Below, piece after piece: positions 1 through 64,000 of a stretch of 64,000 bases of DNA. Position numbers and translations under genes: made by a program. This DNA comes from an uncultured Bacteroidales bacterium (GTDB lineage Bacteria; Bacteroidota; Bacteroidia; Bacteroidales; Muribaculaceae). Position 1 is the stretch's first letter; each line of letters begins with the position of its first letter. The notes under the pieces were generated by a model. That model was not told the origin of the DNA. It saw only the letters and a program-made list of their open reading frames with translations, and made no database searches. The stretch is taken from NCBI GenBank assembly GCA_902776435.1, contig CACYQB010000004.1, positions 124,001-188,000 on the forward strand. Reading direction: 5' to 3'.

Positions 1-513
1 GGTGACGTGAATACGGCATTACCCCAGATGCGCCACGGCAGGATGCCGCGTGCACGCTATGATACCGCTACGGGCGACCTGTGGGTTCTGGGTAGCGATG
101 CCGAAGGTACCGGAATCAATGTCGAGCGTCCCTACTTGCTGCGCTTTGATCAGGACGGATATGCGAGCATTGCCTACTCCATCGACCCCTACGAGATGCA
201 GGAAGCCTTGTGCAAGGTGCTGACCTATAGCATTGATGGTCAGGATATCACTTTCTACGCCAATGGCGAAAAACTGACAACAGTCACCAACCATATTGAG
301 GATATGGGTGGCTTCATGGACGATGCCATCTACATCGGCGAACAGATTGCCTACGGCATCGAAGGTCCCTTAACGGTCCAGGTGACCCCAGGCGTGAACT
401 TTGTAGTGGGCAAGGTGCTGCACTACGATGATATGCCCACTATCTGCGCAACGGTTACACTGACCGATGGCGGTTTCACCCTGAGCGACTTCCGCCTGCA
501 AACCGCCGAATAG
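1..513 (+). CDS. Hypothetical protein, 5'-truncated by window edge
   Basis: The reading frame is open from the first base, so the gene starts upstream of the window; the GTG at 7 is only an internal in-frame codon. About 170 C-terminal residues are visible, ending at TAG 511-513. The sequence is acidic and rich in short beta-prone stretches, with phrases such as DLWVLGSDAEG and PYLLRFDQDG that resemble extracellular beta-propeller or sandwich proteins of Bacteroidota. I do not recognise a named family. No cysteine cluster or membrane segment is seen. It is followed by a 183-base gap and is probably not co-transcribed with the next gene, which has its own promoter. Confidence 0.6.
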   Translation, partial: GDVNTALPQMRHGRMPRARYDTATGDLWVLGSDAEGTGINVERPYLLRFDQDGYASIAYSIDPYEMQEALCKVLTYSIDGQDITFYANGEKLTTVTNHIEDMGGFMDDAIYIGEQIAYGIEGPLTVQVTPGVNFVVGKVLHYDDMPTICATVTLTDGGFTLSDFRLQTAE

Positions 514-647
514 TCTGCCCTTCATCTTGATAGGAGGCTATAGGCGCGCTGCCAGATTTAGTCACTAGTTTATGATTCTTGATAAACCATTGTGAGGAAA
601 TGTGCGTAATATTTTCCCAAAATGGTGGAAATGTCACGCATTTATTA

Positions 648-655
648 TATATTTG
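648..655 (+). promoter_or_regulatory. Promoter -7 box for DUF4923 lipoprotein gene
   Basis: TATATTTG matches the Bacteroidota -7 consensus TAnnTTTG and lies about 40 bases before the ATG at 697. No clear -33 TTTG was found, so this rests on the -7 box and position. Confidence 0.5.
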
Positions 656-696
656 CCCCACATATCAATGAATAGTAACCATTAACGAATAAGATT

Positions 697-1395
697 ATGA
701 AGAAGATCTACACATCATTATTGGCTGTAGTCCTGCTTATGACCACGGGTTGTAATACAGGTCTGTTAGGCAACTTAGGCGGCTTGGGCGGCGAGACCGG
801 TAACGGCACGACGACAGGCGGCGGCCTGGGTGACGTGCTTGGCGGTGTGCTTGGCAGTGTGTTAGGTACTTTGGGTTCCCAAAATACGATCGACGGCCTG
901 TTGGGCTTGGTTATCGGCAGTGTCAAGGTACAGGAGAGCGAGTTGTACGGGGCCTGGTACTACATCGAGCCGGCTTGTGCTTTCACCAGCGAGAACCTGC
1001 TGGCCAAGGCTGGTGGTGCTGTTGCAGCCGAGAACTGTATTGAAAAATTGGCTCCCGTATATCAGGGTGTCGGCATCAATTCCCAGAACACCCAGTTCCA
1101 GTTCACTCAGGATCATAAGTTTGCTGCCAACTTAAGAGGAATTCCCTTGAGCGGCACTTACACCTATGAGCCGTCCAGCGGTACCATCCGTTTGCAGATG
1201 ACGCTCTTCTCGACCAATGCTTACATCACTCGCACGTCAAAGGGTCTGGGCCTCACCTTCGAGAGCAAGAACCTGCTGAAGGTGCTCCAGGTGGCAGCTG
1301 CCATGAGTGGTAACAGCACGTTGCAGACTGTTGGCGACCTGAGCAAGCAGTACGAGGGTGTGCGCTTGGGCTTCAATATCGCCCCGGCCAGGTAA
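697..1395 (+). CDS. DUF4923 family lipoprotein
   Basis: This 232-residue protein starts with a lipoprotein signal (MKKIYTSLLAVVLLMTTGC; lipobox Cys at residue 19), followed by a Gly/Leu-rich low-complexity stretch (residues 20-70). The rest matches the pattern I know for DUF4923: a GAWYYIEPACAF segment, an ENLLAKAGG segment, a GTYTYEP beta element and a C-terminal VRLGFNIAPAR. Members are small Bacteroidota lipoproteins of unknown function, presumably on the periplasmic face of a membrane. It appears to be a single-gene unit with its own -7 box and a hairpin just after the stop. Confidence 0.85.
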   Translation: MKKIYTSLLAVVLLMTTGCNTGLLGNLGGLGGETGNGTTTGGGLGDVLGGVLGSVLGTLGSQNTIDGLLGLVIGSVKVQESELYGAWYYIEPACAFTSENLLAKAGGAVAAENCIEKLAPVYQGVGINSQNTQFQFTQDHKFAANLRGIPLSGTYTYEPSSGTIRLQMTLFSTNAYITRTSKGLGLTFESKNLLKVLQVAAAMSGNSTLQTVGDLSKQYEGVRLGFNIAPAR

Positions 1396-1426
1396 TCGTG
1401 ATATCACCCTCGATAGAATGTGACAA

Positions 1427-1464
1427 CAAAGCACAGCACACCTCTTGTGGCGGGTTGTGCTTTG
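1427..1464 (+). terminator. Terminator hairpin after DUF4923 gene
   Basis: CAAAGCACA (1427-1435) pairs with TGTGCTTTG (1456-1464), about 30 bases after the stop codon. Further T-rich sequence follows. Confidence 0.55.
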
Positions 1465-1552
1465 ATTATGCTTTAGAGCAACCTTGTTTGTTTTTTGTTG
1501 ATGAATATCAATAATTTGTTGAAAATTAGATTGGTTAGTACAATTCAATTGA

Positions 1553-1581
1553 TTGAAATCCGTTAAATAGTCATATCTTTG
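1553..1581 (+). promoter_or_regulatory. Promoter for VTC/DUF4956/Cthe_2159 cluster
   Basis: The -33 element TTG (1553-1555) and -7 box TATCTTTG (1574-1581) are separated by 18 bases. The ATG at 1589 lies only 7 bases after the -7 box, so the transcript would be leaderless or nearly so. Confidence 0.65.
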
Positions 1582-1588
1582 CGCCTCG

Positions 1589-2404
1589 ATGGACGAAATC
1601 ATCAGGACATACGACCCGATTACACTCGATGAGATGAGTGGCATCAAGCTGATGAACCGCACCGACACCAAGTTTGTCACTACGGTTGATCGGTTGCGCC
1701 TGCTCTTGGCTCTTGCCCATGATGATTACCGCGCCCAGGATATTAATGGCGGGCGCATCGCCAGCTACTATACGGCCTACTTCGACACGCCCGACAACAA
1801 CATGTACATCGTGCATCAGAACGGACATGCCGGCCGCCAGAAGCTGCGCATCCGCTCTTACATTGACTCGGGGCTGAATTTCCTGGAGGTTAAAACCAAG
1901 AACAATCACGGGCGCACTAAGAAGAAACGCGTCGATATGGTCGGCTTTGACCCGAAGAATCCCGACCATGGCATCCGTTTCCTGCGTCAGGATGCTCAGT
2001 ACAAGAGTTATGATGAGTTCCTGAGCAAGCATCTGCGCTACGATCCCACTATCCTGAGCGAGCAATTGGAAAACCATTTCCATCGCATCACCCTTGTGAA
2101 TAAGGCCAAGACCGAGCGTCTGACCATCGATACCGACCTGTGTTTCCACAATCTGGTCACGGGTAAGGATGCGGACCTCACGGGACTTGTCATTATCGAA
2201 CTCAAGCGTGACGGTTTGCAACCCTCGCCCATCCTGGGGATGCTACGGGAATTGCGCATCAAGCCGAGCGGCTTCAGCAAGTACTGCATGGGGTCGGCGC
2301 TAACCAATCCATCGTTGAAGCGCAACAATTTCAAGGAGCGCCTCCGTCTGGTAGAGCGATTGCTGTCCAGAACACGACTTCAGGAATCAACATTAACGAA
2401 CTAA
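1589..2404 (+). CDS. VTC-domain polyphosphate polymerase family protein
   Basis: This 271-residue protein carries a complete VTC-type catalytic domain, the tunnel fold that in yeast Vtc4 makes polyphosphate from ATP. Visible family landmarks are NRTDTKFV (residues 23-30), the basic strand RQKLRIRSY (near 80-88), LEVKTKN (near 100) with a following KKKR, an acidic-basic IIELKRDG strand (near 200), and SGFSKYCMG (near 225-233). There is no signal peptide, so it is probably cytoplasmic. It is the first gene of a five-gene run and is followed after 19 bases by a DUF4956 membrane protein, its usual genomic partner. Catalytic activity and substrate are inferred from the family. A later in-frame Met (residue 16) is an alternative start, because the promoter sits very close to the first ATG. 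Confidence 0.85.
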   Translation: MDEIIRTYDPITLDEMSGIKLMNRTDTKFVTTVDRLRLLLALAHDDYRAQDINGGRIASYYTAYFDTPDNNMYIVHQNGHAGRQKLRIRSYIDSGLNFLEVKTKNNHGRTKKKRVDMVGFDPKNPDHGIRFLRQDAQYKSYDEFLSKHLRYDPTILSEQLENHFHRITLVNKAKTERLTIDTDLCFHNLVTGKDADLTGLVIIELKRDGLQPSPILGMLRELRIKPSGFSKYCMGSALTNPSLKRNNFKERLRLVERLLSRTRLQESTLTN

Positions 2405-2423
2405 AAAAGGAAAAAACACAATT

Positions 2424-3164
2424 ATGAGATTATTACAGGATTTATCAGCCTTAGATGACGGTGCTGGCGTTGTTCATGATGTTGTGAGCCATGCCGCCGC
2501 TGGATTCAGGTGGTATGATGCCGCCGGTGTCAGCGAGATGCTGATGCGGTTCGGCTTCTTCATGCTGGTATTGTTTTTCATCGTTTATTTCTTGTATTAC
2601 CGCAAGACGCACCGCCGCGATTATTTCTTCACCCTCGTCTTGTTGAGTGTGAGCATCTTCTTCCTCATCTACCTGTTGGGTAGCGTGAAGGTGAAAATCG
2701 GGTTTGCCCTGGGATTGTTTGCTATCTTCGGCGTGTTGCGCTACCGCACTGAGACAATACCCGTGCGCGAGATGTCCTATATGTTCGGCGTCATCAGCCT
2801 TTCGGTCATCAATGCATTAGCCGACTCGTTGAGTTTTGTCGAGTTGTTAGTTCCCAATATTGCGATAGCCGTGCTCATCTGGTTGTTTGAGACCTTTGTG
2901 CTGCGAGCCAGTATAGCCAGCAAACTCATCCTATATGATCGCATTGAACTCATCACGCCAGAGCGCCGCGAGGAACTCCTCGAGGACCTGCACAAGCGCA
3001 CGGGCTTGAAAATTACTAAGGTCAATGTGGGGTCTATCGACTTCCTCAAGGACACCGCAATCCTCAAGATAGAATATGAGAATGACGGTGGCGGGGCAAG
3101 TCATGTTAACGACACCCTAAAAATTCCAAAATACGAATGGCAGGACGTAAAAGAAAACAATTAG
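2424..3164 (+). CDS. DUF4956 domain-containing membrane protein
   Basis: This 246-residue protein has an N-terminal soluble stretch, then hydrophobic segments near residues 40-58, 68-90, 91-105 and 120-155, and a C-terminal cytoplasmic domain of about 80 residues. GLFAIFGVLRYRTETIPVRE is the hallmark DUF4956 segment between membrane helices. The family commonly sits beside VTC-domain polymerases, and the name is descriptive only. A membrane partner or channel for the polymerase product is a plausible inference but is not shown. The last 28 bases overlap the next gene, which suggests translational coupling. Confidence 0.85.
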   Translation: MRLLQDLSALDDGAGVVHDVVSHAAAGFRWYDAAGVSEMLMRFGFFMLVLFFIVYFLYYRKTHRRDYFFTLVLLSVSIFFLIYLLGSVKVKIGFALGLFAIFGVLRYRTETIPVREMSYMFGVISLSVINALADSLSFVELLVPNIAIAVLIWLFETFVLRASIASKLILYDRIELITPERREELLEDLHKRTGLKITKVNVGSIDFLKDTAILKIEYENDGGGASHVNDTLKIPKYEWQDVKENN

Positions 3165-3886
3165 CAGCATTGCTGCTCATGTGCGCCGCACTGTTCCCGA
3201 CATCATTGCTTGCCGATGATGCCGGGTTGATCGTTTCGGCTGAGGCTTCTCGCAAGCTCGCCAAGGGTTTGAACACGGGCTTTGAAGTCGAGTTCCGTTC
3301 CCGCAACAACTTCCGTACGGCCGACCGCGTGAGTCTGGGCGCGGATATCAGTTACAAGGCGCTCTCGTGGCTCAAGGTGAGCGCGGGCTACAACCTGTTG
3401 ATTGACAACAACCGCGAACAGATTACCTATCAGGACGATGAGGTGAGTTACAACAACTGGCGCCCCAGCTATTGGGGACTGCGGCATCGCTTTAACGTGT
3501 CTCTCACCGCCAGCCGCAAGGTGCAGCGCGTCACGATCAGCCTGCGTGAGCGTTGGCAATATACTTATCGACCCTCAAAAATCATTGACAACTTTGACTT
3601 TGACGAGGGAGAATGGGAGGACTACGAGGTGCGCGGCAAGGGCAAGAATGTGCTGAGAAGCCGTCTGCAACTCGAATGGGACATTCCCAAGTGGAAGTTC
3701 GATCCGTTTGCCAGTGTGGAATTCCATACGACACGCGATCTGGAAAAGACGCGTATCATTACGGGTGTGGACTATAGCGTGAAGAAAAAGCACAACTTCC
3801 AGCTCTACTACAGATATCAAATCTCTGGCAGCAGTGATGAGCCCAATATCCACATGTTGGGCATGGGTTACACTTATAAGTTCTAA
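3137..3886 (+). CDS. DUF2490 domain-containing outer-membrane protein
   Basis: This 249-residue protein has a signal peptide (MAGRKRKQLAALLLMCAALF... ending near SLLAD). The rest is built of alternating beta strands rich in Arg, Tyr and Trp, ending in an aromatic residue (final YTYKF), as in outer-membrane barrels. Phrases such as FEVEFRSRNNFRTADR, RFNVSLTASRKVQR and LRERWQYTYRPS match DUF2490. The start lies inside the end of the DUF4956 gene (28-base overlap) but yields an intact signal peptide, which supports it. Its role in the cluster is unknown; a transport or structural barrel is possible. Confidence 0.8.
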   Translation: MAGRKRKQLAALLLMCAALFPTSLLADDAGLIVSAEASRKLAKGLNTGFEVEFRSRNNFRTADRVSLGADISYKALSWLKVSAGYNLLIDNNREQITYQDDEVSYNNWRPSYWGLRHRFNVSLTASRKVQRVTISLRERWQYTYRPSKIIDNFDFDEGEWEDYEVRGKGKNVLRSRLQLEWDIPKWKFDPFASVEFHTTRDLEKTRIITGVDYSVKKKHNFQLYYRYQISGSSDEPNIHMLGMGYTYKF

Positions 3887-3901
3887 ATGATCATAAGCGA
3901 T

Positions 3902-5113
3902 ATGAGAAAAATAATATACGGGCTGTTTGTCGTGACAATGGGTATCGTCCTGGTGTCTTGTCAGAAGGATGATACCGACATGGGTGATATCATCGCCCAG
4001 TATCAGGTTGAGCCCGCCGAGATAGCACTTGATTTCTCTGCCTTGACCGAGGCACCTGACGTGCCTGTCACCGACGAGGCTGACTCGGCCTATAACGACT
4101 ATGTGGAGAATACTGCTTGGAACAAGGTCATCAGTATCGCTTTTGGCGGTGAGACTCCTGTAGTGACGGGTACTGTTCCTGGTGTGGTTGTGCAGACCAG
4201 TGGCAATCATGTCACAATTGTGAATATGTCTGGCCCTGTGAAGTTTGTCGTGAGCGGCAAGACCACTGATGGCTCATTGAAATTTTACGGAGACAAGCGA
4301 TTCCAGGTCATGCTCAACAACGCTGAAATCACCAATCCTAGCGGCGCTGCCATCAACAATCAGGGCAGCAAGACCATGTATCTCGTGCTGGCTGACGGCT
4401 CGGTTAATCGCTTGCAGGATGGTCCCGACTATGTCATGGTCGAAGAGGAAGACCAGAAAGCCGCACTCTTCAGCGAGGGACAGATCGTCTTCAGCGGTAA
4501 GGGTGAACTTAGTGTGGTTGCTCAGGGGCGTGGAGGCATCCGCAGTGACGACTACATCCGTGTGCGCCCCGGTGTGAAAATATACGTCAACAGTGTGGCT
4601 CTTGACGGCCTGCGTGCCAACGACGGCATCATCATCGATGGTGGTGTCATCAACGTGGAGACAACTGGCGCTGGTGCCAAGGGTGTGCGCAGCGGTGGTG
4701 TGATGGCTGTCAACGGTGGCCGTCTCGTTGCCATCAGCCATGGCGACACCAGGATCGAAACTGTCGATGGTGTGGCCGACACCTCGGCTTGTGCGGCGCT
4801 TTATTGCGATACTCTGGTAACCGTTAATGCGGGAACTCTTAAATTTATGGCCACAGGTGATGGCGGCAAGGGATTGAATGCCAAACATCAGGTGGTGGTT
4901 CATGGCGGCTCGTTCCAGGCAGTGGCCACGGGAACCAAGAAACTTAAGAAACCCAGGGGTGTCAAGATTGATGGCAACTTCAGCATTGATGGCGGTTACT
5001 TTTATACCTACAGCCGCCGCAGCGATCCGCTTGAGGTGGACGGAACCACAACGGTGGCCCCGGGCTATAAAACCTATGATAAGGGCCCGAAAGTGTTGAC
5101 CATCTCTTATTGA
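3902..5113 (+). CDS. Cthe_2159-type beta-helix (carbohydrate-binding) lipoprotein
   Basis: Starting at the second in-frame ATG gives the lipoprotein signal MRKIIYGLFVVTMGIVLVSC (lipobox LVSC); the ATG at 3887 would add five non-signal residues. The body is a repetitive right-handed beta-helix of the Cthe_2159 type, with recurring GGV..V.GG turns and phrases such as LKFYGDKRFQVMLNNAEITN, AAINNQGSK and GGVINVETTGAGAKGVRSGG. The family founder from Clostridium thermocellum binds polygalacturonate and cellulose; ligand and calcium use here are inferred. The gene begins 15 bases after the DUF2490 stop and is a tandem paralogue of the next gene. No catalytic motif is seen. Confidence 0.75.
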   Translation: MRKIIYGLFVVTMGIVLVSCQKDDTDMGDIIAQYQVEPAEIALDFSALTEAPDVPVTDEADSAYNDYVENTAWNKVISIAFGGETPVVTGTVPGVVVQTSGNHVTIVNMSGPVKFVVSGKTTDGSLKFYGDKRFQVMLNNAEITNPSGAAINNQGSKTMYLVLADGSVNRLQDGPDYVMVEEEDQKAALFSEGQIVFSGKGELSVVAQGRGGIRSDDYIRVRPGVKIYVNSVALDGLRANDGIIIDGGVINVETTGAGAKGVRSGGVMAVNGGRLVAISHGDTRIETVDGVADTSACAALYCDTLVTVNAGTLKFMATGDGGKGLNAKHQVVVHGGSFQAVATGTKKLKKPRGVKIDGNFSIDGGYFYTYSRRSDPLEVDGTTTVAPGYKTYDKGPKVLTISY

Positions 5114-5153
5114 TAGAACAGATTTACTGTCTGGAAAAGATAATATTGACGTT

Positions 5154-6506
5154 ATGAAGAAAATATTGTTTGCTATATGGGCTGTGGCAACTGCATTGAG
5201 TGCCCATGCCCTCAGCGGTGACGTGAATGGTGACGGAGAGGTCACCATCAGCGATGTGAATGCCGTGATCGATATCATCTTGAGTGGAGACTATAATAGT
5301 CCCGCTGCCGATGTCAATGGTGACGGAGAGGTGGGTATCAGTGACGTGAACGCTGTCATCGACATCATCCTGGGTGGCGGTAGCCAAGAAACGCTCACGC
5401 CCAAGGAAATCACCCTTGATGACAGCGAACTGGTCGAGCCCACCGAGTATATTACCCAGGACGAGGATGCTCCCGATTATGGTGACTTTGTCGAGAATAC
5501 TATCTGGGCAACAACAGTCAATATTACCTTTGACGGCGAAACGGCCACAGTAACTGGCAATCCCAGTAGCGTGATTGCCAGTGTCAATGGCGCCCATGTG
5601 ACCATCACCAGTGCTGCCAAGCGCGTGAAATATGTAGTTACTGGCTCGACCAGCAATGGTTCGCTTAAGTTTTATAGCGAGCGCAAGTTCCAGCTCCAGC
5701 TGAATGGTGTTGACATCACCAATCCCAATGGTGCCGCAGTCAACAACCAGTGCGGCAAGTCGTTGTACCTCGTGGTGAACGCAGGCACAGTCAACACCCT
5801 GCGTGACGGAGAGGATTATGCCATGGTCGAGGGCGAGGACCAGAAGGCGGCTGTCTTCAGCGAGGGCCAGATTCTTCTCAGTGGCAAAGGTCTGCTCAAT
5901 ATTTATAGTGTGGGCCGCCATTGTCTGGCCAGTGACGACTATGTGTTGGTGCGTCCGGGTACCAAATTGTACCTCAACAGCACCAGTGGTCATGGCATCA
6001 AGGCCAAAGACTATGTCCACATCAAGGGTGGTGTCATCAACATGGAAATTGCTGCCGACGGTGCCAAGGGTATCAACTGCGACAGTCTCGTCAATATCAC
6101 GGGTGGTCGTACAACCATCATCACCAGTGGCACATCTAAAGAAGAGTTGGATTCGTTAGGCAATCCCGTTTCGACGGGCGCTGCTGGCGTCAAGGCCGAT
6201 TGTGGTTTCACCATGAGAGGCGGTCAACTCAATATCAAGTGCACCGGCGATGATGCTAAGGGCGTCAACGTGGCTAGATCCTTGACGTTTACGGGTGGCG
6301 AACTGAATGTGGTGGCTTTAGGCCATCAGGTGGCCGTAGCCCCCAAGGGCGTGAAATGTGATGTGGACTGCACCATCCAGGGCGGTTCCTTCTATAGCTG
6401 TGCCCTCTATGGCCGTGCCATCGATGTCGAGGGGACCCTTACCGTTGCCGAGGGTTACACCTCCCGCAACGACAGCGACGAGCGCCTCTTCGAGGTCATC
6501 TACTAA
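5154..6506 (+). CDS. Secreted protein with N-terminal dockerin pair and Cthe_2159-type beta-helix
   Basis: This 450-residue protein has a signal peptide (MKKILFAIWAVATALSAHA), then two dockerin type I calcium-binding repeats (GDVNGDGEVTISDVNAVID near residues 22-40 and VNGDGEVGISDVNAVIDIIL near 53-73), then a Cthe_2159-type beta-helix closely similar to the preceding protein (DGSLKFY.../NGSLKFY..., DQKAA.FSEGQI, .VRPG.K.Y.NS). Dockerins are more often C-terminal, so this order is unusual. It starts 40 bases after its paralogue, without the lipobox. The dockerins may attach it to a cohesin-like partner, but none was found in this window. Confidence 0.8.
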   Translation: MKKILFAIWAVATALSAHALSGDVNGDGEVTISDVNAVIDIILSGDYNSPAADVNGDGEVGISDVNAVIDIILGGGSQETLTPKEITLDDSELVEPTEYITQDEDAPDYGDFVENTIWATTVNITFDGETATVTGNPSSVIASVNGAHVTITSAAKRVKYVVTGSTSNGSLKFYSERKFQLQLNGVDITNPNGAAVNNQCGKSLYLVVNAGTVNTLRDGEDYAMVEGEDQKAAVFSEGQILLSGKGLLNIYSVGRHCLASDDYVLVRPGTKLYLNSTSGHGIKAKDYVHIKGGVINMEIAADGAKGINCDSLVNITGGRTTIITSGTSKEELDSLGNPVSTGAAGVKADCGFTMRGGQLNIKCTGDDAKGVNVARSLTFTGGELNVVALGHQVAVAPKGVKCDVDCTIQGGSFYSCALYGRAIDVEGTLTVAEGYTSRNDSDERLFEVIY

Positions 6507-6520
6507 TAATCAAATACCTA

Positions 6521-7501
6521 TTATTTAGCAGCGGTTTTTAGGGCTGTGTCGAGGTTGGGGCCGGAGTAGGAAACGAGGCCTGTGGAATCGACCACGGCAT
6601 ACCAGGGCATGGAGTTGATGCCGAGCAATTGAATACCTTGTTCGAGCGGGCCGCCAGGTGCCCAATAGTGTTGACGTGACTCACCGGCAATGGTTTTGTG
6701 CCAGTTGAGGGTGTCGCTCTCGGCTAGGACGTCAAGGATGTGGATGTCTGGATTCAGCCCTTGCAGTTTTTGGTTTAACGTTTGACGATCGGTCTGCGGA
6801 TTGGCCCACAGGGTGATGAGGGTGACGTGTTTGGCCAGGTTGATTTCTTCAAAGCCGCCACCGTGTTTGAACAGTGTGAGCGTCATCAGGCGTGGCATGA
6901 TTTTGCTCTTGTGGCCCGTAGGAGAGCCTGTCAGCGGTGTCGCCAGCGATTCAGGACGAGCCTTGATGTCGATGCTATGAAGCAGTTTATCCACTTTTTC
7001 GCGGTCATTGTAGTTGCTGTAATCCACGGCGAGCAGTACGGTCGATAGCATGTCGCTGGGGTGCTCACGTACATATTTCTCGATGGCTGCATCCAGACGG
7101 CTGGGATTGGGGTCATTGTAGAAGGCGGCATGTTCGTCGCGGAATAGCTGCCAATCCTCGTTCACCTTGTTACCCTTGACCTTGATATGCATTGCTGTGC
7201 CTGCATCGCCTTTCAATTTCAGGTGGTCGCCATTGGCGGCTACAACCATTGCCAACGGGTCGCCTCGGTGGGTACACACGGCTACAATGATGGGCTGTGA
7301 TGACGTCCCTTTAAAGGAAAAATGCCCTTTTTTGTCTAGATTCACCCGCTCGTCAACGATGCCCGAATCACCGCGGAAGATGACCCTGACGTTCTTACCA
7401 TGGAGGTTCGTCAGATTGCCGTCAATCTTGAAACTGTCGCTGGTGCATGAGGCAAGCGACAAGACTGTGAGCCAGAGGATAATGTGTTGTAAAAGCCTCA
7501 T
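6521..7501 (-). CDS. DUF4369 domain-containing lipoprotein with thioredoxin-like C-terminal part
   Basis: The start at 7501 gives MRLLQHIILWLTVLSLASC, a lipoprotein signal with lipobox LASC; the upstream ATG at 7510 only adds MQS. Residues 25-120 match DUF4369 (FKIDGNLTNLHGKNVRVI, VNLDKKGHFSFKG). The C-terminal part has a thioredoxin/AhpC-like layout (HVTLITLWANPQTDRQTLNQ, then LLGINSMPWYAVVDSTG) but lacks a CxxC pair, so redox activity is doubtful. It lies 49 bases downstream of ispG in the same direction and converges with the beta-helix gene across a 14-base gap. Confidence 0.75.
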   Translation of the reverse strand: MRLLQHIILWLTVLSLASCTSDSFKIDGNLTNLHGKNVRVIFRGDSGIVDERVNLDKKGHFSFKGTSSQPIIVAVCTHRGDPLAMVVAANGDHLKLKGDAGTAMHIKVKGNKVNEDWQLFRDEHAAFYNDPNPSRLDAAIEKYVREHPSDMLSTVLLAVDYSNYNDREKVDKLLHSIDIKARPESLATPLTGSPTGHKSKIMPRLMTLTLFKHGGGFEEINLAKHVTLITLWANPQTDRQTLNQKLQGLNPDIHILDVLAESDTLNWHKTIAGESRQHYWAPGGPLEQGIQLLGINSMPWYAVVDSTGLVSYSGPNLDTALKTAAK

Positions 7502-7549
7502 TGATTGCATCTTTAAGCTTTAATATCTAACCTTCAAACACCGTGTTTC

Positions 7550-9376
7550 TCAAGGTTCCCGCCAGTCACCATGCTTCTTGATGAGCTCAATCAGGCGGTC
7601 GATAGCCGATTCCTCAGCAATATTCATCTCGATGCACTCTTTGCCCTTGTACAGGCTGACGCGTCCTGCTGCGGCTCCCACATAGCCATAATCAGCGTCG
7701 GCCATCTCACCGGGGCCGTTGACGATGCATCCCATTACACCGATTTTGAGATGGGTGAGGTGGGCAGTGGCTGCTTGCACACGCTTGACGGTCGTTTGCA
7801 GGTCAAACATCGTCCTGCCGCATCCAGGGCAGGAGATAAACTCGGTCTTGCTCATGCGCTGGCGTGCGGCCTGCAGGATGGCAAAGGCATATCTCACTAC
7901 CTCGGCGTTGCTGTGGCTATTGGGCGCTTCGAGCCAGATGCCATCGGCGCGGCGGTTGAGCAGCACGGCTCCCATGTCGGCGCCGGCCTTGACCTGCAGC
8001 CACTCGTTTGAACTGTCGCCATAGGTGTTGCGGATGATTACGGGACAGTTGATGCCAGCTTTGTCCATCGCATGGGTCAAGGCCTGTTCCTCGCCGGGGA
8101 TGTTCTTGCCAACGGGGGTGATGACAAGCACTGTGTCGCTGCGTCCGCGTAGGAATTCGAGCCTATTTACAGGCGTTGTGGCAGGCAGTTGCAAGAAGCG
8201 AAGCTTCGTGGCTGGGCAGCGGTCCCACTCACCCAGGGTGAGCAGCGGATAGACGTTGCGCTCGCCGCTCCAGCGGTCAAGGGGCACCAGGAACTGATGC
8301 ATGCCGTCGATTAAGCCATCAGCGCTATAGTAGAAATCGGGCTGCAGCTCAGCACCGTCAAGTTCGTAGGGGCGGTAGCTGGCAATTACCACTGGTGGCA
8401 TATTGCCGCCGATGCGTTCACCCACGGTGATTGTCTGGCGGCGCATGGGATTTAATGGGTCATAACCCTCGCTAAATTCTCCCTCAATGGGATTGTGGCC
8501 CTCGCGTGAGGCGATGTAGTCCACCAGTTTGCGCGCCACGGGGACTTCAAACTCAGGATCCTCGCTGAGAGAGACACGGATGGTGTCTCCCAATCCCTCG
8601 GCCATGAGTGCTCCAATGCCCACAGCGCTCTTGATGCGTCCGTCCTCACCAAATCCAGCCTCGGTCACGCCCAAGTGCAGCGGGAAGTGCATATCCTCGC
8701 GGTCCATGGCATCCACCAGGCGGTGTACCGCCTCGACCATGACCACAACGTTAGAAGCCTTCATTGAGATGACTACGTCCATGAAATTCTCCTTCACCAG
8801 TACGCGCAGGAACTCCATGACACTCTCGACCATGCCTTCGGCGGTGTTGCCATAGCGGCTCATGATGCGGTCGCTGAGTGAGCCGTGGTTCACGCCCAGA
8901 CGCAGGGCGGTGTGATGCTGGCGGCACACTTCGAGCAGGGGCAGCAGTGCCTCGCGGATGCGCGCCAACTCGGCATGGTATTGCTCATCGGTATATTCCA
9001 CCTGCTTGAATGTGCGTGCCGGATCGACAAAGTTGCCTGGATTGATGCGCACGCCCTCGCACACGGCAGCTGCCGCAATGGCGGCTTGGCGGTTGAAGTG
9101 GATATCGGCAATGAGCGGTATATCACAACCTGCAGCCCTCAGTCCGCGGGCCATTTCACCGATGCATTGGGCCTGCTTCACGCCTTGGGCCGTCAAGCGG
9201 ACATAGTCTGCTCCGGCATAGGCAATGCGTTGGCACTGGGCGCCACTGGCAGCGATATCATCGGTAGGTGTATTGGTCATCGTCTGTACGCGCACAGGCC
9301 AGTCACTACCCATAGCAATTTGACCTACGGATACGCTGACAGTCTCACGGCGGTGATAGTTGAACGTTTTATTCAT
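7550..9376 (-). CDS. ispG: 4-hydroxy-3-methylbut-2-en-1-yl diphosphate synthase (flavodoxin/ferredoxin)
   Basis: This 608-residue protein catalyses the penultimate step of the non-mevalonate isoprenoid pathway, converting MEcPP to HMBPP with a [4Fe-4S] cluster. The N-terminal TIM-barrel begins at RRETVSVSVGQIAMG. The cluster ligands are visible as Cys516 and Cys519 (CPGCGRTMFDLQ), Cys550 and Glu557 (GCIVNGPGEM). It is longer than the E. coli enzyme (about 370 residues) because of a middle insert domain (near residues 285-500), which is the normal form in Bacteroidota, plants and Chlamydia. It lies 36 bases downstream of the PAP2-like gene, probably in one transcript with it and the DUF4369 gene. 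Confidence 0.97.
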   Translation of the reverse strand: MNKTFNYHRRETVSVSVGQIAMGSDWPVRVQTMTNTPTDDIAASGAQCQRIAYAGADYVRLTAQGVKQAQCIGEMARGLRAAGCDIPLIADIHFNRQAAIAAAAVCEGVRINPGNFVDPARTFKQVEYTDEQYHAELARIREALLPLLEVCRQHHTALRLGVNHGSLSDRIMSRYGNTAEGMVESVMEFLRVLVKENFMDVVISMKASNVVVMVEAVHRLVDAMDREDMHFPLHLGVTEAGFGEDGRIKSAVGIGALMAEGLGDTIRVSLSEDPEFEVPVARKLVDYIASREGHNPIEGEFSEGYDPLNPMRRQTITVGERIGGNMPPVVIASYRPYELDGAELQPDFYYSADGLIDGMHQFLVPLDRWSGERNVYPLLTLGEWDRCPATKLRFLQLPATTPVNRLEFLRGRSDTVLVITPVGKNIPGEEQALTHAMDKAGINCPVIIRNTYGDSSNEWLQVKAGADMGAVLLNRRADGIWLEAPNSHSNAEVVRYAFAILQAARQRMSKTEFISCPGCGRTMFDLQTTVKRVQAATAHLTHLKIGVMGCIVNGPGEMADADYGYVGAAAGRVSLYKGKECIEMNIAEESAIDRLIELIKKHGDWREP

Positions 9377-9412
9377 TATATTTTATCCTTACTTTGCTTG
9401 TCGTTTATAGTT

Positions 9413-10051
9413 TTAGCCTAAAAATCTCATGGTTAACGATACACAGGCGAAGCCTACCACCACACCTGCCAGCACCTGCAACAGGTCGTGGCGCTTGAGT
9501 ATCAGTCGTGCAGACCCTAATCCTCCAGCCACGATGATGATGAAGCTTAGGAGCCAGAACAGGTCAAAGGCGCTCAAGTCTTGCACGTGGATCTGGTAAA
9601 CCAGGGCAATGAGTCCACCGATGCCCGCCATGTGGGCACTGATTTTCCACTTGAGGTTAATCAATGCCATGACAAACGCTGTGATGGCCGAACCCACCAT
9701 GAACATTGTGAACCATCGGGGAGAATGGCAGTAGTACAGGTAGTAGGCCGCCGCTAGATAGCACAGGCCGGTAAACACGTAGGGGATGAAACGCTGTTCC
9801 CTGATATCGACGTGCAGGTCCTTGACCAACTTGAAGTGCCGCAGCACGCTCAGGAAGATGAGCGGCAGGATGCACGTGATACCCATGCAGACAAGCAGCA
9901 CAGCCACGCGAGTGCCATAGGGCAGCACACAAAGCACCGATGTGGACAACACCAGAAAGACGCCATAGGTCGGCATCATTATCGGGCTGAGTGCGGTGGA
10001 CATGATGTTGGCTAAGCCGGCGATAAACTTATTGACTGTATATCGTTTCAT
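9413..10051 (-). CDS. PAP2-family-like integral membrane protein
   Basis: This 212-residue protein has about six hydrophobic segments. The segment WKISAHMAGIGG and the late SARLILKRHDLLQVLAG correspond to motifs 2 and 3 of PAP2 lipid phosphatases, although the final acidic residue of motif 3 is Gln here. As I recall, that is usual in this Bacteroidota subgroup. A role on undecaprenyl or phospholipid phosphates is inferred from the family only. It sits between rpoN and ispG, and a degenerate heptamer array lies 8 bases before its start. Confidence 0.7.
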   Translation of the reverse strand: MKRYTVNKFIAGLANIMSTALSPIMMPTYGVFLVLSTSVLCVLPYGTRVAVLLVCMGITCILPLIFLSVLRHFKLVKDLHVDIREQRFIPYVFTGLCYLAAAYYLYYCHSPRWFTMFMVGSAITAFVMALINLKWKISAHMAGIGGLIALVYQIHVQDLSAFDLFWLLSFIIIVAGGLGSARLILKRHDLLQVLAGVVVGFACVSLTMRFLG

Positions 10052-10059
10052 TTGGGTTT

Positions 10060-10118
10060 ATAGTCTATAGTTGTCAGTTCTCTCCTAACTTCTCACTCCT
10101 GACTCCTAACTCTTAACG
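10060..10118. repeat. Degenerate heptamer array upstream of PAP2-like gene
   Basis: The + strand shows successive 7-base units TATAGTC, TATAGTT, GTCAGTT, then CTCCTAA, CTTCTCA, CTCCTGA, CTCCTAA, CTCTTAA. It fills nearly the whole gap between the rpoN stop and the PAP2-like ATG at 10051. Confidence 0.7.
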
Positions 10119-10121
10119 GAA

Positions 10122-11585
10122 TCACCTTGCCATCTTGCGGCGGACGGTGCTGCTGGGAATCTTGAGTGCGTCGCGGTATTTGGCCACCGTGCGCCGCTCC
10201 AGTTTGTAACCCATCTCCTTGAGGCGGTCACACAGGGCGTCATCGCTCAGCGGGTGTTTTTTGTCCTCTTCCTCAACGAGTTTCTTCAAGTCGTCATACA
10301 CCTCATGTCTGGATGCTCCGTTGATGTCCTCGCTGAAGAAGGATTTCAGGCTCTTCACGCCCCAGGGTGTCTGCACATACTTGTTGCTCACGGCCCGTGA
10401 TACCACCGACACGTCCTTGCCAATCATGTCGGCAATCTGTTGCTGTCCCAGTGGTCTCAGATCCCGCTCATCGCCACTCATGAAGTAGTCGGGCTGGCAC
10501 TTGACGATGGCACTCATCGTGTTGAACAATGTCTCCTGTCGCTGCTTGAGCACCTCGATAAACATGCTGGCGCGCTGATAGGCATCCTGTATCTGTTTTT
10601 TCTCCTTGTTCTCCTTGACGGTCAGTGCGCTGGCGCTGCGGTAACGCTCGTTCATCAGGGCGTAGCTTTCGCTGATTTGCAGTGTGGGGATATTGTTGCG
10701 CAGTGTCACTGTCACGCGTTCTGTCTCCTCATCCAGTTCCACATCAAAGTCGGGCGTGACCTGGTAGCTGGTGTCCGAACGTGACCCGAAGGCGTTGCCG
10801 GGGTAGGGATTGATGCCGCGGCGGATCTGGTGCTTGAACACCTCCTCCAATCGCTCCTTGTCCACTCCCATGCGGCGACTCATGATGTCAAACCTCATGC
10901 CTGCCAGTTCATCGAAGTATTTCTCGACCATCTCGATAGCCAGTTCCACGTCCTCGGTGCCTTCCTTGCGGCGCAACTGCAGCAGCATGCACTCGCGTAG
11001 GTCGCGAGCTGCGATGCCCGGTGGGTCGAGCGTCTGCACTATGGCCAGCATCTCATCGACCTGACGGGCGTCCACCATGTAACCATCGTTAAACGTCACA
11101 TCGTCGGCGATCTCTGCTGTCGAACGGCTAAGGTATCCGTTTTCCTCGATATTGCCCACAATGGCCCGAGCAATGATCATCTGGGTTTCGTCCAACTCCA
11201 ATTCGCCCAGCTGGTCAGCCAGGTACTCGGTCAGCGTCTTCTCGCTCACCGCCGTGGGAGCATAGTACTCATCGTCACGACTACGGTTGTTGGCAAAGTA
11301 ACGGTACCAGGCCATGGTGTCGTCATCGCCGTTGGTCTCGGCATTCACCTCTTCGTTGGGGACACGGTTATTGTCACGCTCATTGTCATTATCGTTACCG
11401 CCCGTGTCATAGTCATCGTTGTCGTCTTGCTTTTTCTCAAGTGCTTGAATTTCATTGACCTTGTTGTCAATGAACTCGGCCATCTCGGCATCGTTTTTCT
11501 CCAGCACCAGTCCCAACAAGCGCTGCTGCTCCAGCGCCAGGCGTTGAGTCTGTTTCTGCTCCAGTGTGAGTCCCTGTTTTGCCAT
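10122..11585 (-). CDS. rpoN: RNA polymerase sigma-54 factor
   Basis: Sigma-54 directs RNA polymerase to -24/-12 promoters opened by AAA+ activators. The start at 11585 (MAKQGLTLEQKQTQRLALEQ) gives 487 residues with the glutamine-rich activator-interacting N-terminus; the longer frame to 11624 would run across the -7 box. An acidic Asp/Asn-rich linker (near residues 45-80) precedes the core-binding region. The C-terminal RpoN box is seen as RRTVAKYRDALKIPSS near the end. No sigma-54 activator gene was recognised in the window. It reads towards the PAP2-like gene and ispG. Confidence 0.96.
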   Translation of the reverse strand: MAKQGLTLEQKQTQRLALEQQRLLGLVLEKNDAEMAEFIDNKVNEIQALEKKQDDNDDYDTGGNDNDNERDNNRVPNEEVNAETNGDDDTMAWYRYFANNRSRDDEYYAPTAVSEKTLTEYLADQLGELELDETQMIIARAIVGNIEENGYLSRSTAEIADDVTFNDGYMVDARQVDEMLAIVQTLDPPGIAARDLRECMLLQLRRKEGTEDVELAIEMVEKYFDELAGMRFDIMSRRMGVDKERLEEVFKHQIRRGINPYPGNAFGSRSDTSYQVTPDFDVELDEETERVTVTLRNNIPTLQISESYALMNERYRSASALTVKENKEKKQIQDAYQRASMFIEVLKQRQETLFNTMSAIVKCQPDYFMSGDERDLRPLGQQQIADMIGKDVSVVSRAVSNKYVQTPWGVKSLKSFFSEDINGASRHEVYDDLKKLVEEEDKKHPLSDDALCDRLKEMGYKLERRTVAKYRDALKIPSSTVRRKMAR

Positions 11586-11621
11586 AGTCGTAAGAGGTTT
11601 TTTAAAGTCTTCTTTAACCCA

Positions 11622-11629
11622 CAAAGATA
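11622..11629 (-). promoter_or_regulatory. Promoter -7 box for rpoN
   Basis: TATCTTTG on the - strand, about 36 bases before the chosen ATG at 11585. Confidence 0.6.
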
Positions 11630-11783
11630 GTAAAACTTTTTAGCATCCATATCATGCTACCGTTTTTTTATTTTGAGAACGATATAGATGTAGGTCCATG
11701 AATTGAATGAAACCGCGAATTACGCGAATATTACGAATTGATTTTGGCTTTCACTTGGTGTTTGTTTCTTTGATAGTGAACAA

Positions 11784-11842
11784 GGGGACGGTTCCCCAGT
11801 CACAAAAACTCAAAGAGTTTTCATGACAGACGAACCGTCCCC
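11784..11842. repeat. REP-like palindrome, GGGGACGGTTC family, copy A
   Basis: A 59-base element bounded by perfect 11-base inverted arms GGGGACGGTTC (11784-11794) and GAACCGTCCCC (11832-11842), with an inner AACTC-AAA-GAGTT stem. A second element at 30767-30825 has the same length and 50 of 59 identical bases. It lies 22 bases beyond the stop of the M6 protease gene, where a terminator would be expected. Confidence 0.85.
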
Positions 11843-11863
11843 GAGCAGCCACCATCAGGTGGC

Positions 11864-14764
11864 TTAATTGCCGCCGCTTGACAGCAACAGGTCGATGAGG
11901 GCTGTCACATCAGCGATAGTGATGTTGGTGTCCCCATTCACATCTGCGCAGATGGAGCAAGCTCCGTTGTCAGTACCCAGGAGGTAGTCGATGAGGAAGG
12001 TAACGTCAGAGATCGCTACATTGCCGTCATGGTTCACATCTCCCAGCTCATAGCCGTGGCCGTTCTGGAACAGCGTCACTTCCTGCTTGTTACTCCACTC
12101 GCTCTCGGTACCATCCTTATATAAGGCCTTCACCTTATAGACATAGGTGCCCTCGGCCTCAAGATTTGTCACCGTGTAGAACTTCTCAGTGATGTCAGTG
12201 ATGAGTCGGTAGGTGGTGTCACCAGTCTCGTTGGCACGGAGGTTAGCGTTTGTAGTGATGTCACCCGGGTAGATGTACACGCTCTGGATGGCAGTGTAGT
12301 TGGAACGGGCCTGTACACGCACGCGGTCACTTGATGAGCAGTTCAGCACAACGACGATTTCCTGGAAGTCTTCCATGTCTTCGGAGTTCAGCGTGTAGTC
12401 TTGATAAGCTGAGCCTGTAGAAATCCTGACTTGAGCCACACCATAGTTGGCGGGATTGAAGGACTTAACCCTTGCCACTACGCTCACCTTGTTGTTACCG
12501 GTCAAATCGAGTGTCGGGCTGACGAGGGCACCATAGGTGGTGGTCCACCAACTGGAGGTAGCACCCGTGATAACAAAGCCATCATTGACATAGAAGTTGT
12601 TCTCGGCACTCCAGCCCTCGGGCAGATAGTCGGTTGCCGAATTGACCACATTGGGCAGGTTACCTTCTTCGTTAGTAACAGCTTCGATATCTGACAGATC
12701 GCAGATACTGATAGCCTCGGGGCCATTAGGTTTGGTCATTACCTCAAGGGTGTAGCTGGTTACATTCTCGTCCGGGGTCTGGTCGGTCCAGTCGGCACGG
12801 AACTCAGTCAGGTTGATATACTCCTCGACAACGGGTTGCATCACGGGAGTGTAAGTCTCGATGAGGCCCTGTCCCGTCAAGTTGACGGTTACACTCTCGG
12901 CTCCGTCGCTGGCCAGCGTCAAAGTGGCGTTGTAAGTCTGTACAGCAGCCGGTGAGAAAGTTACAGTCACGGTCACACCATTGGCGGCATTGCTCTTGTT
13001 GATGACCATGGGATTAACCGCAAACACACCGTTAGGATCGTTGAGCGTGAGCGTGATGTTGTCTGTCAGAGCCAAGCCTGTAACGGTAAACGTCTTGGTG
13101 ATGCTGGAATTCACCGCCGTGGCACCACAGTTAATGTTTTCGGCCGAAACCTCGATGGTGGGATCGGTAATGGCGCCCTTCATGTACCAGAAGCTGGCAG
13201 TACCGTCGTTGTTGATAACCATTTCGGTCACGGGTTTGCCCAGATAGCCGGCATTGCCCGAGATGTTGCCACTGGCAGTCATATTGAGCTTGGCGGCTGG
13301 TGTCGAGTTATCGGTGAACTCGGTTTTGCCATTTCTGGGCCATGTGTCGCCACTCTCGTTGTTGGTAGACAAGGAGTTGTCGGCGGGCATGATGGTTACC
13401 AACTGGATGTTCTGGTTGTTGGGCGTATTGGCCTGCCAGCGACTGGCGTCGTATGTGATGTGGTGGATCAATAGACCTTGAGCGGGCAGATAGCGGTCCC
13501 ATCCCTGTTGCCTGCGGTTCTCAATGATGAAGTACTCGTTGCCGTTGATGTCGCTCTGGATGAACAAAGCCTTGTCGGTCTCTTCATTCTTCTGATTCCA
13601 GATGGGCAAGGTGTAATAGAGTCCAGGAGTGGGAATGACGTAGTCAACCCAACCCATGAAGTTCTTCTCATAGGCCGAATAGCCTACGGGAGTATAGGTG
13701 TCGTTGGCATAGCAACCAGTGTCCATGATGTCCCAATAACCCATGCCATAGTGGCCGCCATAGTTTGTATCATAGAAGTCGGGCAGACCCAAGCAGTGAC
13801 CAAACTCGTGGCAGAAGGTACCGATACCATCGATGGTGCTACCGTTGTCGTTGCTGCCGTGCACCTCGTTGAACACGGCGAAATTGTTCACATATACGTT
13901 ACTGCCGCTGGGACGGAAGGCTCCGTTACCACCCAGGCCATAGTATGCCGCCGACTGGAGATTCCAGTTGCAGGGCCAGACTGCACTGGGGACGGTGTAG
14001 GAAGCTTGAGCCTCGCCCACACCGGCATAGATGACGATGACCACGTCACAATAGTTGTCACTGTTGGTATCAAAACGATTGAACGACACACCGTCGGCAG
14101 CAGCCATCTGACAGGCCTCGGTCACCATAGTGCCCAAGCCCTTGTCGTTGCCACCCGAGTCATTGCCGCCGTAGTTCTGGCGGTTCTGGCTCAAGGTGTA
14201 AATGCCAAATACCTCAAAATCGGGGTCATATTTCTCGTTAGACTGGTCCTTAAAATACTGCTGAACGCTCGTGCTGCCCGTCAGCATCGCCTGGATAATT
14301 TGCTCGCGGGTATTGTTGAACTTCTTGTCCTTGAACTCGACAAGGATGATGGGCACCTTGCGGGTTCCCTGAGCAGGAACATCAGCCTCGGCGTTGCTGC
14401 CGCCCACGCCAAAGGCGGGCTTGCCCTGTATGGGCTTAAATTCCTTGTGAGGCATCGTCAAGTTTTTGCGCTGAGCTTCAATAAACGCTACTTCGCTGGC
14501 TGTACGCTCATTGGCCTCATGGGCACGTACAGCGGTCAGACCTGTCAGTGATGAGTTGTAGTAGTAGTCACCATCGTCACCCAGGGCAACCATCAAGCCG
14601 TCGCTGGTGAGCAGGGCATGATTAAAGGCGTTACCCACGGCCTGCACCTTCAAGGTGGTACCGTCACTTTGTTTCAATGTGTGCCAACCGGGTTTAGCGG
14701 GCACTGCCATGGCTGCGATTGCACAACACAGCAATAGCATCAGAGTAATACAAATTTTTTTCAT
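11864..14764 (-). CDS. Secreted M6-family metalloprotease with C-terminal dockerin repeats
   Basis: This 966-residue protein has a signal peptide (MKKICITLMLLLCCAIAAMA), an M6 (immune inhibitor A-like) catalytic domain with the zinc motif H319-E-F-G-H323 followed by CLGLPDFYD, and a downstream Met-turn-like GMGYWDIMD. Then come beta-rich modules (an Ig-like stretch near residues 535-640, a fibronectin-type segment near 645-860) and a C-terminal dockerin pair (GDVNHDGNVAISDVTFLID and VNGDTNITIADVTALIDLLL). M6 enzymes degrade host or matrix proteins after secretion; substrate specificity cannot be read here. The next gene upstream is another dockerin-tailed enzyme. Confidence 0.9.
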   Translation of the reverse strand: MKKICITLMLLLCCAIAAMAVPAKPGWHTLKQSDGTTLKVQAVGNAFNHALLTSDGLMVALGDDGDYYYNSSLTGLTAVRAHEANERTASEVAFIEAQRKNLTMPHKEFKPIQGKPAFGVGGSNAEADVPAQGTRKVPIILVEFKDKKFNNTREQIIQAMLTGSTSVQQYFKDQSNEKYDPDFEVFGIYTLSQNRQNYGGNDSGGNDKGLGTMVTEACQMAAADGVSFNRFDTNSDNYCDVVIVIYAGVGEAQASYTVPSAVWPCNWNLQSAAYYGLGGNGAFRPSGSNVYVNNFAVFNEVHGSNDNGSTIDGIGTFCHEFGHCLGLPDFYDTNYGGHYGMGYWDIMDTGCYANDTYTPVGYSAYEKNFMGWVDYVIPTPGLYYTLPIWNQKNEETDKALFIQSDINGNEYFIIENRRQQGWDRYLPAQGLLIHHITYDASRWQANTPNNQNIQLVTIMPADNSLSTNNESGDTWPRNGKTEFTDNSTPAAKLNMTASGNISGNAGYLGKPVTEMVINNDGTASFWYMKGAITDPTIEVSAENINCGATAVNSSITKTFTVTGLALTDNITLTLNDPNGVFAVNPMVINKSNAANGVTVTVTFSPAAVQTYNATLTLASDGAESVTVNLTGQGLIETYTPVMQPVVEEYINLTEFRADWTDQTPDENVTSYTLEVMTKPNGPEAISICDLSDIEAVTNEEGNLPNVVNSATDYLPEGWSAENNFYVNDGFVITGATSSWWTTTYGALVSPTLDLTGNNKVSVVARVKSFNPANYGVAQVRISTGSAYQDYTLNSEDMEDFQEIVVVLNCSSSDRVRVQARSNYTAIQSVYIYPGDITTNANLRANETGDTTYRLITDITEKFYTVTNLEAEGTYVYKVKALYKDGTESEWSNKQEVTLFQNGHGYELGDVNHDGNVAISDVTFLIDYLLGTDNGACSICADVNGDTNITIADVTALIDLLLSSGGN

Positions 14765-14836
14765 TTGATTTTTGAAATTTGAATTTTGGTTGTTAATTGG
14801 TTGATTTGTTACAATCTATTCATAAATTTAGCGCTG

Positions 14837-14844
14837 CAAATTTA
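14837..14844 (-). promoter_or_regulatory. Promoter -7 box for M6 protease gene
   Basis: TAAATTTG on the - strand, about 72 bases before the ATG at 14764. The rest of the 307-base gap 14765-15071 is AT-rich leader plus the terminator of the neighbouring gene; I see no gene in it. Confidence 0.45.
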
Positions 14845-15004
14845 ATAGATTAATTGATTATAGCCATATAAATCTTTCAAATTCAAAGTAACACTACTAA
14901 ATATAGTAAGGCAAGAAATACGATTCCGAACTTCATCACTTTTTCCTGCCATCAAATATCGGCTGTTGAAAATGAATGAGTTAGTTGCTGAAAGTGGGAG
15001 GCTT

Positions 15005-15051
15005 ATAAAAAACATTGGCAGAATTAAGCAGTGCTCGCTTAATTCTGCCAA
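15005..15051 (-). terminator. Terminator after PPAD-like gene
   Basis: A perfect 15-base stem (15015-15029 with 15037-15051, arm TTGGCAGAATTAAGC) with a 7-base loop, followed in the - direction by ATGTTTTTTATAA. It starts 20 bases beyond the stop codon at 15072. Confidence 0.9.
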
Positions 15052-15071
15052 CGGATAGGGCAATGATTAAT

Positions 15072-16694
15072 TTATTTCGCCAGAATTAAATCTATTAGGG
15101 CTGTGACATCGGACACGTTGATGTTGCCGTTGCTGTCCACATCAGCCGCTGTGGTGTTAAACGGCGAAGGAGTGGCGCCCAGGAGGAAATCAATCAGCGT
15201 AGTCACGTCTTCAATATTCACATAACCATCTTCGTTCACGTCACCCAGGGTGAAGGACATGTTGACGGTGAAGTGGTGGGGGTCCAGTTCGCCGAACACT
15301 GGTTGCTGATAGCGGTGTCCCGACTCGTCGGCACCGAAGACGTAGTAGTCAACCTCTGATGCCTGGTGATAGCCCTTGATGTAGCCCACATATTCATCGG
15401 GATTGCCGGTGGCTGTCATGTGTGCAGCCTGGTAGGGGCCGTTGTCAATGCTGTAGTATACCAACAGTGAGTCCTCTTTCAGGGGCTTTCCGCTATAGGC
15501 GATGAATTTGCTCGTCACGGCAATGGAATCTCCACACTCCTGTGTGCCGTAGAGCACGTCCCTGTGGTCGACAAACAGCATCTCGAAGTCCATCACACCG
15601 CGCGTGCGGCAGTGCAGGGCATCGGTGTTTTGCCAACCGGTGCTGTAGGATGTATTGGACACGCCAATCACCTCGTAGCCGGGCATGGCGTCCCTGTAGA
15701 CCTGGAGCGCACGTTCATTGTAAGTGCTGTTGCTGCCCAGTGGCACATAGACTTGCTTGTTGAGGATCAGGCTGTTGGTATAAGGAGCAAGGGTGTTGCC
15801 ACCCGGTTCGTCAACGCGGTACACCTTGTAGGGATAGCCCCAGCAGCAGTTGGTTGTGGCGAAATAGTTGGCCACAGACTCATAGTACTCATATCTGCTG
15901 TCGGTCTTCGGCAGTTTCGCAATCAGGATTTTATCAGGGGCCAGGTATTTTCCCCAACAGTCGACATGGGCAATGTATTGCCCCTGCGGGTCGATAGTGA
16001 TGTGGTAGTTGTCGATGCCCAGGTAGTCGAGCATCTTCTGGCGTACGTTGGCCTCGTTATTGTTGTTCTCTGTAATGACCAGATCGTCGCTAACGCCATG
16101 TCCGCGTCCATCCTCCATCATGTTGCCTCCGGTGTGTTGCAGGTTCATGCCGTAGAGAGGGATATCCCAGAACGTGGCAAAAACCGAGGGTATGACATCG
16201 TCGTAAGGTCGAGGACGATTATACACGTTGTCGACGATGGCAGGAGTCTTGCCGGCAAAGATATACCAGGGACCATAGTCGCGCACCCAGTAGGAATCTG
16301 AATTCGCAATCACAAAGGTGACTTGATCCATGTTTACCCCCGCGTTGGTGAAACTCGACCGTGCGCTTGATTGTTGGGACGACAGCACGATGCAGTACAC
16401 ATGGCAGTTCTCGGCTAACGATTTAACCAGGGAAACTGGTATGCCCAGCGGATAGCGAATCGTCACGCCCTGCATGGGCTCAAACTCTGCCACGAAGCGG
16501 GGTGCTTCGGTTGGCGCGGGTGTCTCATTGAAGTTGGAGGCCCTCACAGGGGTCCGCATTTCTTCTTCGGACAGGTAGTGAAGTTTTTTCCAGTCGGGTG
16601 CTTCTTGTGTCAGTGCTTGGGCGTTAACAAGGCCCGCCGTCGACATCATAGAAGCGAACATGATTAAAGCAAAAAATGAGTTTTTAATTTTCAT
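15072..16694 (-). CDS. Porphyromonas-type peptidylarginine deiminase with C-terminal dockerins
   Basis: This 540-residue secreted protein (signal peptide MKIKNSFFALIMFASMMSTAG...) has the agmatine-deiminase/PPAD fold. The catalytic set is visible: Asp139 (WVRDYGPW), His243 and Asp245 (AHVDCWGK) and Cys362 (ALHCRTRG), matching Asp130, His236, Asp238 and Cys351 of P. gingivalis PPAD. Arg160 and Arg162 (NRPRP) correspond to PPAD Arg152/Arg154, which bind the carboxylate of C-terminal arginine. It is therefore predicted to citrullinate peptides rather than hydrolyse agmatine. An Ig-like segment follows (near 400-470), then two dockerin repeats (GDVNEDGYVNIEDVTTLIDF and VDSNGNINVSDVTALIDLIL) where PPAD has a T9SS signal. 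Activity is inferred. Confidence 0.88.
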   Translation of the reverse strand: MKIKNSFFALIMFASMMSTAGLVNAQALTQEAPDWKKLHYLSEEEMRTPVRASNFNETPAPTEAPRFVAEFEPMQGVTIRYPLGIPVSLVKSLAENCHVYCIVLSSQQSSARSSFTNAGVNMDQVTFVIANSDSYWVRDYGPWYIFAGKTPAIVDNVYNRPRPYDDVIPSVFATFWDIPLYGMNLQHTGGNMMEDGRGHGVSDDLVITENNNNEANVRQKMLDYLGIDNYHITIDPQGQYIAHVDCWGKYLAPDKILIAKLPKTDSRYEYYESVANYFATTNCCWGYPYKVYRVDEPGGNTLAPYTNSLILNKQVYVPLGSNSTYNERALQVYRDAMPGYEVIGVSNTSYSTGWQNTDALHCRTRGVMDFEMLFVDHRDVLYGTQECGDSIAVTSKFIAYSGKPLKEDSLLVYYSIDNGPYQAAHMTATGNPDEYVGYIKGYHQASEVDYYVFGADESGHRYQQPVFGELDPHHFTVNMSFTLGDVNEDGYVNIEDVTTLIDFLLGATPSPFNTTAADVDSNGNINVSDVTALIDLILAK

Positions 16695-16725
16695 AATGGC
16701 ATGAATTAATTAGGATTAATTAGTG

Positions 16726-16733
16726 CAAAGGTA
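16726..16733 (-). promoter_or_regulatory. Promoter -7 box for PPAD-like gene
   Basis: TACCTTTG on the - strand, 31 bases before the ATG at 16694. Confidence 0.65.
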
Positions 16734-16829
16734 CATTATTTTTATGAATTGAAGTTATGTGCTTGCATAATTTTGCCTTTGTGGCTTGAGAAGATGTAGT
16801 CCTCCATCTGGCCACTGAATGCCGTAAGA

Positions 16830-17033
16830 TAACGCGAACTCGATGAAATTTTTCTCTATGAATCAGTGCGTTAGCATCTCCCCCTCTAAGATTAGAGGGG
16901 GTGCCCGAAGGGCCGGGGCGTTGATACTACCGCGATGATGTATGCCTTAGGTGGTATCGACGCCCCCCAGCCCCCTCTTATCCAAGAGGGGGAGCTGAGT
17001 ATCAGCAGTTTTTTTCGTCGAACTCACGTTAAG
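16830..17033. mobile_element. MITE-like element with nested inverted repeats
   Basis: The roughly 200-base segment is bounded by imperfect inverted ends (TAACGCGAACTCGATGAAA at 16830-16848 against TTTCGTCGAACTCACGTTA at 17013-17031, about 16 of 22 pairs over the full ends). Inside is a long imperfect palindrome: 16878-16930 pairs with 16951-16994 (CTCCCCCTCT...GGGGCG against CGCCCC...AGAGGGGGAG). It has no coding capacity. It fills most of the 434-base gap between the PPAD-like and LytTR genes. Mobility is inferred from structure. Confidence 0.55.
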
Positions 17034-17041
17034 ATAAAATG

Positions 17042-17071
17042 GGCGGCTGTACGCATCTCGCGTGAGCCGCC
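17042..17071 (-). terminator. Terminator after LytTR regulator gene
   Basis: GGCGGCT (17042-17048) pairs with AGCCGCC (17065-17071); in the - direction the stem is followed by CATTTTATC. It lies about 60 bases after the stop. Confidence 0.6.
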
Positions 17072-17128
17072 TGAAAAAGCTATGAGAAAAAATAAATAGT
17101 TGTTATTGTATTGTGATGATGGTTGACG

Positions 17129-17872
17129 TTATTTGGTGAGAATCTTCTTGTTGAGGTAATCCATGAAGGCATCCTTGTAGTTGTCGCCGATGGGTAGCGA
17201 GGCATCACCATCGAGGATGACATGGTTCTTCTTGACCTCACTGATCTTGTTCAAGTTGATGATAAAGGAGCGGTGAATGCGCATGAATGTGTTAGCAGGC
17301 AAGTGCTCCTCGATTTTTTTCATGCTTAGCAGTACTATGACGGGTTTGTCTTTATCGTCGCAGATAATCCTCAGATACTCGCTCATGGCCTCAATGTAGC
17401 GGATGTTCTCGACGGCGATGCGCACAATCTTGTAGTCACTCTTGACATAGATGATGCCGTCGTCATCGGTAGTAGTAGTGACCTCGGTCATCGCCTGTTG
17501 GCGTATTTCACAGATGTCTCTGACCTTTTCAGCCGCCTCTTCAAATTCATCGAAGCCGTAGGGCTTGAGCAGATAGCCGATGGCATTAGCCTTGTAGCCC
17601 TCGATAGCGTAGTCGCTATAGGCGGTGGTGAAGACCATGACGGGACCCTTGCTGTGGTCTTTATTCATCGACTTGGCAAAGTCGAGGCCATTCAAGTCGG
17701 GCATGTTAATGTCGAGGAAGATGGCATCCACTTCCTGTTTTTCCACAACCTGTTGTGCCTCGATGGCACTATTGCACTGGGCGACCAGTTCCAGATAGGG
17801 AATCTTCTTGATATAGGTCACTAATTTCTTGAGCGCTAAGGGCTCATCATCGATTGCAATACACTTGATCAT
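17129..17872 (-). CDS. LytTR-family response regulator
   Basis: This 247-residue response regulator has an N-terminal receiver domain (residues 1-120; acidic pair Asp8/Asp9, phospho-acceptor Asp54 in FLDINMPD, conserved Thr/Lys in VFTTAYSDYA and LLKPYG) and a C-terminal LytTR DNA-binding domain (about 140-245; MRIHRSFIINLNKI). It lies 11 bases downstream of its sensor kinase gene, in the same operon. Its targets are unknown; LytTR regulators of this type often act on nearby transport or envelope genes. Confidence 0.95.
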   Translation of the reverse strand: MIKCIAIDDEPLALKKLVTYIKKIPYLELVAQCNSAIEAQQVVEKQEVDAIFLDINMPDLNGLDFAKSMNKDHSKGPVMVFTTAYSDYAIEGYKANAIGYLLKPYGFDEFEEAAEKVRDICEIRQQAMTEVTTTTDDDGIIYVKSDYKIVRIAVENIRYIEAMSEYLRIICDDKDKPVIVLLSMKKIEEHLPANTFMRIHRSFIINLNKISEVKKNHVILDGDASLPIGDNYKDAFMDYLNKKILTK

Positions 17873-17883
17873 AGCTTTAACGT

Positions 17884-18978
17884 TTAGAGAGGGGAAAAAT
17901 CGTCGGGATGACGTATAGGGAGGTCGAGTAGGACGTCATAGGTTGTCTCCTCGTCCTTGATATTCAGTGAGTAGTCGTTGCCGTAGATGAGTTCGAGACG
18001 TTTGGTCACGTTGTTCAGGCCCACGCCGCCATACTCGTGCCGGGCATTGCTCTTGGTGTTCTGGCAGTGGAAGAGCAGCCGGCCATTCTTCTTCTCGATA
18101 TCGATGTCGATGATGGAGGGCCTGTCATAGGCCACTCCGTGCTTGAAGGCATTCTCGACAAAGGGGATAAACACCAGTGGGGCAATAGCGATGTCCTCGT
18201 TCCCAAATTCGGGGATGTCGAGGTTGACGGTCACCTTGTCGGTATAGCGCAACTTCATCAGGTTAAGGTACTTCTTGAGAAAAACCATGGCGTTGTCAAA
18301 GGTGACATACTGCTTGTCGCTCTCGTAGAGCAGGTAGCGCATCATCCTGGATATGTCCACAATACTGTCCTTGGCCTGCTCGGGATCGATGTCCACCAGG
18401 GCATGGATGTTGTTGAGCGTGTTCATGATGAAGTGGGGATTGATCTGGTAGCGCAGATAATCCAGCTCCTGCTTGAGGCTCTGCTCCTTGAGCTTGGCCA
18501 TGTGCTTCTTCTCTTCCTCGCACTGGAAATAATATTTCACACCCAGGTTGGCGCCCAACATCATAATAGCAAGAATAAACATGGTAATGTCGTGCCTGTT
18601 GATGGGTGGGCGGCCATTGGGAGGAGGTGGCTCCATTTCAACGGCATTCACTGGATGGTGGCTGTGTGGCATGTGGTTGGGTTTGTGTATGCATTGTGCT
18701 GTTTGGAACAGTGCAATGACAATGACGCAACATGCAATGTATTTTGTTACTTTCTTCTCTTTGAACAGGATGGGGGCCAGGATGTGGTTGTGGATGAGGA
18801 AAACGATGAAGAAGAAGAGCAGGTGGGCCCATGTGTCCATCAGTCCGTTCTTGATCCAGATCGGGTGCTTGGGATCAAAATTGACAACAAACTCAGCGAG
18901 TGGAGCCGCAAAGATGAGAATCCACACGATGGTGTAGACAATTGTTTCCTGCTTGGTCTGTTTGTCGAATATGCTCAT
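17884..18978 (-). CDS. LytS/YehU-type sensor histidine kinase
   Basis: This 364-residue kinase has four membrane helices (near residues 12-33, 50-72, 80-97 and 130-151), then a cytoplasmic coiled stretch and the His_kinase domain with His182 in YQINPHFIMNTLNN, an N-box-like FVENAFKHG and a glycine box GGVGLNNVTKRL. Between helices 3 and 4 is a His- and Pro-rich loop with five His in residues 98-108 (HKPNHMPHSHHP) and PPPP at 117-120, likely exposed to the periplasm. The kinase precedes the LytTR regulator and has its own promoter. Confidence 0.92.
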   Translation of the reverse strand: MSIFDKQTKQETIVYTIVWILIFAAPLAEFVVNFDPKHPIWIKNGLMDTWAHLLFFFIVFLIHNHILAPILFKEKKVTKYIACCVIVIALFQTAQCIHKPNHMPHSHHPVNAVEMEPPPPNGRPPINRHDITMFILAIMMLGANLGVKYYFQCEEEKKHMAKLKEQSLKQELDYLRYQINPHFIMNTLNNIHALVDIDPEQAKDSIVDISRMMRYLLYESDKQYVTFDNAMVFLKKYLNLMKLRYTDKVTVNLDIPEFGNEDIAIAPLVFIPFVENAFKHGVAYDRPSIIDIDIEKKNGRLLFHCQNTKSNARHEYGGVGLNNVTKRLELIYGNDYSLNIKDEETTYDVLLDLPIRHPDDFSPL

Positions 18979-19007
18979 GATGGGTTTTTCTGCTCTTATA
19001 TTGGTAA

Positions 19008-19015
19008 CAAAGGTA
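19008..19015 (-). promoter_or_regulatory. Promoter -7 box for the kinase/regulator operon
   Basis: TACCTTTG on the - strand, about 29 bases before the ATG at 18978. Confidence 0.6.
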
Positions 19016-19073
19016 ATTCCGTTGGGATAAATGACAAAATATTTTCAGCCATCTATGTGAAAGTATCAATAAA

Positions 19074-19102
19074 CCGCCCCTATGTCGGTACAATAGGGGC
19101 GG
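19074..19102 (-). terminator. Terminator after tonB-like gene
   Basis: CCGCCCCTAT (19074-19083) pairs with ATAGGGGCGG (19093-19102); in the - direction TTTATTGATA follows. It separates the pdxJ-exbB-exbD-tonB unit from the kinase promoter. Confidence 0.75.
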
Positions 19103-19134
19103 CTCTTGATATGAGTGGTGATTACTTTGCAGTA

Positions 19135-20025
19135 TCAATGCCAGATGTAGGTCACTGTGCCGATGGCTTCGGTCATCGTGTTCTTGGGAACCGAGAAGCT
19201 CGACTTGAGCGCGGCCTGTTCACAAGCACGGCGCACCTCGGGATGTGAAGCGATTTCTCCCGTGGCGCCAATGCATCTGGCTTGGGTAATCTTGCCACGA
19301 GGATTGACGGTGACGCGCACGGTGACGCGTCCCGACCATTTGCTGTTAGGATTAGGTCTGGCCCAATTTTCCCATGTATAGCCGACAAGTCCACTGATGC
19401 TGGGAGCACCAGCCAGAACTCCCTGACTGGAGTTGCCATTGGGGGAGCCTTGCTGTCCGCCACCGTTGCCACCCTTGTTGCCAAAGGCGTTTTTCACCTT
19501 ATTATCGGTAGCGTTGCTGGTAGAGGTCTTCTGCTCGGTAGTGGTTTTGGATTTGGTCTCCTGTGCCTCGGCCTTTTTATCCTTGGCCTTAGGTTTCTCT
19601 ACGACCTTGTCATTCTGCTTGGTGGGACCGGGCTTCTTTGGCTCGGGTTCTTTGGGCTGTTCCTTCACCTTGTGGGGTGATTCGGTCTTCTGGGTCACTA
19701 GGGGCGGGGTCTTCTGGTTGACCTCTCCTGCATCCTCCATGTCATCGGCTTCAATGTCAGGCTCGTCGCCCTCCTCGGGAGATGAGCTCTGGTCATTGGC
19801 TTCCAGATCCATGAGTTCGGTTTGCAGGTTGTCCATCGTGTTACCCAGCATCACATATTCACCGCCGAACAAGATGGTGTCCTGGGCGAGCTGTGTCGGA
19901 TCCTGCGAGTTGGGTATGTGCTCGTAGCGCAGCGTGCACAGTAGCAGCAGCGCGAGCGTGCCTCCCGTGATGAGCAGGGTGAGCAACAGGGCCCAGAGGC
20001 TATTTTTGCGGCGATCTTCTTCCAT
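19135..20025 (-). CDS. TonB-family energy transducer
   Basis: This 296-residue protein has one N-terminal membrane helix (residues 11-32), a long periplasmic linker rich in Pro, Lys, Glu and Thr (about 70-170), a Gly/Asn-rich hinge, and a C-terminal TonB-like domain (about 210-296; SGRVTVRVTVNPRGKITQAR, ending in AIGTVTYIWH). It would couple the ExbB/ExbD proton motor to outer-membrane receptors. The gene follows exbD by 15 bases and is last in the unit. Confidence 0.88.
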   Translation of the reverse strand: MEEDRRKNSLWALLLTLLITGGTLALLLLCTLRYEHIPNSQDPTQLAQDTILFGGEYVMLGNTMDNLQTELMDLEANDQSSSPEEGDEPDIEADDMEDAGEVNQKTPPLVTQKTESPHKVKEQPKEPEPKKPGPTKQNDKVVEKPKAKDKKAEAQETKSKTTTEQKTSTSNATDNKVKNAFGNKGGNGGGQQGSPNGNSSQGVLAGAPSISGLVGYTWENWARPNPNSKWSGRVTVRVTVNPRGKITQARCIGATGEIASHPEVRRACEQAALKSSFSVPKNTMTEAIGTVTYIWH

Positions 20026-20040
20026 CGTGATGGCGCGGTT

Positions 20041-20535
20041 TTAAAGGTTGTTGTTGGCAGCGGGAACGGGTTCGGTGACAACGGTCTCCTCGACAGCGGG
20101 GCCGCCGAACGAGGCCTCACTGGGCTTGGTAGCGAGAACGATTTTAATGCCCTGCTTGGAACCCTTGTCCAGGATCTCGACGATCTTTCCGTAGTTCACT
20201 TCCTCGTCGGCATAGACGGCGACAAACTCGTTGGGATTGCCGGCTTTGAGCGCCTGCATGAAGCCTTCGAGCTGCTCGGGGGCGATGGGCAAGAGGTCAC
20301 TCTCGCCGGCATCGCTTGTCTGGGTGGCATACATGTTGAGGTCCTTGTCAACATAGATGCGGGTCGAGGGCTTGATAGCCGTCTGCTCACTGCTCTGCGG
20401 CAGATTCACCTCAAGCGCCGAAGGGAAGACAAATGTGGATGTGACCATGAAGAAGATGAGCAGCAGGAAGATGATGTCGGTCATCGAAGCCATACTGAAC
20501 ATCGACATGGTGTTATGTTGTCTCTTGAGTGCCAT
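20041..20535 (-). CDS. ExbD/TolR-type biopolymer transport protein
   Basis: The start at 20535 (MALKRQHNTMSMFSMASMTD) gives 164 residues; the frame upstream to 20574 runs through a repeat array and is not protein-like. A single membrane helix carries the conserved Asp (MTDIIFLLLIFFMV) that conducts protons with ExbB. The periplasmic domain includes ADEEVNYGKIVEILDKGSKQ, typical of ExbD. A Pro/Glu/Val-rich tail ends the protein. It is second of the exbB-exbD-tonB set; spacing to tonB is 15 bases. Confidence 0.92.
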   Translation of the reverse strand: MALKRQHNTMSMFSMASMTDIIFLLLIFFMVTSTFVFPSALEVNLPQSSEQTAIKPSTRIYVDKDLNMYATQTSDAGESDLLPIAPEQLEGFMQALKAGNPNEFVAVYADEEVNYGKIVEILDKGSKQGIKIVLATKPSEASFGGPAVEETVVTEPVPAANNNL

Positions 20536-20540
20536 AGTTT

Positions 20541-20624
20541 TATCTAGTTTTAAGTTGTAAGTTTTAAGTTGCAAGAACGATGACTATCGCCAAGAGCCTA
20601 AAACCTAAAGCCTAATGCCTAATG
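20541..20624. repeat. Two degenerate heptamer arrays in the exbB-exbD gap
   Basis: 20541-20575 on the + strand reads as AGTTTTA, AGTTGTA, AGTTTTA, AGTTGCA; 20594-20624 reads as AGCCTAA, AACCTAA, AGCCTAA, TGCCTAA. The arrays lie between the exbB stop (20625) and the exbD ATG (20535), the nearer one five bases from the ATG. Confidence 0.75.
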
Positions 20625-21425
20625 TTACTTGGCCGGCTCGTTGAGCAGGTCCATGAATTCCATCGTCTTGCCCTCAAGCTTGTTCATCACCTTGTTGACG
20701 CGTGAGGTCAAGTAGTTGTAGGCAAACAGGGCAATGATACCCACAATCAGACCGGCTACGGTGGTTACCAGAGCCTGGTAGATACCGCTGGCCAAGATGG
20801 ATACGTTACTGTTGTTGCCGGCACTGGCGAGCTGGAAAAAGGCGCGCACCATACCCAAAACAGTACCCAAGAAACCGATCATCGGGGCACCAGCAGCGGT
20901 GGTGGCCAGCCAGTTGAAGCCCTTCTCGAGCTTGGCGACCTCCATGTTGCCCACATTCTCGATGGCAACAAGCACGTCGTTCATCGGACGACCGATGCGA
21001 GTCACACCCTTCTCAATCATGCGAGAGTAGGGGGTATTGGTGTCTTGACACAGTTTCAAGGCCTGGTCAACCTCGCCACGATGGATGTATTCCTTGATGC
21101 GGTCCATGAAGGAACGGTCTTGACGGTTGGCGCGGTTGATGGCGAACAAGCGCTCAAAGAAGATGTAAAGGCTCACGATGGCAAGCAGTGCCAGGGGAAT
21201 CATGAGCCAGCCACCAGCCATGGTGAGATCCCATACCGAGAGCTCCTTGACAACAGGTTCGGCTGCGGCAGGAGCGGCAGGGGCTGCAGCAGCGGCAATT
21301 GCTGCTGTGCTGTCGGTAACAAACTGGGCAGCGCTGTCCATAGCTTGCTGCACGGTGTCAACGGCCTGCTGAGTCATCGTTTCAGCGGTCGTCACTTGAG
21401 CGAGAATCATGTTGAGGATTGACAT
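20625..21425 (-). CDS. MotA/TolQ/ExbB proton channel family protein
   Basis: This 266-residue protein has an Ala/Thr/Val-rich N-terminal region (residues 10-55), a first membrane helix near 68-90 (MIPLALLAIVSLYIFFERLF), a cytoplasmic domain, and two C-terminal helices (around 160-180 and 205-230). APMIGFLGTVLGMVRAFFQL and TTVAGLIVGIIALFAYNYL are the ExbB/TolQ signature regions. It forms the pentameric channel of the TonB motor with ExbD. It is preceded by pdxJ (67 bases), a neighbourhood I recall as common in Bacteroidales. Confidence 0.93.
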   Translation of the reverse strand: MSILNMILAQVTTAETMTQQAVDTVQQAMDSAAQFVTDSTAAIAAAAAPAAPAAAEPVVKELSVWDLTMAGGWLMIPLALLAIVSLYIFFERLFAINRANRQDRSFMDRIKEYIHRGEVDQALKLCQDTNTPYSRMIEKGVTRIGRPMNDVLVAIENVGNMEVAKLEKGFNWLATTAAGAPMIGFLGTVLGMVRAFFQLASAGNNSNVSILASGIYQALVTTVAGLIVGIIALFAYNYLTSRVNKVMNKLEGKTMEFMDLLNEPAK

Positions 21426-21492
21426 ATCGTTCTTTTATCTTTATTTGGTTATTCTTCTGTTATTTCTAATTAATAACGCGTGATTGATCTTT

Positions 21493-22206
21493 TTATTTTA
21501 AGCACTCCTTATAGGCCTTGATAGTTGCCTCTAAGCCCAGGTACAGCGCGTCGGCAATCAGGGCATGGCCGATGGAAACTTCCATCAAGTGAGGCACGTG
21601 CTGCTGGAAGAACTTGAGGTTGTGAAGGCTCAAGTCATGGCCGGCGTTCAGGCCCATGCCCACGCTATGGGCAGCCATAGCCGCGGCGGTAAAGGGAGCG
21701 ACGGCTCGCTCGGGATCGGCGTCAAACTCCTCGGCAAACGGGCCGGTGTACAGTTCCACGCGATCGGCGCCTGTACGTGCCGCAGCACGGATGTTGTCCA
21801 AATCGGTGCCCACAAAGATGCTCGTGCGGATGCCTGCATCTTTCAGGCGGTCAACGATGCCAGTGAGGAAGTCCATGTTGGGCTCCACATCCCATCCAGC
21901 CGATGAGGTGAGCACGTTGGGGCCATCGGGGACCAGGGTGGCCTGAGTGGGGCGCACGGATAACACAAGATCCATGAACTGCTCACTGGGGTAGCCCTCG
22001 ATGTTGAACTCGGTGCGCACCAGCGGGCGCAGGGCAAACACGTCGCTGCGCCGGATGTGACGCTCGTCGGGACGGGGGTGAACAGTAATACCATCGGCGC
22101 CAAAGCGCTCGCAGTCCACAGCTACTTGCTGGACATTAGGAATGTTGCCACCACGCGCGTTGCGCAGAGTGGCTATCTTGTTGACGTTTACACTCAGGTT
22201 GATCAT
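21493..22206 (-). CDS. pdxJ: Pyridoxine 5'-phosphate synthase
   Basis: This 237-residue TIM-barrel enzyme condenses 1-deoxyxylulose 5-phosphate with 3-amino-2-oxopropyl phosphate in vitamin B6 synthesis. Recognisable segments are [16 protein letters not shown] at the N-terminus, [25 protein letters not shown], and near the C-terminus [13 protein letters not shown] and [13 protein letters not shown]. Length matches the family. It heads the exbB-exbD-tonB unit and has its own -7 box. Confidence 0.97.
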
Positions 22207-22250
22207 AGATTAAAAATAAAGTCTGTTTGTAGTGCTATCTCTACAAACTG

Positions 22251-22258
22251 CAAAAGTA
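22251..22258 (-). promoter_or_regulatory. Promoter -7 box for pdxJ unit
   Basis: TACTTTTG on the - strand, 44 bases before the pdxJ ATG. Confidence 0.5.
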
Positions 22259-22313
22259 GCCATTATTTTTCACATAGCTGTGATAAGGAATGTGAATTCT
22301 TCCAAAAAAGGCT

Positions 22314-22413
22314 TTAGGTTGGTTTTAGGCGTTAGGTTCTAGGCTTTAGGCTTTAGGTCTCGACAAAGCGGATGCCACCTAACGCCTAATGCCTAATACC
22401 TAACACCTAAAAA
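22314..22413. repeat. Paired heptamer arrays in opposite orientation
   Basis: The + strand at 22314-22360 reads in 7-base steps as GCGTTAG, GTTCTAG, GCTTTAG, GCTTTAG; after 14 unrelated bases, 22375-22413 reads CACCTAA, CGCCTAA, TGCCTAA, TACCTAA, CACCTAA. The halves are largely complementary and could form a long imperfect hairpin. The array lies just after the dtd stop (22417). Confidence 0.8.
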
Positions 22414-22416
22414 TGC

Positions 22417-22869
22417 CTATTCCTTGAGACGGCTGTCGATGATGATGGTCACAGGGCCGTCGTTGATGAGCGATACCTGCATCTCGGCGCCAAACACGCC
22501 ACGTTTTGTTTCCTTGCCCAGCAGTTGGGCCACCTCGTCACAGTAGGCTTCATAGAGCGGTATGGCCAGATCGTGACCAGCGGCATGGATGTAGCTGGGG
22601 CGGTTTCCCTTCTTGGTTGATGCGTTAAGGGTGAATTGGCTCACGGCCAGCACCTCACCACCTGCATCGATGATGTTGCGGTTCATCACGCCCTGTTCAT
22701 CGTCAAAGATGCGCAGGTTCACCGTCTTCTGTGCCAGCCAGCGCATGTCGTCCTCAGTGTCTCCTTCACGGACGCCAACCAGCACCATCAGCCCGTGGCC
22801 GATGGCGCTGTGCAGTTGTCCGTCGATGGTGACCGACGCCTCGGTCACTCGTTGAATGACTATTCTCAT
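22417..22869 (-). CDS. dtd: D-aminoacyl-tRNA deacylase
   Basis: This 150-residue enzyme removes D-amino acids mischarged on tRNA. Family landmarks are MRIVIQRVTEASVTIDG at the N-terminus, the SQFTLNASTKKGNRPSY segment and the C-terminal GVFGAEMQVSLINDGPVTI, which includes the cross-subunit Gly-cis-Pro equivalent region. Length is typical. It lies between the ABC exporter genes and pdxJ; heptamer arrays abut both its start and its stop. Confidence 0.96.
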   Translation of the reverse strand: MRIVIQRVTEASVTIDGQLHSAIGHGLMVLVGVREGDTEDDMRWLAQKTVNLRIFDDEQGVMNRNIIDAGGEVLAVSQFTLNASTKKGNRPSYIHAAGHDLAIPLYEAYCDEVAQLLGKETKRGVFGAEMQVSLINDGPVTIIIDSRLKE

Positions 22870-22948
22870 TTTAGTTGTTAGTTTCTAGTCCTTAGTTTTT
22901 AGTCCCTAGTTTCTAGTCTTTAAACTCTAAACTCTAAACTTTAAACTT
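22870..22948. repeat. Degenerate heptamer array abutting the dtd start
   Basis: The + strand reads TTAGTTT, CTAGTCC, TTAGTTT, TTAGTCC, CTAGTTT, CTAGTCT, then switches to TAAACTC, TAAACTC, TAAACTT, TAAACTT. It starts immediately upstream of the dtd ATG (22869). Confidence 0.8.
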
Positions 22949-22971
22949 CAGTCCCTAAATTTTAGGGACTG
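22949..22971 (-). terminator. Perfect palindrome after ABC permease gene
   Basis: CAGTCCCTAAA (22949-22959) and TTTAGGGACTG (22961-22971) are perfect inverted arms around one base, 12 bases after the permease stop at 22983. There is no clean U-tract, so terminator function is tentative. Confidence 0.4.
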
Positions 22972-22982
22972 AATTGAATATC

Positions 22983-24287
22983 TCACTTCATCCACTTGAA
23001 GAGGTCCTTGAAGCTGGCCTTCTTGCCGTAGTGCAGAATGCCGCGGCGGTAGATACGGCCAGCCAGCCAGGTGATGGCAAGTGCGGTGCCGAACAGCAGA
23101 GCCAGGCTCAATACTAACTGCCAGAAGGGTACACCGAAGGGCAACCTGATCATCATGACCACTGGCGAGGTGAACGGGATGATGGAGCACCACACAGCAG
23201 TGGGGCCAGAGGGGTTCTCCATGCAAGCCATGCCGGCGTAGAAGGCGATGAGCATAATCATGATGACGGGGGTCGTGAACTGTGAAGAGTCACTGGCCTG
23301 GTCCACTGCCGAGCCCAGTCCCGCAAACAGCGCGCTGTAAAGCATGTATCCGCCGATGAAGTAGAGAATGAAGTTCACGATAATGGGCATAAAGTTGATG
23401 GACATCACTTCTCGCATGAAGCCGTCCATGCCTTCGGCGTTGGCGGCAGCGCCAGCAGCTGCAATCGCGTCGGGTGATGCCATGCTGTTCAGTCCGAATG
23501 CACTGCCGGCTACGGTGCCGACAATGGCGAGCAGCGCTATCCAGATGGCCATCTGAGTCAGCCCCACGAGGCCCACACCGATGATTTTACCTAACATCAA
23601 CTGGAAGGGGCGGCAACTGCTCACGACGACCTCAACGATGCGGTTGGTCTTCTCTTCAATGACGCTGTTCATGATCATTGCACCATACATGAGTACAAAC
23701 ATATAGGTGAAAATCGAAAGCATCAAGCCCAATCCCATGGCGACATCGGTCGATGATTCCTGCTCGCCGCCAGCCTCACTCCACTTGATGGAGCGCACAT
23801 CCACATTGACGTGTGCCTTCTGGACCATCTCTTGAATATTGGGGATGCCCATGGCGGTGAGGTGAGCGGTCTCGATGGTGTCGGAGATCACGTTACGCAC
23901 GCTGGACACCAGGGCGGGGGTGATAGTTCCCTCGCTGAAGATGTTCACCACTCCGGTGCTGTCCACGTCACGCGGAATGATGATGATGGCGTCGAGACTG
24001 CCATTGGCCTTGTCATAGAACTCGCGGGCATTGGTCACGGTGTCACCTTTGATGGCAACAAAGTTGTACATATCGTCGCTCTTGAGTGCCGCGGCATAGC
24101 GACCCGTCTCGTCGATGACGGCAATCTGTTGGGTGTCACTGCCCTTGTCGTTGAGCCATGCTAAGCCGATGGGAACGGCCATGATGAGGATAAACAGCAG
24201 GGGCATACCCAGTGTCATAAAGATGAATGACTTGCGCCCGACAATCGACATATATTCACGGGCGATGATGAGGCGAAGCTTATTCAT
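22983..24287 (-). CDS. ABC-2 type transporter permease (NatB-like)
   Basis: This 434-residue membrane protein starts with MNKLRLIIAREYMSIVGRKSF, has a first membrane helix (near 25-45), a large extracytoplasmic domain (about 50-180), then five or six C-terminal helices. IVEVVVSSCRPFQLMLGKII is the cytoplasmic coupling segment typical of NatB/ABC-2 exporters. It overlaps the upstream ATPase gene by 8 bases. The substrate is unknown; the family includes Na+ or antibiotic exporters. Confidence 0.88.
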   Translation of the reverse strand: MNKLRLIIAREYMSIVGRKSFIFMTLGMPLLFILIMAVPIGLAWLNDKGSDTQQIAVIDETGRYAAALKSDDMYNFVAIKGDTVTNAREFYDKANGSLDAIIIIPRDVDSTGVVNIFSEGTITPALVSSVRNVISDTIETAHLTAMGIPNIQEMVQKAHVNVDVRSIKWSEAGGEQESSTDVAMGLGLMLSIFTYMFVLMYGAMIMNSVIEEKTNRIVEVVVSSCRPFQLMLGKIIGVGLVGLTQMAIWIALLAIVGTVAGSAFGLNSMASPDAIAAAGAAANAEGMDGFMREVMSINFMPIIVNFILYFIGGYMLYSALFAGLGSAVDQASDSSQFTTPVIMIMLIAFYAGMACMENPSGPTAVWCSIIPFTSPVVMMIRLPFGVPFWQLVLSLALLFGTALAITWLAGRIYRRGILHYGKKASFKDLFKWMK

Positions 24288-25197
24288 TGTTCTCTACATT
24301 TTTGGATTTGACGGTTTCGATGAAAATCTCGTTCATGCTGGGCAACACCTCGGTGAAGCCAGTCAAGCGGTAATGTTCGTTGAGCCAGTTGATGGCGTCG
24401 CGCACGTTGACACCCTGGGCAAGCTTGATGCGGGTTTCGCTCTTCTTGACAGGATCGGGAGGCAGCAGGCTGAACAGACTGGGGTTCGGCTCGACGGTGT
24501 CGGGCGTCTGAATGGAGATGATATTCTTCTTGTGCTGCTGTTTCACCTCGTCAACACTGCCTGTAAGCACCACTTGGGCATGATTGAGTAGAGTGATCTC
24601 TTGGCACACCTCCTCGACCGACGCCATGTTGTGCGTCGAGAACAGTATTGTGCTGCCCTGGTCACGCAGGGCGAGAATCTCGACTTTGAGCTGCTCGGCA
24701 TTTACGGGGTCGAAGCCCGAGAACGGCTCGTCGAAGATCAATAGCGGCGGACGGTGGATGACGGTGCCGATGAACTGCACCTTCTGCTGCATACCCTTGG
24801 ACAGGTTCTCCACCTTCTTATTTTCCCATTCCTTGAGGTCAAAGCGGTCAAGCCACCAGTGCATTGAGGCCACAGCATCGGCCTTGGTCATGCCTTTGAG
24901 ACGGCCCAGATAGACGATTTGGTCGCCCACCTTCATTTTCTTGTACAGGCCGCGCTCCTCGGGCAGATAGCCGATGTGGGTGATATCGTCATCGGTCATG
25001 ACTTTGCCGTTGAGAGTCACGGTACCCTCGTCGGCGGCGAGGATGCGGTTGATGATGCGGATCAGGGTGCTCTTGCCGGCACCGTTGGGTCCCAACAGGC
25101 CGTAGATGGTGCCCTGTTCCACCTGCATGGAAACGCCAGCCAGGGCCGTGTGCCCCTCGTAGCGCTTCACTACGTTGTTAATATCAAGATAAGCCAT
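24280..25197 (-). CDS. ABC transporter ATP-binding protein (NatA-like)
   Basis: The start at 25197 (MAYLDINNVVKRYEGHTAL) gives 305 residues; upstream codons are leader. Walker A GPNGAGKST, signature LSKGMQQKVQ, Walker B LLIFDEPFSGFDP and the switch His in ILFSTHNM are all present, so it should be an active ATPase. The C-terminal part (about 215-300) contains a family extension with ETRIKLAQG and the end VKSKNVENNE. It is coupled to the permease gene by an 8-base overlap. Confidence 0.93.
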   Translation of the reverse strand: MAYLDINNVVKRYEGHTALAGVSMQVEQGTIYGLLGPNGAGKSTLIRIINRILAADEGTVTLNGKVMTDDDITHIGYLPEERGLYKKMKVGDQIVYLGRLKGMTKADAVASMHWWLDRFDLKEWENKKVENLSKGMQQKVQFIGTVIHRPPLLIFDEPFSGFDPVNAEQLKVEILALRDQGSTILFSTHNMASVEEVCQEITLLNHAQVVLTGSVDEVKQQHKKNIISIQTPDTVEPNPSLFSLLPPDPVKKSETRIKLAQGVNVRDAINWLNEHYRLTGFTEVLPSMNEIFIETVKSKNVENNE

Positions 25198-25203
25198 TGT
25201 ATG

Positions 25204-25240
25204 ATAGTTTTTAGTTCTGAGTTTTCTGTTTTCGGTTGGC
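25204..25240. repeat. Degenerate heptamer array in leader of ABC ATPase gene
   Basis: The + strand reads ATAGTTT, TTAGTTC, TGAGTTT, TCTGTTT, TCGGTTG. It starts six bases upstream of the ATG at 25197 and lies between the -7 box and the start. Confidence 0.55.
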
Positions 25241-25283
25241 GTCGGTACTCTTGGAGTCATTCTCTGAGGTACCTTGCCACATG

Positions 25284-25291
25284 CAAAAATA
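25284..25291 (-). promoter_or_regulatory. Promoter -7 box for NatAB-like operon
   Basis: TATTTTTG on the - strand, about 86 bases before the ATG at 25197. Confidence 0.5.
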
Positions 25292-25415
25292 ACTGATTTT
25301 ACCCTTTAGACGCACGGGATGGAAAAAAAACTACACCGAAAAACATAAAAATGCCTAGAGTGGACAAAAAAACAGACGATGTTCCAGGTGCAGAAAAACA
25401 AGGTTTTTTCAAGAC

Positions 25416-25460
25416 TTCTCGCGCCATAACTCCGAATAATATCGAGTTATGGCGCGAGAA
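25416..25460. terminator. Strong inverted repeat after alpha/beta hydrolase gene
   Basis: The 16-base arm TTCTCGCGCCATAACT (25416-25431) pairs perfectly with 25445-25460, with a 13-base loop. It lies 30 bases beyond the hydrolase stop. No U-tract follows, so terminator is the likeliest but not certain role. Confidence 0.6.
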
Positions 25461-25490
25461 AGTTGTGAAAAGGGGGTTAAGCGAGACGGC

Positions 25491-26885
25491 TTAATGTTTA
25501 ACTACCGATTGCAGCCAGTTGACGATATCTTGCAGTACCTCAGGCGACATCGTCTCATGGATTGCGCCATAATTTGCACTGCCCTTCCACTCGGCGCACG
25601 TCTGGAAGAAGTGGTTAAGCCCCTCATAAGCCTTGACAGTAGCATGAGGAACTAATCGCTTGATAGTACCCAGGTTGTTCTCACATGCTACCTGGCTGTC
25701 CAGTGTGCCGTTGATGGCGAACATCGGGCACTTGACACGCTTGAGGTTTTCGGCCGGGTCATACTGGAAGACGCAGCGCACCATGGGCAGAGCGTACAAT
25801 TTAATGTATTGCTCGGGTGTAACTCCTTTCAAGTAAAATTGTAGTGCGGGATTTCCTTCCTGCTCATGAAAAAAGTTAGCCAACTTGTTGCACATCGTGA
25901 CCGAATCTTTCTTTGTGGCAATGATCGTGTAAAAGTCCTCGTTCAACTTCATCAGATCTTCTCCAAATTCAAGTCCTGCTGCCTTGAACCCCAATTGTGT
26001 TTGCGCCATACCCAGTTCCTTGCCTGGCACACCGGGGCCTGCCAATGAGACGATATAGGCAACCTCATCGGGATGCTTGGCTGCATTCATGACGGCAATC
26101 AGGCCGCCCTCACTGTGGCCAACGAAGCCCACTTGGGTGGCATCCACCTCGGGGCGCGTCTTGAGATAGCGCAATGCTGCCATGGCATCGGTAGCAAGTG
26201 GCTCGGACGGAGCGCCTGGATCACCGCCGACAGTGGCACCCACGCCGCGCTCGTCATAGCGCAGCACGGCAAAACCGTTGCGGCTCAATGCGTCGGCCAG
26301 TAGCAGGAATGGTTTGTGGCCTAAGACTTCCTCGTCGCGATCAAGAGGACCAGAACCGGCAACCAGCACCACGGCGGGGAAATGGCTGCCCTTATCGGGC
26401 AAACTCAATGTACCCGAGAAAGTGATGCCATCGTTAGTGAACGTCACGTCCTCGTTGCGGTAAGGCTTATGGGTATCGCTCTCGATGGCGGTTTCCTGGG
26501 GACGGGTATTGTTCTGTACTTTTCCAGTTCGTGACATGTTCAATGTGAATCCATACCCTCCCTGAGTGAAAGTGCCGTTCAGCGCCTCGCCCTCCAAAAT
26601 ACCTTTGTAGGTGGCGCGTGGGGAGATGGGCATGTCGACGTTCAATTCATTGCCGCTGATGGTGGCTGTTGCCGGCAAGCCGAAGACGCCCTGGTCGGGT
26701 GAATCCCAAGTGATGTTGACACCATCACAGGTCTGCTGGATGTTGAACACAATGGTGAGTGGCTGGCCGACATCAATCACGCCACTCCATGTGCCGTTGA
26801 AGTCCTGGCCATGGGCCACAGTGGTCATGCCCGCCATGAGAATCAAGGCTAGGGACAAAAGCGGATAAAAAATAGTACGTTTCAT
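25491..26885 (-). CDS. Secreted alpha/beta hydrolase
   Basis: Start 26885 gives MKRTIFYPLLSLALILMAGM..., a signal peptide; the frame up to 26936 overlaps the -7 box. The mature protein has an N-terminal beta domain (FNGTWSGVIDVGQPLTIVF, about residues 28-130) and a C-terminal alpha/beta hydrolase fold (about 155-464). The nucleophile is in GHSEGG, the acid is probably in NGTLDSQV, and the His is in GLNHFFQ. This two-part layout is seen in periplasmic Bacteroidota hydrolases of undefined substrate. It is probably monocistronic. Confidence 0.85.
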   Translation of the reverse strand: MKRTIFYPLLSLALILMAGMTTVAHGQDFNGTWSGVIDVGQPLTIVFNIQQTCDGVNITWDSPDQGVFGLPATATISGNELNVDMPISPRATYKGILEGEALNGTFTQGGYGFTLNMSRTGKVQNNTRPQETAIESDTHKPYRNEDVTFTNDGITFSGTLSLPDKGSHFPAVVLVAGSGPLDRDEEVLGHKPFLLLADALSRNGFAVLRYDERGVGATVGGDPGAPSEPLATDAMAALRYLKTRPEVDATQVGFVGHSEGGLIAVMNAAKHPDEVAYIVSLAGPGVPGKELGMAQTQLGFKAAGLEFGEDLMKLNEDFYTIIATKKDSVTMCNKLANFFHEQEGNPALQFYLKGVTPEQYIKLYALPMVRCVFQYDPAENLKRVKCPMFAINGTLDSQVACENNLGTIKRLVPHATVKAYEGLNHFFQTCAEWKGSANYGAIHETMSPEVLQDIVNWLQSVVKH

Positions 26886-26933
26886 TGTTCTTTGGATATT
26901 GGAGATTAATGTATTGTTGCTATGTAACTGTTG

Positions 26934-26941
26934 CAAAGATA
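26934..26941 (-). promoter_or_regulatory. Promoter -7 box for hydrolase gene
   Basis: TATCTTTG on the - strand, about 48 bases before the ATG at 26885; it decides against the longer ORF start at 26936. Confidence 0.65.
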
Positions 26942-26994
26942 GTATTCTATTTCATTAACGCATGAGAGTTGAAAAAAATTGCATCTTAGCTTGG

Positions 26995-27019
26995 AAAAAA
27001 TGAGAGCGCTCCCGCGCTC
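26995..27019 (-). terminator. Terminator after small lipoprotein gene
   Basis: GAGCGC (27004-27009) pairs with GCGCTC (27014-27019); in the - direction TCATTTTTT follows. It lies about 65 bases beyond the stop at 27086. Confidence 0.65.
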
Positions 27020-27085
27020 CCATTCTCTCGGCCCATGCATTTGGGCACTTGTCAGTAAGCAGCAGGTATGAAAAAGATGCAATTA

Positions 27086-27502
27086 CTATAGCCTGTATGC
27101 TTTGAGTTTGACACTCTGCCTAATCAATCCGTTCACCCGGCGGGCACGGTAGAGTAGCAATACGCATTGAGAGCTCTGGTACCCTGGGACATAGGTTTGG
27201 CAATACTGCTCAAAAACATAGTCACATGCCACAATTACTTGAAGGTCGTTGCCGGTCATGTCATGTTTAGAATATACTTCATCGATTGCATTTTTCATCT
27301 GTTTGGTGATTTTAAACATCATGTCCGCTCGGGGATCCATGGTGTAGCGTAGCGGCACCCTGGATTCGATGGTCAGGTAGTAATCGATGCACATGTCGGG
27401 TTCGTCATTACTCTCACAAGAGGTAAGTATTGATGCCGAGACCAGGCACATCAGTGCGAGAAGTAAGAGTCTCAGCTGCTTGGGAATAGATAGATGTTTC
27501 AT
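27086..27502 (-). CDS. Small hypothetical lipoprotein
   Basis: This 138-residue protein has a lipoprotein signal with lipobox LTSC at residues 26-29 (SASILTSCESNDEPD). The mature part is about 110 residues with four Cys in total and no family that I recognise; segments such as MCIDYYLTIESRVPLRY suggest a beta-sheet domain. It shares a general plan with the lipoprotein at 39900-40526 (short, Asp/Tyr-containing domain after the lipobox), but relatedness is not established. It lies downstream of the C10 protease gene on the same strand. Confidence 0.65.
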   Translation of the reverse strand: MKHLSIPKQLRLLLLALMCLVSASILTSCESNDEPDMCIDYYLTIESRVPLRYTMDPRADMMFKITKQMKNAIDEVYSKHDMTGNDLQVIVACDYVFEQYCQTYVPGYQSSQCVLLLYRARRVNGLIRQSVKLKAYRL

Positions 27503-27552
27503 AGCCTTAATGTTTTTTAGAGGAGGAATCCGTTGTTAATAACTATATGTTG

Positions 27553-30453
27553 CTATTGCTGCAAGATGAGATCAATCAGAGCATTGACATCTGCGATACC
27601 GATCTCACCATCTCCGTTAACATCATAGACAGGATCCGTCGAGTAGGAGGTGAGCAGGTTGTCAATCAGGGTATTGACATCAGCGATGGAAATTTCGCCA
27701 TCCAGGTTCACGTCACCCACAATCTTGTCGATGATGGCCTCAATATGGACAAATGATTTCCAGATGTTATCGTTTTGATATGCTTCCAATGCCTCTTGGG
27801 GCACCTTGAGGTTAGCCTTCTTGTAAACGCCGTTGGCCCAGCAGCCCTTGTCGGTGATGGCAGGGGGTGTCATGGCCTTGCAGGTGATGTCGCTGATGAC
27901 CATGCTCGATGAGAAGGCTTTGCTGCCCAGGTTTTCCAGACCGCTACCCAGGGTGACTTCCTTGAGCCCGGTGCAGATGCTGAATGCTTTCTCACCGATG
28001 GACTTCACATTGTCCCCGATGTTGACTTGAGTGAGGCTACCGCAGTTGTAGAACGCGCCGTCACCGATGGTTTCCACATCGTTGCTGATGCTGGCGCTGG
28101 TCAACTGGTTACAGCGGACAAAAGCGTTTTTACTGATGGCTGTCACACCTGCAGGGATCGTCAATTCGGTGATTTTTTCACCATTGACATAGAGCGTGGC
28201 GCCATTGCCGATCGGGTTGGCCTGGTCATTGTCAAAGTCGATGCCGCACCAGGTCTTCAAGTCACCGACGTGCACGCTGGTCATGGCAGTACAGCCCGTA
28301 AAGGCATCGGCACCGATGGCGCTGAGGCTCGGCGGGAAATGCACACTGGTGATATTGCTGCCGCCGGCAAAGGTGTTGTTGCCGATGGCGGTCAAGCCCT
28401 CAGGGATGTGCAGTTCGGTGATTTCCACATTGTTCAAGTAGATTTGATGTGTCTTGTAGAGTGGGTTGGAGGATTTGTCCTGGAACTGCATGCCGCACCA
28501 CGAGGTTAGATCGGTGATTTCCAGACGGTTGAGCCTGTTACAGGCGTAGAAAACCTCTTGACCGATGACGGCCTGATTCCTGTCGAAGGTCACGCGCTCG
28601 AGCGCGTCGCAGAAGGAAAACGCAACGTCGCCAATGCTCTTGACCGATGGAGTGAAGGTGACTTCGGCCAACGATGGGCAGCAGGAAAAGGCATAGCTGC
28701 CGATGTGCACGTTACCATGGCCGAAATCCAGTTCGTTGAGCCCTTCACAGAAGGCGAACGCGGCATAGTCAATCAGTAAGTTTCCGTCACCTAATTCCAA
28801 GCGTTTGAGCCCGTTACACATTGAGAAGGCGTAGTAGTCAATGTGGGTGACTGAAGACGGGATTTTAACTTCCTGGAGGCTATAGCAGTTGCTGAAGGCG
28901 TATGGGTCGATGGTGGTGACTCCCTCATGGATATTGACGTGAGACAGTGAGGGACAATGGGCAAACGCGCAATTGCCGATCACCGAGACCGTCGAAGGAA
29001 TAGTCACTTCACTTAAACTTGAACAACCATCGAACAGATAACTTCCAAGGGCGCTGAGGCTCTCGCTTAGAGTGACCTGCTTGAGGTTAGGACTGAACAT
29101 GAAACAGCCTGTTCCTGTAGTTGTGACGGAATTGGGCATCGTCACCGAGGTGAGCGCCTCACAGTCGCTGAAGGCGTAGTCTCCGATGGTGGTAACAGGA
29201 TAATTCCTCCCGTCCAGGCTGATGGATGCTGGAATGGCGACATCTCCTGAATAGGAATTGAACCGAGCGTCCCTAACGGACACCGAGGCTTCATCCCCAT
29301 AAATCTTGTAATAGATGCCATCCTTCTCAACGTCATAAACCGGCCTGGCGGGCCCCATCTCGTCAGGGTAGATGTTGTGCAGCATGCCCTGATTGAACTC
29401 GTAGGAGAAGTAATTGTTGCCCAGCACGTCGAGTGAGAAGTAGCCTTCATAACCGCCATCATACCCCCAGTTGACGTGGTACATATTACCCTGACACCCG
29501 TCGATGATAAAGGCATGGCCGCCACCGCTGCCAGTGCCCCTGTACAGGACAGGCCGTCCGTTGGACAGGTCTTCGAGCAGCAGGGCATCCCACTGTTCGG
29601 CAGTATAGTCATCACGACGGACTTTGTAGGCATCAGCATTGTAGCCAAACCGTTTCATGGCGAGCAATTTATTGTCCTCGTTAGAGCCACTACCCTCGTC
29701 GGAGTACTCCATCATGCAGGCTTGCCCGCAGTATCTCATCAGGGTGGCTACCGCATCGACCTGGGCGGAGGTGTAGTTGTTGTAGTAGAAGTCAATCATG
29801 TTGTCCCAGTCAGCAGTCGTGGCGGGCAGAGCGGGCAAACTGAGGCCTGTCGTCAGCGTGAAGTAGGCTGGGAGAGCGGGCAGTTCCTCGGGATATTTCC
29901 AGTAATACATCACCTGGGCCATCGCGGTGGCCACACATCCGGTGTAACAGTATTTGCCATTCATCACCGGGCACTGGTTGTAATAGGGTTCGGTTTGTCC
30001 CCAGTGGCAAGTGATCATCGGCTCGATAGTGACATCATTGGACGTAGCGGTTGACGGTTGGATGTCGGGATGGGATCTCAGGCACTCCATCTGCTGCTTA
30101 TACTGGTCCAGCAGCCATTGCATGTTGGCCGGGATGCGTTTCATGTCAATGTTGCTGTCACCGTAGGCCAGCACCGATCGCGTGCGGTCATCACCGCTGA
30201 CGATGACAAAACCTTGTTCGTTATCGATATTGAACACATAGTAATCGGCTACCTTGGCATTCCCGGTAGTGTATTCGGCATGCACTAGTTTCATCGTTGC
30301 ATTGGGGGGCGTCATGCGCTTGCCCTGCTGAGAATTAAGAAACTGTTGAGCCGCATGCTGTGCGGCATCGGCATCAATGGGATCTGCGTTCACGCTGGCT
30401 ATAGACATCATGGCAGCCGTTATCATCAGGAAAAGGCGAATGTAAGGTTTCAT
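27553..30453 (-). CDS. C10-family cysteine protease with BspA-like repeats and dockerins
   Basis: Start 30453 gives a signal peptide (MKPYIRLFLMITAAMMSIAS). Next come a propeptide with the Spi-like pattern (DADAAQHAAQQFLNSQQG) and a streptopain-type catalytic domain with Cys173 (YTGCVATAMAQVMYYWKYP) and His313 (GGHAFIIDG). From about residue 390 to 860 there are many leucine-rich BspA-type repeats (I.SSV..I...AF..C..L..V). The C-terminus has two dockerin repeats (GDVNLDGEISIADVNTLID and VNGDGEIGIADVNALIDLIL). At 966 residues it is a multi-domain secreted protease, probably acting on or adhering to host or dietary protein. Confidence 0.92.
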   Translation of the reverse strand: MKPYIRLFLMITAAMMSIASVNADPIDADAAQHAAQQFLNSQQGKRMTPPNATMKLVHAEYTTGNAKVADYYVFNIDNEQGFVIVSGDDRTRSVLAYGDSNIDMKRIPANMQWLLDQYKQQMECLRSHPDIQPSTATSNDVTIEPMITCHWGQTEPYYNQCPVMNGKYCYTGCVATAMAQVMYYWKYPEELPALPAYFTLTTGLSLPALPATTADWDNMIDFYYNNYTSAQVDAVATLMRYCGQACMMEYSDEGSGSNEDNKLLAMKRFGYNADAYKVRRDDYTAEQWDALLLEDLSNGRPVLYRGTGSGGGHAFIIDGCQGNMYHVNWGYDGGYEGYFSLDVLGNNYFSYEFNQGMLHNIYPDEMGPARPVYDVEKDGIYYKIYGDEASVSVRDARFNSYSGDVAIPASISLDGRNYPVTTIGDYAFSDCEALTSVTMPNSVTTTGTGCFMFSPNLKQVTLSESLSALGSYLFDGCSSLSEVTIPSTVSVIGNCAFAHCPSLSHVNIHEGVTTIDPYAFSNCYSLQEVKIPSSVTHIDYYAFSMCNGLKRLELGDGNLLIDYAAFAFCEGLNELDFGHGNVHIGSYAFSCCPSLAEVTFTPSVKSIGDVAFSFCDALERVTFDRNQAVIGQEVFYACNRLNRLEITDLTSWCGMQFQDKSSNPLYKTHQIYLNNVEITELHIPEGLTAIGNNTFAGGSNITSVHFPPSLSAIGADAFTGCTAMTSVHVGDLKTWCGIDFDNDQANPIGNGATLYVNGEKITELTIPAGVTAISKNAFVRCNQLTSASISNDVETIGDGAFYNCGSLTQVNIGDNVKSIGEKAFSICTGLKEVTLGSGLENLGSKAFSSSMVISDITCKAMTPPAITDKGCWANGVYKKANLKVPQEALEAYQNDNIWKSFVHIEAIIDKIVGDVNLDGEISIADVNTLIDNLLTSYSTDPVYDVNGDGEIGIADVNALIDLILQQ

Positions 30454-30532
30454 AATGGATACTTTTTTATAGTTAGATGAGTTGTTATCAGGATTCATCG
30501 GGTGTGAGATACTCTTTACCCTCATGCAGAAG

Positions 30533-30540
30533 CAAAAATA
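30533..30540 (-). promoter_or_regulatory. Promoter -7 box for C10 protease gene
   Basis: TATTTTTG on the - strand, 80 bases before the ATG at 30453. Confidence 0.5.
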
Positions 30541-30663
30541 ACCCCGCTGTCAAGCCTTGTCAAACTTTTTTGAGCCTTTATCGCCGATTGTCAAAAATTT
30601 ATACAGTCATCTGTCAAATAATTAGACAAAATCTTAGTTTCTCGGCCATTAAGGCTGCTTAAA

Positions 30664-30721
30664 AGGGATGGTTCGGTTTGTAACAAAAGATTGTTCTATT
30701 GTTGCTAACGGAACCGTCCCC
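30664..30721. repeat. Degenerate REP-like palindrome, GGGGACGGTTC family
   Basis: GGGATGGTTC at the left and GAACCGTCCC(C) at the right form an imperfect 10-base inverted pair of similar length to the neighbouring copy B. It and copy B occupy much of the gap 30454-30935. Confidence 0.5.
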
Positions 30722-30766
30722 ACATGAGAGGCTAGTGTGGGAATTATTGACTATTTGACAGCTAGA

Positions 30767-30825
30767 GGGGACAGTTCCTCAGTCACTCTAACTCTTTGAG
30801 TTTTCGTGACAGACGAACCGTCCCC
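30767..30825. repeat. REP-like palindrome, GGGGACGGTTC family, copy B
   Basis: 59 bases from GGGGACAGTTC to GAACCGTCCCC, 50 of 59 identical to the element at 11784-11842. The inner AACTC/GAGTT stem is kept while its 3-base loop is TTT instead of AAA. Confidence 0.85.
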
Positions 30826-30878
30826 GTTGCAGCTATAAGCCACATGATTATGGCTGGACACTATTAGTATAAACAAAA

Positions 30879-30905
30879 TCAGGGACTCGAGTGCCGAGCC
30901 CCTGA
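30879..30905 (-). terminator. Terminator after M16 gene 1
   Basis: TCAGGGACTCG pairs with CGAGCCCCTGA around a 5-base loop; in the - direction TTTTGTTTATA follows. The same hairpin with flanks occurs after the third M16 gene. Confidence 0.75.
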
Positions 30906-30935
30906 CTTCTGGAGTTGTATTTTGAGGGAATCCGA

Positions 30936-33767
30936 TTATTCCTCGGGAGTCATGACTACCTCAACCTTGTTGCCGGCAGCCAGAATCTGGCGGGCAAAGG
31001 CGGCGATGGTCTCAGGCGTCTGAGCCTTGACGATGTCGATATAACCGGTGTGGGGGTCGATGCCACGCTCCACATAGCGGTTGAGTACCCACATCCAGTA
31101 CCAGTTCTCCTTGATTTCGTTGTTGTAGTCCTTGATCAAGAGTTCCTTGAAGTCCTCGAGCGAACTGGCGTCGATGCTCTTGCCAGCGGCAACGATTTCG
31201 TCGTTCATGATCTTCAGTGCCAGGTCGGTGTACTCGGGCTTGACGGGACAGTAGGCATAGATGCAACTGAAGGGGTTGTCACCGTTCTGGGTTGACCAAC
31301 CGCTGGCAGCGGTGGAATAGGCGGCACCGGCATCCTCACGGATCTTCTGCAGATAAATCTTGTCCAGAACACGTGCCAGCAGGTCGGCCTTGATGTTGCT
31401 CTCCATGCTATAGGGTGTGGTCTTGTCATACCAGTAGATGGTAGTGTAAGCCTTGGGGTCTTCCATCTTGCGGGTGAAGTGGTTGATGACCTGACCGACG
31501 GGGTAGTTGTCGATGTTCACCCAGTTGGTCTTGGCGCCCTTCTTGCCGGGCAGGCTGGCGATGTACTGCTCGATGAGCGGACGGATGACGGCCTCGTCAA
31601 ATGAGCCGACGAAATAGAACGTGTAGCTGCCGGCATTGGCGGTGACCTCCTTGGCCATCTGCAGCGCACGGTCATAGTCGAGTTGCTTGACCATCTCGGC
31701 GGTGAAGGGCTTGCTGCGCCAGTTGTGGCTGCCCAGGGTCAGACCCAGCGAGTCGCTGAAGGCCGTCTCAGGAACGAGATCTCTGTTCTTGAGCACCATG
31801 TCGAGTTGGCTTATCAGGTTGTTGAACTTCTTCTCGTCCTTGCGGATATCGGTGAACATCAGGTAGTTGAGTTGGAACAAGGTCTCTAGGTCTTTGACGG
31901 TCGATGAACCGCTGACCCTGTTGAACTCGTCGTCCATGCTCATGCTGCAGCTCACCTGCTTGCCAGCGAGGGCTTTCTCGAGCTCGGTGTTGTTGAATTC
32001 ACCCAGTCCGCTCACTTCGATAACGGCTTCAAAGAGTGAGAAGTTGGCATGGTCTTTCTCGCCATAGATGGAGTTGCCGCCACGTTGCAGCGCCTTCATC
32101 TGGATGTCGTCATCCTTTAAGTCGGTCTTCTTGAGGATGACGCGCGCGCCGTTGCTCAGTTCCAGTTCCTTGTAACCGAACTGCTTGTTCTCGGTCTCCT
32201 TGACGATTTTACCCTTCTTGGGCAAATTGGCGATGAGGGGTTCCTGCTTCACGTTGTCCACATAGGCCTCGACCTTGGCAGTGAGTCCGGCATCGACAGC
32301 AGCCTTCAGTGCATCAGCGTTTGGATAAACAGCGCCTTCCTTGTCTTGGTTGAAGCTCACGACGATCAAGTTTTTACCATCGGTGGTAATGATTCCGGGC
32401 AGCATAGAGTTGATAGCCTCGACGGGAATCATGGGCACGATTTGGTTCATGATTTCATACTTCTGCTCAATCGAGGGAATGGGTTCATTGTCGAGATAGT
32501 GGCTGCAGTATTGGCGGCCGTAAAAATCATTGTCCACCTTGTTGCGCTCGTTGTACTGGCTCTCCAGACCGCTCAGATACTCTTCACGGGCACGGATGTA
32601 CTCAGTCTCGGTGAAGCCGTGCTCCATGGCGCGCATGGCCTCGGTGACGATGTACTGGGTTGATTGCTCCGTCATGCCCTCCTTGGGAAGGAACACGAGG
32701 TTGAAGGCATCCTTGTTCTTGGAGAACAGATAGTTGCCGTCATAGGCATATCCCATCAGGAAAGGGCAGTCGGCATCCTGTGCCTTCTCGCTTAGGCGGC
32801 TGTTGAGCATAGTGCTAATCATGTTGCGCATATAGTTATAGAGGAGATAGTCAAGAGTGGTTTTACCCTCCTTCTCCACAGCGTCGTGCTTGAAAATGAC
32901 CTGGGTGCTGCTGGCCTGCTGCTCCTTGTCCTTATCGATGACGATAATAGCCGTTTCATTGTCGGGCACAGGTTCCTCAACCACTTGTGCGGCGTTAGGA
33001 TCGAGTTTGCAGTCTTTGAACAGTTCCTTGATCTGGGCTTCGATATGGTCCTCGTCCACGTCACCCACGATGACCAAGGCCTGGTTGTCGGGGCGATACC
33101 ACTTGTGGTAGTAGTCACGCAGTTCCTTATAGGGGAAGTTGTCCACCACGCTCATCAGGCCGATGGGCATGCGTTTGCCGTATTTCGAGCCTGGATACAG
33201 CGTCTCAAGGTTGTTCTCGAGCATGCGCATCTGTGCGCCGCGGCTCAGTCGCCACTCCTCGTGGATGACGCCGCGCTCCTTATCGATCTCCTCGTCGGTG
33301 AGCAGCAGGCCGCCGCTCCAGTCCTTGAGGATGAGCAGACACGAGTCAAGTGCGCTCTGTCGCGTGCTGGGCACGTTGTTGATGTTATAGACCGTTTCGG
33401 CAATGCTGGTATAGGCATTCATGTCACGGCCGAACTCCACACCCAGCGAACGGGTGTAGTCGATAATGCCCTTGCCCTCGCCATTGAAGTGCTCACTGCC
33501 GTTGAAGGCCATGTGCTCCAGGAAGTGAGCAAGGCCACGCTGGCTTTCTTCCTCCTGGATAGAGCCCACGCGCTGAGCGATGTAGAAGTTCACGCGGTGC
33601 TCGGGATAGTTGTTGTGACGGATGTAGTAGGTCAATCCGCAGTCCAGTTTACCGATGCGCACAGCTTCGTCCACGGGAATGGGCGGCATCTGCTGTGCCA
33701 TCATCACATTGGTGCCCAATGCCAATATCATCAGCATCAAGGCAATAAAAAATCTCTTCACGTTCAT
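30936..33767 (-). CDS. M16-family zinc metalloprotease (tandem copy 1)
   Basis: This 943-residue protein has a signal peptide (MNVKRFFIALMLMILALG...) and the inverted zinc motif H81-F-L-E84-H85 (HFLEHMAFNGSEHF), with the third zinc ligand expected in ERGVIHEEW. The duplicated, catalytically inactive C-terminal M16 half follows. Length fits the two-half insulinase/pitrilysin type in Bacteroidota. It lies 69 bases after copy 2, probably in one transcript, and ends at a strong terminator. It is likely periplasmic, degrading peptides. Confidence 0.93.
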   Translation of the reverse strand: MNVKRFFIALMLMILALGTNVMMAQQMPPIPVDEAVRIGKLDCGLTYYIRHNNYPEHRVNFYIAQRVGSIQEEESQRGLAHFLEHMAFNGSEHFNGEGKGIIDYTRSLGVEFGRDMNAYTSIAETVYNINNVPSTRQSALDSCLLILKDWSGGLLLTDEEIDKERGVIHEEWRLSRGAQMRMLENNLETLYPGSKYGKRMPIGLMSVVDNFPYKELRDYYHKWYRPDNQALVIVGDVDEDHIEAQIKELFKDCKLDPNAAQVVEEPVPDNETAIIVIDKDKEQQASSTQVIFKHDAVEKEGKTTLDYLLYNYMRNMISTMLNSRLSEKAQDADCPFLMGYAYDGNYLFSKNKDAFNLVFLPKEGMTEQSTQYIVTEAMRAMEHGFTETEYIRAREEYLSGLESQYNERNKVDNDFYGRQYCSHYLDNEPIPSIEQKYEIMNQIVPMIPVEAINSMLPGIITTDGKNLIVVSFNQDKEGAVYPNADALKAAVDAGLTAKVEAYVDNVKQEPLIANLPKKGKIVKETENKQFGYKELELSNGARVILKKTDLKDDDIQMKALQRGGNSIYGEKDHANFSLFEAVIEVSGLGEFNNTELEKALAGKQVSCSMSMDDEFNRVSGSSTVKDLETLFQLNYLMFTDIRKDEKKFNNLISQLDMVLKNRDLVPETAFSDSLGLTLGSHNWRSKPFTAEMVKQLDYDRALQMAKEVTANAGSYTFYFVGSFDEAVIRPLIEQYIASLPGKKGAKTNWVNIDNYPVGQVINHFTRKMEDPKAYTTIYWYDKTTPYSMESNIKADLLARVLDKIYLQKIREDAGAAYSTAASGWSTQNGDNPFSCIYAYCPVKPEYTDLALKIMNDEIVAAGKSIDASSLEDFKELLIKDYNNEIKENWYWMWVLNRYVERGIDPHTGYIDIVKAQTPETIAAFARQILAAGNKVEVVMTPEE

Positions 33768-33836
33768 AATGCTAAATATATTTTATTGAATAATACTAAA
33801 CATAATTACAGGTTGGAGTTATGACACATCCTCATG

Positions 33837-36704
33837 TTACTCCTCGGGGGTCATGACCACCTCAACCTTGTTGCTGGCAGCCAGAACCTGGCGGGCAAAA
33901 GCCGCGATGCTCTCAGGAGTCTGGGCATTGATCATCTCCTCATATCCAGTGTGGTAGTCAATACCAGGATCAATATAGGACGAGATAATAGACATCCAGT
34001 AGGAGTTCTCCTTGAGTTCGGTATTGTGCTCCTTAATCATGAGTTCCTTGATTTCCTGCAGGGTAGTCGCATCGATGGTACTGCAAGCCTTGACCATCTC
34101 CTCGTTCAGAATCTTGAGGGCGACGTCAACAAACTCTGGTTTTATCGGGCAGGAAGCCGAGACAGAGGTAATGCATCGGTCACCATAGAGCCCGGCCCGG
34201 CCACCAGCGCTTGCCGAGTAGGCGGCACCTGCATCCTCACGAATCTTCTGCAGGTAAATCTTGTTCAGCACCTGACCCAGCATTTCTGCCTTGATGTCGT
34301 TCTCAACACTGTAAGGAGTCTTGGTGTCATACCAGATAATCTCGGCACTGGCCTTAGGCGTTTCCATCTTGCGGGAGAAGTGGGTGATGGTCTCGCCTTC
34401 GGGGCGGGTAGTAACATTTACCCAGTTGGCGGGAGTGCCTTTCTTGCCAGGCAGGCTGGCGATGTACTGCTCGATGTACTGACGGATCAGAGCCTCGTCA
34501 AAGTTACCCACGAAGATAAAAGTGTAGTTGGCGGCGTTGGCGGTGCGCTCCTTGACGATCTCCATCATGCGGTCACGGTTCATCTTCTTCAAGTCCTCAA
34601 CATTGAAGGGTCTGCAGCGCCAATCATGGTTGTTAAGGATATAAATGACCGAGTCGAGGAATACAGATTCATGGTCGATGTTACGGTTCTTGTAAATGTC
34701 TTCGAGAAAGTTCTTGTTTTGGTTGAAATTCTTCTCGTCGATTTTGATATCGGTAAAGGTGAGATAGGTGAGCTGGAACATGGTTTCCAGGTCCTTGACC
34801 GTGGAGTTACCGGATACAAAATCACTGTATGGAGACATAGCAAAGAAGACATCAACCTGTTTGCCTGCGGTAGCCTTTTCGAGCTCAGTTCTTGAGAAGT
34901 TGCCTAGACCGCAATCCAGCAAGAAGAAGTCCAGCTTCTCAATGTTGACCCAATCCTCCTCACCATAGAGCGAAGTACCACCGCGAGTCTCGGCAGTCAT
35001 CTGGATCTCGTTCTTCTTGAAATCGGTCTTCTTGAGGATGGCACGGGCACCGTTGCTCAACTCGAGTTCCTTGTAGTCAAACTTGCTGTTGTAGGTCTCC
35101 TTGATGATTTTACCCTTCTTGGGCATCTCGCTGATGAGAGGCTCCTGCTTCACGTTATCGACAAATGCCTCGACCTGGGCATTCAGACCCGCATCAATGG
35201 CAGCCTTCAGACTCTCAGGGGTGGGATAAACGGCATCGTCTTTCTCCTGGTTGAAGTTCATCACAACAAGGTTCTCACCTGTGGTATTGATGAGCCTGGG
35301 AATGACCATGTTGATGAGTTCGACAGGTATCTGTGGAACGAGCGCCTGCATGAGTTGGTACCTCTGCTCAATCGAGGGTATGGGCTCGTTGTTAAGGTAA
35401 TTATTGCAATACTCAACGGCAAATGCTGTATTGGGAATCTTATTGCGTTCGTTATAGGCATTCTCCAAAATGCTCATGAGATTCTCCTTGGCACGCTGGT
35501 ATTCGGTATCAGTAAAGCCGTGCTCGGCAGCGCGTACAGCCTCGGTAACAACTGCCTGGACAGCGGCCTCGGTCTGGCCTTCCTTGGGCGACACGCTCAA
35601 GGTGAAAGCCTCGGCATTCTTCGACAGCAGATAAGGACCATCGGAAGCACCTGCTGACAGGAAGGGACAGTCGGGCTCCAAGGCCATCTCATTCAGACGT
35701 TTATTGAGCATACTGCTCATCATGGCAGTAGTGAAACTCTTAAACAGGTACATCATGTCGCCTTTCTGCTCCTTAGGTGTGGCCTCGTGCTTGAACATGA
35801 TTGTCACATTGTTTTCTTGCTGTTCCTTGTCCTTGTCAATAACGATGATGGGCTCCTCGTTGTCGGGCACGGGCTCGAGGGCCACTTGGGCCGCATTGGG
35901 ATCCAGCACACAGCCCTTGAAGAGTTCCTTGATTTGGGCCTCGATGTGATCGACATCCACGTCACCCACGACAATCAGGGCCTGGTTGTCGGGACGATAC
36001 CACTTGTGGTAATAGTCGCGCAAGTCCTGATAGGGGAAGTTGTCCACAATCTCCATCAGGCCGATGGGCATGCGGCGGCCATACTTCGAGCCAGGATACA
36101 GCGTCTCGAGCTGGCGCTCCAGAATGCGTTGATAGGCGCTGCTGCGCAATCGCCACTCCTCATGAATCACACCGCGCTCCTTGTCAATCTCCTCGTCGGT
36201 GAGCAACAGGCCACCACTCCAGTCCTTGAGGATGAGCAGACAGGAATCGATAGCGCTCTGGCGGGTGCTTGGCACGTCATTGATTAGATAGATGGTCTCG
36301 GCTATGCTGGTAAGGGCGTTCAGGTTCTTGCCGAAGGCGACACCCAGCGAGCGGGTATAGTCGATGATGCCCTTGCCCTCGCCATTGAAGTGCTCACTGC
36401 CGTTAAAGGCCATGTGCTCCAGAAAGTGGGCCAGACCACGCTGGTTCTCTTCCTCCTGGATGGAGCCCACGCGCTGGGCGAGGAAGAAGTCCACGCGGTG
36501 TTCGGGATAGTCGTTGTGGCGGATGTAGTAAGTCAGTCCGCAGTCCAGTTTACCGATACGCACCTGGTCATCAACGGGCATGGGACCCATCGACTGTGCC
36601 TTGACGGTAATGGCGCCCAGCGTCATGATTAGCAGCAAAGCGACGAAAAGTCTTTTCACGTTTATAATGCTGTATTTATTGGAGATGTTAATAATATGAG
36701 TCAT
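33837..36704 (-). CDS. M16-family zinc metalloprotease (tandem copy 2)
   Basis: It closely resembles the two neighbours throughout and keeps HFLEHMAFNGSEHF and ERGVIHEEW. The start is uncertain. Where copies 1 and 3 have ATG (in ATTATGAAC), this copy reads ATTATAAAC. Translation must therefore begin at the upstream in-frame ATG (36704, adding MTHIINISNKYSIIN before the signal peptide) or at GTG in VKRLFVALLL. The first option gives 955 residues with an N-extension ahead of the hydrophobic core. It is the first gene of a two-gene unit with copy 1 and has its own -7 box. Confidence 0.9.
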   Translation of the reverse strand: MTHIINISNKYSIINVKRLFVALLLIMTLGAITVKAQSMGPMPVDDQVRIGKLDCGLTYYIRHNDYPEHRVDFFLAQRVGSIQEEENQRGLAHFLEHMAFNGSEHFNGEGKGIIDYTRSLGVAFGKNLNALTSIAETIYLINDVPSTRQSAIDSCLLILKDWSGGLLLTDEEIDKERGVIHEEWRLRSSAYQRILERQLETLYPGSKYGRRMPIGLMEIVDNFPYQDLRDYYHKWYRPDNQALIVVGDVDVDHIEAQIKELFKGCVLDPNAAQVALEPVPDNEEPIIVIDKDKEQQENNVTIMFKHEATPKEQKGDMMYLFKSFTTAMMSSMLNKRLNEMALEPDCPFLSAGASDGPYLLSKNAEAFTLSVSPKEGQTEAAVQAVVTEAVRAAEHGFTDTEYQRAKENLMSILENAYNERNKIPNTAFAVEYCNNYLNNEPIPSIEQRYQLMQALVPQIPVELINMVIPRLINTTGENLVVMNFNQEKDDAVYPTPESLKAAIDAGLNAQVEAFVDNVKQEPLISEMPKKGKIIKETYNSKFDYKELELSNGARAILKKTDFKKNEIQMTAETRGGTSLYGEEDWVNIEKLDFFLLDCGLGNFSRTELEKATAGKQVDVFFAMSPYSDFVSGNSTVKDLETMFQLTYLTFTDIKIDEKNFNQNKNFLEDIYKNRNIDHESVFLDSVIYILNNHDWRCRPFNVEDLKKMNRDRMMEIVKERTANAANYTFIFVGNFDEALIRQYIEQYIASLPGKKGTPANWVNVTTRPEGETITHFSRKMETPKASAEIIWYDTKTPYSVENDIKAEMLGQVLNKIYLQKIREDAGAAYSASAGGRAGLYGDRCITSVSASCPIKPEFVDVALKILNEEMVKACSTIDATTLQEIKELMIKEHNTELKENSYWMSIISSYIDPGIDYHTGYEEMINAQTPESIAAFARQVLAASNKVEVVMTPEE

Positions 36705-36734
36705 GTTGTCTTGGGTTTATAGTTATTGGTGATG

Positions 36735-36742
36735 CAAATATA
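36735..36742 (-). promoter_or_regulatory. Promoter -7 box for M16 copies 2 and 1
   Basis: TATATTTG on the - strand, about 31 bases before the upstream ATG at 36704. Confidence 0.6.
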
Positions 36743-36796
36743 GTACAAATCATAAAGTTAAGCAAATTGTTATGGAAAAAGTGTCATTAGCAAGAG

Positions 36797-36823
36797 CCAG
36801 GGACTCGATTGCCGAGCCCCTGA
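36797..36823 (-). terminator. Terminator after M16 gene 3
   Basis: CAGGGACTCG pairs with CGAGCCCCTG in the same arrangement as the hairpin after M16 gene 1. About 30 further bases between hairpin and stop codon are also nearly identical in the two places. Confidence 0.7.
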
Positions 36824-36853
36824 CTCCAGGAGTTGTATTTTGAGGGAATCTGT

Positions 36854-39685
36854 TTACTTTTCAGGACCCATCACGATCTCAACCTTGTGGCCGGCGCTCA
36901 AGAGCTGGCGGGCAAACTCGGCAATCGACTCGGGGGTCTGGGCTTTCACAATCTGCTCATAGTTAGATATACCGTCATAGCCATGAGTCAGATAATCCAG
37001 GATAGCGTTGGTCCAGAAATAGTTCTCCTTGGCATTGGTGGCGTAGTCCTTGAGCAGCTGCTCGGCAGCCTCAGCGAGGGCGGTAGCATCGATAGTGGTA
37101 GCGGCGTTCTTCATCTCCTCGTTGAGAATGTTCAAGGCCATCTCTTCAAACTCGGGATTAACGGGGCAGACAGCAAGTACCATTGTTTGGGGCCTGTCAC
37201 CAGCCATGCCGGTCTGGCCAAGAGCGCTGGTCGAGTAGGCGGCACCTGCATCCTCACGGATCTTCTGCAGATAGACGCGGCTCAAGCACTGGGCAAGCAT
37301 CTCGGCCTTAATTTCATTCTCCAGTGTGTGAGGCAGGTCATTGTTATGCCAGATCACAATCTCATATTCCTTGGGTGACTCCATCTTCTTGGTGAAGTGG
37401 TTAATGACCTCTCCCTTGGGCATCTCCATGAAGTTGACCCAGTTGCTCTTCTTGCCCTTCTTGGCGGGCAGACTAGCGATATATTGCTCGATGAGCGGAC
37501 GGATAGTAGCCTCGTCAATATTGCCCACAAAGGTGAAGGTGTAGTTGGCGGCATTGGCGGTACGCTCCTTGGCAATCTCCACGATGCGGTCGAGGTTGAC
37601 CAGCTTCAGGTCCTCAACATTGAAGGGCTTACCACGCCAGCTGTAGTTGGTCAAGATGTACTGCAGTGAATCGCTCAGTGCGGTCTCGGGCATGAGGTCC
37701 TTGTTCTTGAGTTGGGTTTCCATCAGGCTCATCGTCTGGTTGAACTTCTTCTCGTCCTTATTCAGAGCAGTGAACTTGAGGTAGATGAGCTGGAACATGG
37801 TTTCCAGGTCCTTAACAGTACTGTTACCAGTCAGGTTGTCGGTAAATTCACCGATGTTCAGGTAAACACCCACCTGCTTGCCGGCCAGAGCCTTGTCAAG
37901 TTCAGAGTTGGAGAAGTTGCCAACACCGGTAATTGAGTTCAGTGAGCTCAGCAAGTTCAGGTTAGCCCAATCCTTCTCGTTGTAGAGCGACTGACCGCCG
38001 CGCTGGAAGGCGCGCATCTGGATTTCGTCCTGCTTGAAGTCGGTCTTCTTGAGGATGACGCGGGCACCGTTGCTCAGCTCCAATTCCTTGTAGCCAAAGG
38101 TGGTGTTCTCGCTTTCCTTGACGATTTTACCCTTCTTGGGCATCGAGGTCATCAGGGGCTCGTCCTTCACGTTGTCAACATAGGGTTCGATGTTGGCGGT
38201 GGAGGCAGCGTTGTAGGCGGCTTGGAGACCTTCGATGGTGGGATATACGGCACCTTCCTTCTCCTGGTTGAAGTTGGCGATGACGAGGTTCTTGCCATCG
38301 GTGCTGATGAACTCAGGCATTACGCTGTTAACCACGTCTACATCGATGTTGGGAGCAATCATGCCCATGATCTGATAGAGGTTCTCAATCGAGGGGATGG
38401 GCTCTCCGTCCAGGAAGTGGCTGCAGTACTGTCGGCCGTAACGCTCGTTGGACACCTTGTCGCGCTCGTTGTAACGGCGCTCCAGACGGCTCATGTACTC
38501 GTCACGGGCGCGGTTATACTCAGTGGCGGTGAAGCCGTGCTTGGCTGCGCGCATGGCCTCGATAATCGCTGCCTGGGTTGCGGCCTCGGCCTTACCCTCC
38601 TTGGGCATAATTTCCATCGTTAAGGCATCCATCGTGTTGGCGAGGATGTATGAGCCGTCATAGCTGTAAGCATTGTCGAAGGGGCATTCGGGCTCCTGGG
38701 CCAGATCGCTCAAGCGTTGGTTGAGCATGTCGGTAATCATTTCCTTGACATAGTCAACGATGAGGTAATCCAAGTTGAGTTTCTCCTCGGGTTCCATGGT
38801 CTTGTGCTTGAACATCACGCTCACCTCACTGTACTGTTGCTCCTTGTCCTTATCGACAACGATGATGGGAGTATCGTTATCGGGCACAGGCTCGCGAACC
38901 ACTTGAGCGGCATTGGGGTCGAGCTTATAGTCCTTGTACATGTCCTTGATCAGGGCCTCGATGTGGTCAACATCGACGTCACCCACGATCACCAGAGCCT
39001 GGTTGTCGGGACGATACCACTTGTGGTAATAATTGCGCAGTTCGTCATACTTGAAGTTGTCCACAACGCTCATCAGACCGATGGGCAGACGCTTGCCAAA
39101 CTTGGAATTGGGGTACAGGGTCTCCAACTGGCGCTCGAGCATACGCATCTGTGCGCTCTGGCCCAGTCTCCACTCCTCGTGGATCACACCACGCTCCTTG
39201 TCGATCTCCTCGTCGGTGAGCAACAGGCCGTTGCTCCAGTCCTTGAGGATGAGCAGACACGAGTCGATGGCGCTCTGGCGGGTGCTGGGCACATCGTTGA
39301 TGTTGTAAACGGTCTCGGCAATGCTGGTGTAAGCATTGAGGTCACCACCGAAGTTTACACCCAGTGAGCGGGTATAGTCGATGATACCCTTGCCCTCGCC
39401 GTTGAAGTGCTCACTGCCGTTAAAGGCCATGTGCTCCAGGAAGTGGGCGAGACCACGCTGGCTCTCTTCCTCCTGGATGGAACCCACGCGCTGAGCGATG
39501 TAGAAGTTCACACGGTTCTCGGGATAGTTGTTGTGACGGATGTAGTAGGTCAATCCGCAATCCAACTTGCCGATGCGCACCTGATCGTCCACGGGGATAG
39601 GTGGCATCTCCTGAGCTGTCATCACGTTGGCACTGAATGCGATAAGCATCAGCAACAACATCGAAAAGATTCTCTTCATGTTCAT
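36854..39685 (-). CDS. M16-family zinc metalloprotease (tandem copy 3)
   Basis: The preferred start at 39685 (MNMKRIFSMLLLMLIAFSAN) aligns with copy 1; an ATG three codons upstream (39694) is possible. It has about 943 residues with signal peptide, HFLEHMAFNGSEHF zinc motif, ERGVIHEEW and the second M16 half (NWVNFMEMPKGEVINHFTKK). It has its own promoter and terminator, separate from copies 2 and 1. Whether the three copies have distinct substrates cannot be told from sequence alone. Confidence 0.92.
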   Translation of the reverse strand: MNMKRIFSMLLLMLIAFSANVMTAQEMPPIPVDDQVRIGKLDCGLTYYIRHNNYPENRVNFYIAQRVGSIQEEESQRGLAHFLEHMAFNGSEHFNGEGKGIIDYTRSLGVNFGGDLNAYTSIAETVYNINDVPSTRQSAIDSCLLILKDWSNGLLLTDEEIDKERGVIHEEWRLGQSAQMRMLERQLETLYPNSKFGKRLPIGLMSVVDNFKYDELRNYYHKWYRPDNQALVIVGDVDVDHIEALIKDMYKDYKLDPNAAQVVREPVPDNDTPIIVVDKDKEQQYSEVSVMFKHKTMEPEEKLNLDYLIVDYVKEMITDMLNQRLSDLAQEPECPFDNAYSYDGSYILANTMDALTMEIMPKEGKAEAATQAAIIEAMRAAKHGFTATEYNRARDEYMSRLERRYNERDKVSNERYGRQYCSHFLDGEPIPSIENLYQIMGMIAPNIDVDVVNSVMPEFISTDGKNLVIANFNQEKEGAVYPTIEGLQAAYNAASTANIEPYVDNVKDEPLMTSMPKKGKIVKESENTTFGYKELELSNGARVILKKTDFKQDEIQMRAFQRGGQSLYNEKDWANLNLLSSLNSITGVGNFSNSELDKALAGKQVGVYLNIGEFTDNLTGNSTVKDLETMFQLIYLKFTALNKDEKKFNQTMSLMETQLKNKDLMPETALSDSLQYILTNYSWRGKPFNVEDLKLVNLDRIVEIAKERTANAANYTFTFVGNIDEATIRPLIEQYIASLPAKKGKKSNWVNFMEMPKGEVINHFTKKMESPKEYEIVIWHNNDLPHTLENEIKAEMLAQCLSRVYLQKIREDAGAAYSTSALGQTGMAGDRPQTMVLAVCPVNPEFEEMALNILNEEMKNAATTIDATALAEAAEQLLKDYATNAKENYFWTNAILDYLTHGYDGISNYEQIVKAQTPESIAEFARQLLSAGHKVEIVMGPEK

Positions 39686-39743
39686 AATTCTCATGATTAA
39701 ATTGATAAATAATATGTATTGTTTTTGTTATTTCCATACCTTA

Positions 39744-39778
39744 GACGCATTCAGCGTCCAAATAACTACACAAAATTA
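39744..39778 (-). promoter_or_regulatory. Promoter region for M16 copy 3
   Basis: The -7 box TAATTTTG (39771-39778, - strand) lies 86 bases before the start. A small inverted repeat GACGC-ATTCA-GCGTC (39744-39758) sits just downstream in the leader and could be an operator or hairpin. Nothing else is evident in 39779-39899. Confidence 0.4.
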
Positions 39779-39899
39779 CAATTTTTACATGACTTCAAGT
39801 TTTTTTACTGAAAAATAGCATTTCTACTTCAATCAGTGGTCAGAAATGGTGAGAGGGCTGGTTATTATTGCGAATGCTGCATCATTAACGTCCAGTCGG

Positions 39900-40526
39900 T
39901 TATTCGGCCGTTGGGACTTCGAGATTGGCGGAATTCCTTTCAGCAACCTGCTTGATGGAGTCTGTCTGGGCGCTCGGGCTATAACCGTGATAAGTCATGA
40001 AGAATTTGTCGACGTCTTCAAAATCACCTTCCACAACATGGCTTTGTGCAATTTTGTGATCGATGGAAATGATGGGATGCCCCTTGCTGTTAAGCGCTGC
40101 GATGGTCGATTCAATCTGATCGGGCTTGACCATGTGGTTTATGATCGTATCCAAGGCACCTTCATCGGCTGTCGAACCGCTATAGTTATGAAAGTTGAGG
40201 ATTTCGTAGGATAGGATGATCTCGTAGGCATGCTTAGTCAGTTTAACACCAGGTTTGAGTTTGAGCTCATAACCCATCCAGTCATTGAAGGTATCGGTTT
40301 TGTTCATCACCATTTTTTTCCATTCGATGTCATTTATCTTGCTGGTCTTGATGGCGCTGTCAGCATCCCTGTATGAGACCATGATGTCACACAAGTCGAG
40401 CAAGTCCTGTGAAACGGACAGGTGATAGATTGTTCCGCACTTTATGGCGCTGGGTTTCTTACCGCATGAGGTGATGGCGGGTATGGCGATGGCAATAATT
40501 AGTGCCAGGTAGATTAACTTTTTCAT
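39900..40526 (-). CDS. Hypothetical lipoprotein
   Basis: Start 40526 gives MKKLIYLALIIAIAIPAITSC, a good lipoprotein signal (lipobox ITSC); the frame extended to 40649 is not protein-like. The mature 188 residues contain segments such as TIYHLSVSQDLLDLCDIMVS and HAYEIILSYEILNF, and a C-terminal KFFMTYHGYSPSAQTD. I do not recognise the family. It is transcribed after a possible tiny hydrophobic ORF and faces no close downstream partner. Confidence 0.7.
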   Translation of the reverse strand: MKKLIYLALIIAIAIPAITSCGKKPSAIKCGTIYHLSVSQDLLDLCDIMVSYRDADSAIKTSKINDIEWKKMVMNKTDTFNDWMGYELKLKPGVKLTKHAYEIILSYEILNFHNYSGSTADEGALDTIINHMVKPDQIESTIAALNSKGHPIISIDHKIAQSHVVEGDFEDVDKFFMTYHGYSPSAQTDSIKQVAERNSANLEVPTAE

Positions 40527-40582
40527 AATTGTAAGATGTTTAATGATTGTTGAAAATACTATGATATAATAATCGAGAGGGT

Positions 40583-40654
40583 TTAGAAGAGGATACCGGT
40601 CAATGTAGTGACGATCGTGGCAGCGATGATGGCTGCAGTGATAATGCAAATCAT
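40583..40654 (-). CDS. Possible 23-residue hydrophobic peptide
   Basis: An ATG at 40654 opens a 23-codon frame (MICIITAAIIAATIVTTLTG then ILF and TAA). It is a single membrane-helix-like peptide 56 bases before the lipoprotein gene. The composition resembles tiny hydrophobic peptides often annotated next to small Bacteroidota genes, but there is no independent support, and no ribosome site can be read in this phylum. Confidence 0.25.
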   Translation of the reverse strand: MICIITAAIIAATIVTTLTGILF

Positions 40655-40674
40655 AATAGTAGTTGTTTTTAAAG

Positions 40675-40749
40675 GACCACGAATTCCGTGAATTGAGCTA
40701 ATTGATTACAGGTGAGATCAGTTTGTGTCGATTCGCGAAATTCGTGGTC
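40675..40749. repeat. Inverted repeat ACCACGAATT...AATTCGTGGT
   Basis: GACCACGAATTCCGTGAA at the left matches the reverse complement of TTCGCGAAATTCGTGGTC at the right in 16 of 18 positions. It sits just after the GntR gene stop and may act as its terminator. A related unpaired motif (CGCGAATTACGCGAAT) occurs near 11715-11730. Confidence 0.5.
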
Positions 40750-40756
40750 TGATGAT

Positions 40757-41119
40757 TTATGAGTTGATATAATCTTGATAGATCTGTTGCAGTTCGGCAG
40801 GGGTAATGCCCACAGCCTTGAGTTGGCCCATGAAGTAGTCCATCTCGCCCTGCATCAGCTGTTCGCGCCTTAGGGCCACGATTTTCTCTTTAGCTTCGGG
40901 GCTCACGAAGTAGCCCAGTCCGCGCTTGGTGTAGATGACCCCGCTCTGCTGCAGGTGGTCATAGGTGCGCGCTACAGTGTTAGCGTTAACCTCAATCTCA
41001 GCGGCAAGTTCTCGCACGCTAGGCACTTTTCCGTCAGGCGTCAGTGTTCCTGAAAGAATCTGGTCGCCAATGCGATCTGCAATCTGCAGATAAATCGCTT
41101 TATTATCCTTGAAATTCAT
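40757..41119 (-). CDS. GntR-family (YtrA-type) transcriptional repressor
   Basis: This 120-residue regulator has a winged helix-turn-helix at residues 8-72 (AIYLQIADRIGDQILSG, VPSVRELAAEIEVNANTVAR, GVIYTKRGLGYFV) and a short C-terminal dimerisation helix pair of about 45 residues, as in the YtrA subfamily. YtrA proteins repress ABC operons. Here the gene follows the permease gene by 3 bases, and an inverted repeat of the YtrA type sits at the operon promoter (42861-42884), so autoregulation is likely. The effector is unknown. Confidence 0.93.
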   Translation of the reverse strand: MNFKDNKAIYLQIADRIGDQILSGTLTPDGKVPSVRELAAEIEVNANTVARTYDHLQQSGVIYTKRGLGYFVSPEAKEKIVALRREQLMQGEMDYFMGQLKAVGITPAELQQIYQDYINS

Positions 41120-41122
41120 AAC

Positions 41123-41980
41123 TTACTTCCACCATTTAAGAGAAACAACATCTTTACGCTTGAACAGATACCAGGAGAGTCCCCAGTAAAGAACGGCTTG
41201 AACACCCATGCTGATGGCAATCCAGTTGGTTAACGTGCCACTCTCGACGATGTTCTTCATCCAGTTGACGATTTCATCTTCGGGAATCAGGACATTCGTC
41301 AGGGTGATGGCGATAATCATAACGACAATCGAGAGAATCTGGCTTGCGGCAAAAGTCTTGAGCAATGACAGGCGAGGCCACAGCACGCTGCCCAGCAGAT
41401 ACATGCCCGGTGTTGCCAGCAGGCTCAGCCAGAAGATCCATCTCATGCCCTTAGCAACGGGTTCAATACTGCCGATGCCCGTAACTGTGTCATTGATGGC
41501 GCTCAAGAAGTTGATGGGACCAGGAATGATGAGATCGTCGGCGCCGACCAGGCTCAGGATGCCGATGCGGGTCAAGTCGGCCAGCTGTGCACAGGCAAAG
41601 AAGACAACAATCGAGCCGACCACGTAGATGAGAATGTTGACAAGGAATTTCTCGAGCGTTGACGAGGGCGATGTGAACAAGGCCACACGGCCGTTTTTGC
41701 TCTTGAGGTTTCGGAATGACAAGGAAGCTACCACCATGAGAGCTATTGCCAACATAAAGAACACAGTCTTTTGGGGAACCATATTCATCAACGAACTGAC
41801 AATATTATCGCTGATGGAATCGATGAAATTTCCCAGAATCATAATGACAGTGAGCAGGAGATAGATGCCCAGGATGGTGAACACAATGGTGCGCCAGTTC
41901 TCTACTACTTCCTTACGCAGGGCAGCCGTGAAGCGGCTCCAGTTGAATATTTGATTGACGGTATTCATAGTGGTGATCAT
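41123..41980 (-). CDS. ABC transporter permease subunit
   Basis: This 285-residue protein has six predicted membrane helices (for example TIVFTILGIYLLLTVIMILG, FFMLAIALMVVASLSF, LVNILIYVVGSIVVFFAC and SQILSIVVMIIAITLTNVLI). Its start codon overlaps the stop of the ATPase gene (ATGA), which supports 41980 as the start despite a second Met four codons on. It has no recognisable substrate-binding domain. Together with the ATPase it forms a small YtrB-like exporter under GntR control. Confidence 0.82.
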   Translation of the reverse strand: MITTMNTVNQIFNWSRFTAALRKEVVENWRTIVFTILGIYLLLTVIMILGNFIDSISDNIVSSLMNMVPQKTVFFMLAIALMVVASLSFRNLKSKNGRVALFTSPSSTLEKFLVNILIYVVGSIVVFFACAQLADLTRIGILSLVGADDLIIPGPINFLSAINDTVTGIGSIEPVAKGMRWIFWLSLLATPGMYLLGSVLWPRLSLLKTFAASQILSIVVMIIAITLTNVLIPEDEIVNWMKNIVESGTLTNWIAISMGVQAVLYWGLSWYLFKRKDVVSLKWWK

Positions 41981-42819
41981 TTTGAGGCGGTGAATAATTG
42001 GTTGATAGCAACGGGATTCTGGAGCGTGGCGTTGAAGAGCATCTCCAGATCGACGGCGGTTTCCTCGCCGGGCTGTGCGGGTACGGCACCCAAGGAGCCC
42101 ATGGGACTCTGAAGTACGAAAATGGGTTGGTCACCTTCACGCAACGGACGGAAGGCCACGCGGTCCATCACTTCGGCGATACCTGCATTGAGCAACACCT
42201 TGCTCTGGTCAATAATAACCACATGGTCAAGGATGTCGCTGATGTCGCGCACCTGATGGGTCGAAATGAGCATCATCTTGTCGTCGGTCATTCCAGCGCT
42301 GACGAGTTTGCGGAACTGACTCTTGCTGGGGATGTCAAGACCATTGGTGGGCTCATCCATAATCAGGGCGTGGGTGTTGGTAGCGAAGGCGAAAGCCATG
42401 AACACCTTCTTTTTCTGGCCCATCGACAAGGCGTGCAACTTGGCGTTCATGTCACCACCCATGTCGAAGATGTCCAGATAACGTTGCATGTCCTCCATGC
42501 TGAAGCGGGGATAGAACGGTGCGTTGACTCTTACATATTCCTTGAGGCTCAATCGTGGCAGTTCAAACTCCTCGGGAACCAGGAAGATGTCGCTCATCGT
42601 CTTGGGCAGACGGCGACGAACGTTCTCACCGTCCATCAGGACTTCTCCGCTTTGGGAAGTTAGCAGTCCCGTCATCAGGTAGATGAGTGTGGACTTGCCA
42701 GCGCCGTTCTTGCCCAGAAGGCCGTAAACGTTGCCGGCCTCTAAATCCATCGAAAAGCCGTTGAAAAGCTCAACGCCTTTCTTACTGTAGCGAAAGCTAA
42801 TATCTTTGATGTTAAACAT
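41977..42819 (-). CDS. ABC transporter ATP-binding protein
   Basis: This 280-residue ATPase has Walker A GKNGAGKST, signature ALSMGQKKKV, Walker B ALIMDEPTNGLDIPS and switch His in LISTHQVRD. It is the first gene of the operon ATPase-permease-GntR and starts downstream of the operator. The C-terminal 60 residues (FRPLREGDQPIFVLQSPMGS) may regulate the ATPase. Such modules in Firmicutes (YtrBC) respond to cell-wall antibiotics; function here is inferred from layout. Confidence 0.93.
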   Translation of the reverse strand: MFNIKDISFRYSKKGVELFNGFSMDLEAGNVYGLLGKNGAGKSTLIYLMTGLLTSQSGEVLMDGENVRRRLPKTMSDIFLVPEEFELPRLSLKEYVRVNAPFYPRFSMEDMQRYLDIFDMGGDMNAKLHALSMGQKKKVFMAFAFATNTHALIMDEPTNGLDIPSKSQFRKLVSAGMTDDKMMLISTHQVRDISDILDHVVIIDQSKVLLNAGIAEVMDRVAFRPLREGDQPIFVLQSPMGSLGAVPAQPGEETAVDLEMLFNATLQNPVAINQLFTASK

Positions 42820-42852
42820 AATAGATAGATATTTTAATTGGTTAGTAATTTG

Positions 42853-42893
42853 ACTTAACTAGTGTACCACTTAACTAGTACACTGCAAAGGTA
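42853..42893 (-). promoter_or_regulatory. Promoter and YtrA-like operator of ABC/GntR operon
   Basis: The -7 box TACCTTTG lies at 42886-42893 (- strand). Directly downstream is the inverted repeat AGTGTA (42861-42866), 12 bases, TACACT (42879-42884), very like the B. subtilis YtrA operator as I recall it (same half-sites, 13-base gap). An 11-base direct repeat ACTTAACTAGT overlaps it at 42853 and 42869. A bound repressor would block initiation. Confidence 0.75.
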
Positions 42894-42951
42894 TAACAAG
42901 AAGTTTGAATCCTCCAAATATTTTAACACTTTTTAAGATTTTTCTTTTTGG

Positions 42952-42995
42952 CAAAAAAAGAATTAGCGCCACCCAGACTAGCCCTGGATGACGCT
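42952..42995 (-). terminator. Terminator after small dockerin gene
   Basis: AGCGCCACCCAG (42964-42975) pairs with CTGGATGACGCT (42984-42995) with two mismatches; in the - direction a run CTTTTTTT follows. It lies 21 bases beyond the stop at 43017. Confidence 0.75.
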
Positions 42996-43016
42996 AAAAT
43001 CTTAGTTATGAGTTTC

Positions 43017-43448
43017 TTAATTTGTGCTTCCACTCAATAGTAGATCGATGAGCGCGGTGACATCGGCGATGGTTACACCGTCATCACCATTCACGTTTGC
43101 AGCAAGCACGTTGATAGTGCTTTCGTCACCGCCTAGCAGATAATCGATGAGTGCAGTCACATCACTGATGGTCACTTCGCCGTCCTTGTTGACGTCGCCA
43201 ATCTTGTAATCACTGCCGCCAGCCTCGTTGCTGAAGTACATGTCCTGCACTTCGGCAAGAGCGATGGTTGCCGTGGTTTCGGCATTGGTGACATAGACGT
43301 TAGTGTTATCATAGGTGAGCTTGAGGCCTTCTACCGAATAGGTCAGGGTCGATCCGTTGGTCTTGGTGAACTTCAGGTAGTTATAGGTCTCGGCGCTGAT
43401 GGTCATGGCCACCAGTGCGATCAGCATCGTTATAATTGTCTTTTTCAT
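43017..43448 (-). CDS. Small secreted dockerin protein
   Basis: Start 43448 gives a signal peptide (MKKTIITMLIALVAMTISA) on a 143-residue protein. Residues 20-70 form a small beta module (YNYLKFTKTNGSTLTYSVEG through LAEVQDMYF); two dockerin repeats follow (GDVNKDGEVTISDVTALIDY and VNGDDGVTIADVTALIDLLL). There is no catalytic domain, so it looks like an adaptor. It lies 51 bases downstream of the large Cthe_2159-type protein gene, which itself has no dockerin. Confidence 0.8.
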   Translation of the reverse strand: MKKTIITMLIALVAMTISAETYNYLKFTKTNGSTLTYSVEGLKLTYDNTNVYVTNAETTATIALAEVQDMYFSNEAGGSDYKIGDVNKDGEVTISDVTALIDYLLGGDESTINVLAANVNGDDGVTIADVTALIDLLLSGSTN

Positions 43449-43499
43449 AATCTTGAATCTTTTTAATAATGATGTCATTGTTTATAACTACTTGAGGAA

Positions 43500-45920
43500 T
43501 TACCACCAGGGATTTTGACCACCATTGTCGGTATACTGTGAGAGTGTTACCGATGAACCGCCCGTAGCGCTGGTAGCGCCCTTGCCAGTCCAGAAGGTAG
43601 TGCCGCTGAAGGTCACGCCCGACTTGAGCGCAGTTGAGGAGGGCGAAGAAACAACGAACGCTGCGCTATTGCCGCCAGGGCCACCAGGTCCTGCGATAAA
43701 GCCAGGGCCTCCGCCAGAAATGGTAGCTGCAGTCACAGCAAATGCTACTTGGTTGCCGTTATAGAGTGCATAGCGTGAACCTCCGCTATAGGTCGATGCG
43801 CTATAGCAGGTCTGATTGAGTTGTGCACCACTTTCGAGTGCACCCATCGTGGCACCATAGGCAATGAAGGAAACGCCACTATTGACATAAAGCTTGTATT
43901 GCTCATTGGCATCAAAGGCTTCTTCACGGCCAGCAGCGTAAATATAGCCACCGTCAAGGTTCAAATTGCCGTTGGAGTCGATAGCGTCATTGCCAGTGGC
44001 AACGGCATAGACATAACCACCCTTGAGATACATGTGTGAAGCGCTGTTCAACGCGTCATCATAGCTGGTCACCTCAATATAGCCACCATTGACAGTCATG
44101 ACGCTCTTGGACTCGATGCCCTCGGCACCCTCGCCGCCAGTGGCGCTCACGGTGATGGTACCGCCATTGATGGTGATGTTGCCGTCCACCTTGATGCCCT
44201 TGGGTGAGGAGCGCATGTCGCTGCTCGACGAGCCACCGCCAGGGTAATAGCCACCGCTGCTGCTGTTGCTGTTGTAGCGGCTACCGGTGGAGCTCACCTT
44301 GATGTTGCCGTCGTTGATGATGAGCCAGCCGTCGATGCTCATACCCTTGTCGCCGTTACCAGTGGCCTTGAGGTCAAAGGTGCCACCGTCGATGGTCACG
44401 TTGTTGTCGCACTTGATGCCAGCGCTGGCACTGGTCGTCTTGTCGCTGGCGGTCTCGCCACCGCCACTCACGGTGCCGCTGATGTTACCGCCCGAGATGT
44501 GCAGGTTGCCTTCACACTTGAGGGCCTTGCTGGCGGGGCCATTGATGCTAAAGGTAATCGTACCACCAGTAATCTCCATGTCATAGTCGCTCTTGATACC
44601 GTGGTCATAGGTGTTGAGCGTCAGCGTGCCGTCGCTGATGAGGACGGTACCCTCGCTGTGAACGCCCACTGCCTCGTCCTTGATGGTGGTGCACTTCATG
44701 TTGGCACCGTTCAGGATGAAGGCATAGTCGGCCTTGGCGCACTTCACACTGCTGGTGTCAACTGTGCTATAAGCCCAGTCACCACCCGAGCAGTTGAGGT
44801 CGATGGTGCCGGCGGTAGCGGTCATCGTGCTGTCGCACTTCATGCCGCGTGCGCCGTTACCCGTCATGGTGATGTTTACGATGGCCTCAGCGCCATTGAT
44901 GGTGAGGTTGCGGTCGCTACCGATACCAGTGGCTTCCTTGATCTTGCTCTTGTCGGTGTCCCAAACGGGAATACCCGTGTGCTTCAAGGTCAAAGTGCCG
45001 CCCTGGATGTCCACGTTGCCCTCGGCCTTAATGCACTTGGTGCCTGCCGCGCTGCCGTTGATGGTGAGCGTTCCGTCCTTGATGAGGACGTGGCCGTCAA
45101 GTTCGGGATCGGCAGTGTCCTCGGCATCTACCTGGATGCCGTCGTCACCGCAACTCTGGATATTAATGGTACCGCCGTTCATCTGGAAGTACTGTGCCAC
45201 GTTGATGGCGTCGGCTACCGAGCTAACGATGGTGATCGTGCCCACGGTCTTCTTGACTTCCATGTACTCGTTGCAGGCCAGCGCGTGCTTCTTGTTACCC
45301 GTGATGGTCAGCGAGCCGCCCTTGGCAAACTCGGCATGGCCCTTCACGAGGAACGCTGCCTTCTTGGTGTTGTTGGCACCGTCGGTGAGGGTATTGGCTG
45401 TGCCGTCAACGAGTTGTACGGCGATGCGCTTGCTGTTCTGGATGTTGATGGCTGCGCTATCGGGGTTGGTGAGGTTGACACCGTTGAGCGCGAGCGTCAT
45501 CTTGTAGGCTCCTGAGTGGTAGAAGGAGCCGTTAGGGCTGGTGCCCTGCAGGGTGTAGATGTACTCGGTGGCCACTTCGGCGTCCTGCATGACGGCGACA
45601 TGTGCCCCGGTAACCTGGGCAGTGATGTGGTTGGCGATGTTACCGGCCACATACACATCGGCCACATAGTTGTTGTACTTGACGAGGACATTGTCGTCGG
45701 CAAACGTCTCGCTGGCGACGGTCACACTGTCCACATCGGCAAGGGTGAAGCCCTTTTCTAGCACGGTGAGCAGGTTGGCCGAACTGTACGGCATCGTGCC
45801 CACTGATTCAGTGTTATAGGCCCAGTGCACATGACCTGTGTGAACCCACATGGTCTGTTGCGCTTGAGCCAAAACACCTGCCATAGCAATCAGTGTTGCT
45901 AAAAGGAATCGTTTTGTCAT
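43500..45920 (-). CDS. Large Cthe_2159-type beta-helix protein
   Basis: This 806-residue secreted protein has a signal peptide (MTKRFLLATLIAMAGVLAQA). Then comes a short beta module ending LADVDSVTV, which resembles the one in the small dockerin protein downstream, and a very long repetitive beta-helix with recurring GG.I.I.......G.K.... turns (for example DGTLTINGSAAGTKCIKAEG). A Gly/Ser/Tyr-rich loop (SSSGGYYPGGGSSSS) and a Gly/Pro-rich tail region (GGGPGFIAGPGGPGG) are notable. By family it may bind acidic polysaccharide with calcium. It is about twice as long as the two paralogues at 3902-6506. Confidence 0.78.
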   Translation of the reverse strand: MTKRFLLATLIAMAGVLAQAQQTMWVHTGHVHWAYNTESVGTMPYSSANLLTVLEKGFTLADVDSVTVASETFADDNVLVKYNNYVADVYVAGNIANHITAQVTGAHVAVMQDAEVATEYIYTLQGTSPNGSFYHSGAYKMTLALNGVNLTNPDSAAINIQNSKRIAVQLVDGTANTLTDGANNTKKAAFLVKGHAEFAKGGSLTITGNKKHALACNEYMEVKKTVGTITIVSSVADAINVAQYFQMNGGTINIQSCGDDGIQVDAEDTADPELDGHVLIKDGTLTINGSAAGTKCIKAEGNVDIQGGTLTLKHTGIPVWDTDKSKIKEATGIGSDRNLTINGAEAIVNITMTGNGARGMKCDSTMTATAGTIDLNCSGGDWAYSTVDTSSVKCAKADYAFILNGANMKCTTIKDEAVGVHSEGTVLISDGTLTLNTYDHGIKSDYDMEITGGTITFSINGPASKALKCEGNLHISGGNISGTVSGGGETASDKTTSASAGIKCDNNVTIDGGTFDLKATGNGDKGMSIDGWLIINDGNIKVSSTGSRYNSNSSSGGYYPGGGSSSSDMRSSPKGIKVDGNITINGGTITVSATGGEGAEGIESKSVMTVNGGYIEVTSYDDALNSASHMYLKGGYVYAVATGNDAIDSNGNLNLDGGYIYAAGREEAFDANEQYKLYVNSGVSFIAYGATMGALESGAQLNQTCYSASTYSGGSRYALYNGNQVAFAVTAATISGGGPGFIAGPGGPGGNSAAFVVSSPSSTALKSGVTFSGTTFWTGKGATSATGGSSVTLSQYTDNGGQNPWW

Positions 45921-45974
45921 AAATGTTAAACTTTAATTGTGTTTTTAATGCGATTAATACATGATTAATTGTCG

Positions 45975-45982
45975 CAAAACTA
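45975..45982 (-). promoter_or_regulatory. Promoter -7 box for large beta-helix protein
   Basis: TAGTTTTG on the - strand, 55 bases before the ATG at 45920. Confidence 0.4.
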
Positions 45983-46041
45983 TTTAACATTATTAAAAAA
46001 GACAATTCTTTTCAATTAATCCCGAAAAATAATCTGCAAAC

Positions 46042-46083
46042 GTAGTTTTTAGTTTTTAGTCCTCAGTCCTTAGTTTTTGGCTG
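46042..46083. repeat. Degenerate heptamer array after mfd
   Basis: The + strand reads GTAGTTT, TTAGTTT, TTAGTCC, TCAGTCC, TTAGTTT, TTGGCTG, located about 36 bases after the mfd stop. Confidence 0.7.
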
Positions 46084-46119
46084 GGTGATGTTTTTCTCAA
46101 CTGGTCGCGGATGTCCGGA

Positions 46120-49100
46120 TTACAGGCTGTCGAGGTGTGTGATGGTGCGCAGGATGTTCAGGGCGGAGCTCACGCTGGTGATATTGGAAATGATGATGCT
46201 GCGACGGCCGTTTTTCTGGCTCAGATTGCAACGCTTGGGATTCTGTTGCAGATAATTGAGCAGACGCCCGAAGGCGGGTGACTGGTAATAGGCGACATTT
46301 TCCTCGCCCACCATGAACAGGTGCATCCGCGTCTGGCGGATGACCAGTTTCTCGATACCCAGGCGGCGCGCCGTGCGCCTCAAGGGCACAATGCGGATGA
46401 GTTCGCTGGCCATTTCTGGAATTTTGCCGAACCGGTCCACCATCCTCTGCTCGAAGGCTTCCACCTGCTCGTCGGTCTCCATGTTGTCGAGTTCGCGGTA
46501 CAGGGTGATGCGCTCATTTTCCTGAGGCACATAACTGGCGGGGAACATGAGTTCCAAGTCGGTGTCAACGACACAGTCGGTGACAAACTCGGTACCTCCG
46601 CCAAGGCCGTCTTCTTCGCCCCCTCCATTTTTCCCGTCGCCCGTTGCGGCGAAAGTAGAGGCAAACTCCTCGGTGCGCAGTTCGGTGACAGCCTCCTTGA
46701 GTACTCGCTGGTAGGTCTCATAGCCCAAATCGGCGATGAAACCGCTCTGTTCGGCACCCAACAGGTTGCCTGCGCCACGGATGTCCAAGTCCTGCATGGC
46801 AATCTGGATGCCCGACCCCAAGTCGCTGAAACTCTCGATGGCCTGCAGTCGGCGGCGGGCGTCAGTGGCCAGCGACTTGCCTGCTGGCACGAGCAGATAG
46901 CAGAAGGCTTTGCGGCTGCTGCGCCCCACGCGGCCGCGCAACTGGTGCAGGTCGCTCAGGCCATACCTGTCGGCATTGTTAATGATAATGGTGTTGACGT
47001 TGGGCATGTCGATACCATTCTCGATAATAGTGGTCGAGAGCAGCACGTCATAGTCATGGTTGCCAAAGTCGATGATGGTCTGCTCCAGGCGTTCGGGAGG
47101 CATTTGGCCATGCCCTACAGCAACGCGGGCATCGGGCACGACGCGGTGGATCATGTTCTCCAGCTGCTCCAATTGCTCAATGCGGTGGTTCACAAAGAAG
47201 ACCTGGCCGTTGCGCGACAACTCAAAGTTGATGGCTTCGGCGACGATATCATCATTGAGCGTGCCCACCGTGGTGAGGATGGGGTAGCGGTTGGCTGGCG
47301 GTGTGGTCAGGGTGCTCAAGTCGCGGGCTCCCATCAGCGAGAACTGCAAGGTGCGGGGGATGGGCGTGGCGCTCATGGTGAGGGTGTCCACATTGAGTTT
47401 CATCTGCTTGAGTTTATCCTTGACAGCAACACCGAATTTCTGCTCTTCATCGACCACTAGCAGACCCAGGTCGTGGAACTGCACCGTCTTGCCAATGAGT
47501 TTGTGGGTGCCGATGAGAATATCGATCTTGCCCTCCTTGAGGTCGGCCAGCAGCTGCTTGACGTCTTTAGGCTTGCGTGCGCGGCTCAGGTAATCGACTC
47601 TGACGGGGAAATCCTTGAGGCGCTCACTGAAGGTGCGATAGTGCTGGAATGCCAATACGGTCGTGGGCACGAGCACGGCGGTCTGTTTGCCGTCGGTGGC
47701 AGCCTTGAAGGCGGCGCGTACGGCAATTTCGGTCTTGCCGAAGCCCACGTCACCGCAGATGAGGCGGTCCATCGGCTTCCCGCTTTCCATGTCGGCCTTG
47801 ACGGCCTGGGTCGCCGTCAGCTGGTCGGGCGTGTCCTCATAGATGAATGAGGCTTCCAATTCCTGCTGCAGGTAGCCATCAGGGGTATAGGCAAAGCCTT
47901 GCTGCTCGCGGCGTGCAGCATACAGGCGTATGAGTTCTCGGGCGATGTCCTTGAGGCGGCTCTTGGTGCGCGACTTGATTTTTGCCCAGGCGTTGCTGCC
48001 CAGACGGTTGAGACGAGGGGCCTCGCCCTCCTTGCTGCGGTATTTCGAGAGTTTGTGCAGCGAGTGGATGGAAACATAGGCCTCGTCACCATTCAGGTAG
48101 GTGAGTTTGATCATTTCCTGAGGCGTGCCGTTCATCGAGGTACGGATGAGTCCACCGAACTTGCCCACACCCAGGTCCTCGTGCACGATGTAGTCACCCT
48201 TCTCAATCTGATTGAGTTCCTTGAGCGACAGGGCCAGTTTGCCCGAACGGGCGCGGTCACTCTTGAGGTTGTACTTGTGGAAACGGTCAAATATCTGGTG
48301 GTCGGTGAAAACACACAACTTGAGATCGTCATCAACGAAACCCTCGTGCAGTGTCTTCAATACGGGCTCAAAGGTGATGTTGTCACCGCGGTCTTCAAAG
48401 ATGTTGTGCAGGCGTTCAATTTGTTTGGCGCTGTCACTCAGGATGATAAGTCGATATCCCTTGGCCAGGAAATCGGTAAACGACTGGCCGATAAGGTCAA
48501 AGTTCTTATGATAGATCCCCTGAGGCTTACAGTGCAACGACAAGCGTTTGACGCGCTTCTCGGGAGTTGCCTCGCCAGCGATGAAGGCGATACGGCGCAT
48601 TTGGTTCAGCCGCTGAATGAATAAGTCGGCATCCACCACTTTATTGATGGCTTGGGTGTCGCCCTCGTCGGCAATGATAGCACTGACCGACATGCTTTCT
48701 CGGGCAATTTCGCGGATGCGCGCCGACAGCCATTGCTCGCTGCGGCACAGCACGATGGTGTCGTCGCCGATGTAGTCAAGCAATGACACGTTATCTTCGC
48801 GGCCGCCTCCTGACGGGCTGTTGTTGAGGATGCTGATTTGGTCTAAGCGTTCCTCGCTTAACTGGGTTTCTACATTGAATGTGCGGATGGAGTCGATGTC
48901 GTCACCCCAGAAGTCGATGCGGTAGGGTAACTCATTGCTATAGGAAAAGACATCGAGGATGGAACCACGCACGCTGTATTGGCCTGGCTCATAGACATAG
49001 TCAGTCGCCGTGAAGCCCAGTTCGCGCAGCCGTGCGGCCACCTCGGTCAGGTCGGCCGTGCCTCCCGTGCGCAGCTGCACGGTGCTGGCCTCCACGTCCT

Positions 49101-49497
49101 CGCGGCGGCGGACACGTTCGGCCAATGCCTCGGGATAAGTGACCACCCATCGCACCTCGGCATCGTCATACCAGCGGTTGAGCACCTCGGTACGCAGAAT
49201 TTCGTTGGGAGCATCCACCTGGCCATACTTGATGTCGCGCTTGTAGCCTGAGGGAAAAATGAGCACCTGCTTGTCGCCAACGAGTTGGCACAGGTCATTA
49301 TACATATATCCCGCCTCGTCCAGGTCGTTGACAACGATCAGATAAGGGCAAGTCCGTTGTGGCAACCGCGCGAACAGCATCGCCGCACTGGACCCCGCCA
49401 GCCCGTCGATCACGGCATTACCGCCAGCCAGCAGCTTCTTCACCGCCGCCACCCGGCCCTTTCCGTTCACCAGTTCACACAGCTCCCGTATTTCCAT
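46120..49497 (-). CDS. mfd: Transcription-repair coupling factor
   Basis: This 1125-residue ATPase removes stalled RNA polymerase from damage and recruits UvrA. The N-terminal UvrB-like module includes LPYRIDFWGDDIDSIRTF, the RNA polymerase interaction domain includes GDYIVHEDLGVGKFGGL, and the helicase has Walker A GDVGFGKTE (Lys588) and the DEEQ box (VVDEEQKFGV). RVGRSSRKAFCYL and the C-terminal TRCF domain complete it. The start is 8 bases after the DUF1016 nuclease stop, so the two share a transcript. Confidence 0.97.
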   Translation of the reverse strand: MEIRELCELVNGKGRVAAVKKLLAGGNAVIDGLAGSSAAMLFARLPQRTCPYLIVVNDLDEAGYMYNDLCQLVGDKQVLIFPSGYKRDIKYGQVDAPNEILRTEVLNRWYDDAEVRWVVTYPEALAERVRRREDVEASTVQLRTGGTADLTEVAARLRELGFTATDYVYEPGQYSVRGSILDVFSYSNELPYRIDFWGDDIDSIRTFNVETQLSEERLDQISILNNSPSGGGREDNVSLLDYIGDDTIVLCRSEQWLSARIREIARESMSVSAIIADEGDTQAINKVVDADLFIQRLNQMRRIAFIAGEATPEKRVKRLSLHCKPQGIYHKNFDLIGQSFTDFLAKGYRLIILSDSAKQIERLHNIFEDRGDNITFEPVLKTLHEGFVDDDLKLCVFTDHQIFDRFHKYNLKSDRARSGKLALSLKELNQIEKGDYIVHEDLGVGKFGGLIRTSMNGTPQEMIKLTYLNGDEAYVSIHSLHKLSKYRSKEGEAPRLNRLGSNAWAKIKSRTKSRLKDIARELIRLYAARREQQGFAYTPDGYLQQELEASFIYEDTPDQLTATQAVKADMESGKPMDRLICGDVGFGKTEIAVRAAFKAATDGKQTAVLVPTTVLAFQHYRTFSERLKDFPVRVDYLSRARKPKDVKQLLADLKEGKIDILIGTHKLIGKTVQFHDLGLLVVDEEQKFGVAVKDKLKQMKLNVDTLTMSATPIPRTLQFSLMGARDLSTLTTPPANRYPILTTVGTLNDDIVAEAINFELSRNGQVFFVNHRIEQLEQLENMIHRVVPDARVAVGHGQMPPERLEQTIIDFGNHDYDVLLSTTIIENGIDMPNVNTIIINNADRYGLSDLHQLRGRVGRSSRKAFCYLLVPAGKSLATDARRRLQAIESFSDLGSGIQIAMQDLDIRGAGNLLGAEQSGFIADLGYETYQRVLKEAVTELRTEEFASTFAATGDGKNGGGEEDGLGGGTEFVTDCVVDTDLELMFPASYVPQENERITLYRELDNMETDEQVEAFEQRMVDRFGKIPEMASELIRIVPLRRTARRLGIEKLVIRQTRMHLFMVGEENVAYYQSPAFGRLLNYLQQNPKRCNLSQKNGRRSIIISNITSVSSALNILRTITHLDSL

Positions 49498-49505
49498 CGT
49501 AGTAT

Positions 49506-50654
49506 TTAATCCGTCGTTTTTAATTCTGATATCTCTTGAAATTCATCAATCCATTGCCTTAATTTAGATTGTAACAAATGTTTGTCGGGAAGATAGAGTT
49601 GATAGGCCGAAGCATAGATATTGGCCTCCTTTGGCAATGTTAATTCAACAAGAGCATCGTTCTTACTTTCACATAAGAGTATGCCAATAGTGGGCTTTTC
49701 AAAGTCTTGTTTCACATAGCGGTCATAGTAATTGACATACATCTGCATTTGACCTAAGTCTTGGTGGGTCAGTTTGTCAGTTTTTAGATCAACTAACACA
49801 TAACATTGCAATAACCGATTATAGAACACTAGATCAACATAGAAATGTTGCTCATCAAATGTAAATCTTTTTTGCCGTGCTTCAAAGAGGAAACCTTTGC
49901 CCAGTTCAAGCAGGAACTGCTGCATCTTGTTGATGATGGCATTCTCTAATTTTGACTCAGTATAGGACACATCCGGCTTTAATCCCAAGAATTCTAGTGT
50001 TATCGGGTTCTTGATGATATCCACGGGCTTCTCTATAGTTTGTCCTTCCTGCGCAAGTCGCATGACGGCTTCTTTATCTCTGCTCAGCGCCAATCTTTCA
50101 TATAGGCTACTGCCCACTTGGCGACTCAATTGGCGCACGCTCCAATCTTGTTGTTTACATTCAATTTCATAGAAACTGCGAGCGTCTGGATTTTCAATCC
50201 GCATGAGTATTAGATAATGTGACCAAGAAAGAGAGAAACTTACTGTATCTTCAGATTTCCGCAACACTGTTGCGGAAATCTCACTATTTCCAGTTGATGG
50301 CAATGAATCGTTATGTGGCATTTCAGATTTCCGCAACACTGTTGCGGAATTTCTATAGACCTGGTAAAATACTCTGCATTTCTCAAGAGTATCTACCGAC
50401 CAACCCTTACCAAAACGTTCGGTTAGCCGTTTAGACAAGGAATGCAACACTTGTTGGCCATATTTGGCTCTGAGCACTCCATGCTGTTCTTCTTCAACGA
50501 TATGTTGACCCACATAATACTTTGTATATACCTCTGTGGTATTTACAGTATTTGCCACATGTTTGCGTGCTTGTTCTATCAACAGCGACACTTTTTCATA
50601 CAGTGAGGTCACTTTGTTATCTATGTCAACCAAGTCGTTCATCGAAACATACAT
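49506..50654 (-). CDS. DUF1016 (YhcG-type) PD-(D/E)XK nuclease family protein
   Basis: This 382-residue protein has the DUF1016 N-terminal helical domain (VGQHIVEEEQHG through TLEKCRVFYQVY) and a C-terminal nuclease domain whose core reads FYVDLVFYNR...VLVDLKTDK, giving the Asp and Asp-x-Lys of the active site. Two palindromic 27-base segments inside the gene each encode SATVLRKSE (residues near 110-117 and 133-140). Related proteins are predicted DNA-processing enzymes. It is unusual that mfd follows immediately. Confidence 0.88.
   Translation of the reverse strand: MYVSMNDLVDIDNKVTSLYEKVSLLIEQARKHVANTVNTTEVYTKYYVGQHIVEEEQHGVLRAKYGQQVLHSLSKRLTERFGKGWSVDTLEKCRVFYQVYRNSATVLRKSEMPHNDSLPSTGNSEISATVLRKSEDTVSFSLSWSHYLILMRIENPDARSFYEIECKQQDWSVRQLSRQVGSSLYERLALSRDKEAVMRLAQEGQTIEKPVDIIKNPITLEFLGLKPDVSYTESKLENAIINKMQQFLLELGKGFLFEARQKRFTFDEQHFYVDLVFYNRLLQCYVLVDLKTDKLTHQDLGQMQMYVNYYDRYVKQDFEKPTIGILLCESKNDALVELTLPKEANIYASAYQLYLPDKHLLQSKLRQWIDEFQEISELKTTD
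50254..50280. repeat. In-gene palindrome, copy 1
   Basis: GATTTCCGCAACA, one base, then TGTTGCGGAAATC: perfect 13-base arms inside the DUF1016 gene, in frame. Confidence 0.95.
50326..50352. repeat. In-gene palindrome, copy 2
   Basis: A second copy starting GATTTCCGCAACA, with the right arm TGTTGCGGAATTT slightly decayed, 72 bases from copy 1 (24 codons, so both are in the same frame). Confidence 0.93.
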
Positions 50655-50667
50655 TTATTAATCCCTG

Positions 50668-50675
50668 CAAAGTTA
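50668..50675 (-). promoter_or_regulatory. Promoter -7 box for DUF1016-mfd unit
   Basis: TAACTTTG on the - strand, 14 bases before the ATG at 50654. Confidence 0.5.
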
Positions 50676-50784
50676 CTCAAAATTCCCTAATTGCCGCCTA
50701 GCCTATTCCAATTAAAGGGAAAGCAAGCCCTATGTTTGAGTGTGTATAACATAGAGCTTTTTCCCTTTTTAAAGCGAGTTGTTG

Positions 50785-52500
50785 TTATTTTTTCTTTTTG
50801 GGTTTCTTGGTGGGGATGTTGAGGATGCGGGCGTATTCGCCGGGTTTGTTGAACATTTCCTTGGCTGCATCGAGGTGCTCGTCGTCCTTGATGGAGTTCT
50901 GGACTTGGCCGCGCTGGTAGTAGAGGCGGTCCATGATTTCCTGGCCGATGAGGTAAGAGATGTCGCGGCGATGCAGGTCGAGGTCGTGGTCGAGGTCATG
51001 CTTGAGCATGGCTTCGAGGCGGTCGAACTGGGCTGCTGTGGAGTCATTCATGTAACCCTCGGTCGTCGCGGTCTTGCGTAGGGTAGCGAGTTGCTGCTCA
51101 CACACCTTGTCATACTCGAATTTGTCGGCATTGATAAAGGCCTTGAACTCGTTGAAAATCTCATCCGTCACCTGGAAGTCGGCAGGATTGGCGATTTCGT
51201 GTCCGTGCTCGGCGACATACTTGGTGGCAAAGTCGAAGTCCCAGTGGTCGCGCATGATGTTATAGACGATGCGTTTCAGTTCGCGGGGCTCTACCTTGAT
51301 GTCGGGGTCGATGCCACCACCCTCATGCACTTCGCGGCCATGGGCGGTGTGGAAGATGTGTGCCGTACTATCGGTTGTGGTCTTCTTGAAGGTACCGTCG
51401 GCATTGCGGTTGCCGTAGTCCACTTCCTGGATGAGGCGCCCGCTGGGGATGTAGTACTTGGCGATGGTGACCTTGAGCATACCGTCGTAGGGGAGGGAAC
51501 GAGTGGACTGCACCAGACCCTTACCGAAAGAGCGAGAGCCAATGATGACGGCACGGTCCAGATCCTGCAAGGCGCCAGCGGTGATTTCGCTTGCACTGGC
51601 CGAACCGCCGTCGATGAGGACGGCAAGAGGAATCTCGGTATCTATGGGGTCCACCGTGGTCTTGTAGGTGCGCTCGCTGGACTTGTCGCGGCCGCGCATC
51701 TGCAGCACTTGAGTGCCCTTAGGGACAAAATATCCCACAATCTGGATGGCGCCCTCGACGATGCCGCCACCGTTGCTGCGCAGGTCCAGGACGATGTTTT
51801 TCACGCGCGGGTCCTTTTTGAGTTCAATAAGGGCGTCGCGCACCTGATGGGCCGACTTCTCGTTAAAGGTCGTCAGGTCGATATAGCCGATATTATCGCG
51901 CGTCACGCCATAGTAGGGCACGGGATTGACACTGATGGTCTCGCGGTTGAAGGAGAAGGTCTTGATGCTGTCCTCGTCATAGGGGCGTACGACGGTCACC
52001 GTCAAATGGGTGTTGGCCTGGCCCTTGAGGTGCTTGCTCACTTCGTCGCTGGCCCATCCCGCGGTGCTGTCGCCATCAATCATGATGATGCGGTCACCGG
52101 AGCGCAGGCCTGCCCTAGCTGCCGGGCTGCCCTCATAGGGGCCACTGATGTAAACGCCTTTCTTGCCATCGATGGTGCGCTCCATCAGATAGCTGCCGAT
52201 ACCGCCATATTCACCCGTGCTGATGGTCATGAATTCGTCGGCCTCCTTGGCGGGAATGTACTCGGTGTAGGGGTCGATATCATCGAGCATCGCGTTGATG
52301 GCGTTCTCGATGGTCTTTTGGGCATCAATGGTGTCGACGTAGAACGTGTTCAACTCTTTGTACAGGGTGTTGAAGATATCCAGGCTGCGAGCCACTGCGG
52401 CATCATCGTTGACGGCCTTTTCGTCATCGGCGAGGGCTACGGGGGTTGCCAAGCAAATGACAGCGCATCCCCAAGCGAGATATTTGAGCGTCTTTTTCAT
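50785..52500 (-). CDS. S41-family carboxy-terminal processing protease
   Basis: This 571-residue protease has a signal peptide (MKKTLKYLAWGCAVICLATPVALA), an N-terminal helical region, a PDZ domain (about 95-185; EGSPAARAGLRSGDRI) and the S41 catalytic core with Ser in GGSASASEI and Lys in RSFGKGLVQ. The C-terminal 150 residues are helical and basic, ending KKPKKKK. Such enzymes trim periplasmic proteins at the C-terminus. Length is typical for the Bacteroidota form. It is probably monocistronic. Confidence 0.95.
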   Translation of the reverse strand: MKKTLKYLAWGCAVICLATPVALADDEKAVNDDAAVARSLDIFNTLYKELNTFYVDTIDAQKTIENAINAMLDDIDPYTEYIPAKEADEFMTISTGEYGGIGSYLMERTIDGKKGVYISGPYEGSPAARAGLRSGDRIIMIDGDSTAGWASDEVSKHLKGQANTHLTVTVVRPYDEDSIKTFSFNRETISVNPVPYYGVTRDNIGYIDLTTFNEKSAHQVRDALIELKKDPRVKNIVLDLRSNGGGIVEGAIQIVGYFVPKGTQVLQMRGRDKSSERTYKTTVDPIDTEIPLAVLIDGGSASASEITAGALQDLDRAVIIGSRSFGKGLVQSTRSLPYDGMLKVTIAKYYIPSGRLIQEVDYGNRNADGTFKKTTTDSTAHIFHTAHGREVHEGGGIDPDIKVEPRELKRIVYNIMRDHWDFDFATKYVAEHGHEIANPADFQVTDEIFNEFKAFINADKFEYDKVCEQQLATLRKTATTEGYMNDSTAAQFDRLEAMLKHDLDHDLDLHRRDISYLIGQEIMDRLYYQRGQVQNSIKDDEHLDAAKEMFNKPGEYARILNIPTKKPKKKK

Positions 52501-52521
52501 TATTAATAATGTATTTGGCTG

Positions 52522-52529
52522 CGAAAATA
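52522..52529 (-). promoter_or_regulatory. Possible promoter -7 box for S41 protease gene
   Basis: TATTTTCG on the - strand differs from the consensus at the seventh base; 21 bases before the ATG at 52500. Confidence 0.35.
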
Positions 52530-52612
52530 CTACTATTCCTCGAATATTGGCCGCATTTGGGGCCTAAAAAACCTTTATCGGACTAAATTTTTCAAGTTTT
52601 TTCATTTTTTTA

Positions 52613-52643
52613 TTGCACAGTTCAATTATTGGCACTATCTTTG
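52613..52643 (+). promoter_or_regulatory. Promoter for tRNA-Asn pair
   Basis: -33 TTG (52613-52615), 20-base spacer and -7 box TATCTTTG (52636-52643) upstream of the first tRNA. Confidence 0.7.
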
Positions 52644-52686
52644 CACCGCATTTTTCGGCAGGGGTTGCCGATAAGGTGCTGAAAAC

Positions 52687-52760
52687 GCTTCTTTAGCTCA
52701 GTTGGTTAGAGCATCTGACTGTTAATCAGGGGGTCCTTGGTTCAAGTCCAAGAAGAAGCG
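52687..52760 (+). tRNA. tRNA-Asn (GTT), copy 1
   Basis: A 74-base cloverleaf: acceptor GCTTCTT pairs with AAGAAGC, D-arm GCTC/GAGC, anticodon loop CTGTTAA (anticodon GTT), T-arm CTTGG/CCAAG with TTCAAGT loop, discriminator G. The CCA end is not encoded. Confidence 0.97.
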
Positions 52761-52791
52761 CGACATAATAGATAGATATTAAGAGAGGATT

Positions 52792-52865
52792 GCTTCTTTA
52801 GCTCAGTTGGTTAGAGCATCTGACTGTTAATCAGGGGGTCCTTGGTTCAAGTCCAAGAAGAAGCG
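52792..52865 (+). tRNA. tRNA-Asn (GTT), copy 2
   Basis: Identical in all 74 bases to copy 1, which ends 31 bases earlier; both are presumably processed from one transcript. This copy happens to be followed by CCA (52866-52868). Confidence 0.97.
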
Positions 52866-52869
52866 CCAG

Positions 52870-52898
52870 AAACGAGACTGCGTGAGCAGCCTCGTTTT
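52870..52898 (+). terminator. Terminator after tRNA-Asn pair
   Basis: AACGAGACTGC pairs with GCAGCCTCGTT with one mismatch and a GTGA loop, followed by TTTGGTTT. Confidence 0.75.
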
Positions 52899-52920
52899 TG
52901 GTTTATAGGGAAAAAAGATT

Positions 52921-52928
52921 TACCTTTG
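52921..52928 (+). promoter_or_regulatory. Promoter -7 box for AGCS symporter gene
   Basis: TACCTTTG, 27 bases before the ATG at 52956. Confidence 0.65.
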
Positions 52929-52955
52929 CGGCTATCATTAATCAAATAACTTTGA

Positions 52956-54326
52956 ATGGATATGGAAAACATACTCACGACATTGAGTGACTGGATTGTG
53001 GCAGCCAGCGACGCTGTGTGTGGCTACCCTGAGTTTTTTCTGCTGATTGGCGGCGGATTGTTCTTGTTTATCTTCTCGGGCGCAGTGTCCATCAGGCGCT
53101 TGCCTCGGGCGCTACGCGTGTTGCGTGACAAGCAGGCGACCGACCAGGGCAAGCAGTCAGGGCAGATCAGTTCCGTCCAGGCGCTGTTGAGTGCCATTGC
53201 CGCCACGGTGGGCATGGGCAATATCGCCGGAGTCGCCATCGCGCTGACAATAGGTGGCCCAGGCGTGGTCTTCTGGATGTGGGTGAGTGCCCTGGTGGGC
53301 ATGAGCACCAAGTTCTTTGAGGGCGCGTTGTCCATCATGTATAAGGGCCGCGACAGTGCCGGAGAGGTTCAAGGCGGTCCCATGTATATCATTACCAAGG
53401 GCTTGGGCGAGAAATGGAAACCTCTGGCTATCGCATTCTCCATCTTCGGACTCGTGGGCACATTGTGCTTCATGCAAGCGAACCAGCTTGTGGAGTCGGT
53501 CACTACGGTCTTTACCACACCAATGGGCATTGAGAATACCTTGACGCTGCGTTTCATCATGGGCCTTATCATGGTGGCCATCGTGGGTGCTGTCATCCTG
53601 GGCGGCATCAAGCGCATCGCACTGTTTGCGTCGCGCATAGTGCCCGTGATGGTTATCTTGTATCTCGCCATGGTTATTGTCATCATGGTCATGAACTTCA
53701 AGGAGATTCCTGGAGTGTTCGGACAGATATTTGAAGGAGCATTCGACATGCGGGCAGGTTTTGGCGCCTTTGCTTACGTTGCTCTGACGGGTGCCAGGCG
53801 TGCCGCCTTTGTTAACGAGGCCGGTGTGGGTACCGCATCGATGATGCATGGCGCCAGCAAGAATACCGACCCCATCCGTGAAGGCCTTATCGCCATGCTC
53901 GGCCCGGCTATCGACTCGGGTTTGGTGTGCACATTGACGTCAATTCCCATCATCATTGCCGGCAATTATGTGGGTTTGACCGACCCTAAAGGTCTGTTTG
54001 TGGCCTTAGGAGCCTGGGGACAGCTGTTGCCCGGCATCGGTCACCTGCTGCTGATGGCGATTGTCTTCTTCTTTGCCTTCTCGACGATGTTCTCGTACAG
54101 TTACTATGGCCAGAAGTGCACCAACTACCTGTTTGGCGCTCACAACGTCAAATGGTATAACTACTATTACTTGGCGATGATTGTCGTTGCCGCGATGATA
54201 CCGCTCAAGGTCATGGTCAGCATCATGGACCTGGCCTTTGCCTTGATGGCTCTGTGTACCATGTTCACCATCATAGCGCTCTCGCCACGTGTCAAGAGGC
54301 TGATGCGTGACTATTTCAAAAAATAG
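52956..54326 (+). CDS. Alanine/glycine:cation symporter family protein
   Basis: This 456-residue membrane protein has about 11 hydrophobic helices. AGCS landmarks are AIAATVGMGNIAGVAIALTIGG in the early half, GGPMYIITKGLG, the mid segment AAFVNEAGVGTASMMHG, and FFFAFSTMFSYSYYGQK. It would import alanine or glycine with Na+ or H+. MDMEN offers two starts six bases apart; the first is given. It converges with ribH across a 9-base gap. Confidence 0.95.
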   Translation: MDMENILTTLSDWIVAASDAVCGYPEFFLLIGGGLFLFIFSGAVSIRRLPRALRVLRDKQATDQGKQSGQISSVQALLSAIAATVGMGNIAGVAIALTIGGPGVVFWMWVSALVGMSTKFFEGALSIMYKGRDSAGEVQGGPMYIITKGLGEKWKPLAIAFSIFGLVGTLCFMQANQLVESVTTVFTTPMGIENTLTLRFIMGLIMVAIVGAVILGGIKRIALFASRIVPVMVILYLAMVIVIMVMNFKEIPGVFGQIFEGAFDMRAGFGAFAYVALTGARRAAFVNEAGVGTASMMHGASKNTDPIREGLIAMLGPAIDSGLVCTLTSIPIIIAGNYVGLTDPKGLFVALGAWGQLLPGIGHLLLMAIVFFFAFSTMFSYSYYGQKCTNYLFGAHNVKWYNYYYLAMIVVAAMIPLKVMVSIMDLAFALMALCTMFTIIALSPRVKRLMRDYFKK

Positions 54327-54335
54327 GATACGAAC

Positions 54336-54824
54336 TTAATGAACAGTGCGGGCGAAGTGTGCCATCTTGATGGCGGCTTCGGCTGCTTCTGTACCCTTAT
54401 TGCACAGGGCACCGCCTGCACGGTCGAGCGCCTGCTGCAGGTCGTCGGTAGTCAACACGCAGAAGATGATGGGCACGTTCTGTGTGGCGTTGAGGTAAGC
54501 GCAGCCCTGTGTGGCGCTGTCACAGACGTAGTCGAAGTGAGGCGTGCCGCCACGAATGACGCAGCCGATCATGATGACGGCGTCATAGCGTCCGGTGCGT
54601 GCCATCTGGGCAGCACCGTAGGTCAGTTCGACAGTACCGGGCACGTAGGCCACAGTAACGTCTTCATAGCCTTCACGGGCAAACAGGTCAAGGGCACCCT
54701 GCAAGAGGGCACCGGTTATCTGGTCATTCCACTCGGCGCAGACGATGCCCACAGTGAGGCCGTCCACATGGGGTAAAGTATGGAGGGCGCGAGCTTCCTC
54801 GCGCTGATTCAATTCAGTTGACAT
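54336..54824 (-). CDS. ribH: 6,7-dimethyl-8-ribityllumazine synthase
   Basis: This 162-residue enzyme makes the direct riboflavin precursor. Visible motifs are VGIVCAEWNDQIT with the aromatic-site Trp-Asn, YVPGTVELTYGAAQMA, MIGCVIRGGTPHFDYVCDSA (catalytic His in PHFDYV), and CVLTTDDLQQALDRAGG. No FMN riboswitch was seen. It lies 7 bases downstream of the TPR/GDPD ORF on the same strand. Confidence 0.96.
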   Translation of the reverse strand: MSTELNQREEARALHTLPHVDGLTVGIVCAEWNDQITGALLQGALDLFAREGYEDVTVAYVPGTVELTYGAAQMARTGRYDAVIMIGCVIRGGTPHFDYVCDSATQGCAYLNATQNVPIIFCVLTTDDLQQALDRAGGALCNKGTEAAEAAIKMAHFARTVH

Positions 54825-54831
54825 GACGGGT

Positions 54832-55641
54832 TTATTTTAGTTCATTAGGGAAACGGGCGTTGGTGGTGATGAAGTCCACGCCCATGGCTTTGACGCGCTC
54901 GAAGTCCTCAACGCGGTCCACTGTCCAGACGTTGACCTTGAGCCCTGCAGCGTGCATGGCGTCCACAGCCTCCTTGGTAACAATGGTGTGAACGACATCC
55001 AAGTCCATTTTGTACTGTTTACACCACTCAACCCACTCCATGATGGTGCCATCCTCGTCACCGGCAAGCACTTGGACGGTGATGTCGGGGTAGTGGCGAT
55101 GGATGAAATCGACCACACCAGGCATGAAGGAGATAATGACCACGCGGTCGGTAAGTCCTTTCTGGTCAATGAGGTTGATGAGGGCAGGGATGCCATCAAA
55201 GACGGGCTCATTCTCGGCCTTGGTATTGCTGTGGATAGAAGTGCAGATTTTTACCTCGACGACGGGCACGACGTTGTACTCCTTGCAGATGTCAAGGAAC
55301 TCTCCGAGCGTGCATGGCGTACCGGCATAGGTGACGCCGTGGCGCTTGCTGGTGAGGCGGGTAGCAAGGACGGCCTCGGTGGTCATATCGGGAATCTTGG
55401 TTTCGGGTCCGCCCAAGCGTTTGTAACTGTCGTCATGGCTGACAACGAAGGTGCCGTCGGCTGTGACCCGTATGTCGCATTCCAGGCCCCATGCCCCGGC
55501 GTTAGCACCATTGATAAAGGCGGCGCGGGTGTTCTCTACACCCCATTGCGAGCCACGGTGGCCGACAATGAGTTGGGCCTGCATACTCAGGGAACCCACG
55601 ATAATGAGGGCTGCAGTGAAAATACTCTTGAGCAGTGTCAT
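54832..55641 (-). other. Alternative: separate secreted GDPD gene from internal ATG
   Basis: The internal ATG at 55641 would give a 269-residue GDPD with its own signal peptide, the usual length for this family in Bacteroidota. The AT-rich stretch just before it (AATAACAAGAATAAAAACG) resembles translation-start regions here. Confidence 0.5.
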
Positions 55642-56613
55642 GATGTTCACGTTTTTATTCTTGTTATTGAGTAGGTCTTCAATTTCGTGCACTTCGGCAG
55701 TGGCTTCTAACCGTTGGGCCAGCGGCAGGAGCGAACGCAGGAGTTGCTCGGCCGCGGCACGGCGGTTGATGAGCCGCATGAGCGCCTTGGCCAGTCCGAT
55801 GGAGAGGCGCAGGTCGCGGTGGCCCATCTTTTCGCCCAACTTCTTCTGGTAACGCAGGGCTTTGGTATAATACTTGACGGCATTGCGTCCGTTGCCCATC
55901 TCAAGCATGATGTCGCCCTCCTTGCCGAGGGTGTCCACCAGGTTGGCCATGGCGGTGCGAGTGGCGTTGGCATCGCCACTGTTCAGTTCGCTCATGTATA
56001 ATTCGCTGGCACTCTGATAGTGCGCCAGGACATTCATTTGCTTGGTCTTGGATTTAATGACCTCGGTAGAGGCTTCGACGGCCATCAGCAGCATCGCCGA
56101 GAATCGGGCTTCGTTGCGCTTGGCGAGCCGTTCGAGCAGTTGTTGGGCTTTGGTCAGTTCCTTGGCTGCGCGGCTGTTGTCACCCATCAGGTGATGGGCG
56201 AGGGCCAGATTGTAAAGCAGTGACGCGACAATGGCATGAAAGTCCTCGGTCTTCTTGCCCTGGTGGTCGTTGAGTTCGAGCAGGGCACTCTCGGCAGCAC
56301 CGAGAGCCAGCGAGGGATTGCCCTCATCGATGAGCAGCGCCATGCGGGTGAGCCACAACCATGCAGCATAGAGCACGGGCAAGTCCTGCACGCGGTCATC
56401 GTCATAGAGGATGGATTCGATGAGTTGGTCGGCCTCAATGTCGCGTTGGTTGGCGATGAGGAACTCGACATAGCACATTTCCATCTCGTTGACGATGCTC
56501 TGGTCCAATCCCTTGCATGGAGGCATGACACCGCTCGTGGCCATTTGAGCTCGCGCGATGGTCATGTCGTTCTTGAAACGTGGAAGGGCGACTGTGATGG
56601 GCAGGGCTTTCAT
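54832..56613 (-). CDS. TPR protein in frame with glycerophosphodiester phosphodiesterase
   Basis: The 593-codon frame has two parts. Residues 1-315 are helical tetratricopeptide-like repeats (for example LLYNLALAHHLMGDNSRAAK, RNAVKYYTKALRYQKKLGEK) with no signal peptide. Residues 325-593 begin with Met and a typical signal peptide (MTLLKSIFTAALIIVGSLSM) and continue as a complete GDPD domain: HRGS (His352), ENTRAAF, ECDIRVTADGTFVVSHDD. The link (residues 316-324, NNKNKNVNI) is AT-rich like a former spacer. It is either a true fusion with an internal membrane helix or two genes read in one frame. The phosphodiesterase would hydrolyse glycerophosphodiesters. Confidence 0.8.
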   Translation of the reverse strand: MKALPITVALPRFKNDMTIARAQMATSGVMPPCKGLDQSIVNEMEMCYVEFLIANQRDIEADQLIESILYDDDRVQDLPVLYAAWLWLTRMALLIDEGNPSLALGAAESALLELNDHQGKKTEDFHAIVASLLYNLALAHHLMGDNSRAAKELTKAQQLLERLAKRNEARFSAMLLMAVEASTEVIKSKTKQMNVLAHYQSASELYMSELNSGDANATRTAMANLVDTLGKEGDIMLEMGNGRNAVKYYTKALRYQKKLGEKMGHRDLRLSIGLAKALMRLINRRAAAEQLLRSLLPLAQRLEATAEVHEIEDLLNNKNKNVNIMTLLKSIFTAALIIVGSLSMQAQLIVGHRGSQWGVENTRAAFINGANAGAWGLECDIRVTADGTFVVSHDDSYKRLGGPETKIPDMTTEAVLATRLTSKRHGVTYAGTPCTLGEFLDICKEYNVVPVVEVKICTSIHSNTKAENEPVFDGIPALINLIDQKGLTDRVVIISFMPGVVDFIHRHYPDITVQVLAGDEDGTIMEWVEWCKQYKMDLDVVHTIVTKEAVDAMHAAGLKVNVWTVDRVEDFERVKAMGVDFITTNARFPNELK

Positions 56614-56652
56614 TGATGAGTGGGTACTTTAGTCGTCAGGCTAACAGTCTTT

Positions 56653-57261
56653 TTAGTATTTGGTGCCCTTGGCCACACTGCCCAGGTAACCGCCGTGGTG
56701 ACGCAGGGCATAATCCTCGCGGGTGAATCCCGTGGCACGCATCGTGTTGACCACGAGCACGTCGCCGATGACTGTCATCACCGTAGTGGAAGTGGTGGGA
56801 GTCAATCCTAAAGGACAGACTTCCTGAGTGTTGCCAGTCCACAGGCAGATGTCCGCCAGATGGGCCAACTCGCTGTCCTTGTTGCCCGTAATGACCACGA
56901 TCTTGAGTTGCGGATACAGGTTGTGGGCCAGTGACACGAGGGCGCAGATTTCGTTGGTGCGCCCTGAGTTGGAGAGCAATAACAGCACGTCGTGGGGCTG
57001 TACAACGCCCAGGTCACCGTGTTGTGCCTCGCTGGGGTGGAGGAAAATGGCGGGAATTCCTGTCGATGAGAAGGTGGTGGCAATGTTGTCGGCTATCTGG
57101 CCACACTTGCCCATGCCCGAGGTGACGAGTTTGCCGCCTTCGTGCTTTACCTGCTCGACAATCAGGTTGACGGCCTCTTCATAGGCGTCGGTAATGGGTA
57201 TGTTAAGGACGGCCTTGCTTTCGGCCTCCAGAATTTCTTGCATTGATTGTTTTACGTTCAT
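56653..57261 (-). CDS. SIS-domain sugar-phosphate isomerase (KpsF/GutQ-like, no CBS)
   Basis: This 202-residue protein is a single SIS domain with LVTSGMGKCGQIADNIATTF, FLHPSEAQHGDLGVVQPHDV, LLLSNSGRTNEI and IVVITGNKDSELAHLADICL. These are typical of arabinose-5-phosphate isomerases that start KDO synthesis. It ends after the SIS domain and lacks the two CBS domains of KdsD/KpsF, as some Bacteroidota forms do. LGLTPTTSTTVMTVIGDVL is the substrate-pocket segment. Confidence 0.88.
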   Translation of the reverse strand: MNVKQSMQEILEAESKAVLNIPITDAYEEAVNLIVEQVKHEGGKLVTSGMGKCGQIADNIATTFSSTGIPAIFLHPSEAQHGDLGVVQPHDVLLLLSNSGRTNEICALVSLAHNLYPQLKIVVITGNKDSELAHLADICLWTGNTQEVCPLGLTPTTSTTVMTVIGDVLVVNTMRATGFTREDYALRHHGGYLGSVAKGTKY

Positions 57262-57289
57262 ATTTCGGGTATAAGATGGTTAGAACGTG

Positions 57290-57297
57290 CAAAGGTA
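57290..57297 (-). promoter_or_regulatory. Promoter -7 box for SIS isomerase gene
   Basis: TACCTTTG on the - strand, 29 bases before the ATG at 57261. Confidence 0.6.
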
Positions 57298-57392
57298 CGA
57301 AATAGTTTTACTATTCCCTTCCTTGTTTTTACTTTTTTTGGCGGTTTTTGAAGGTTTTCGGGTGATGTTTGCGTCTAAGGATAAAAAAGTTT

Positions 57393-57400
57393 TAAATTTG
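57393..57400 (+). promoter_or_regulatory. Promoter -7 box for DUF3667 gene
   Basis: TAAATTTG, 24 bases before the ATG at 57425. Confidence 0.5.
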
Positions 57401-57424
57401 CACTAGAAAACTTAACAAAAGACA

Positions 57425-58426
57425 ATGGACAAGCAAGGACTCAAATCGAGATATCATCGTTTCAGGCAGTGGCAAGAACAGCCATTCAATTATCAACGCC
57501 CCACCGATGAGGTGCATCATTGCAACAACTGTGGCGAAGACTTCACAGGCAATTTCTGTCCCGTCTGTTCCCAGAAGGCGGGCCTGGGCCGCATCGGGTG
57601 GCGCAGTGTTCACCAGGGTATTATGGACATCTAGGGTCTGGGCACCCGTTCTCTGCTCTATTCCATTTGGCAACTGTTGTTGCGGCCGGGGCACATCATC
57701 AGTGACTACATCGACGGAAAGCGCCAGGTGAGTTTTCCCCCAGTGAAGATGCTGTTTATCATAGCAGTGATTTATTCCATGGTTTACTATTGGTTATTAC
57801 CTACCATCTTCAAGATCCAGGTAGAGCCTGTAATTACTCCAGAGGATCAGGTTATTATGGGTGATATGGTCTCATGGCTAGAAACGAATTACAGTTGGTT
57901 CGCGTTGATTATGGCCTTGCTCGCCGTCTTGCCCACATGGGTTATGTTCCGCTACTCGCCACGTCACACCTTACACACATTGCCCGAGGGGTTCTTTATC
58001 CAGATTTTTCTCGCGGTAATGATGATTGTATTCAGTTTTCTTCTCATTCCCATTGCGATGATAGACGTTATGTTATATACCGTTATCGTGTATTGTGTAT
58101 ATGGGATTTATTACATCATAGTTTATCATTATCTGTTCGGGTATGGCATTTGGGGCACCTTATGGCGTAGCGGATTCGTGCTACTGACTGTCTTCTTGTT
58201 GATGTCTGTTGGAACATTTTTGGCTTCCAATTTTGAACTGAGCCTATTGGCCAAAGGGATAAATAAACAATTGACAAAAGAGGATCTTCTTCTCATAAAA
58301 ATGGTATATGCAGGAGGTACCCTGATAGCGGCCTGTGTTGTGCTGGCATTCGGCTTTGTAATCAATTATTTTGTCACAAGTAAGGACCGGAAAATGGCTT
58401 TGCAAAACACCTATAAAGAGAGATAG
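57425..58426 (+). pseudogene. DUF3667 membrane protein gene interrupted by one in-frame TAG
   Basis: The first part (69 residues) carries the DUF3667 zinc ribbon HCNNCGEDFTGNFCPVCSQKAG. A TAG at 57632-57634 then stops it. The same frame continues without any shift (GLGTRSLLYSIWQLLLRPGH, then SDYIDGKRQVSFPPVKMLF and four or so membrane helices) to the stop at 58426. The family normally has Trp here (D-V/I-W-G), so TGG to TAG is a single change. Promoter and all other motifs are intact, which suggests a very recent mutation, sequencing error or readthrough. Confidence 0.85.
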
Positions 58427-58482
58427 TTTGCATCAGTCAAGTAAAAAAGTGATTATTTTGAGGATATTTGTTGACATGTGTT

Positions 58483-58490
58483 TATCTTTG
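58483..58490 (+). promoter_or_regulatory. Promoter -7 box for secreted hypothetical protein
   Basis: TATCTTTG, 46 bases before the ATG at 58537; a TTTG at 58457-58460 is a possible -33 element. Confidence 0.6.
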
Positions 58491-58536
58491 CACGTGTGTT
58501 TTCATCATTCATTAACTAAATAATCATTAACCGCTT

Positions 58537-59700
58537 ATGAAAAAATTTACTTTACTGTTTGTATTGATGGCCTTTGTTGCCACAGCATTTGCTGACGTGA
58601 TTACCGAGCAGCCCGAGGGCACGCTCAAGAATTACAACCGCGAGGGGTGCTGCGTAATCTGTGACTATGAGGATGGCTTCTATGTTTCCTATCAGGAGGG
58701 CAAAGTAAGCATTGTGTTCGCCGAGGATGGAAAGGTTTACATGAAGAACCCGTTGATGGCAATGTCCTATGACACCTGGGTTGAAGGAACGTTGAGCGAG
58801 GATGGTAAGACCATCACTATCCCTATGGGCCAGACACTGTTCCACAGTGAATTTTATGACGTTGACGTAATCCTGTCATGGGGTTCCACTAGCGAGGGCA
58901 CCATCAACTGGGATACGTGGGAAGTTGAGGTGAATTACACGCCCGACTTCAGTGTTGAGGCTGCTGTGTTCACCATCGATGGTGAGACTATCACCCTGCA
59001 AGGCTCTCAAGGTGCAAATCCGCTCACTGGCGAGGACCTGGCTGAATTTGCCGCCACTGGCTTGAGCGCCATTTGGGCCGATAACCACTCATGGGTTCAG
59101 ACCATCGAGTGGGGTACCGTGCTCACCGAGATACCTCGTCCCAAGCCTGCTGTACCTGCCAACCCTGAGATCGTAAATTGGCGCGACAGCGGCAGCGAGA
59201 GTGGCTACAGTCGCTTGGAGTTCGTTATCAACCCGTGCGATGTGGATGGCAATCCGCTGGATATCGAGCAGGGTTCTCTGACCTATAGTGTCTTCACTGA
59301 CAATGACCAGATCTTCACCTTCGATGCCGAGGATTATTATTGGGACTTCAACGGTGAAGAAGTAACCGAGGTACCCTATGGTCAGTACAGTTACAACTTC
59401 TCGCCAGAGAGCATTTTCTTCTACCGTACCAATGCTGAGGGCTATGATCCCTTCTTTACCTGGCGCATCGGTATGCAGGTTTATTACACCGTGGATGGCG
59501 TCCGCAATGCGTCAGACATTGTGTATCTTGTGGTATTCCCCAAGCCCACCAGTGTCAATCAGGTGAATGAAGACAAGGCAGTCGCTGGAGTGCGCTATTA
59601 CAATCTGGCAGGTCAAGAGGTGGCTCAGCCCAATGGCATTACCATTCAGGTGACCACCTATACCGATGGCACGACCAGCACGACTAAGGTGGTGAGATAA
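58537..59700 (+). CDS. Secreted hypothetical protein with C-terminal sorting-like tail
   Basis: This 387-residue protein has a signal peptide (MKKFTLLFVLMAFVATAFA). The body is beta-rich, with segments such as YEDGFYVSYQEGKVSIVF and WVEGTLSEDGKTITIPM that resemble secreted Bacteroidota proteins of unknown function. The last 45 residues (VRYYNLAGQEVAQPNGITIQ then VTTYTDGTTSTTKVVR) look like the C-terminal tails of Prevotella-type surface proteins, related in pattern to type IX sorting domains. It therefore contrasts with the dockerin-tailed proteins elsewhere in the window. No catalytic motif was recognised. Confidence 0.75.
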   Translation: MKKFTLLFVLMAFVATAFADVITEQPEGTLKNYNREGCCVICDYEDGFYVSYQEGKVSIVFAEDGKVYMKNPLMAMSYDTWVEGTLSEDGKTITIPMGQTLFHSEFYDVDVILSWGSTSEGTINWDTWEVEVNYTPDFSVEAAVFTIDGETITLQGSQGANPLTGEDLAEFAATGLSAIWADNHSWVQTIEWGTVLTEIPRPKPAVPANPEIVNWRDSGSESGYSRLEFVINPCDVDGNPLDIEQGSLTYSVFTDNDQIFTFDAEDYYWDFNGEEVTEVPYGQYSYNFSPESIFFYRTNAEGYDPFFTWRIGMQVYYTVDGVRNASDIVYLVVFPKPTSVNQVNEDKAVAGVRYYNLAGQEVAQPNGITIQVTTYTDGTTSTTKVVR

Positions 59701-59728
59701 GCAATATCATCACAGGATTCTGAAAACT

Positions 59729-59763
59729 AGGGCAGGCGACCTCCATGATAGGGCCGCCTGTCT
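59729..59763 (+). terminator. Terminator after secreted protein gene
   Basis: GGCAGGCGACC pairs with GGCCGCCTGTC with a few mismatches around TCCATGATAG, followed by TTGTG. Imperfect, but placed about 30 bases after the stop. Confidence 0.5.
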
Positions 59764-59787
59764 TGTGTAGTGGTGTGTTGTCAATGT

Positions 59788-60228
59788 CTACTCGTGGCCT
59801 TCAAAGGCGATGATGGCGTCGCGCCACACCTGTGGGAGCGGTGAGGGTTGGTTGGTCTCAGGATCGAGGTTGACCATGACGGTGGCACAGGTGGCTTTCA
59901 ACTCGCGGGTGTCGCGGTTGACCATGTGCTGCAAGAGGGTGAGGCTCTTGTTGCCCAAGCGGGCACACTGGGTCAACACCTCGACGGGTTCTTGGAAAAC
60001 GGTGGGCACCAGGAAAGAACAATTCACATTGGCGATAACAATCGAGGGCCGGCACCAGTTGATGTCGGCGTTGACTTCCAGACCTGCGAAATATTCAGTT
60101 TTGGCGAGGTCAAAGAATTGGAAATACACCGAGTTGTTGACGTGCCCCAGGGCGTCGATGTCGTTGAAGCGCAACTGCACTTGAGTGGTGCGCTTGAAAG
60201 GATATTTGGCTTCGATAGCGTGATCCAT
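59788..60228 (-). CDS. Acyl-CoA thioesterase, hotdog fold
   Basis: This 146-residue protein matches the 4-hydroxybenzoyl-CoA/YbgC-like thioesterase group: VQLRFNDIDALGHVNNSVYF holds the catalytic Asp and the helix start, and FDLAKTEYF follows. It would hydrolyse acyl-CoA thioesters; substrate unknown. It lies downstream of DUF721 and recF in the same direction, separated by heptamer and CTAG repeats. Confidence 0.92.
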   Translation of the reverse strand: MDHAIEAKYPFKRTTQVQLRFNDIDALGHVNNSVYFQFFDLAKTEYFAGLEVNADINWCRPSIVIANVNCSFLVPTVFQEPVEVLTQCARLGNKSLTLLQHMVNRDTRELKATCATVMVNLDPETNQPSPLPQVWRDAIIAFEGHE

Positions 60229-60231
60229 ATT

Positions 60232-60263
60232 CTAGTTTAAAGTTTACAGTTTAAAGTTTAAAG
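60232..60263. repeat. Degenerate heptamer array before thioesterase gene
   Basis: The + strand reads AGTTTAA, AGTTTAC, AGTTTAA, AGTTTAA. It begins three bases upstream of the thioesterase ATG at 60228. Confidence 0.75.
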
Positions 60264-60278
60264 ATGGCAGCCGCATTT

Positions 60279-60309
60279 CTAGATGTTCTAGAAATACTAG
60301 ATGATCTAG
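60279..60309. repeat. Four CTAG tetramers at exact 9-base spacing
   Basis: CTAG occurs at 60279, 60288, 60297 and 60306 (CTAGATGTT, CTAGAAATA, CTAGATGAT, CTAGG). It ends just beyond the DUF721 stop at 60311. Confidence 0.9.
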
Positions 60310-60310
60310 G

Positions 60311-60601
60311 TTACTTGAAGATGATTTCGTGGATGATTTCGCGGCCTAGGGCCTCGTTGATGCGCTGGATGATGCTGGCACGGTTGAGCATGAGTTCGTT
60401 GGCCAGTGATGCCGAGGATAGGTGCACTGTCATAACACCATCCTTGACATATCGCTTGATGGTGTAACGGTTGATGCCGTCGCCCACAATCTGTGGCCAC
60501 AAAGCACTGGCCCGGTGCTCGTCGAGTGCGATGTCCAGGTTCTCCTTCTTGAGCAGGTCGTTAATGATTTGCCCGATGTTCTTGGCCTCGGTTCGCTTCA
60601 T
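60311..60601 (-). CDS. DUF721 (DciA-like) protein
   Basis: This 96-residue basic protein begins MKRTEAKNIGQIINDLLKKE and contains ALWPQIVGDGINRYTIKRYV and VHLSSASLANELMLNR, the standard DUF721 pattern. DciA proteins of this family assist replicative helicase loading. The start overlaps the recF stop by 4 bases (ATGA), the usual recF-DUF721 arrangement in Bacteroidota. Confidence 0.9.
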   Translation of the reverse strand: MKRTEAKNIGQIINDLLKKENLDIALDEHRASALWPQIVGDGINRYTIKRYVKDGVMTVHLSSASLANELMLNRASIIQRINEALGREIIHEIIFK

Positions 60602-61710
60602 GAGGGCTCACCTCCTTTCACAACAGTGACAGTGCCGTTCTCGACGTGCATCAGACAATGGCCTCCGCCATGCCGTGCAACGATTTCATCGAGGTGGGTA
60701 CGGTTGGTGTCCGTAATGAAAATCTGGCCGAAGCGGTTGCTCGACACCACGTCAACAATGCGTTCTACGCGGTTGGCATCGAGTTTATCGAAGATGTCGT
60801 CGAGCAGCAGGATGGGAACGACAGCGTTGTTGGCTTTGAGGAAATCAAATTGTGCAAAGCGCAAGGCGATGGTATAGGTCTTGCATTGGCCCTGACTGCC
60901 CGTGCGTCGCATGGAATAGCCGTCGAGCATGAGTTCGATGTCATCGCGGTGGATGCCACGTGTGGTGTGGCCGATGATGAGGTCCCGCTCTCGTGTTTCG
61001 GCCAGGTGTTCCAGCATGGAGCCGTCATTGAGGTGGCTTTTATAGTGCAGGCTCACGGTCTCGCCATCTCCTGCCACAGCGTTATAGTAGTGCATGAAGA
61101 TGGGCAAGAAATGGTCTAACCACTGGCTGCGGCGCTCATGTATCAGAGTGGCATGAGATGCCATGACCTGCTCTACGGTTTCATAGAGCAAGGGGTCGCG
61201 CATCTCCTGCTTAATCATTGCGTTGCGCTGCTCTACCGCCTTGTTGTAGCGGATGAGCGCATCCAGGTACTCGCTATCGTTCTGCGAGATAATCAGGTCC
61301 ATGAAGCGTCGCCTCTCCTCACCGCTGCCACGCACCAGGTCCCAATCCATGGGCGACACCATGACAACGGGCAGCAAACCGATGTGCTGACTCAGGCGCT
61401 GGTATTCCTTGCCGTTGCGGCGAACGATTTTGCGCTTGCCGCGTTGCAGGGAAACGCTGATTTCGACAGGCGACTCCTGGCGGGTGTAACTGCCCTGAAG
61501 CATCATGTAAGGCTCGCCATGGCGGATGACGGCATTATTATCGGTCGTCATGGCAAAGGAGCGGCACATGCTCAGGTAATAGATGGCGTCGAGCACGTTG
61601 GTCTTTCCCTGGCCGTTGTTGCCGATGAGGCAATTCAGTTTGGGCGAGAACTCCAGTCGGGCCTCGGCAATATTCTTGTAGTTGACGATTGTAGCGGTAT
61701 TGAGTGTCAT
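60598..61710 (-). CDS. recF: DNA replication and repair protein RecF
   Basis: Start 61710 (MTLNTATIVNYKNIAEARLE) gives 370 residues; the frame up to 61728 crosses the -7 box. RecF is an SMC-like ATPase for recombinational repair: Walker A GNNGQGKTN (about 30-38), the arm region, signature QGQCKTYTIALRFAQ and Walker B ILLLDDIFDKLD are present. It is the first gene of the recF-DUF721-thioesterase run and is divergent from pgeF. Confidence 0.96.
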   Translation of the reverse strand: MTLNTATIVNYKNIAEARLEFSPKLNCLIGNNGQGKTNVLDAIYYLSMCRSFAMTTDNNAVIRHGEPYMMLQGSYTRQESPVEISVSLQRGKRKIVRRNGKEYQRLSQHIGLLPVVMVSPMDWDLVRGSGEERRRFMDLIISQNDSEYLDALIRYNKAVEQRNAMIKQEMRDPLLYETVEQVMASHATLIHERRSQWLDHFLPIFMHYYNAVAGDGETVSLHYKSHLNDGSMLEHLAETRERDLIIGHTTRGIHRDDIELMLDGYSMRRTGSQGQCKTYTIALRFAQFDFLKANNAVVPILLLDDIFDKLDANRVERIVDVVSSNRFGQIFITDTNRTHLDEIVARHGGGHCLMHVENGTVTVVKGGEPS

Positions 61711-61714
61711 GATG

Positions 61715-61722
61715 CAAAGGTA
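61715..61722 (-). promoter_or_regulatory. Promoter -7 box for recF
   Basis: TACCTTTG on the - strand only 4 bases before the recF ATG, so the transcript is nearly leaderless. Confidence 0.55.
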
Positions 61723-61766
61723 GTGCAAATTCCATGATTTTTGATGATAGGACAGGAATTAATTGT

Positions 61767-61774
61767 TACCTTTG
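61767..61774 (+). promoter_or_regulatory. Promoter -7 box for pgeF
   Basis: TACCTTTG, 5 bases before the ATG at 61780; excludes the TTG at 61741 as the start. Confidence 0.55.
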
Positions 61775-61779
61775 TCATC

Positions 61780-62568
61780 ATGATGGAATTGGAAATATTG
61801 AAATTTATGGATACTGTCGAGGGTGTGAAGGCCTTCTCGACAACGCGCGGCGAGGTGGACGGGCGTAATGCCTATTCTGGTGTAAACCTGTGTGACTATG
61901 TGGGTGATGATGCCCTGCGTGTGCTGGATGCACGCATCACGCTGGCGATGCAACTGGGCGTTGACTTGGATGATCTCATCATGCCGCGGCAGACCCACTC
62001 ATGCCGTGTGGCGGTCATTGACGAGGCTTTCCGCTTGATGGACATTGACAAGCAGGAGTCCGCGTTAGAGGGTGTGGATGCGCTGGTGACGACGCTTCAT
62101 GGAGTAGTCATCGGGGTGAATACTGCCGATTATGTGCCCATCGTCCTGGTTGACGGTCAGGCTGGTGTCATTGCTGTGGCTCATGCAGGCTGGCGTGGCA
62201 CCGTGGGGCGCATTGCCGGGGCCGTCGTGAAAGAGATGTGCCGCCAGGGTGCGAGAGCCGAGCGCATACAGGCCGCCATGGGTCCCAGTATCTGTCAGGA
62301 ATGCTTTGAGGTGGGTGACGAGGTCGTGGAAGCCTTCAGGAAGGCACATTTTGACCTGGATGGCATTGTCAAGCGCAACCTTGCCACAGGCAAGGCCCAC
62401 ATCGACTTGCGTGCCGCCAATGGCGATGTCCTTGTTGCTGCTGGAGTGCCTGCTGCTCATATCAACTTGTCACAACACTGCTCACGCTGCGAACACGACC
62501 GTTTCTTCTCGGCCCGCCGCCTGGGCATCAACAGCGGCCGCACCTTCACCGGCATTATCATGCCGTAA
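61780..62568 (+). CDS. pgeF: Multicopper/YfiH-type purine nucleoside phosphorylase (laccase domain)
   Basis: About 262 residues from MMELEILKFMDTVEGVKAF. The fold is that of YfiH/LACC1: SGVNLCDYVGDD, MPRQTHSCRVAVID (metal His), GVNTADYVPIVLVD, AHAGWRGTVGRIAG (His) and HCSRCEHDRFFSARR are all present. Members have been named polyphenol oxidase and later shown to be purine nucleoside phosphorylases or peptidoglycan editing factors; which activity applies here is open. A second start three bases later is possible. Confidence 0.9.
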   Translation: MMELEILKFMDTVEGVKAFSTTRGEVDGRNAYSGVNLCDYVGDDALRVLDARITLAMQLGVDLDDLIMPRQTHSCRVAVIDEAFRLMDIDKQESALEGVDALVTTLHGVVIGVNTADYVPIVLVDGQAGVIAVAHAGWRGTVGRIAGAVVKEMCRQGARAERIQAAMGPSICQECFEVGDEVVEAFRKAHFDLDGIVKRNLATGKAHIDLRAANGDVLVAAGVPAAHINLSQHCSRCEHDRFFSARRLGINSGRTFTGIIMP

Positions 62569-62586
62569 TCAAAACAGGAAGGCATA

Positions 62587-62630
62587 AACAACGATGCCCA
62601 CTCACCATCGAGGTGAGTGGGCATCGTCGT
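62587..62630. terminator. Bidirectional terminator between pgeF and YpfJ-like gene
   Basis: A perfect 16-base stem, ACGATGCCCACTCACC (62591-62606) with 62612-62627, and a 5-base loop sits between convergent genes, with AA/TT-rich flanks on both sides. Confidence 0.85.
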
Positions 62631-62650
62631 TAATAAGATCACGTTGTTGT

Positions 62651-63526
62651 TTACAGGGTGGCGTCGCTCTCCTGGAAGGTGGTGGCGCGGCGTACATCGC
62701 CTGTCTGATAACCCAGCTTGAACCACTTCATGCGCTGAGCGCTGGTGCCGTGGGTGAAGCTTTCGGGTTGTGCGTAGCCCTGAGAACGCTTCTGCAGGTA
62801 GTCGTCACCGATTTTCTGAGCGCAGTCGATAGCCTCCTTCAGGTCTTGATCACTGATTGAGCCAAACAGCTTGCTCTCGTAGTGAGCCCAAACTCCTGCA
62901 TAGAAGTCGGCCATGAGCTCCAGGCGCACGCTGTACTTGTTGGCGGTCGTCTGGTTGGTGGCCTGCATGCGCTGGTGTGCCTTATCGAGGGTACCCATCA
63001 GGTACTCGATGTGGTGGCCCACCTCGTGGGCGATGACATAGGCCTTGGCAAGGCTGGAATTGTCACCTTTTACACCAAGTTGACGGTCCATTGTCTGGAA
63101 GAATGACAGGTCAAGGTAAACCTTCTGGTCACCTGAGCAGTAGAAGGGGCCCACTGCAGCATTTCCCTGACCGCAGGCGGTGCTCGTTGAACCGGTGTAG
63201 AGTACCAGTGTGGGGGCAGGGTATTCACCGATGCCATACTCATTGAATATCTGTGACCAAATGTCCTCGGTACTTGCCATTACCTGTTTAGCAAAAGTGG
63301 CCAACTCCTGTTCTTCCTCACTGAACTCTCCTTGCTGGATAGTTTCGTTCTGCATAGCCATGCCACCAGCTTGTTGTAACACGTCGCCGATGTTTCCACC
63401 CATCAGCAGGGTGATTAATCCAGCGATAATCAGTCCGCCGATACCTCCCAAACCGATTTTGGCTCCGGTACCCATGCCGCGGCGATCCTCAACATTTTCG
63501 CTTTCGCGTCTTCCTTCAAGTCTCAT
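62651..63526 (-). CDS. Neutral zinc metallopeptidase (YpfJ-like)
   Basis: This 291-residue protein starts MRLEGRRESENVEDRRGMG, with one membrane helix (IGLGGIGGLIIAGLITLLMG, about 24-43). Its C-terminal domain holds HEVGHHIEYL (zinc His and catalytic Glu) and downstream ELMADFYAGVWAHYE, which carries the third ligand Glu. STACGQGNAAVGPFYCSGDQ and the C-terminal FTHGTSAQRMKWFKLGYQTG are typical. Its target is unknown. Confidence 0.94.
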   Translation of the reverse strand: MRLEGRRESENVEDRRGMGTGAKIGLGGIGGLIIAGLITLLMGGNIGDVLQQAGGMAMQNETIQQGEFSEEEQELATFAKQVMASTEDIWSQIFNEYGIGEYPAPTLVLYTGSTSTACGQGNAAVGPFYCSGDQKVYLDLSFFQTMDRQLGVKGDNSSLAKAYVIAHEVGHHIEYLMGTLDKAHQRMQATNQTTANKYSVRLELMADFYAGVWAHYESKLFGSISDQDLKEAIDCAQKIGDDYLQKRSQGYAQPESFTHGTSAQRMKWFKLGYQTGDVRRATTFQESDATL

Positions 63527-63572
63527 TGTTATAAAGCTATTTTAGTTGTTAATAATATTCCCTTGAAAAGTG

Positions 63573-63580
63573 CAAATTTA
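63573..63580 (-). promoter_or_regulatory. Promoter -7 box for YpfJ-like gene
   Basis: TAAATTTG on the - strand, 46 bases before the ATG at 63526. Confidence 0.55.
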
Positions 63581-63737
63581 ATGTTTTTTTCGATAATTCG
63601 TCCAGATTCTTGTTTTTTTCTTAATATTTTTCATTCAGAAATCTTACTAAATATAGAATTCAGCCTTTTTTCAGTAATGGCAGCTATTGTTGATGTGTAG
63701 CTTGCGGGCTGATTATGATGGCAGGTCATATAGAAAG

Positions 63738-63768
63738 AAGGAGGGACAAAAAAGATTTCCCCCCTCCT
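63738..63768 (-). terminator. Possible terminator after beta-barrel gene
   Basis: AGGAGGGA pairs imperfectly with CCCCCTCCT, about 25 bases beyond the stop at 63794. Apart from this and the promoter at 63573, the gap 63527-63793 shows nothing. Confidence 0.35.
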
Positions 63769-63793
63769 GTCTTGATAGATCGAATGATAACCG

Positions 63794-64000
63794 TTAGAGT
63801 CTAACTCCTAATGACAGTGACAAGCTATGCTCCTTGTTTGTGCTGTTGTAGTTATGATTCTCAACTCGGCATTTCTGGAATGTGTATTGTATACCCATCT
63901 CAAATCGGCCAAACGCGTAACCAATAGTTGGTGATGCAAAGAAACCGCCTTTGTACATCTTGTCACCTGGAACAAACGAGTGGCCTACCTTGGCATCGAT
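63794..64000 (-). CDS. Outer-membrane beta-barrel protein, C-terminal end
   Basis: The last 68 codons of a gene that begins outside the window. The translation shows alternating strands (GGFFASPTIGYAFGRFEMGI, then QYTFQK) and ends SLSLSLGVRL, with the barrel-type alternation of hydrophobic residues near the C-terminus. It resembles small outer-membrane proteins of the OmpW/OprF-like beta-barrel groups in Bacteroidota, but cannot be assigned further. Confidence 0.7.
   Translation of the reverse strand: MDAKVGHSFVPGDKMYKGGFFASPTIGYAFGRFEMGIQYTFQKCRVENHNYNSTNKEHSLSLSLGVRL

What the first reader, a model, noticed from the sequence alone, without database searches (positions are those of the whole stretch)
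15072..16694. PPAD-like citrullinating enzyme carrying dockerins instead of a type IX sorting tail
Catalytic Asp139, His243, Asp245 and Cys362 and the substrate Arg160/Arg162 line up with the P. gingivalis enzyme at nearly constant offsets, so C-terminal-arginine peptide deimination is predicted. PPAD is known for its link to citrulline autoimmunity and was long thought limited to Porphyromonas. The dockerin tail implies a different surface display, and a secreted M6 protease that could generate C-terminal peptides lies just downstream.
Basis: partly seen in the sequence, partly recalled or inferred. Interest (0 to 1): 0.7.

Follow-up and report, generated by a model that had tools for sequence, protein, structure and literature searches.

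The report
Dockerin-tagged PPAD-type enzyme, gut Bacteroidales
A bacterium whose close relatives come from ruminant guts carries a near relative of the gum-disease enzyme that turns C-terminal arginine into citrulline, with the usual export tail replaced by a dockerin, so this chemistry is probably not confined to oral Porphyromonas and its surface display may work differently here.

Summary
It encodes 540 aa: a full PPAD-type deiminase with Ig-like domain (E 4.8e-104 to P. gingivalis PPAD; model TM 0.95 to 4ytb, 0.71-0.79 to agmatine deiminases), then one two-repeat type I dockerin. The catalytic residues (D139, H243, D245, N307, C362) and R160/R162 are present. C-terminal-arginine deimination is well supported but untested. 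PPAD-like genes are widespread: 143 of 393 sampled genomes of the order at E<=1e-20. The tail is a real switch: in a tree of 114 sequences the dockerin clade sits inside relatives ending in type IX (T9SS) sorting domains. The host genome has at least 150 dockerin matches, many on exported proteases and LRR adhesins, keeps SprA, PorU and PorV, and has only 3 weak cohesin matches. The dockerin is thus probably the local surface tag rather than a cellulosome part. How it works is open: docking to an unproven receptor, or direct T9SS recognition. The M6 partnership is not supported: a strong terminator separates the genes, and no M6 homologue was found beside the gene in 80 related loci (3 with under 1 kb held downstream). 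Verdict: new variant of a known kind.

The parts
15072..16694 (-). PPAD-like peptidylarginine deiminase with C-terminal dockerin, 540 aa
16620..16694 (-). apparent signal peptide, residues about 1-25
   Evidence: read by eye; no signal-peptide program was run
15603..16436 (-). deiminase domain as matched by Pfam PAD_porph (residues 87-364), with D139, R160, R162, H243, D245, N307, C362
15264..15581 (-). Ig-like domain of PPAD type (residues about 372-477)
   Evidence: alignment to PPAD runs to residue 477; strands in the model; limits by analogy with PMC4893104
15084..15248 (-). type I dockerin, two repeats (residues 483-537)
   Evidence: also in the whole-genome scan
15013..15053 (-). intrinsic terminator just after the PPAD stop (18 pairs, then a T run)
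   Evidence: dG -26.9 kcal/mol, z -7.26
11864..14764 (-). neighbouring M6 metalloprotease with C-terminal dockerin, 966 aa; apparently a separate unit, linkage not conserved

Best explanation
A secreted PPAD-type peptidylarginine deiminase. Shown by sequence and model: complete deiminase plus Ig-like domain, all catalytic residues and the two arginines that in P. gingivalis bind the substrate's free carboxylate; a signal peptide by eye. Inferred mechanism: D139 and D245 hold the guanidinium, C362 attacks C-zeta, H243 acts as acid/base, R160 (and less so R162) selects C-terminal Arg, giving peptidyl-citrulline and ammonia. Shown: the family is widespread in Bacteroidales, and the dockerin clade arose among relatives with T9SS tails. 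Inferred: on entering this Muribaculaceae-like genus, where a C-terminal dockerin is the common tag of exported proteases and adhesins, the enzyme exchanged its T9SS tail for that tag, which now keeps it at the cell surface by binding a shared receptor. The receptor is not identified; the only leads are a few dockerin-bearing proteins with weak cohesin matches. Likely role (inferred): deiminating C-terminal arginines on peptides released by exported proteases.
For: Enzyme; D139, R162, H243, D245, N307, C362 in 114 of 114 sequences, R160 in 110 of 114; model pLDDT 87.7, TM by target 0.95 and rmsd 1.8 A to 4ytb versus 0.71-0.79 and about 3 A to agmatine deiminases. Tail switch: 28 of 28 relatives at >=85% identity have dockerins, 54 of 56 at 70-85% T9SS CTDs (library models confirmed a few); dockerin clade nested among CTD rows, 3 dockerin groups. 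Common tag: 98-153 dockerin matches (scoring limit about 150) in 12 dockerin-type genomes, 0-3 in 9 CTD-type; sampled CTD-tailed proteins whose best own-genome homologue ends in a dockerin 19 of 23, against 0 of 17 for proteins without CTD; similar dockerin helices on 99 own proteins; C10, S8, M6 proteases and BspA LRR proteins among 70 scanned.
Against: No activity, localisation or binding data. Only 3 weak cohesin matches, at most 31.4 bits, against at least 150 dockerin matches. The route across the outer membrane is unexplained if the dockerin is not an export signal. CTD scarcity is not peculiar to the dockerin genus: many other genera of the family have as few. The main dockerin clade is one origin, and the dockerin-type/CTD-type contrast compares lineages, not independent cases. 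The 99 dockerins were picked with a model built from PPAD tails, so their likeness is partly by selection. No Arg-specific protease was shown in this genome. In P. gingivalis the R154A change did not differ significantly from wild type on BAEE (PMC4893104), so R162 alone says little.
Confidence: 0.7

Rival explanations
1. The dockerin is itself read by the T9SS, directly or through an adaptor, as an alternative sorting tail, so that one translocon exports both CTD-tailed and dockerin-tailed cargo.
For: SprA over cut-off in 50 of 50 genomes, PorU and PorV in 21 of 21, dockerin- and CTD-type alike; SprA and PorV match in 0 of 14 controls, PorU over cut-off in 0 of 14. Full-length or near full-length PorU matches number 2-4 per dockerin-type and 1-2 per CTD-type genome (my count). 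The exchange hits cargo kinds shared with CTD-tailed proteins. A dockerin-tailed gene lies next to porV in the own genome and, by coordinates, in G008 and G011.
Against: 7 of 20 distinct own ORFs with an internal dockerin seem to end in a CTD-like tail, which would be redundant; but this is by eye, and TIGR04183 did not match the two such proteins scanned (L150, L117). T9SS CTDs are beta-sandwiches, dockerins helical (recalled). SprA is kept in 156 of 158 genomes of the family, most without many dockerins, so its retention needs no dockerin. The best-scoring own PorU copy showed neither C25 His nor Cys motif by my pattern, though 3 of 4 copies did.
Confidence: 0.2
2. The enzyme is released or stays in the periplasm, and the dockerin is a stabilising or calcium-binding remnant without sorting role.
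For: No cohesin partner of convincing score; one relative, L044, has lost most of its dockerin; dockerins also sit inside or near the start of proteins (20 distinct own ORFs).
Against: Dockerin present in 28 of 28 close relatives, 26 of them complete (L031 cut by a contig end, L044 truncated), and similar helices on 99 different own proteins (partly by selection) suggest a shared partner.
Confidence: 0.25
3. An agmatine deiminase-like or other guanidine-modifying enzyme rather than a peptidyl deiminase.
For: Weak matches to agmatine deiminase models, 34-35 bits.
Against: Those scores are under a tenth of the cut-offs; Ig-like domain and R160/R162 are PPAD features; PPAD is by far the best sequence and structure match.
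Confidence: 0.07

Closest known systems
P. gingivalis peptidylarginine deiminase (PPAD; PDB 4yt9, 4ytb, 5ak7)
   Same: Deiminase plus Ig-like architecture, catalytic set, R152/R154 pair; 41-42% identity, TM by target 0.93-0.95
   Different: Dockerin instead of a T9SS C-terminal domain (the latter recalled for PPAD); other host; no Arg-gingipain shown here
T9SS-tailed PPAD-like proteins of gut Bacteroidales (e.g. L057, L060, L086)
   Same: 74-79% identical in the matched 420 residues, same active-site residues
   Different: Longer C-terminal part ending in a TIGR04183 domain (PF18962 in L057 and L060)
Cellulosomal type I dockerins (e.g. PDB 6kge, 1ohz)
   Same: Two-repeat type I dockerin, E 1.3e-5 to 2.1e-4
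   Different: Many cargo proteins are proteases and LRR proteins, cohesins nearly absent
Agmatine deiminase (TIGR03380, NF010070)
   Same: Same guanidine-modifying fold
   Different: Far below model cut-offs; TM by target 0.71-0.79

Membership tests
PPAD-type peptidylarginine deiminase | PAD_porph domain over curated cut-off | tested here: met
   84.7 bits vs 25
PPAD-type peptidylarginine deiminase | Catalytic Asp, His, Asp, Asn, Cys | tested here: met
   D139, H243, D245, N307, C362 by alignment
PPAD-type peptidylarginine deiminase | Arg152/Arg154 that bind the C-terminal carboxylate | tested here: met
   R160, R162 aligned without gaps; side-chain placement not measured
PPAD-type peptidylarginine deiminase | Ig-like domain after the deiminase domain | tested here: met
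   alignment to residue 477, structure match over 430 columns
PPAD-type peptidylarginine deiminase | Activity on peptides ending in Arg | not testable with these tools
   needs an assay
PPAD as T9SS cargo | T9SS C-terminal sorting domain | tested here: not met
   no TIGR04183 or PF18962 match at E<=0.001; Dockerin_1 instead
Agmatine deiminase | Score over TIGR03380 / NF010070 cut-off | tested here: not met
   34.1 vs 381.8 and 35.4 vs 483 bits
Cellulosome component | Type I dockerin | tested here: met
   40.6 bits vs 22.9
Cellulosome component | Scaffoldin with cohesins in the same genome | tested here: inconclusive
   3 weak PF00963 matches in the own genome, 2 over cut-off, each in a different ORF; of those 3 ORFs as fetched, 2 showed the cohesin again
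Cellulosome component | Cargo mainly plant cell-wall enzymes | tested here: not met
   70 of 99 sampled dockerin-tailed own proteins: C10 15, LRR_5 14, S8 5, M6 4; few glycoside hydrolases among the 25 families shown of 35

The most novel reading that the evidence does not exclude
In this gut genus the dockerin has become a T9SS-compatible sorting tail: a calcium-binding helical module known from cellulosome assembly stands in for the beta-sandwich CTD on a large part of the exported proteins, PPAD included (99 distinct C-terminal cases in the sampled sixth of the own genome), served by SprA, PorV and multiplied PorU.
Probability: 0.18. Interest if true: 0.88.

Novelty: new variant of a known kind. 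Interest (0 to 1): 0.57.

Why it matters
If active, PPAD-type citrullination is a common trait of gut Bacteroidales rather than a speciality of oral Porphyromonas, which changes where bacterial citrullinated peptides may arise (human-gut carriage was not tested here). The natural exchange of a T9SS tail for a dockerin in otherwise 74-79% identical enzymes is a ready-made experiment on what each tail does, and on how a T9SS-bearing bacterium uses so many dockerins with almost no recognisable cohesins.

Tried and rejected
M6 partner: rejected. None of the 9 neighbouring genes matched any of 80 loci at E<=1e-20; the queries do find themselves in the window, and at E<=1e-5 the M6 query hits 25 loci, the M6 rows I printed (12) all being 54-60-residue stretches of dockerin size, and LytTR hits 1 locus. 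3 of 80 loci hold under 1 kb downstream of the PPAD ORF (L031, L049, L097), 2 more under 3.3 kb. 'T9SS lost in dockerin genomes': rejected. 'Dockerins displaced CTDs in this genus alone': weakened, since its CTD counts (7-17) lie within the range of the other genera (0-34, limit 34). Cellulosome: not favoured. A conserved neighbourhood: no flanking gene family is shared by more than 3 of 31 loci. Promoter: the pattern TTTG-19-TAnnTTTG (recalled) was not found upstream of PPAD, 7 matches in the window against a mean of 3.66 in shuffles, 8 of 100 shuffles reaching 7; a TACCTTTG box is visible at 16733-16726. Numbers of sigma-70-like and terminator-like sites were near chance; the 18-pair hairpin stands out.

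Papers: listings; passages only of PMC11121387, PMC5831590, PMC4893104, PMC10266427. PMC11121387 says the only bacterial PAD described at species level is that of P. gingivalis; the listed abstract of PMC10329627 gives P. gulae a PPAD too. PMC5831590 speaks of no cohesins or dockerins in its genome, 'consistent with other Bacteroidetes'; PMC10266427 reports Dockerin_1 matches in some Bacteroidales cells, so dockerins in the group are known. In the listings and passages that I saw, nothing describes a dockerin-tailed PPAD or a dockerin as T9SS tail (searches: for the tail; 10, 11, 42, 43, 73 for the enzyme).

Full report
What is there. The ORF at 15072..16694 lies on the minus strand and encodes 540 aa. 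It has an apparent signal peptide (by eye), a Pfam PAD_porph domain (9e-24, res. 87-364) and a type I dockerin (2.8e-10, res. 483-537). Agmatine deiminase models match at under a tenth of their cut-offs. Against solved structures the best hit is P. gingivalis PPAD, E 4.8e-104 over residues 55-477, deiminase plus Ig-like domain. The residues that PMC4893104 names for catalysis and carboxylate binding map to D139, H243, D245, N307, C362 and R160, R162. That paper found the R152A change harmful and R154A not significantly different from wild type on one substrate, so R160 is the more telling of the two.

Fold. An AlphaFold2 model from 51 aligned sequences (A1: own plus 50 of the other 113 rows, chosen for spread) has mean pLDDT 87.7, pTM 0.79, with residues 1-52 under 50. 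Foldseek finds PPAD structures first (4ytb: TM by target 0.95, by query 0.75, rmsd 1.8 A, 42% identity), then agmatine or putative deiminases (TM by target 0.71-0.79). Side-chain geometry was not measured.

Relatives. A scan of named genomes gave 139 relatives, the best 80 kept; titles say Bacteroidales, Bacteroidia, Muribaculaceae, Prevotellaceae or Porphyromonadaceae, many with goat, buffalo, yak, deer, sheep or horse in the name (RUG is recalled to mean rumen). In 393 genomes of its order 143 match at E<=1e-20, 109 of them at E<=1e-80 by hand count of the table. In 114 sequences (own, 80 loci, 4 tandem copies, 29 of the order survey) D139, R162, H243, D245, N307 and C362 do not vary; R160 is Glu in the 4 tandem copies. 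The other order-survey matches were not examined residue by residue.

Tails. Relatives at >=85% identity: 28 of 28 dockerin (L031 cut by a contig end, L044 truncated). At 70-85%: 54 CTD, 2 dockerin (L063, L095). At 60-70%: 5 of 5 CTD (one cut). Under 60%: 24 rows, 13 CTD-like (most of them weak), 2 dockerin (L231, L235), 9 unassigned. My two tail models were built from these same PPAD tails. Library models confirmed some: TIGR04183 in L057, L060, L086; PF18962 in L057, L060; Dockerin_1 in L095, L063 (L231 was given there without its tail). On a quick maximum-likelihood tree the own clade (30 dockerin rows, L063 included; support 88, without L063 100) branches inside CTD-tailed rows, with L215 and a group of four (three from horse) outside; three dockerin groups are needed. 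The root is a midpoint root. The CTD looks like the older state there.

Genome setting. The own genome (95% complete) has at least 150 Dockerin_1 matches, the scoring limit. In 21 of the 50 genomes, picked by me: dockerins 98-153 in 12 dockerin-type, 0-3 in 9 CTD-type; TIGR04183 6-13 versus 46-148; cohesin 0-3 weak matches, over cut-off in 6 of 21; PorU over cut-off in 21 of 21, with 2-4 long copies per dockerin-type and 1-2 per CTD-type genome by my count; PorV in 21 of 21; SprA in 50 of 50. G025 is CTD-type by content though its PPAD (L095) bears a dockerin. Of 4 own PorU-like copies, 3 show C25 His and Cys motifs and the best-scoring one shows neither by my pattern. Across 158 genomes of the family, dockerin-rich means the own genus (15 of 15, own included) plus G050; others have 0-9; SprA in 156 of 158. 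CTD counts in the own genus (7-17) lie within the family's range (0-34, limit 34), which speaks against a simple story of dockerins displacing CTDs in this genus alone. The 7 own TIGR04183 matches are weak, 25.7-33.7 bits.

Tail exchange beyond PPAD. In fetched own stretches 113 ORFs (99 distinct) end in a dockerin by my model; 49 of 110 bodies (duplicates not removed) have a homologue among 161 CTD-tailed bodies at E<=1e-10, PPAD the closest at 74%, the rest 22-51%. Among sampled CTD-genome genes with a homologue in sampled own genes, 19 of 23 CTD-tailed ones hit a dockerin-tailed protein, 0 of 17 others did (Fisher p 7e-8). Stretches had been chosen for dockerins and CTDs, and families repeat, so the p value is optimistic. 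The 4 exceptions hit 3 own proteins: one with what looks like a decayed dockerin (hit twice) and two with an internal dockerin. Of 94 own dockerin ORFs with a visible start, 87 have a signal-peptide-like start, 4 a lipobox, 3 neither, by a crude rule (5 of 99 left out as cut). Pfam on 70 of the 99 (E<=1e-5): Dockerin_1 62, C10 peptidase 15, LRR_5 14, S8 5, CotH 5, M6 4, Cleaved_Adhesin 3, DUF2436 2, alpha-amylase 2 (25 of 35 families shown; one protein can count in several).

How the tag could work. The helices are much alike, as expected for one or few receptors, though the set was picked by likeness to the PPAD tails. Six proteins behind cohesin matches were scanned: dockerin in 6, LRR_5 in 5, cohesin in 4 (over cut-off in 3). 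By eye 5 of the 6 end in a CTD-like tail, but TIGR04183 did not match the two tested, L150 and L117. They are leads for a docking site, no more. Of 20 distinct own ORFs with an internal dockerin 7 seem to end in a CTD-like tail (by eye); if true, dockerin and T9SS tail coexist, which weighs against the dockerin being the T9SS signal. The bold reading keeps some weight because T9SS core genes are present and PorU is multiplied.

Neighbourhood. An 18-pair terminator follows the PPAD stop. None of 9 neighbouring genes, M6 included, has a homologue at E<=1e-20 in the held flanks of 80 loci (the queries were checked on the window), and the 31 dockerin-group loci share almost no neighbours. PPAD behaves as a solitary gene; the M6 pairing is local.

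Verdict. Observation confirmed; enzyme reading well supported; restriction to Porphyromonas and M6 partnership not supported; display route open. New variant of a known kind.

Noticed in passing
L058, L064, L068, L072 (second copies): Tandem PPAD-like paralogues, 65-66% identical to the query, carry Glu at the R152/R160 position (4 of 4), suggesting a changed substrate.
   Followed up: partly
L150:2928-6515 (-); L142:5278-6744 (-); L121; L120: Dockerin proteins with a weak cohesin match just before the dockerin, three of the four with LRRs, in dockerin-rich genomes.
   Followed up: partly
G005, G008, G011, G013, G018, G022: Second SprA-like stretches (profile about 760-1199, open frames 473-490 aa), 5 of 6 with in-frame TGA, beside a full SprA elsewhere.
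   Followed up: no
L001, L002, L005, L009, L136, L140 (own genome): Internal dockerins followed by a stretch with WCQDW/WCSDW-like motifs, recalled as formylglycine-enzyme (SUMF1) type; 6 of 20 internal cases by eye.
   Followed up: no
L157:2929-6309 (-): Alpha-amylase with C-terminal dockerin next to porV in the own genome; coordinates suggest a dockerin gene in the same place in G008 and G011.
   Followed up: partly
window 5154-6506 (+): Protein with a dockerin towards its N-terminal side, 375 residues following it.
   Followed up: no
window 27553-30525 (-): C10 protease with Spi inhibitor domain, BspA LRRs and a terminal dockerin: another proteolytic member of the same tag set.
   Followed up: no
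window 30936-39694 (-): Three consecutive ORFs of 943-955 aa matched weakly by NCBIfam pitrilysin-type models, all below cut-off.
   Followed up: no
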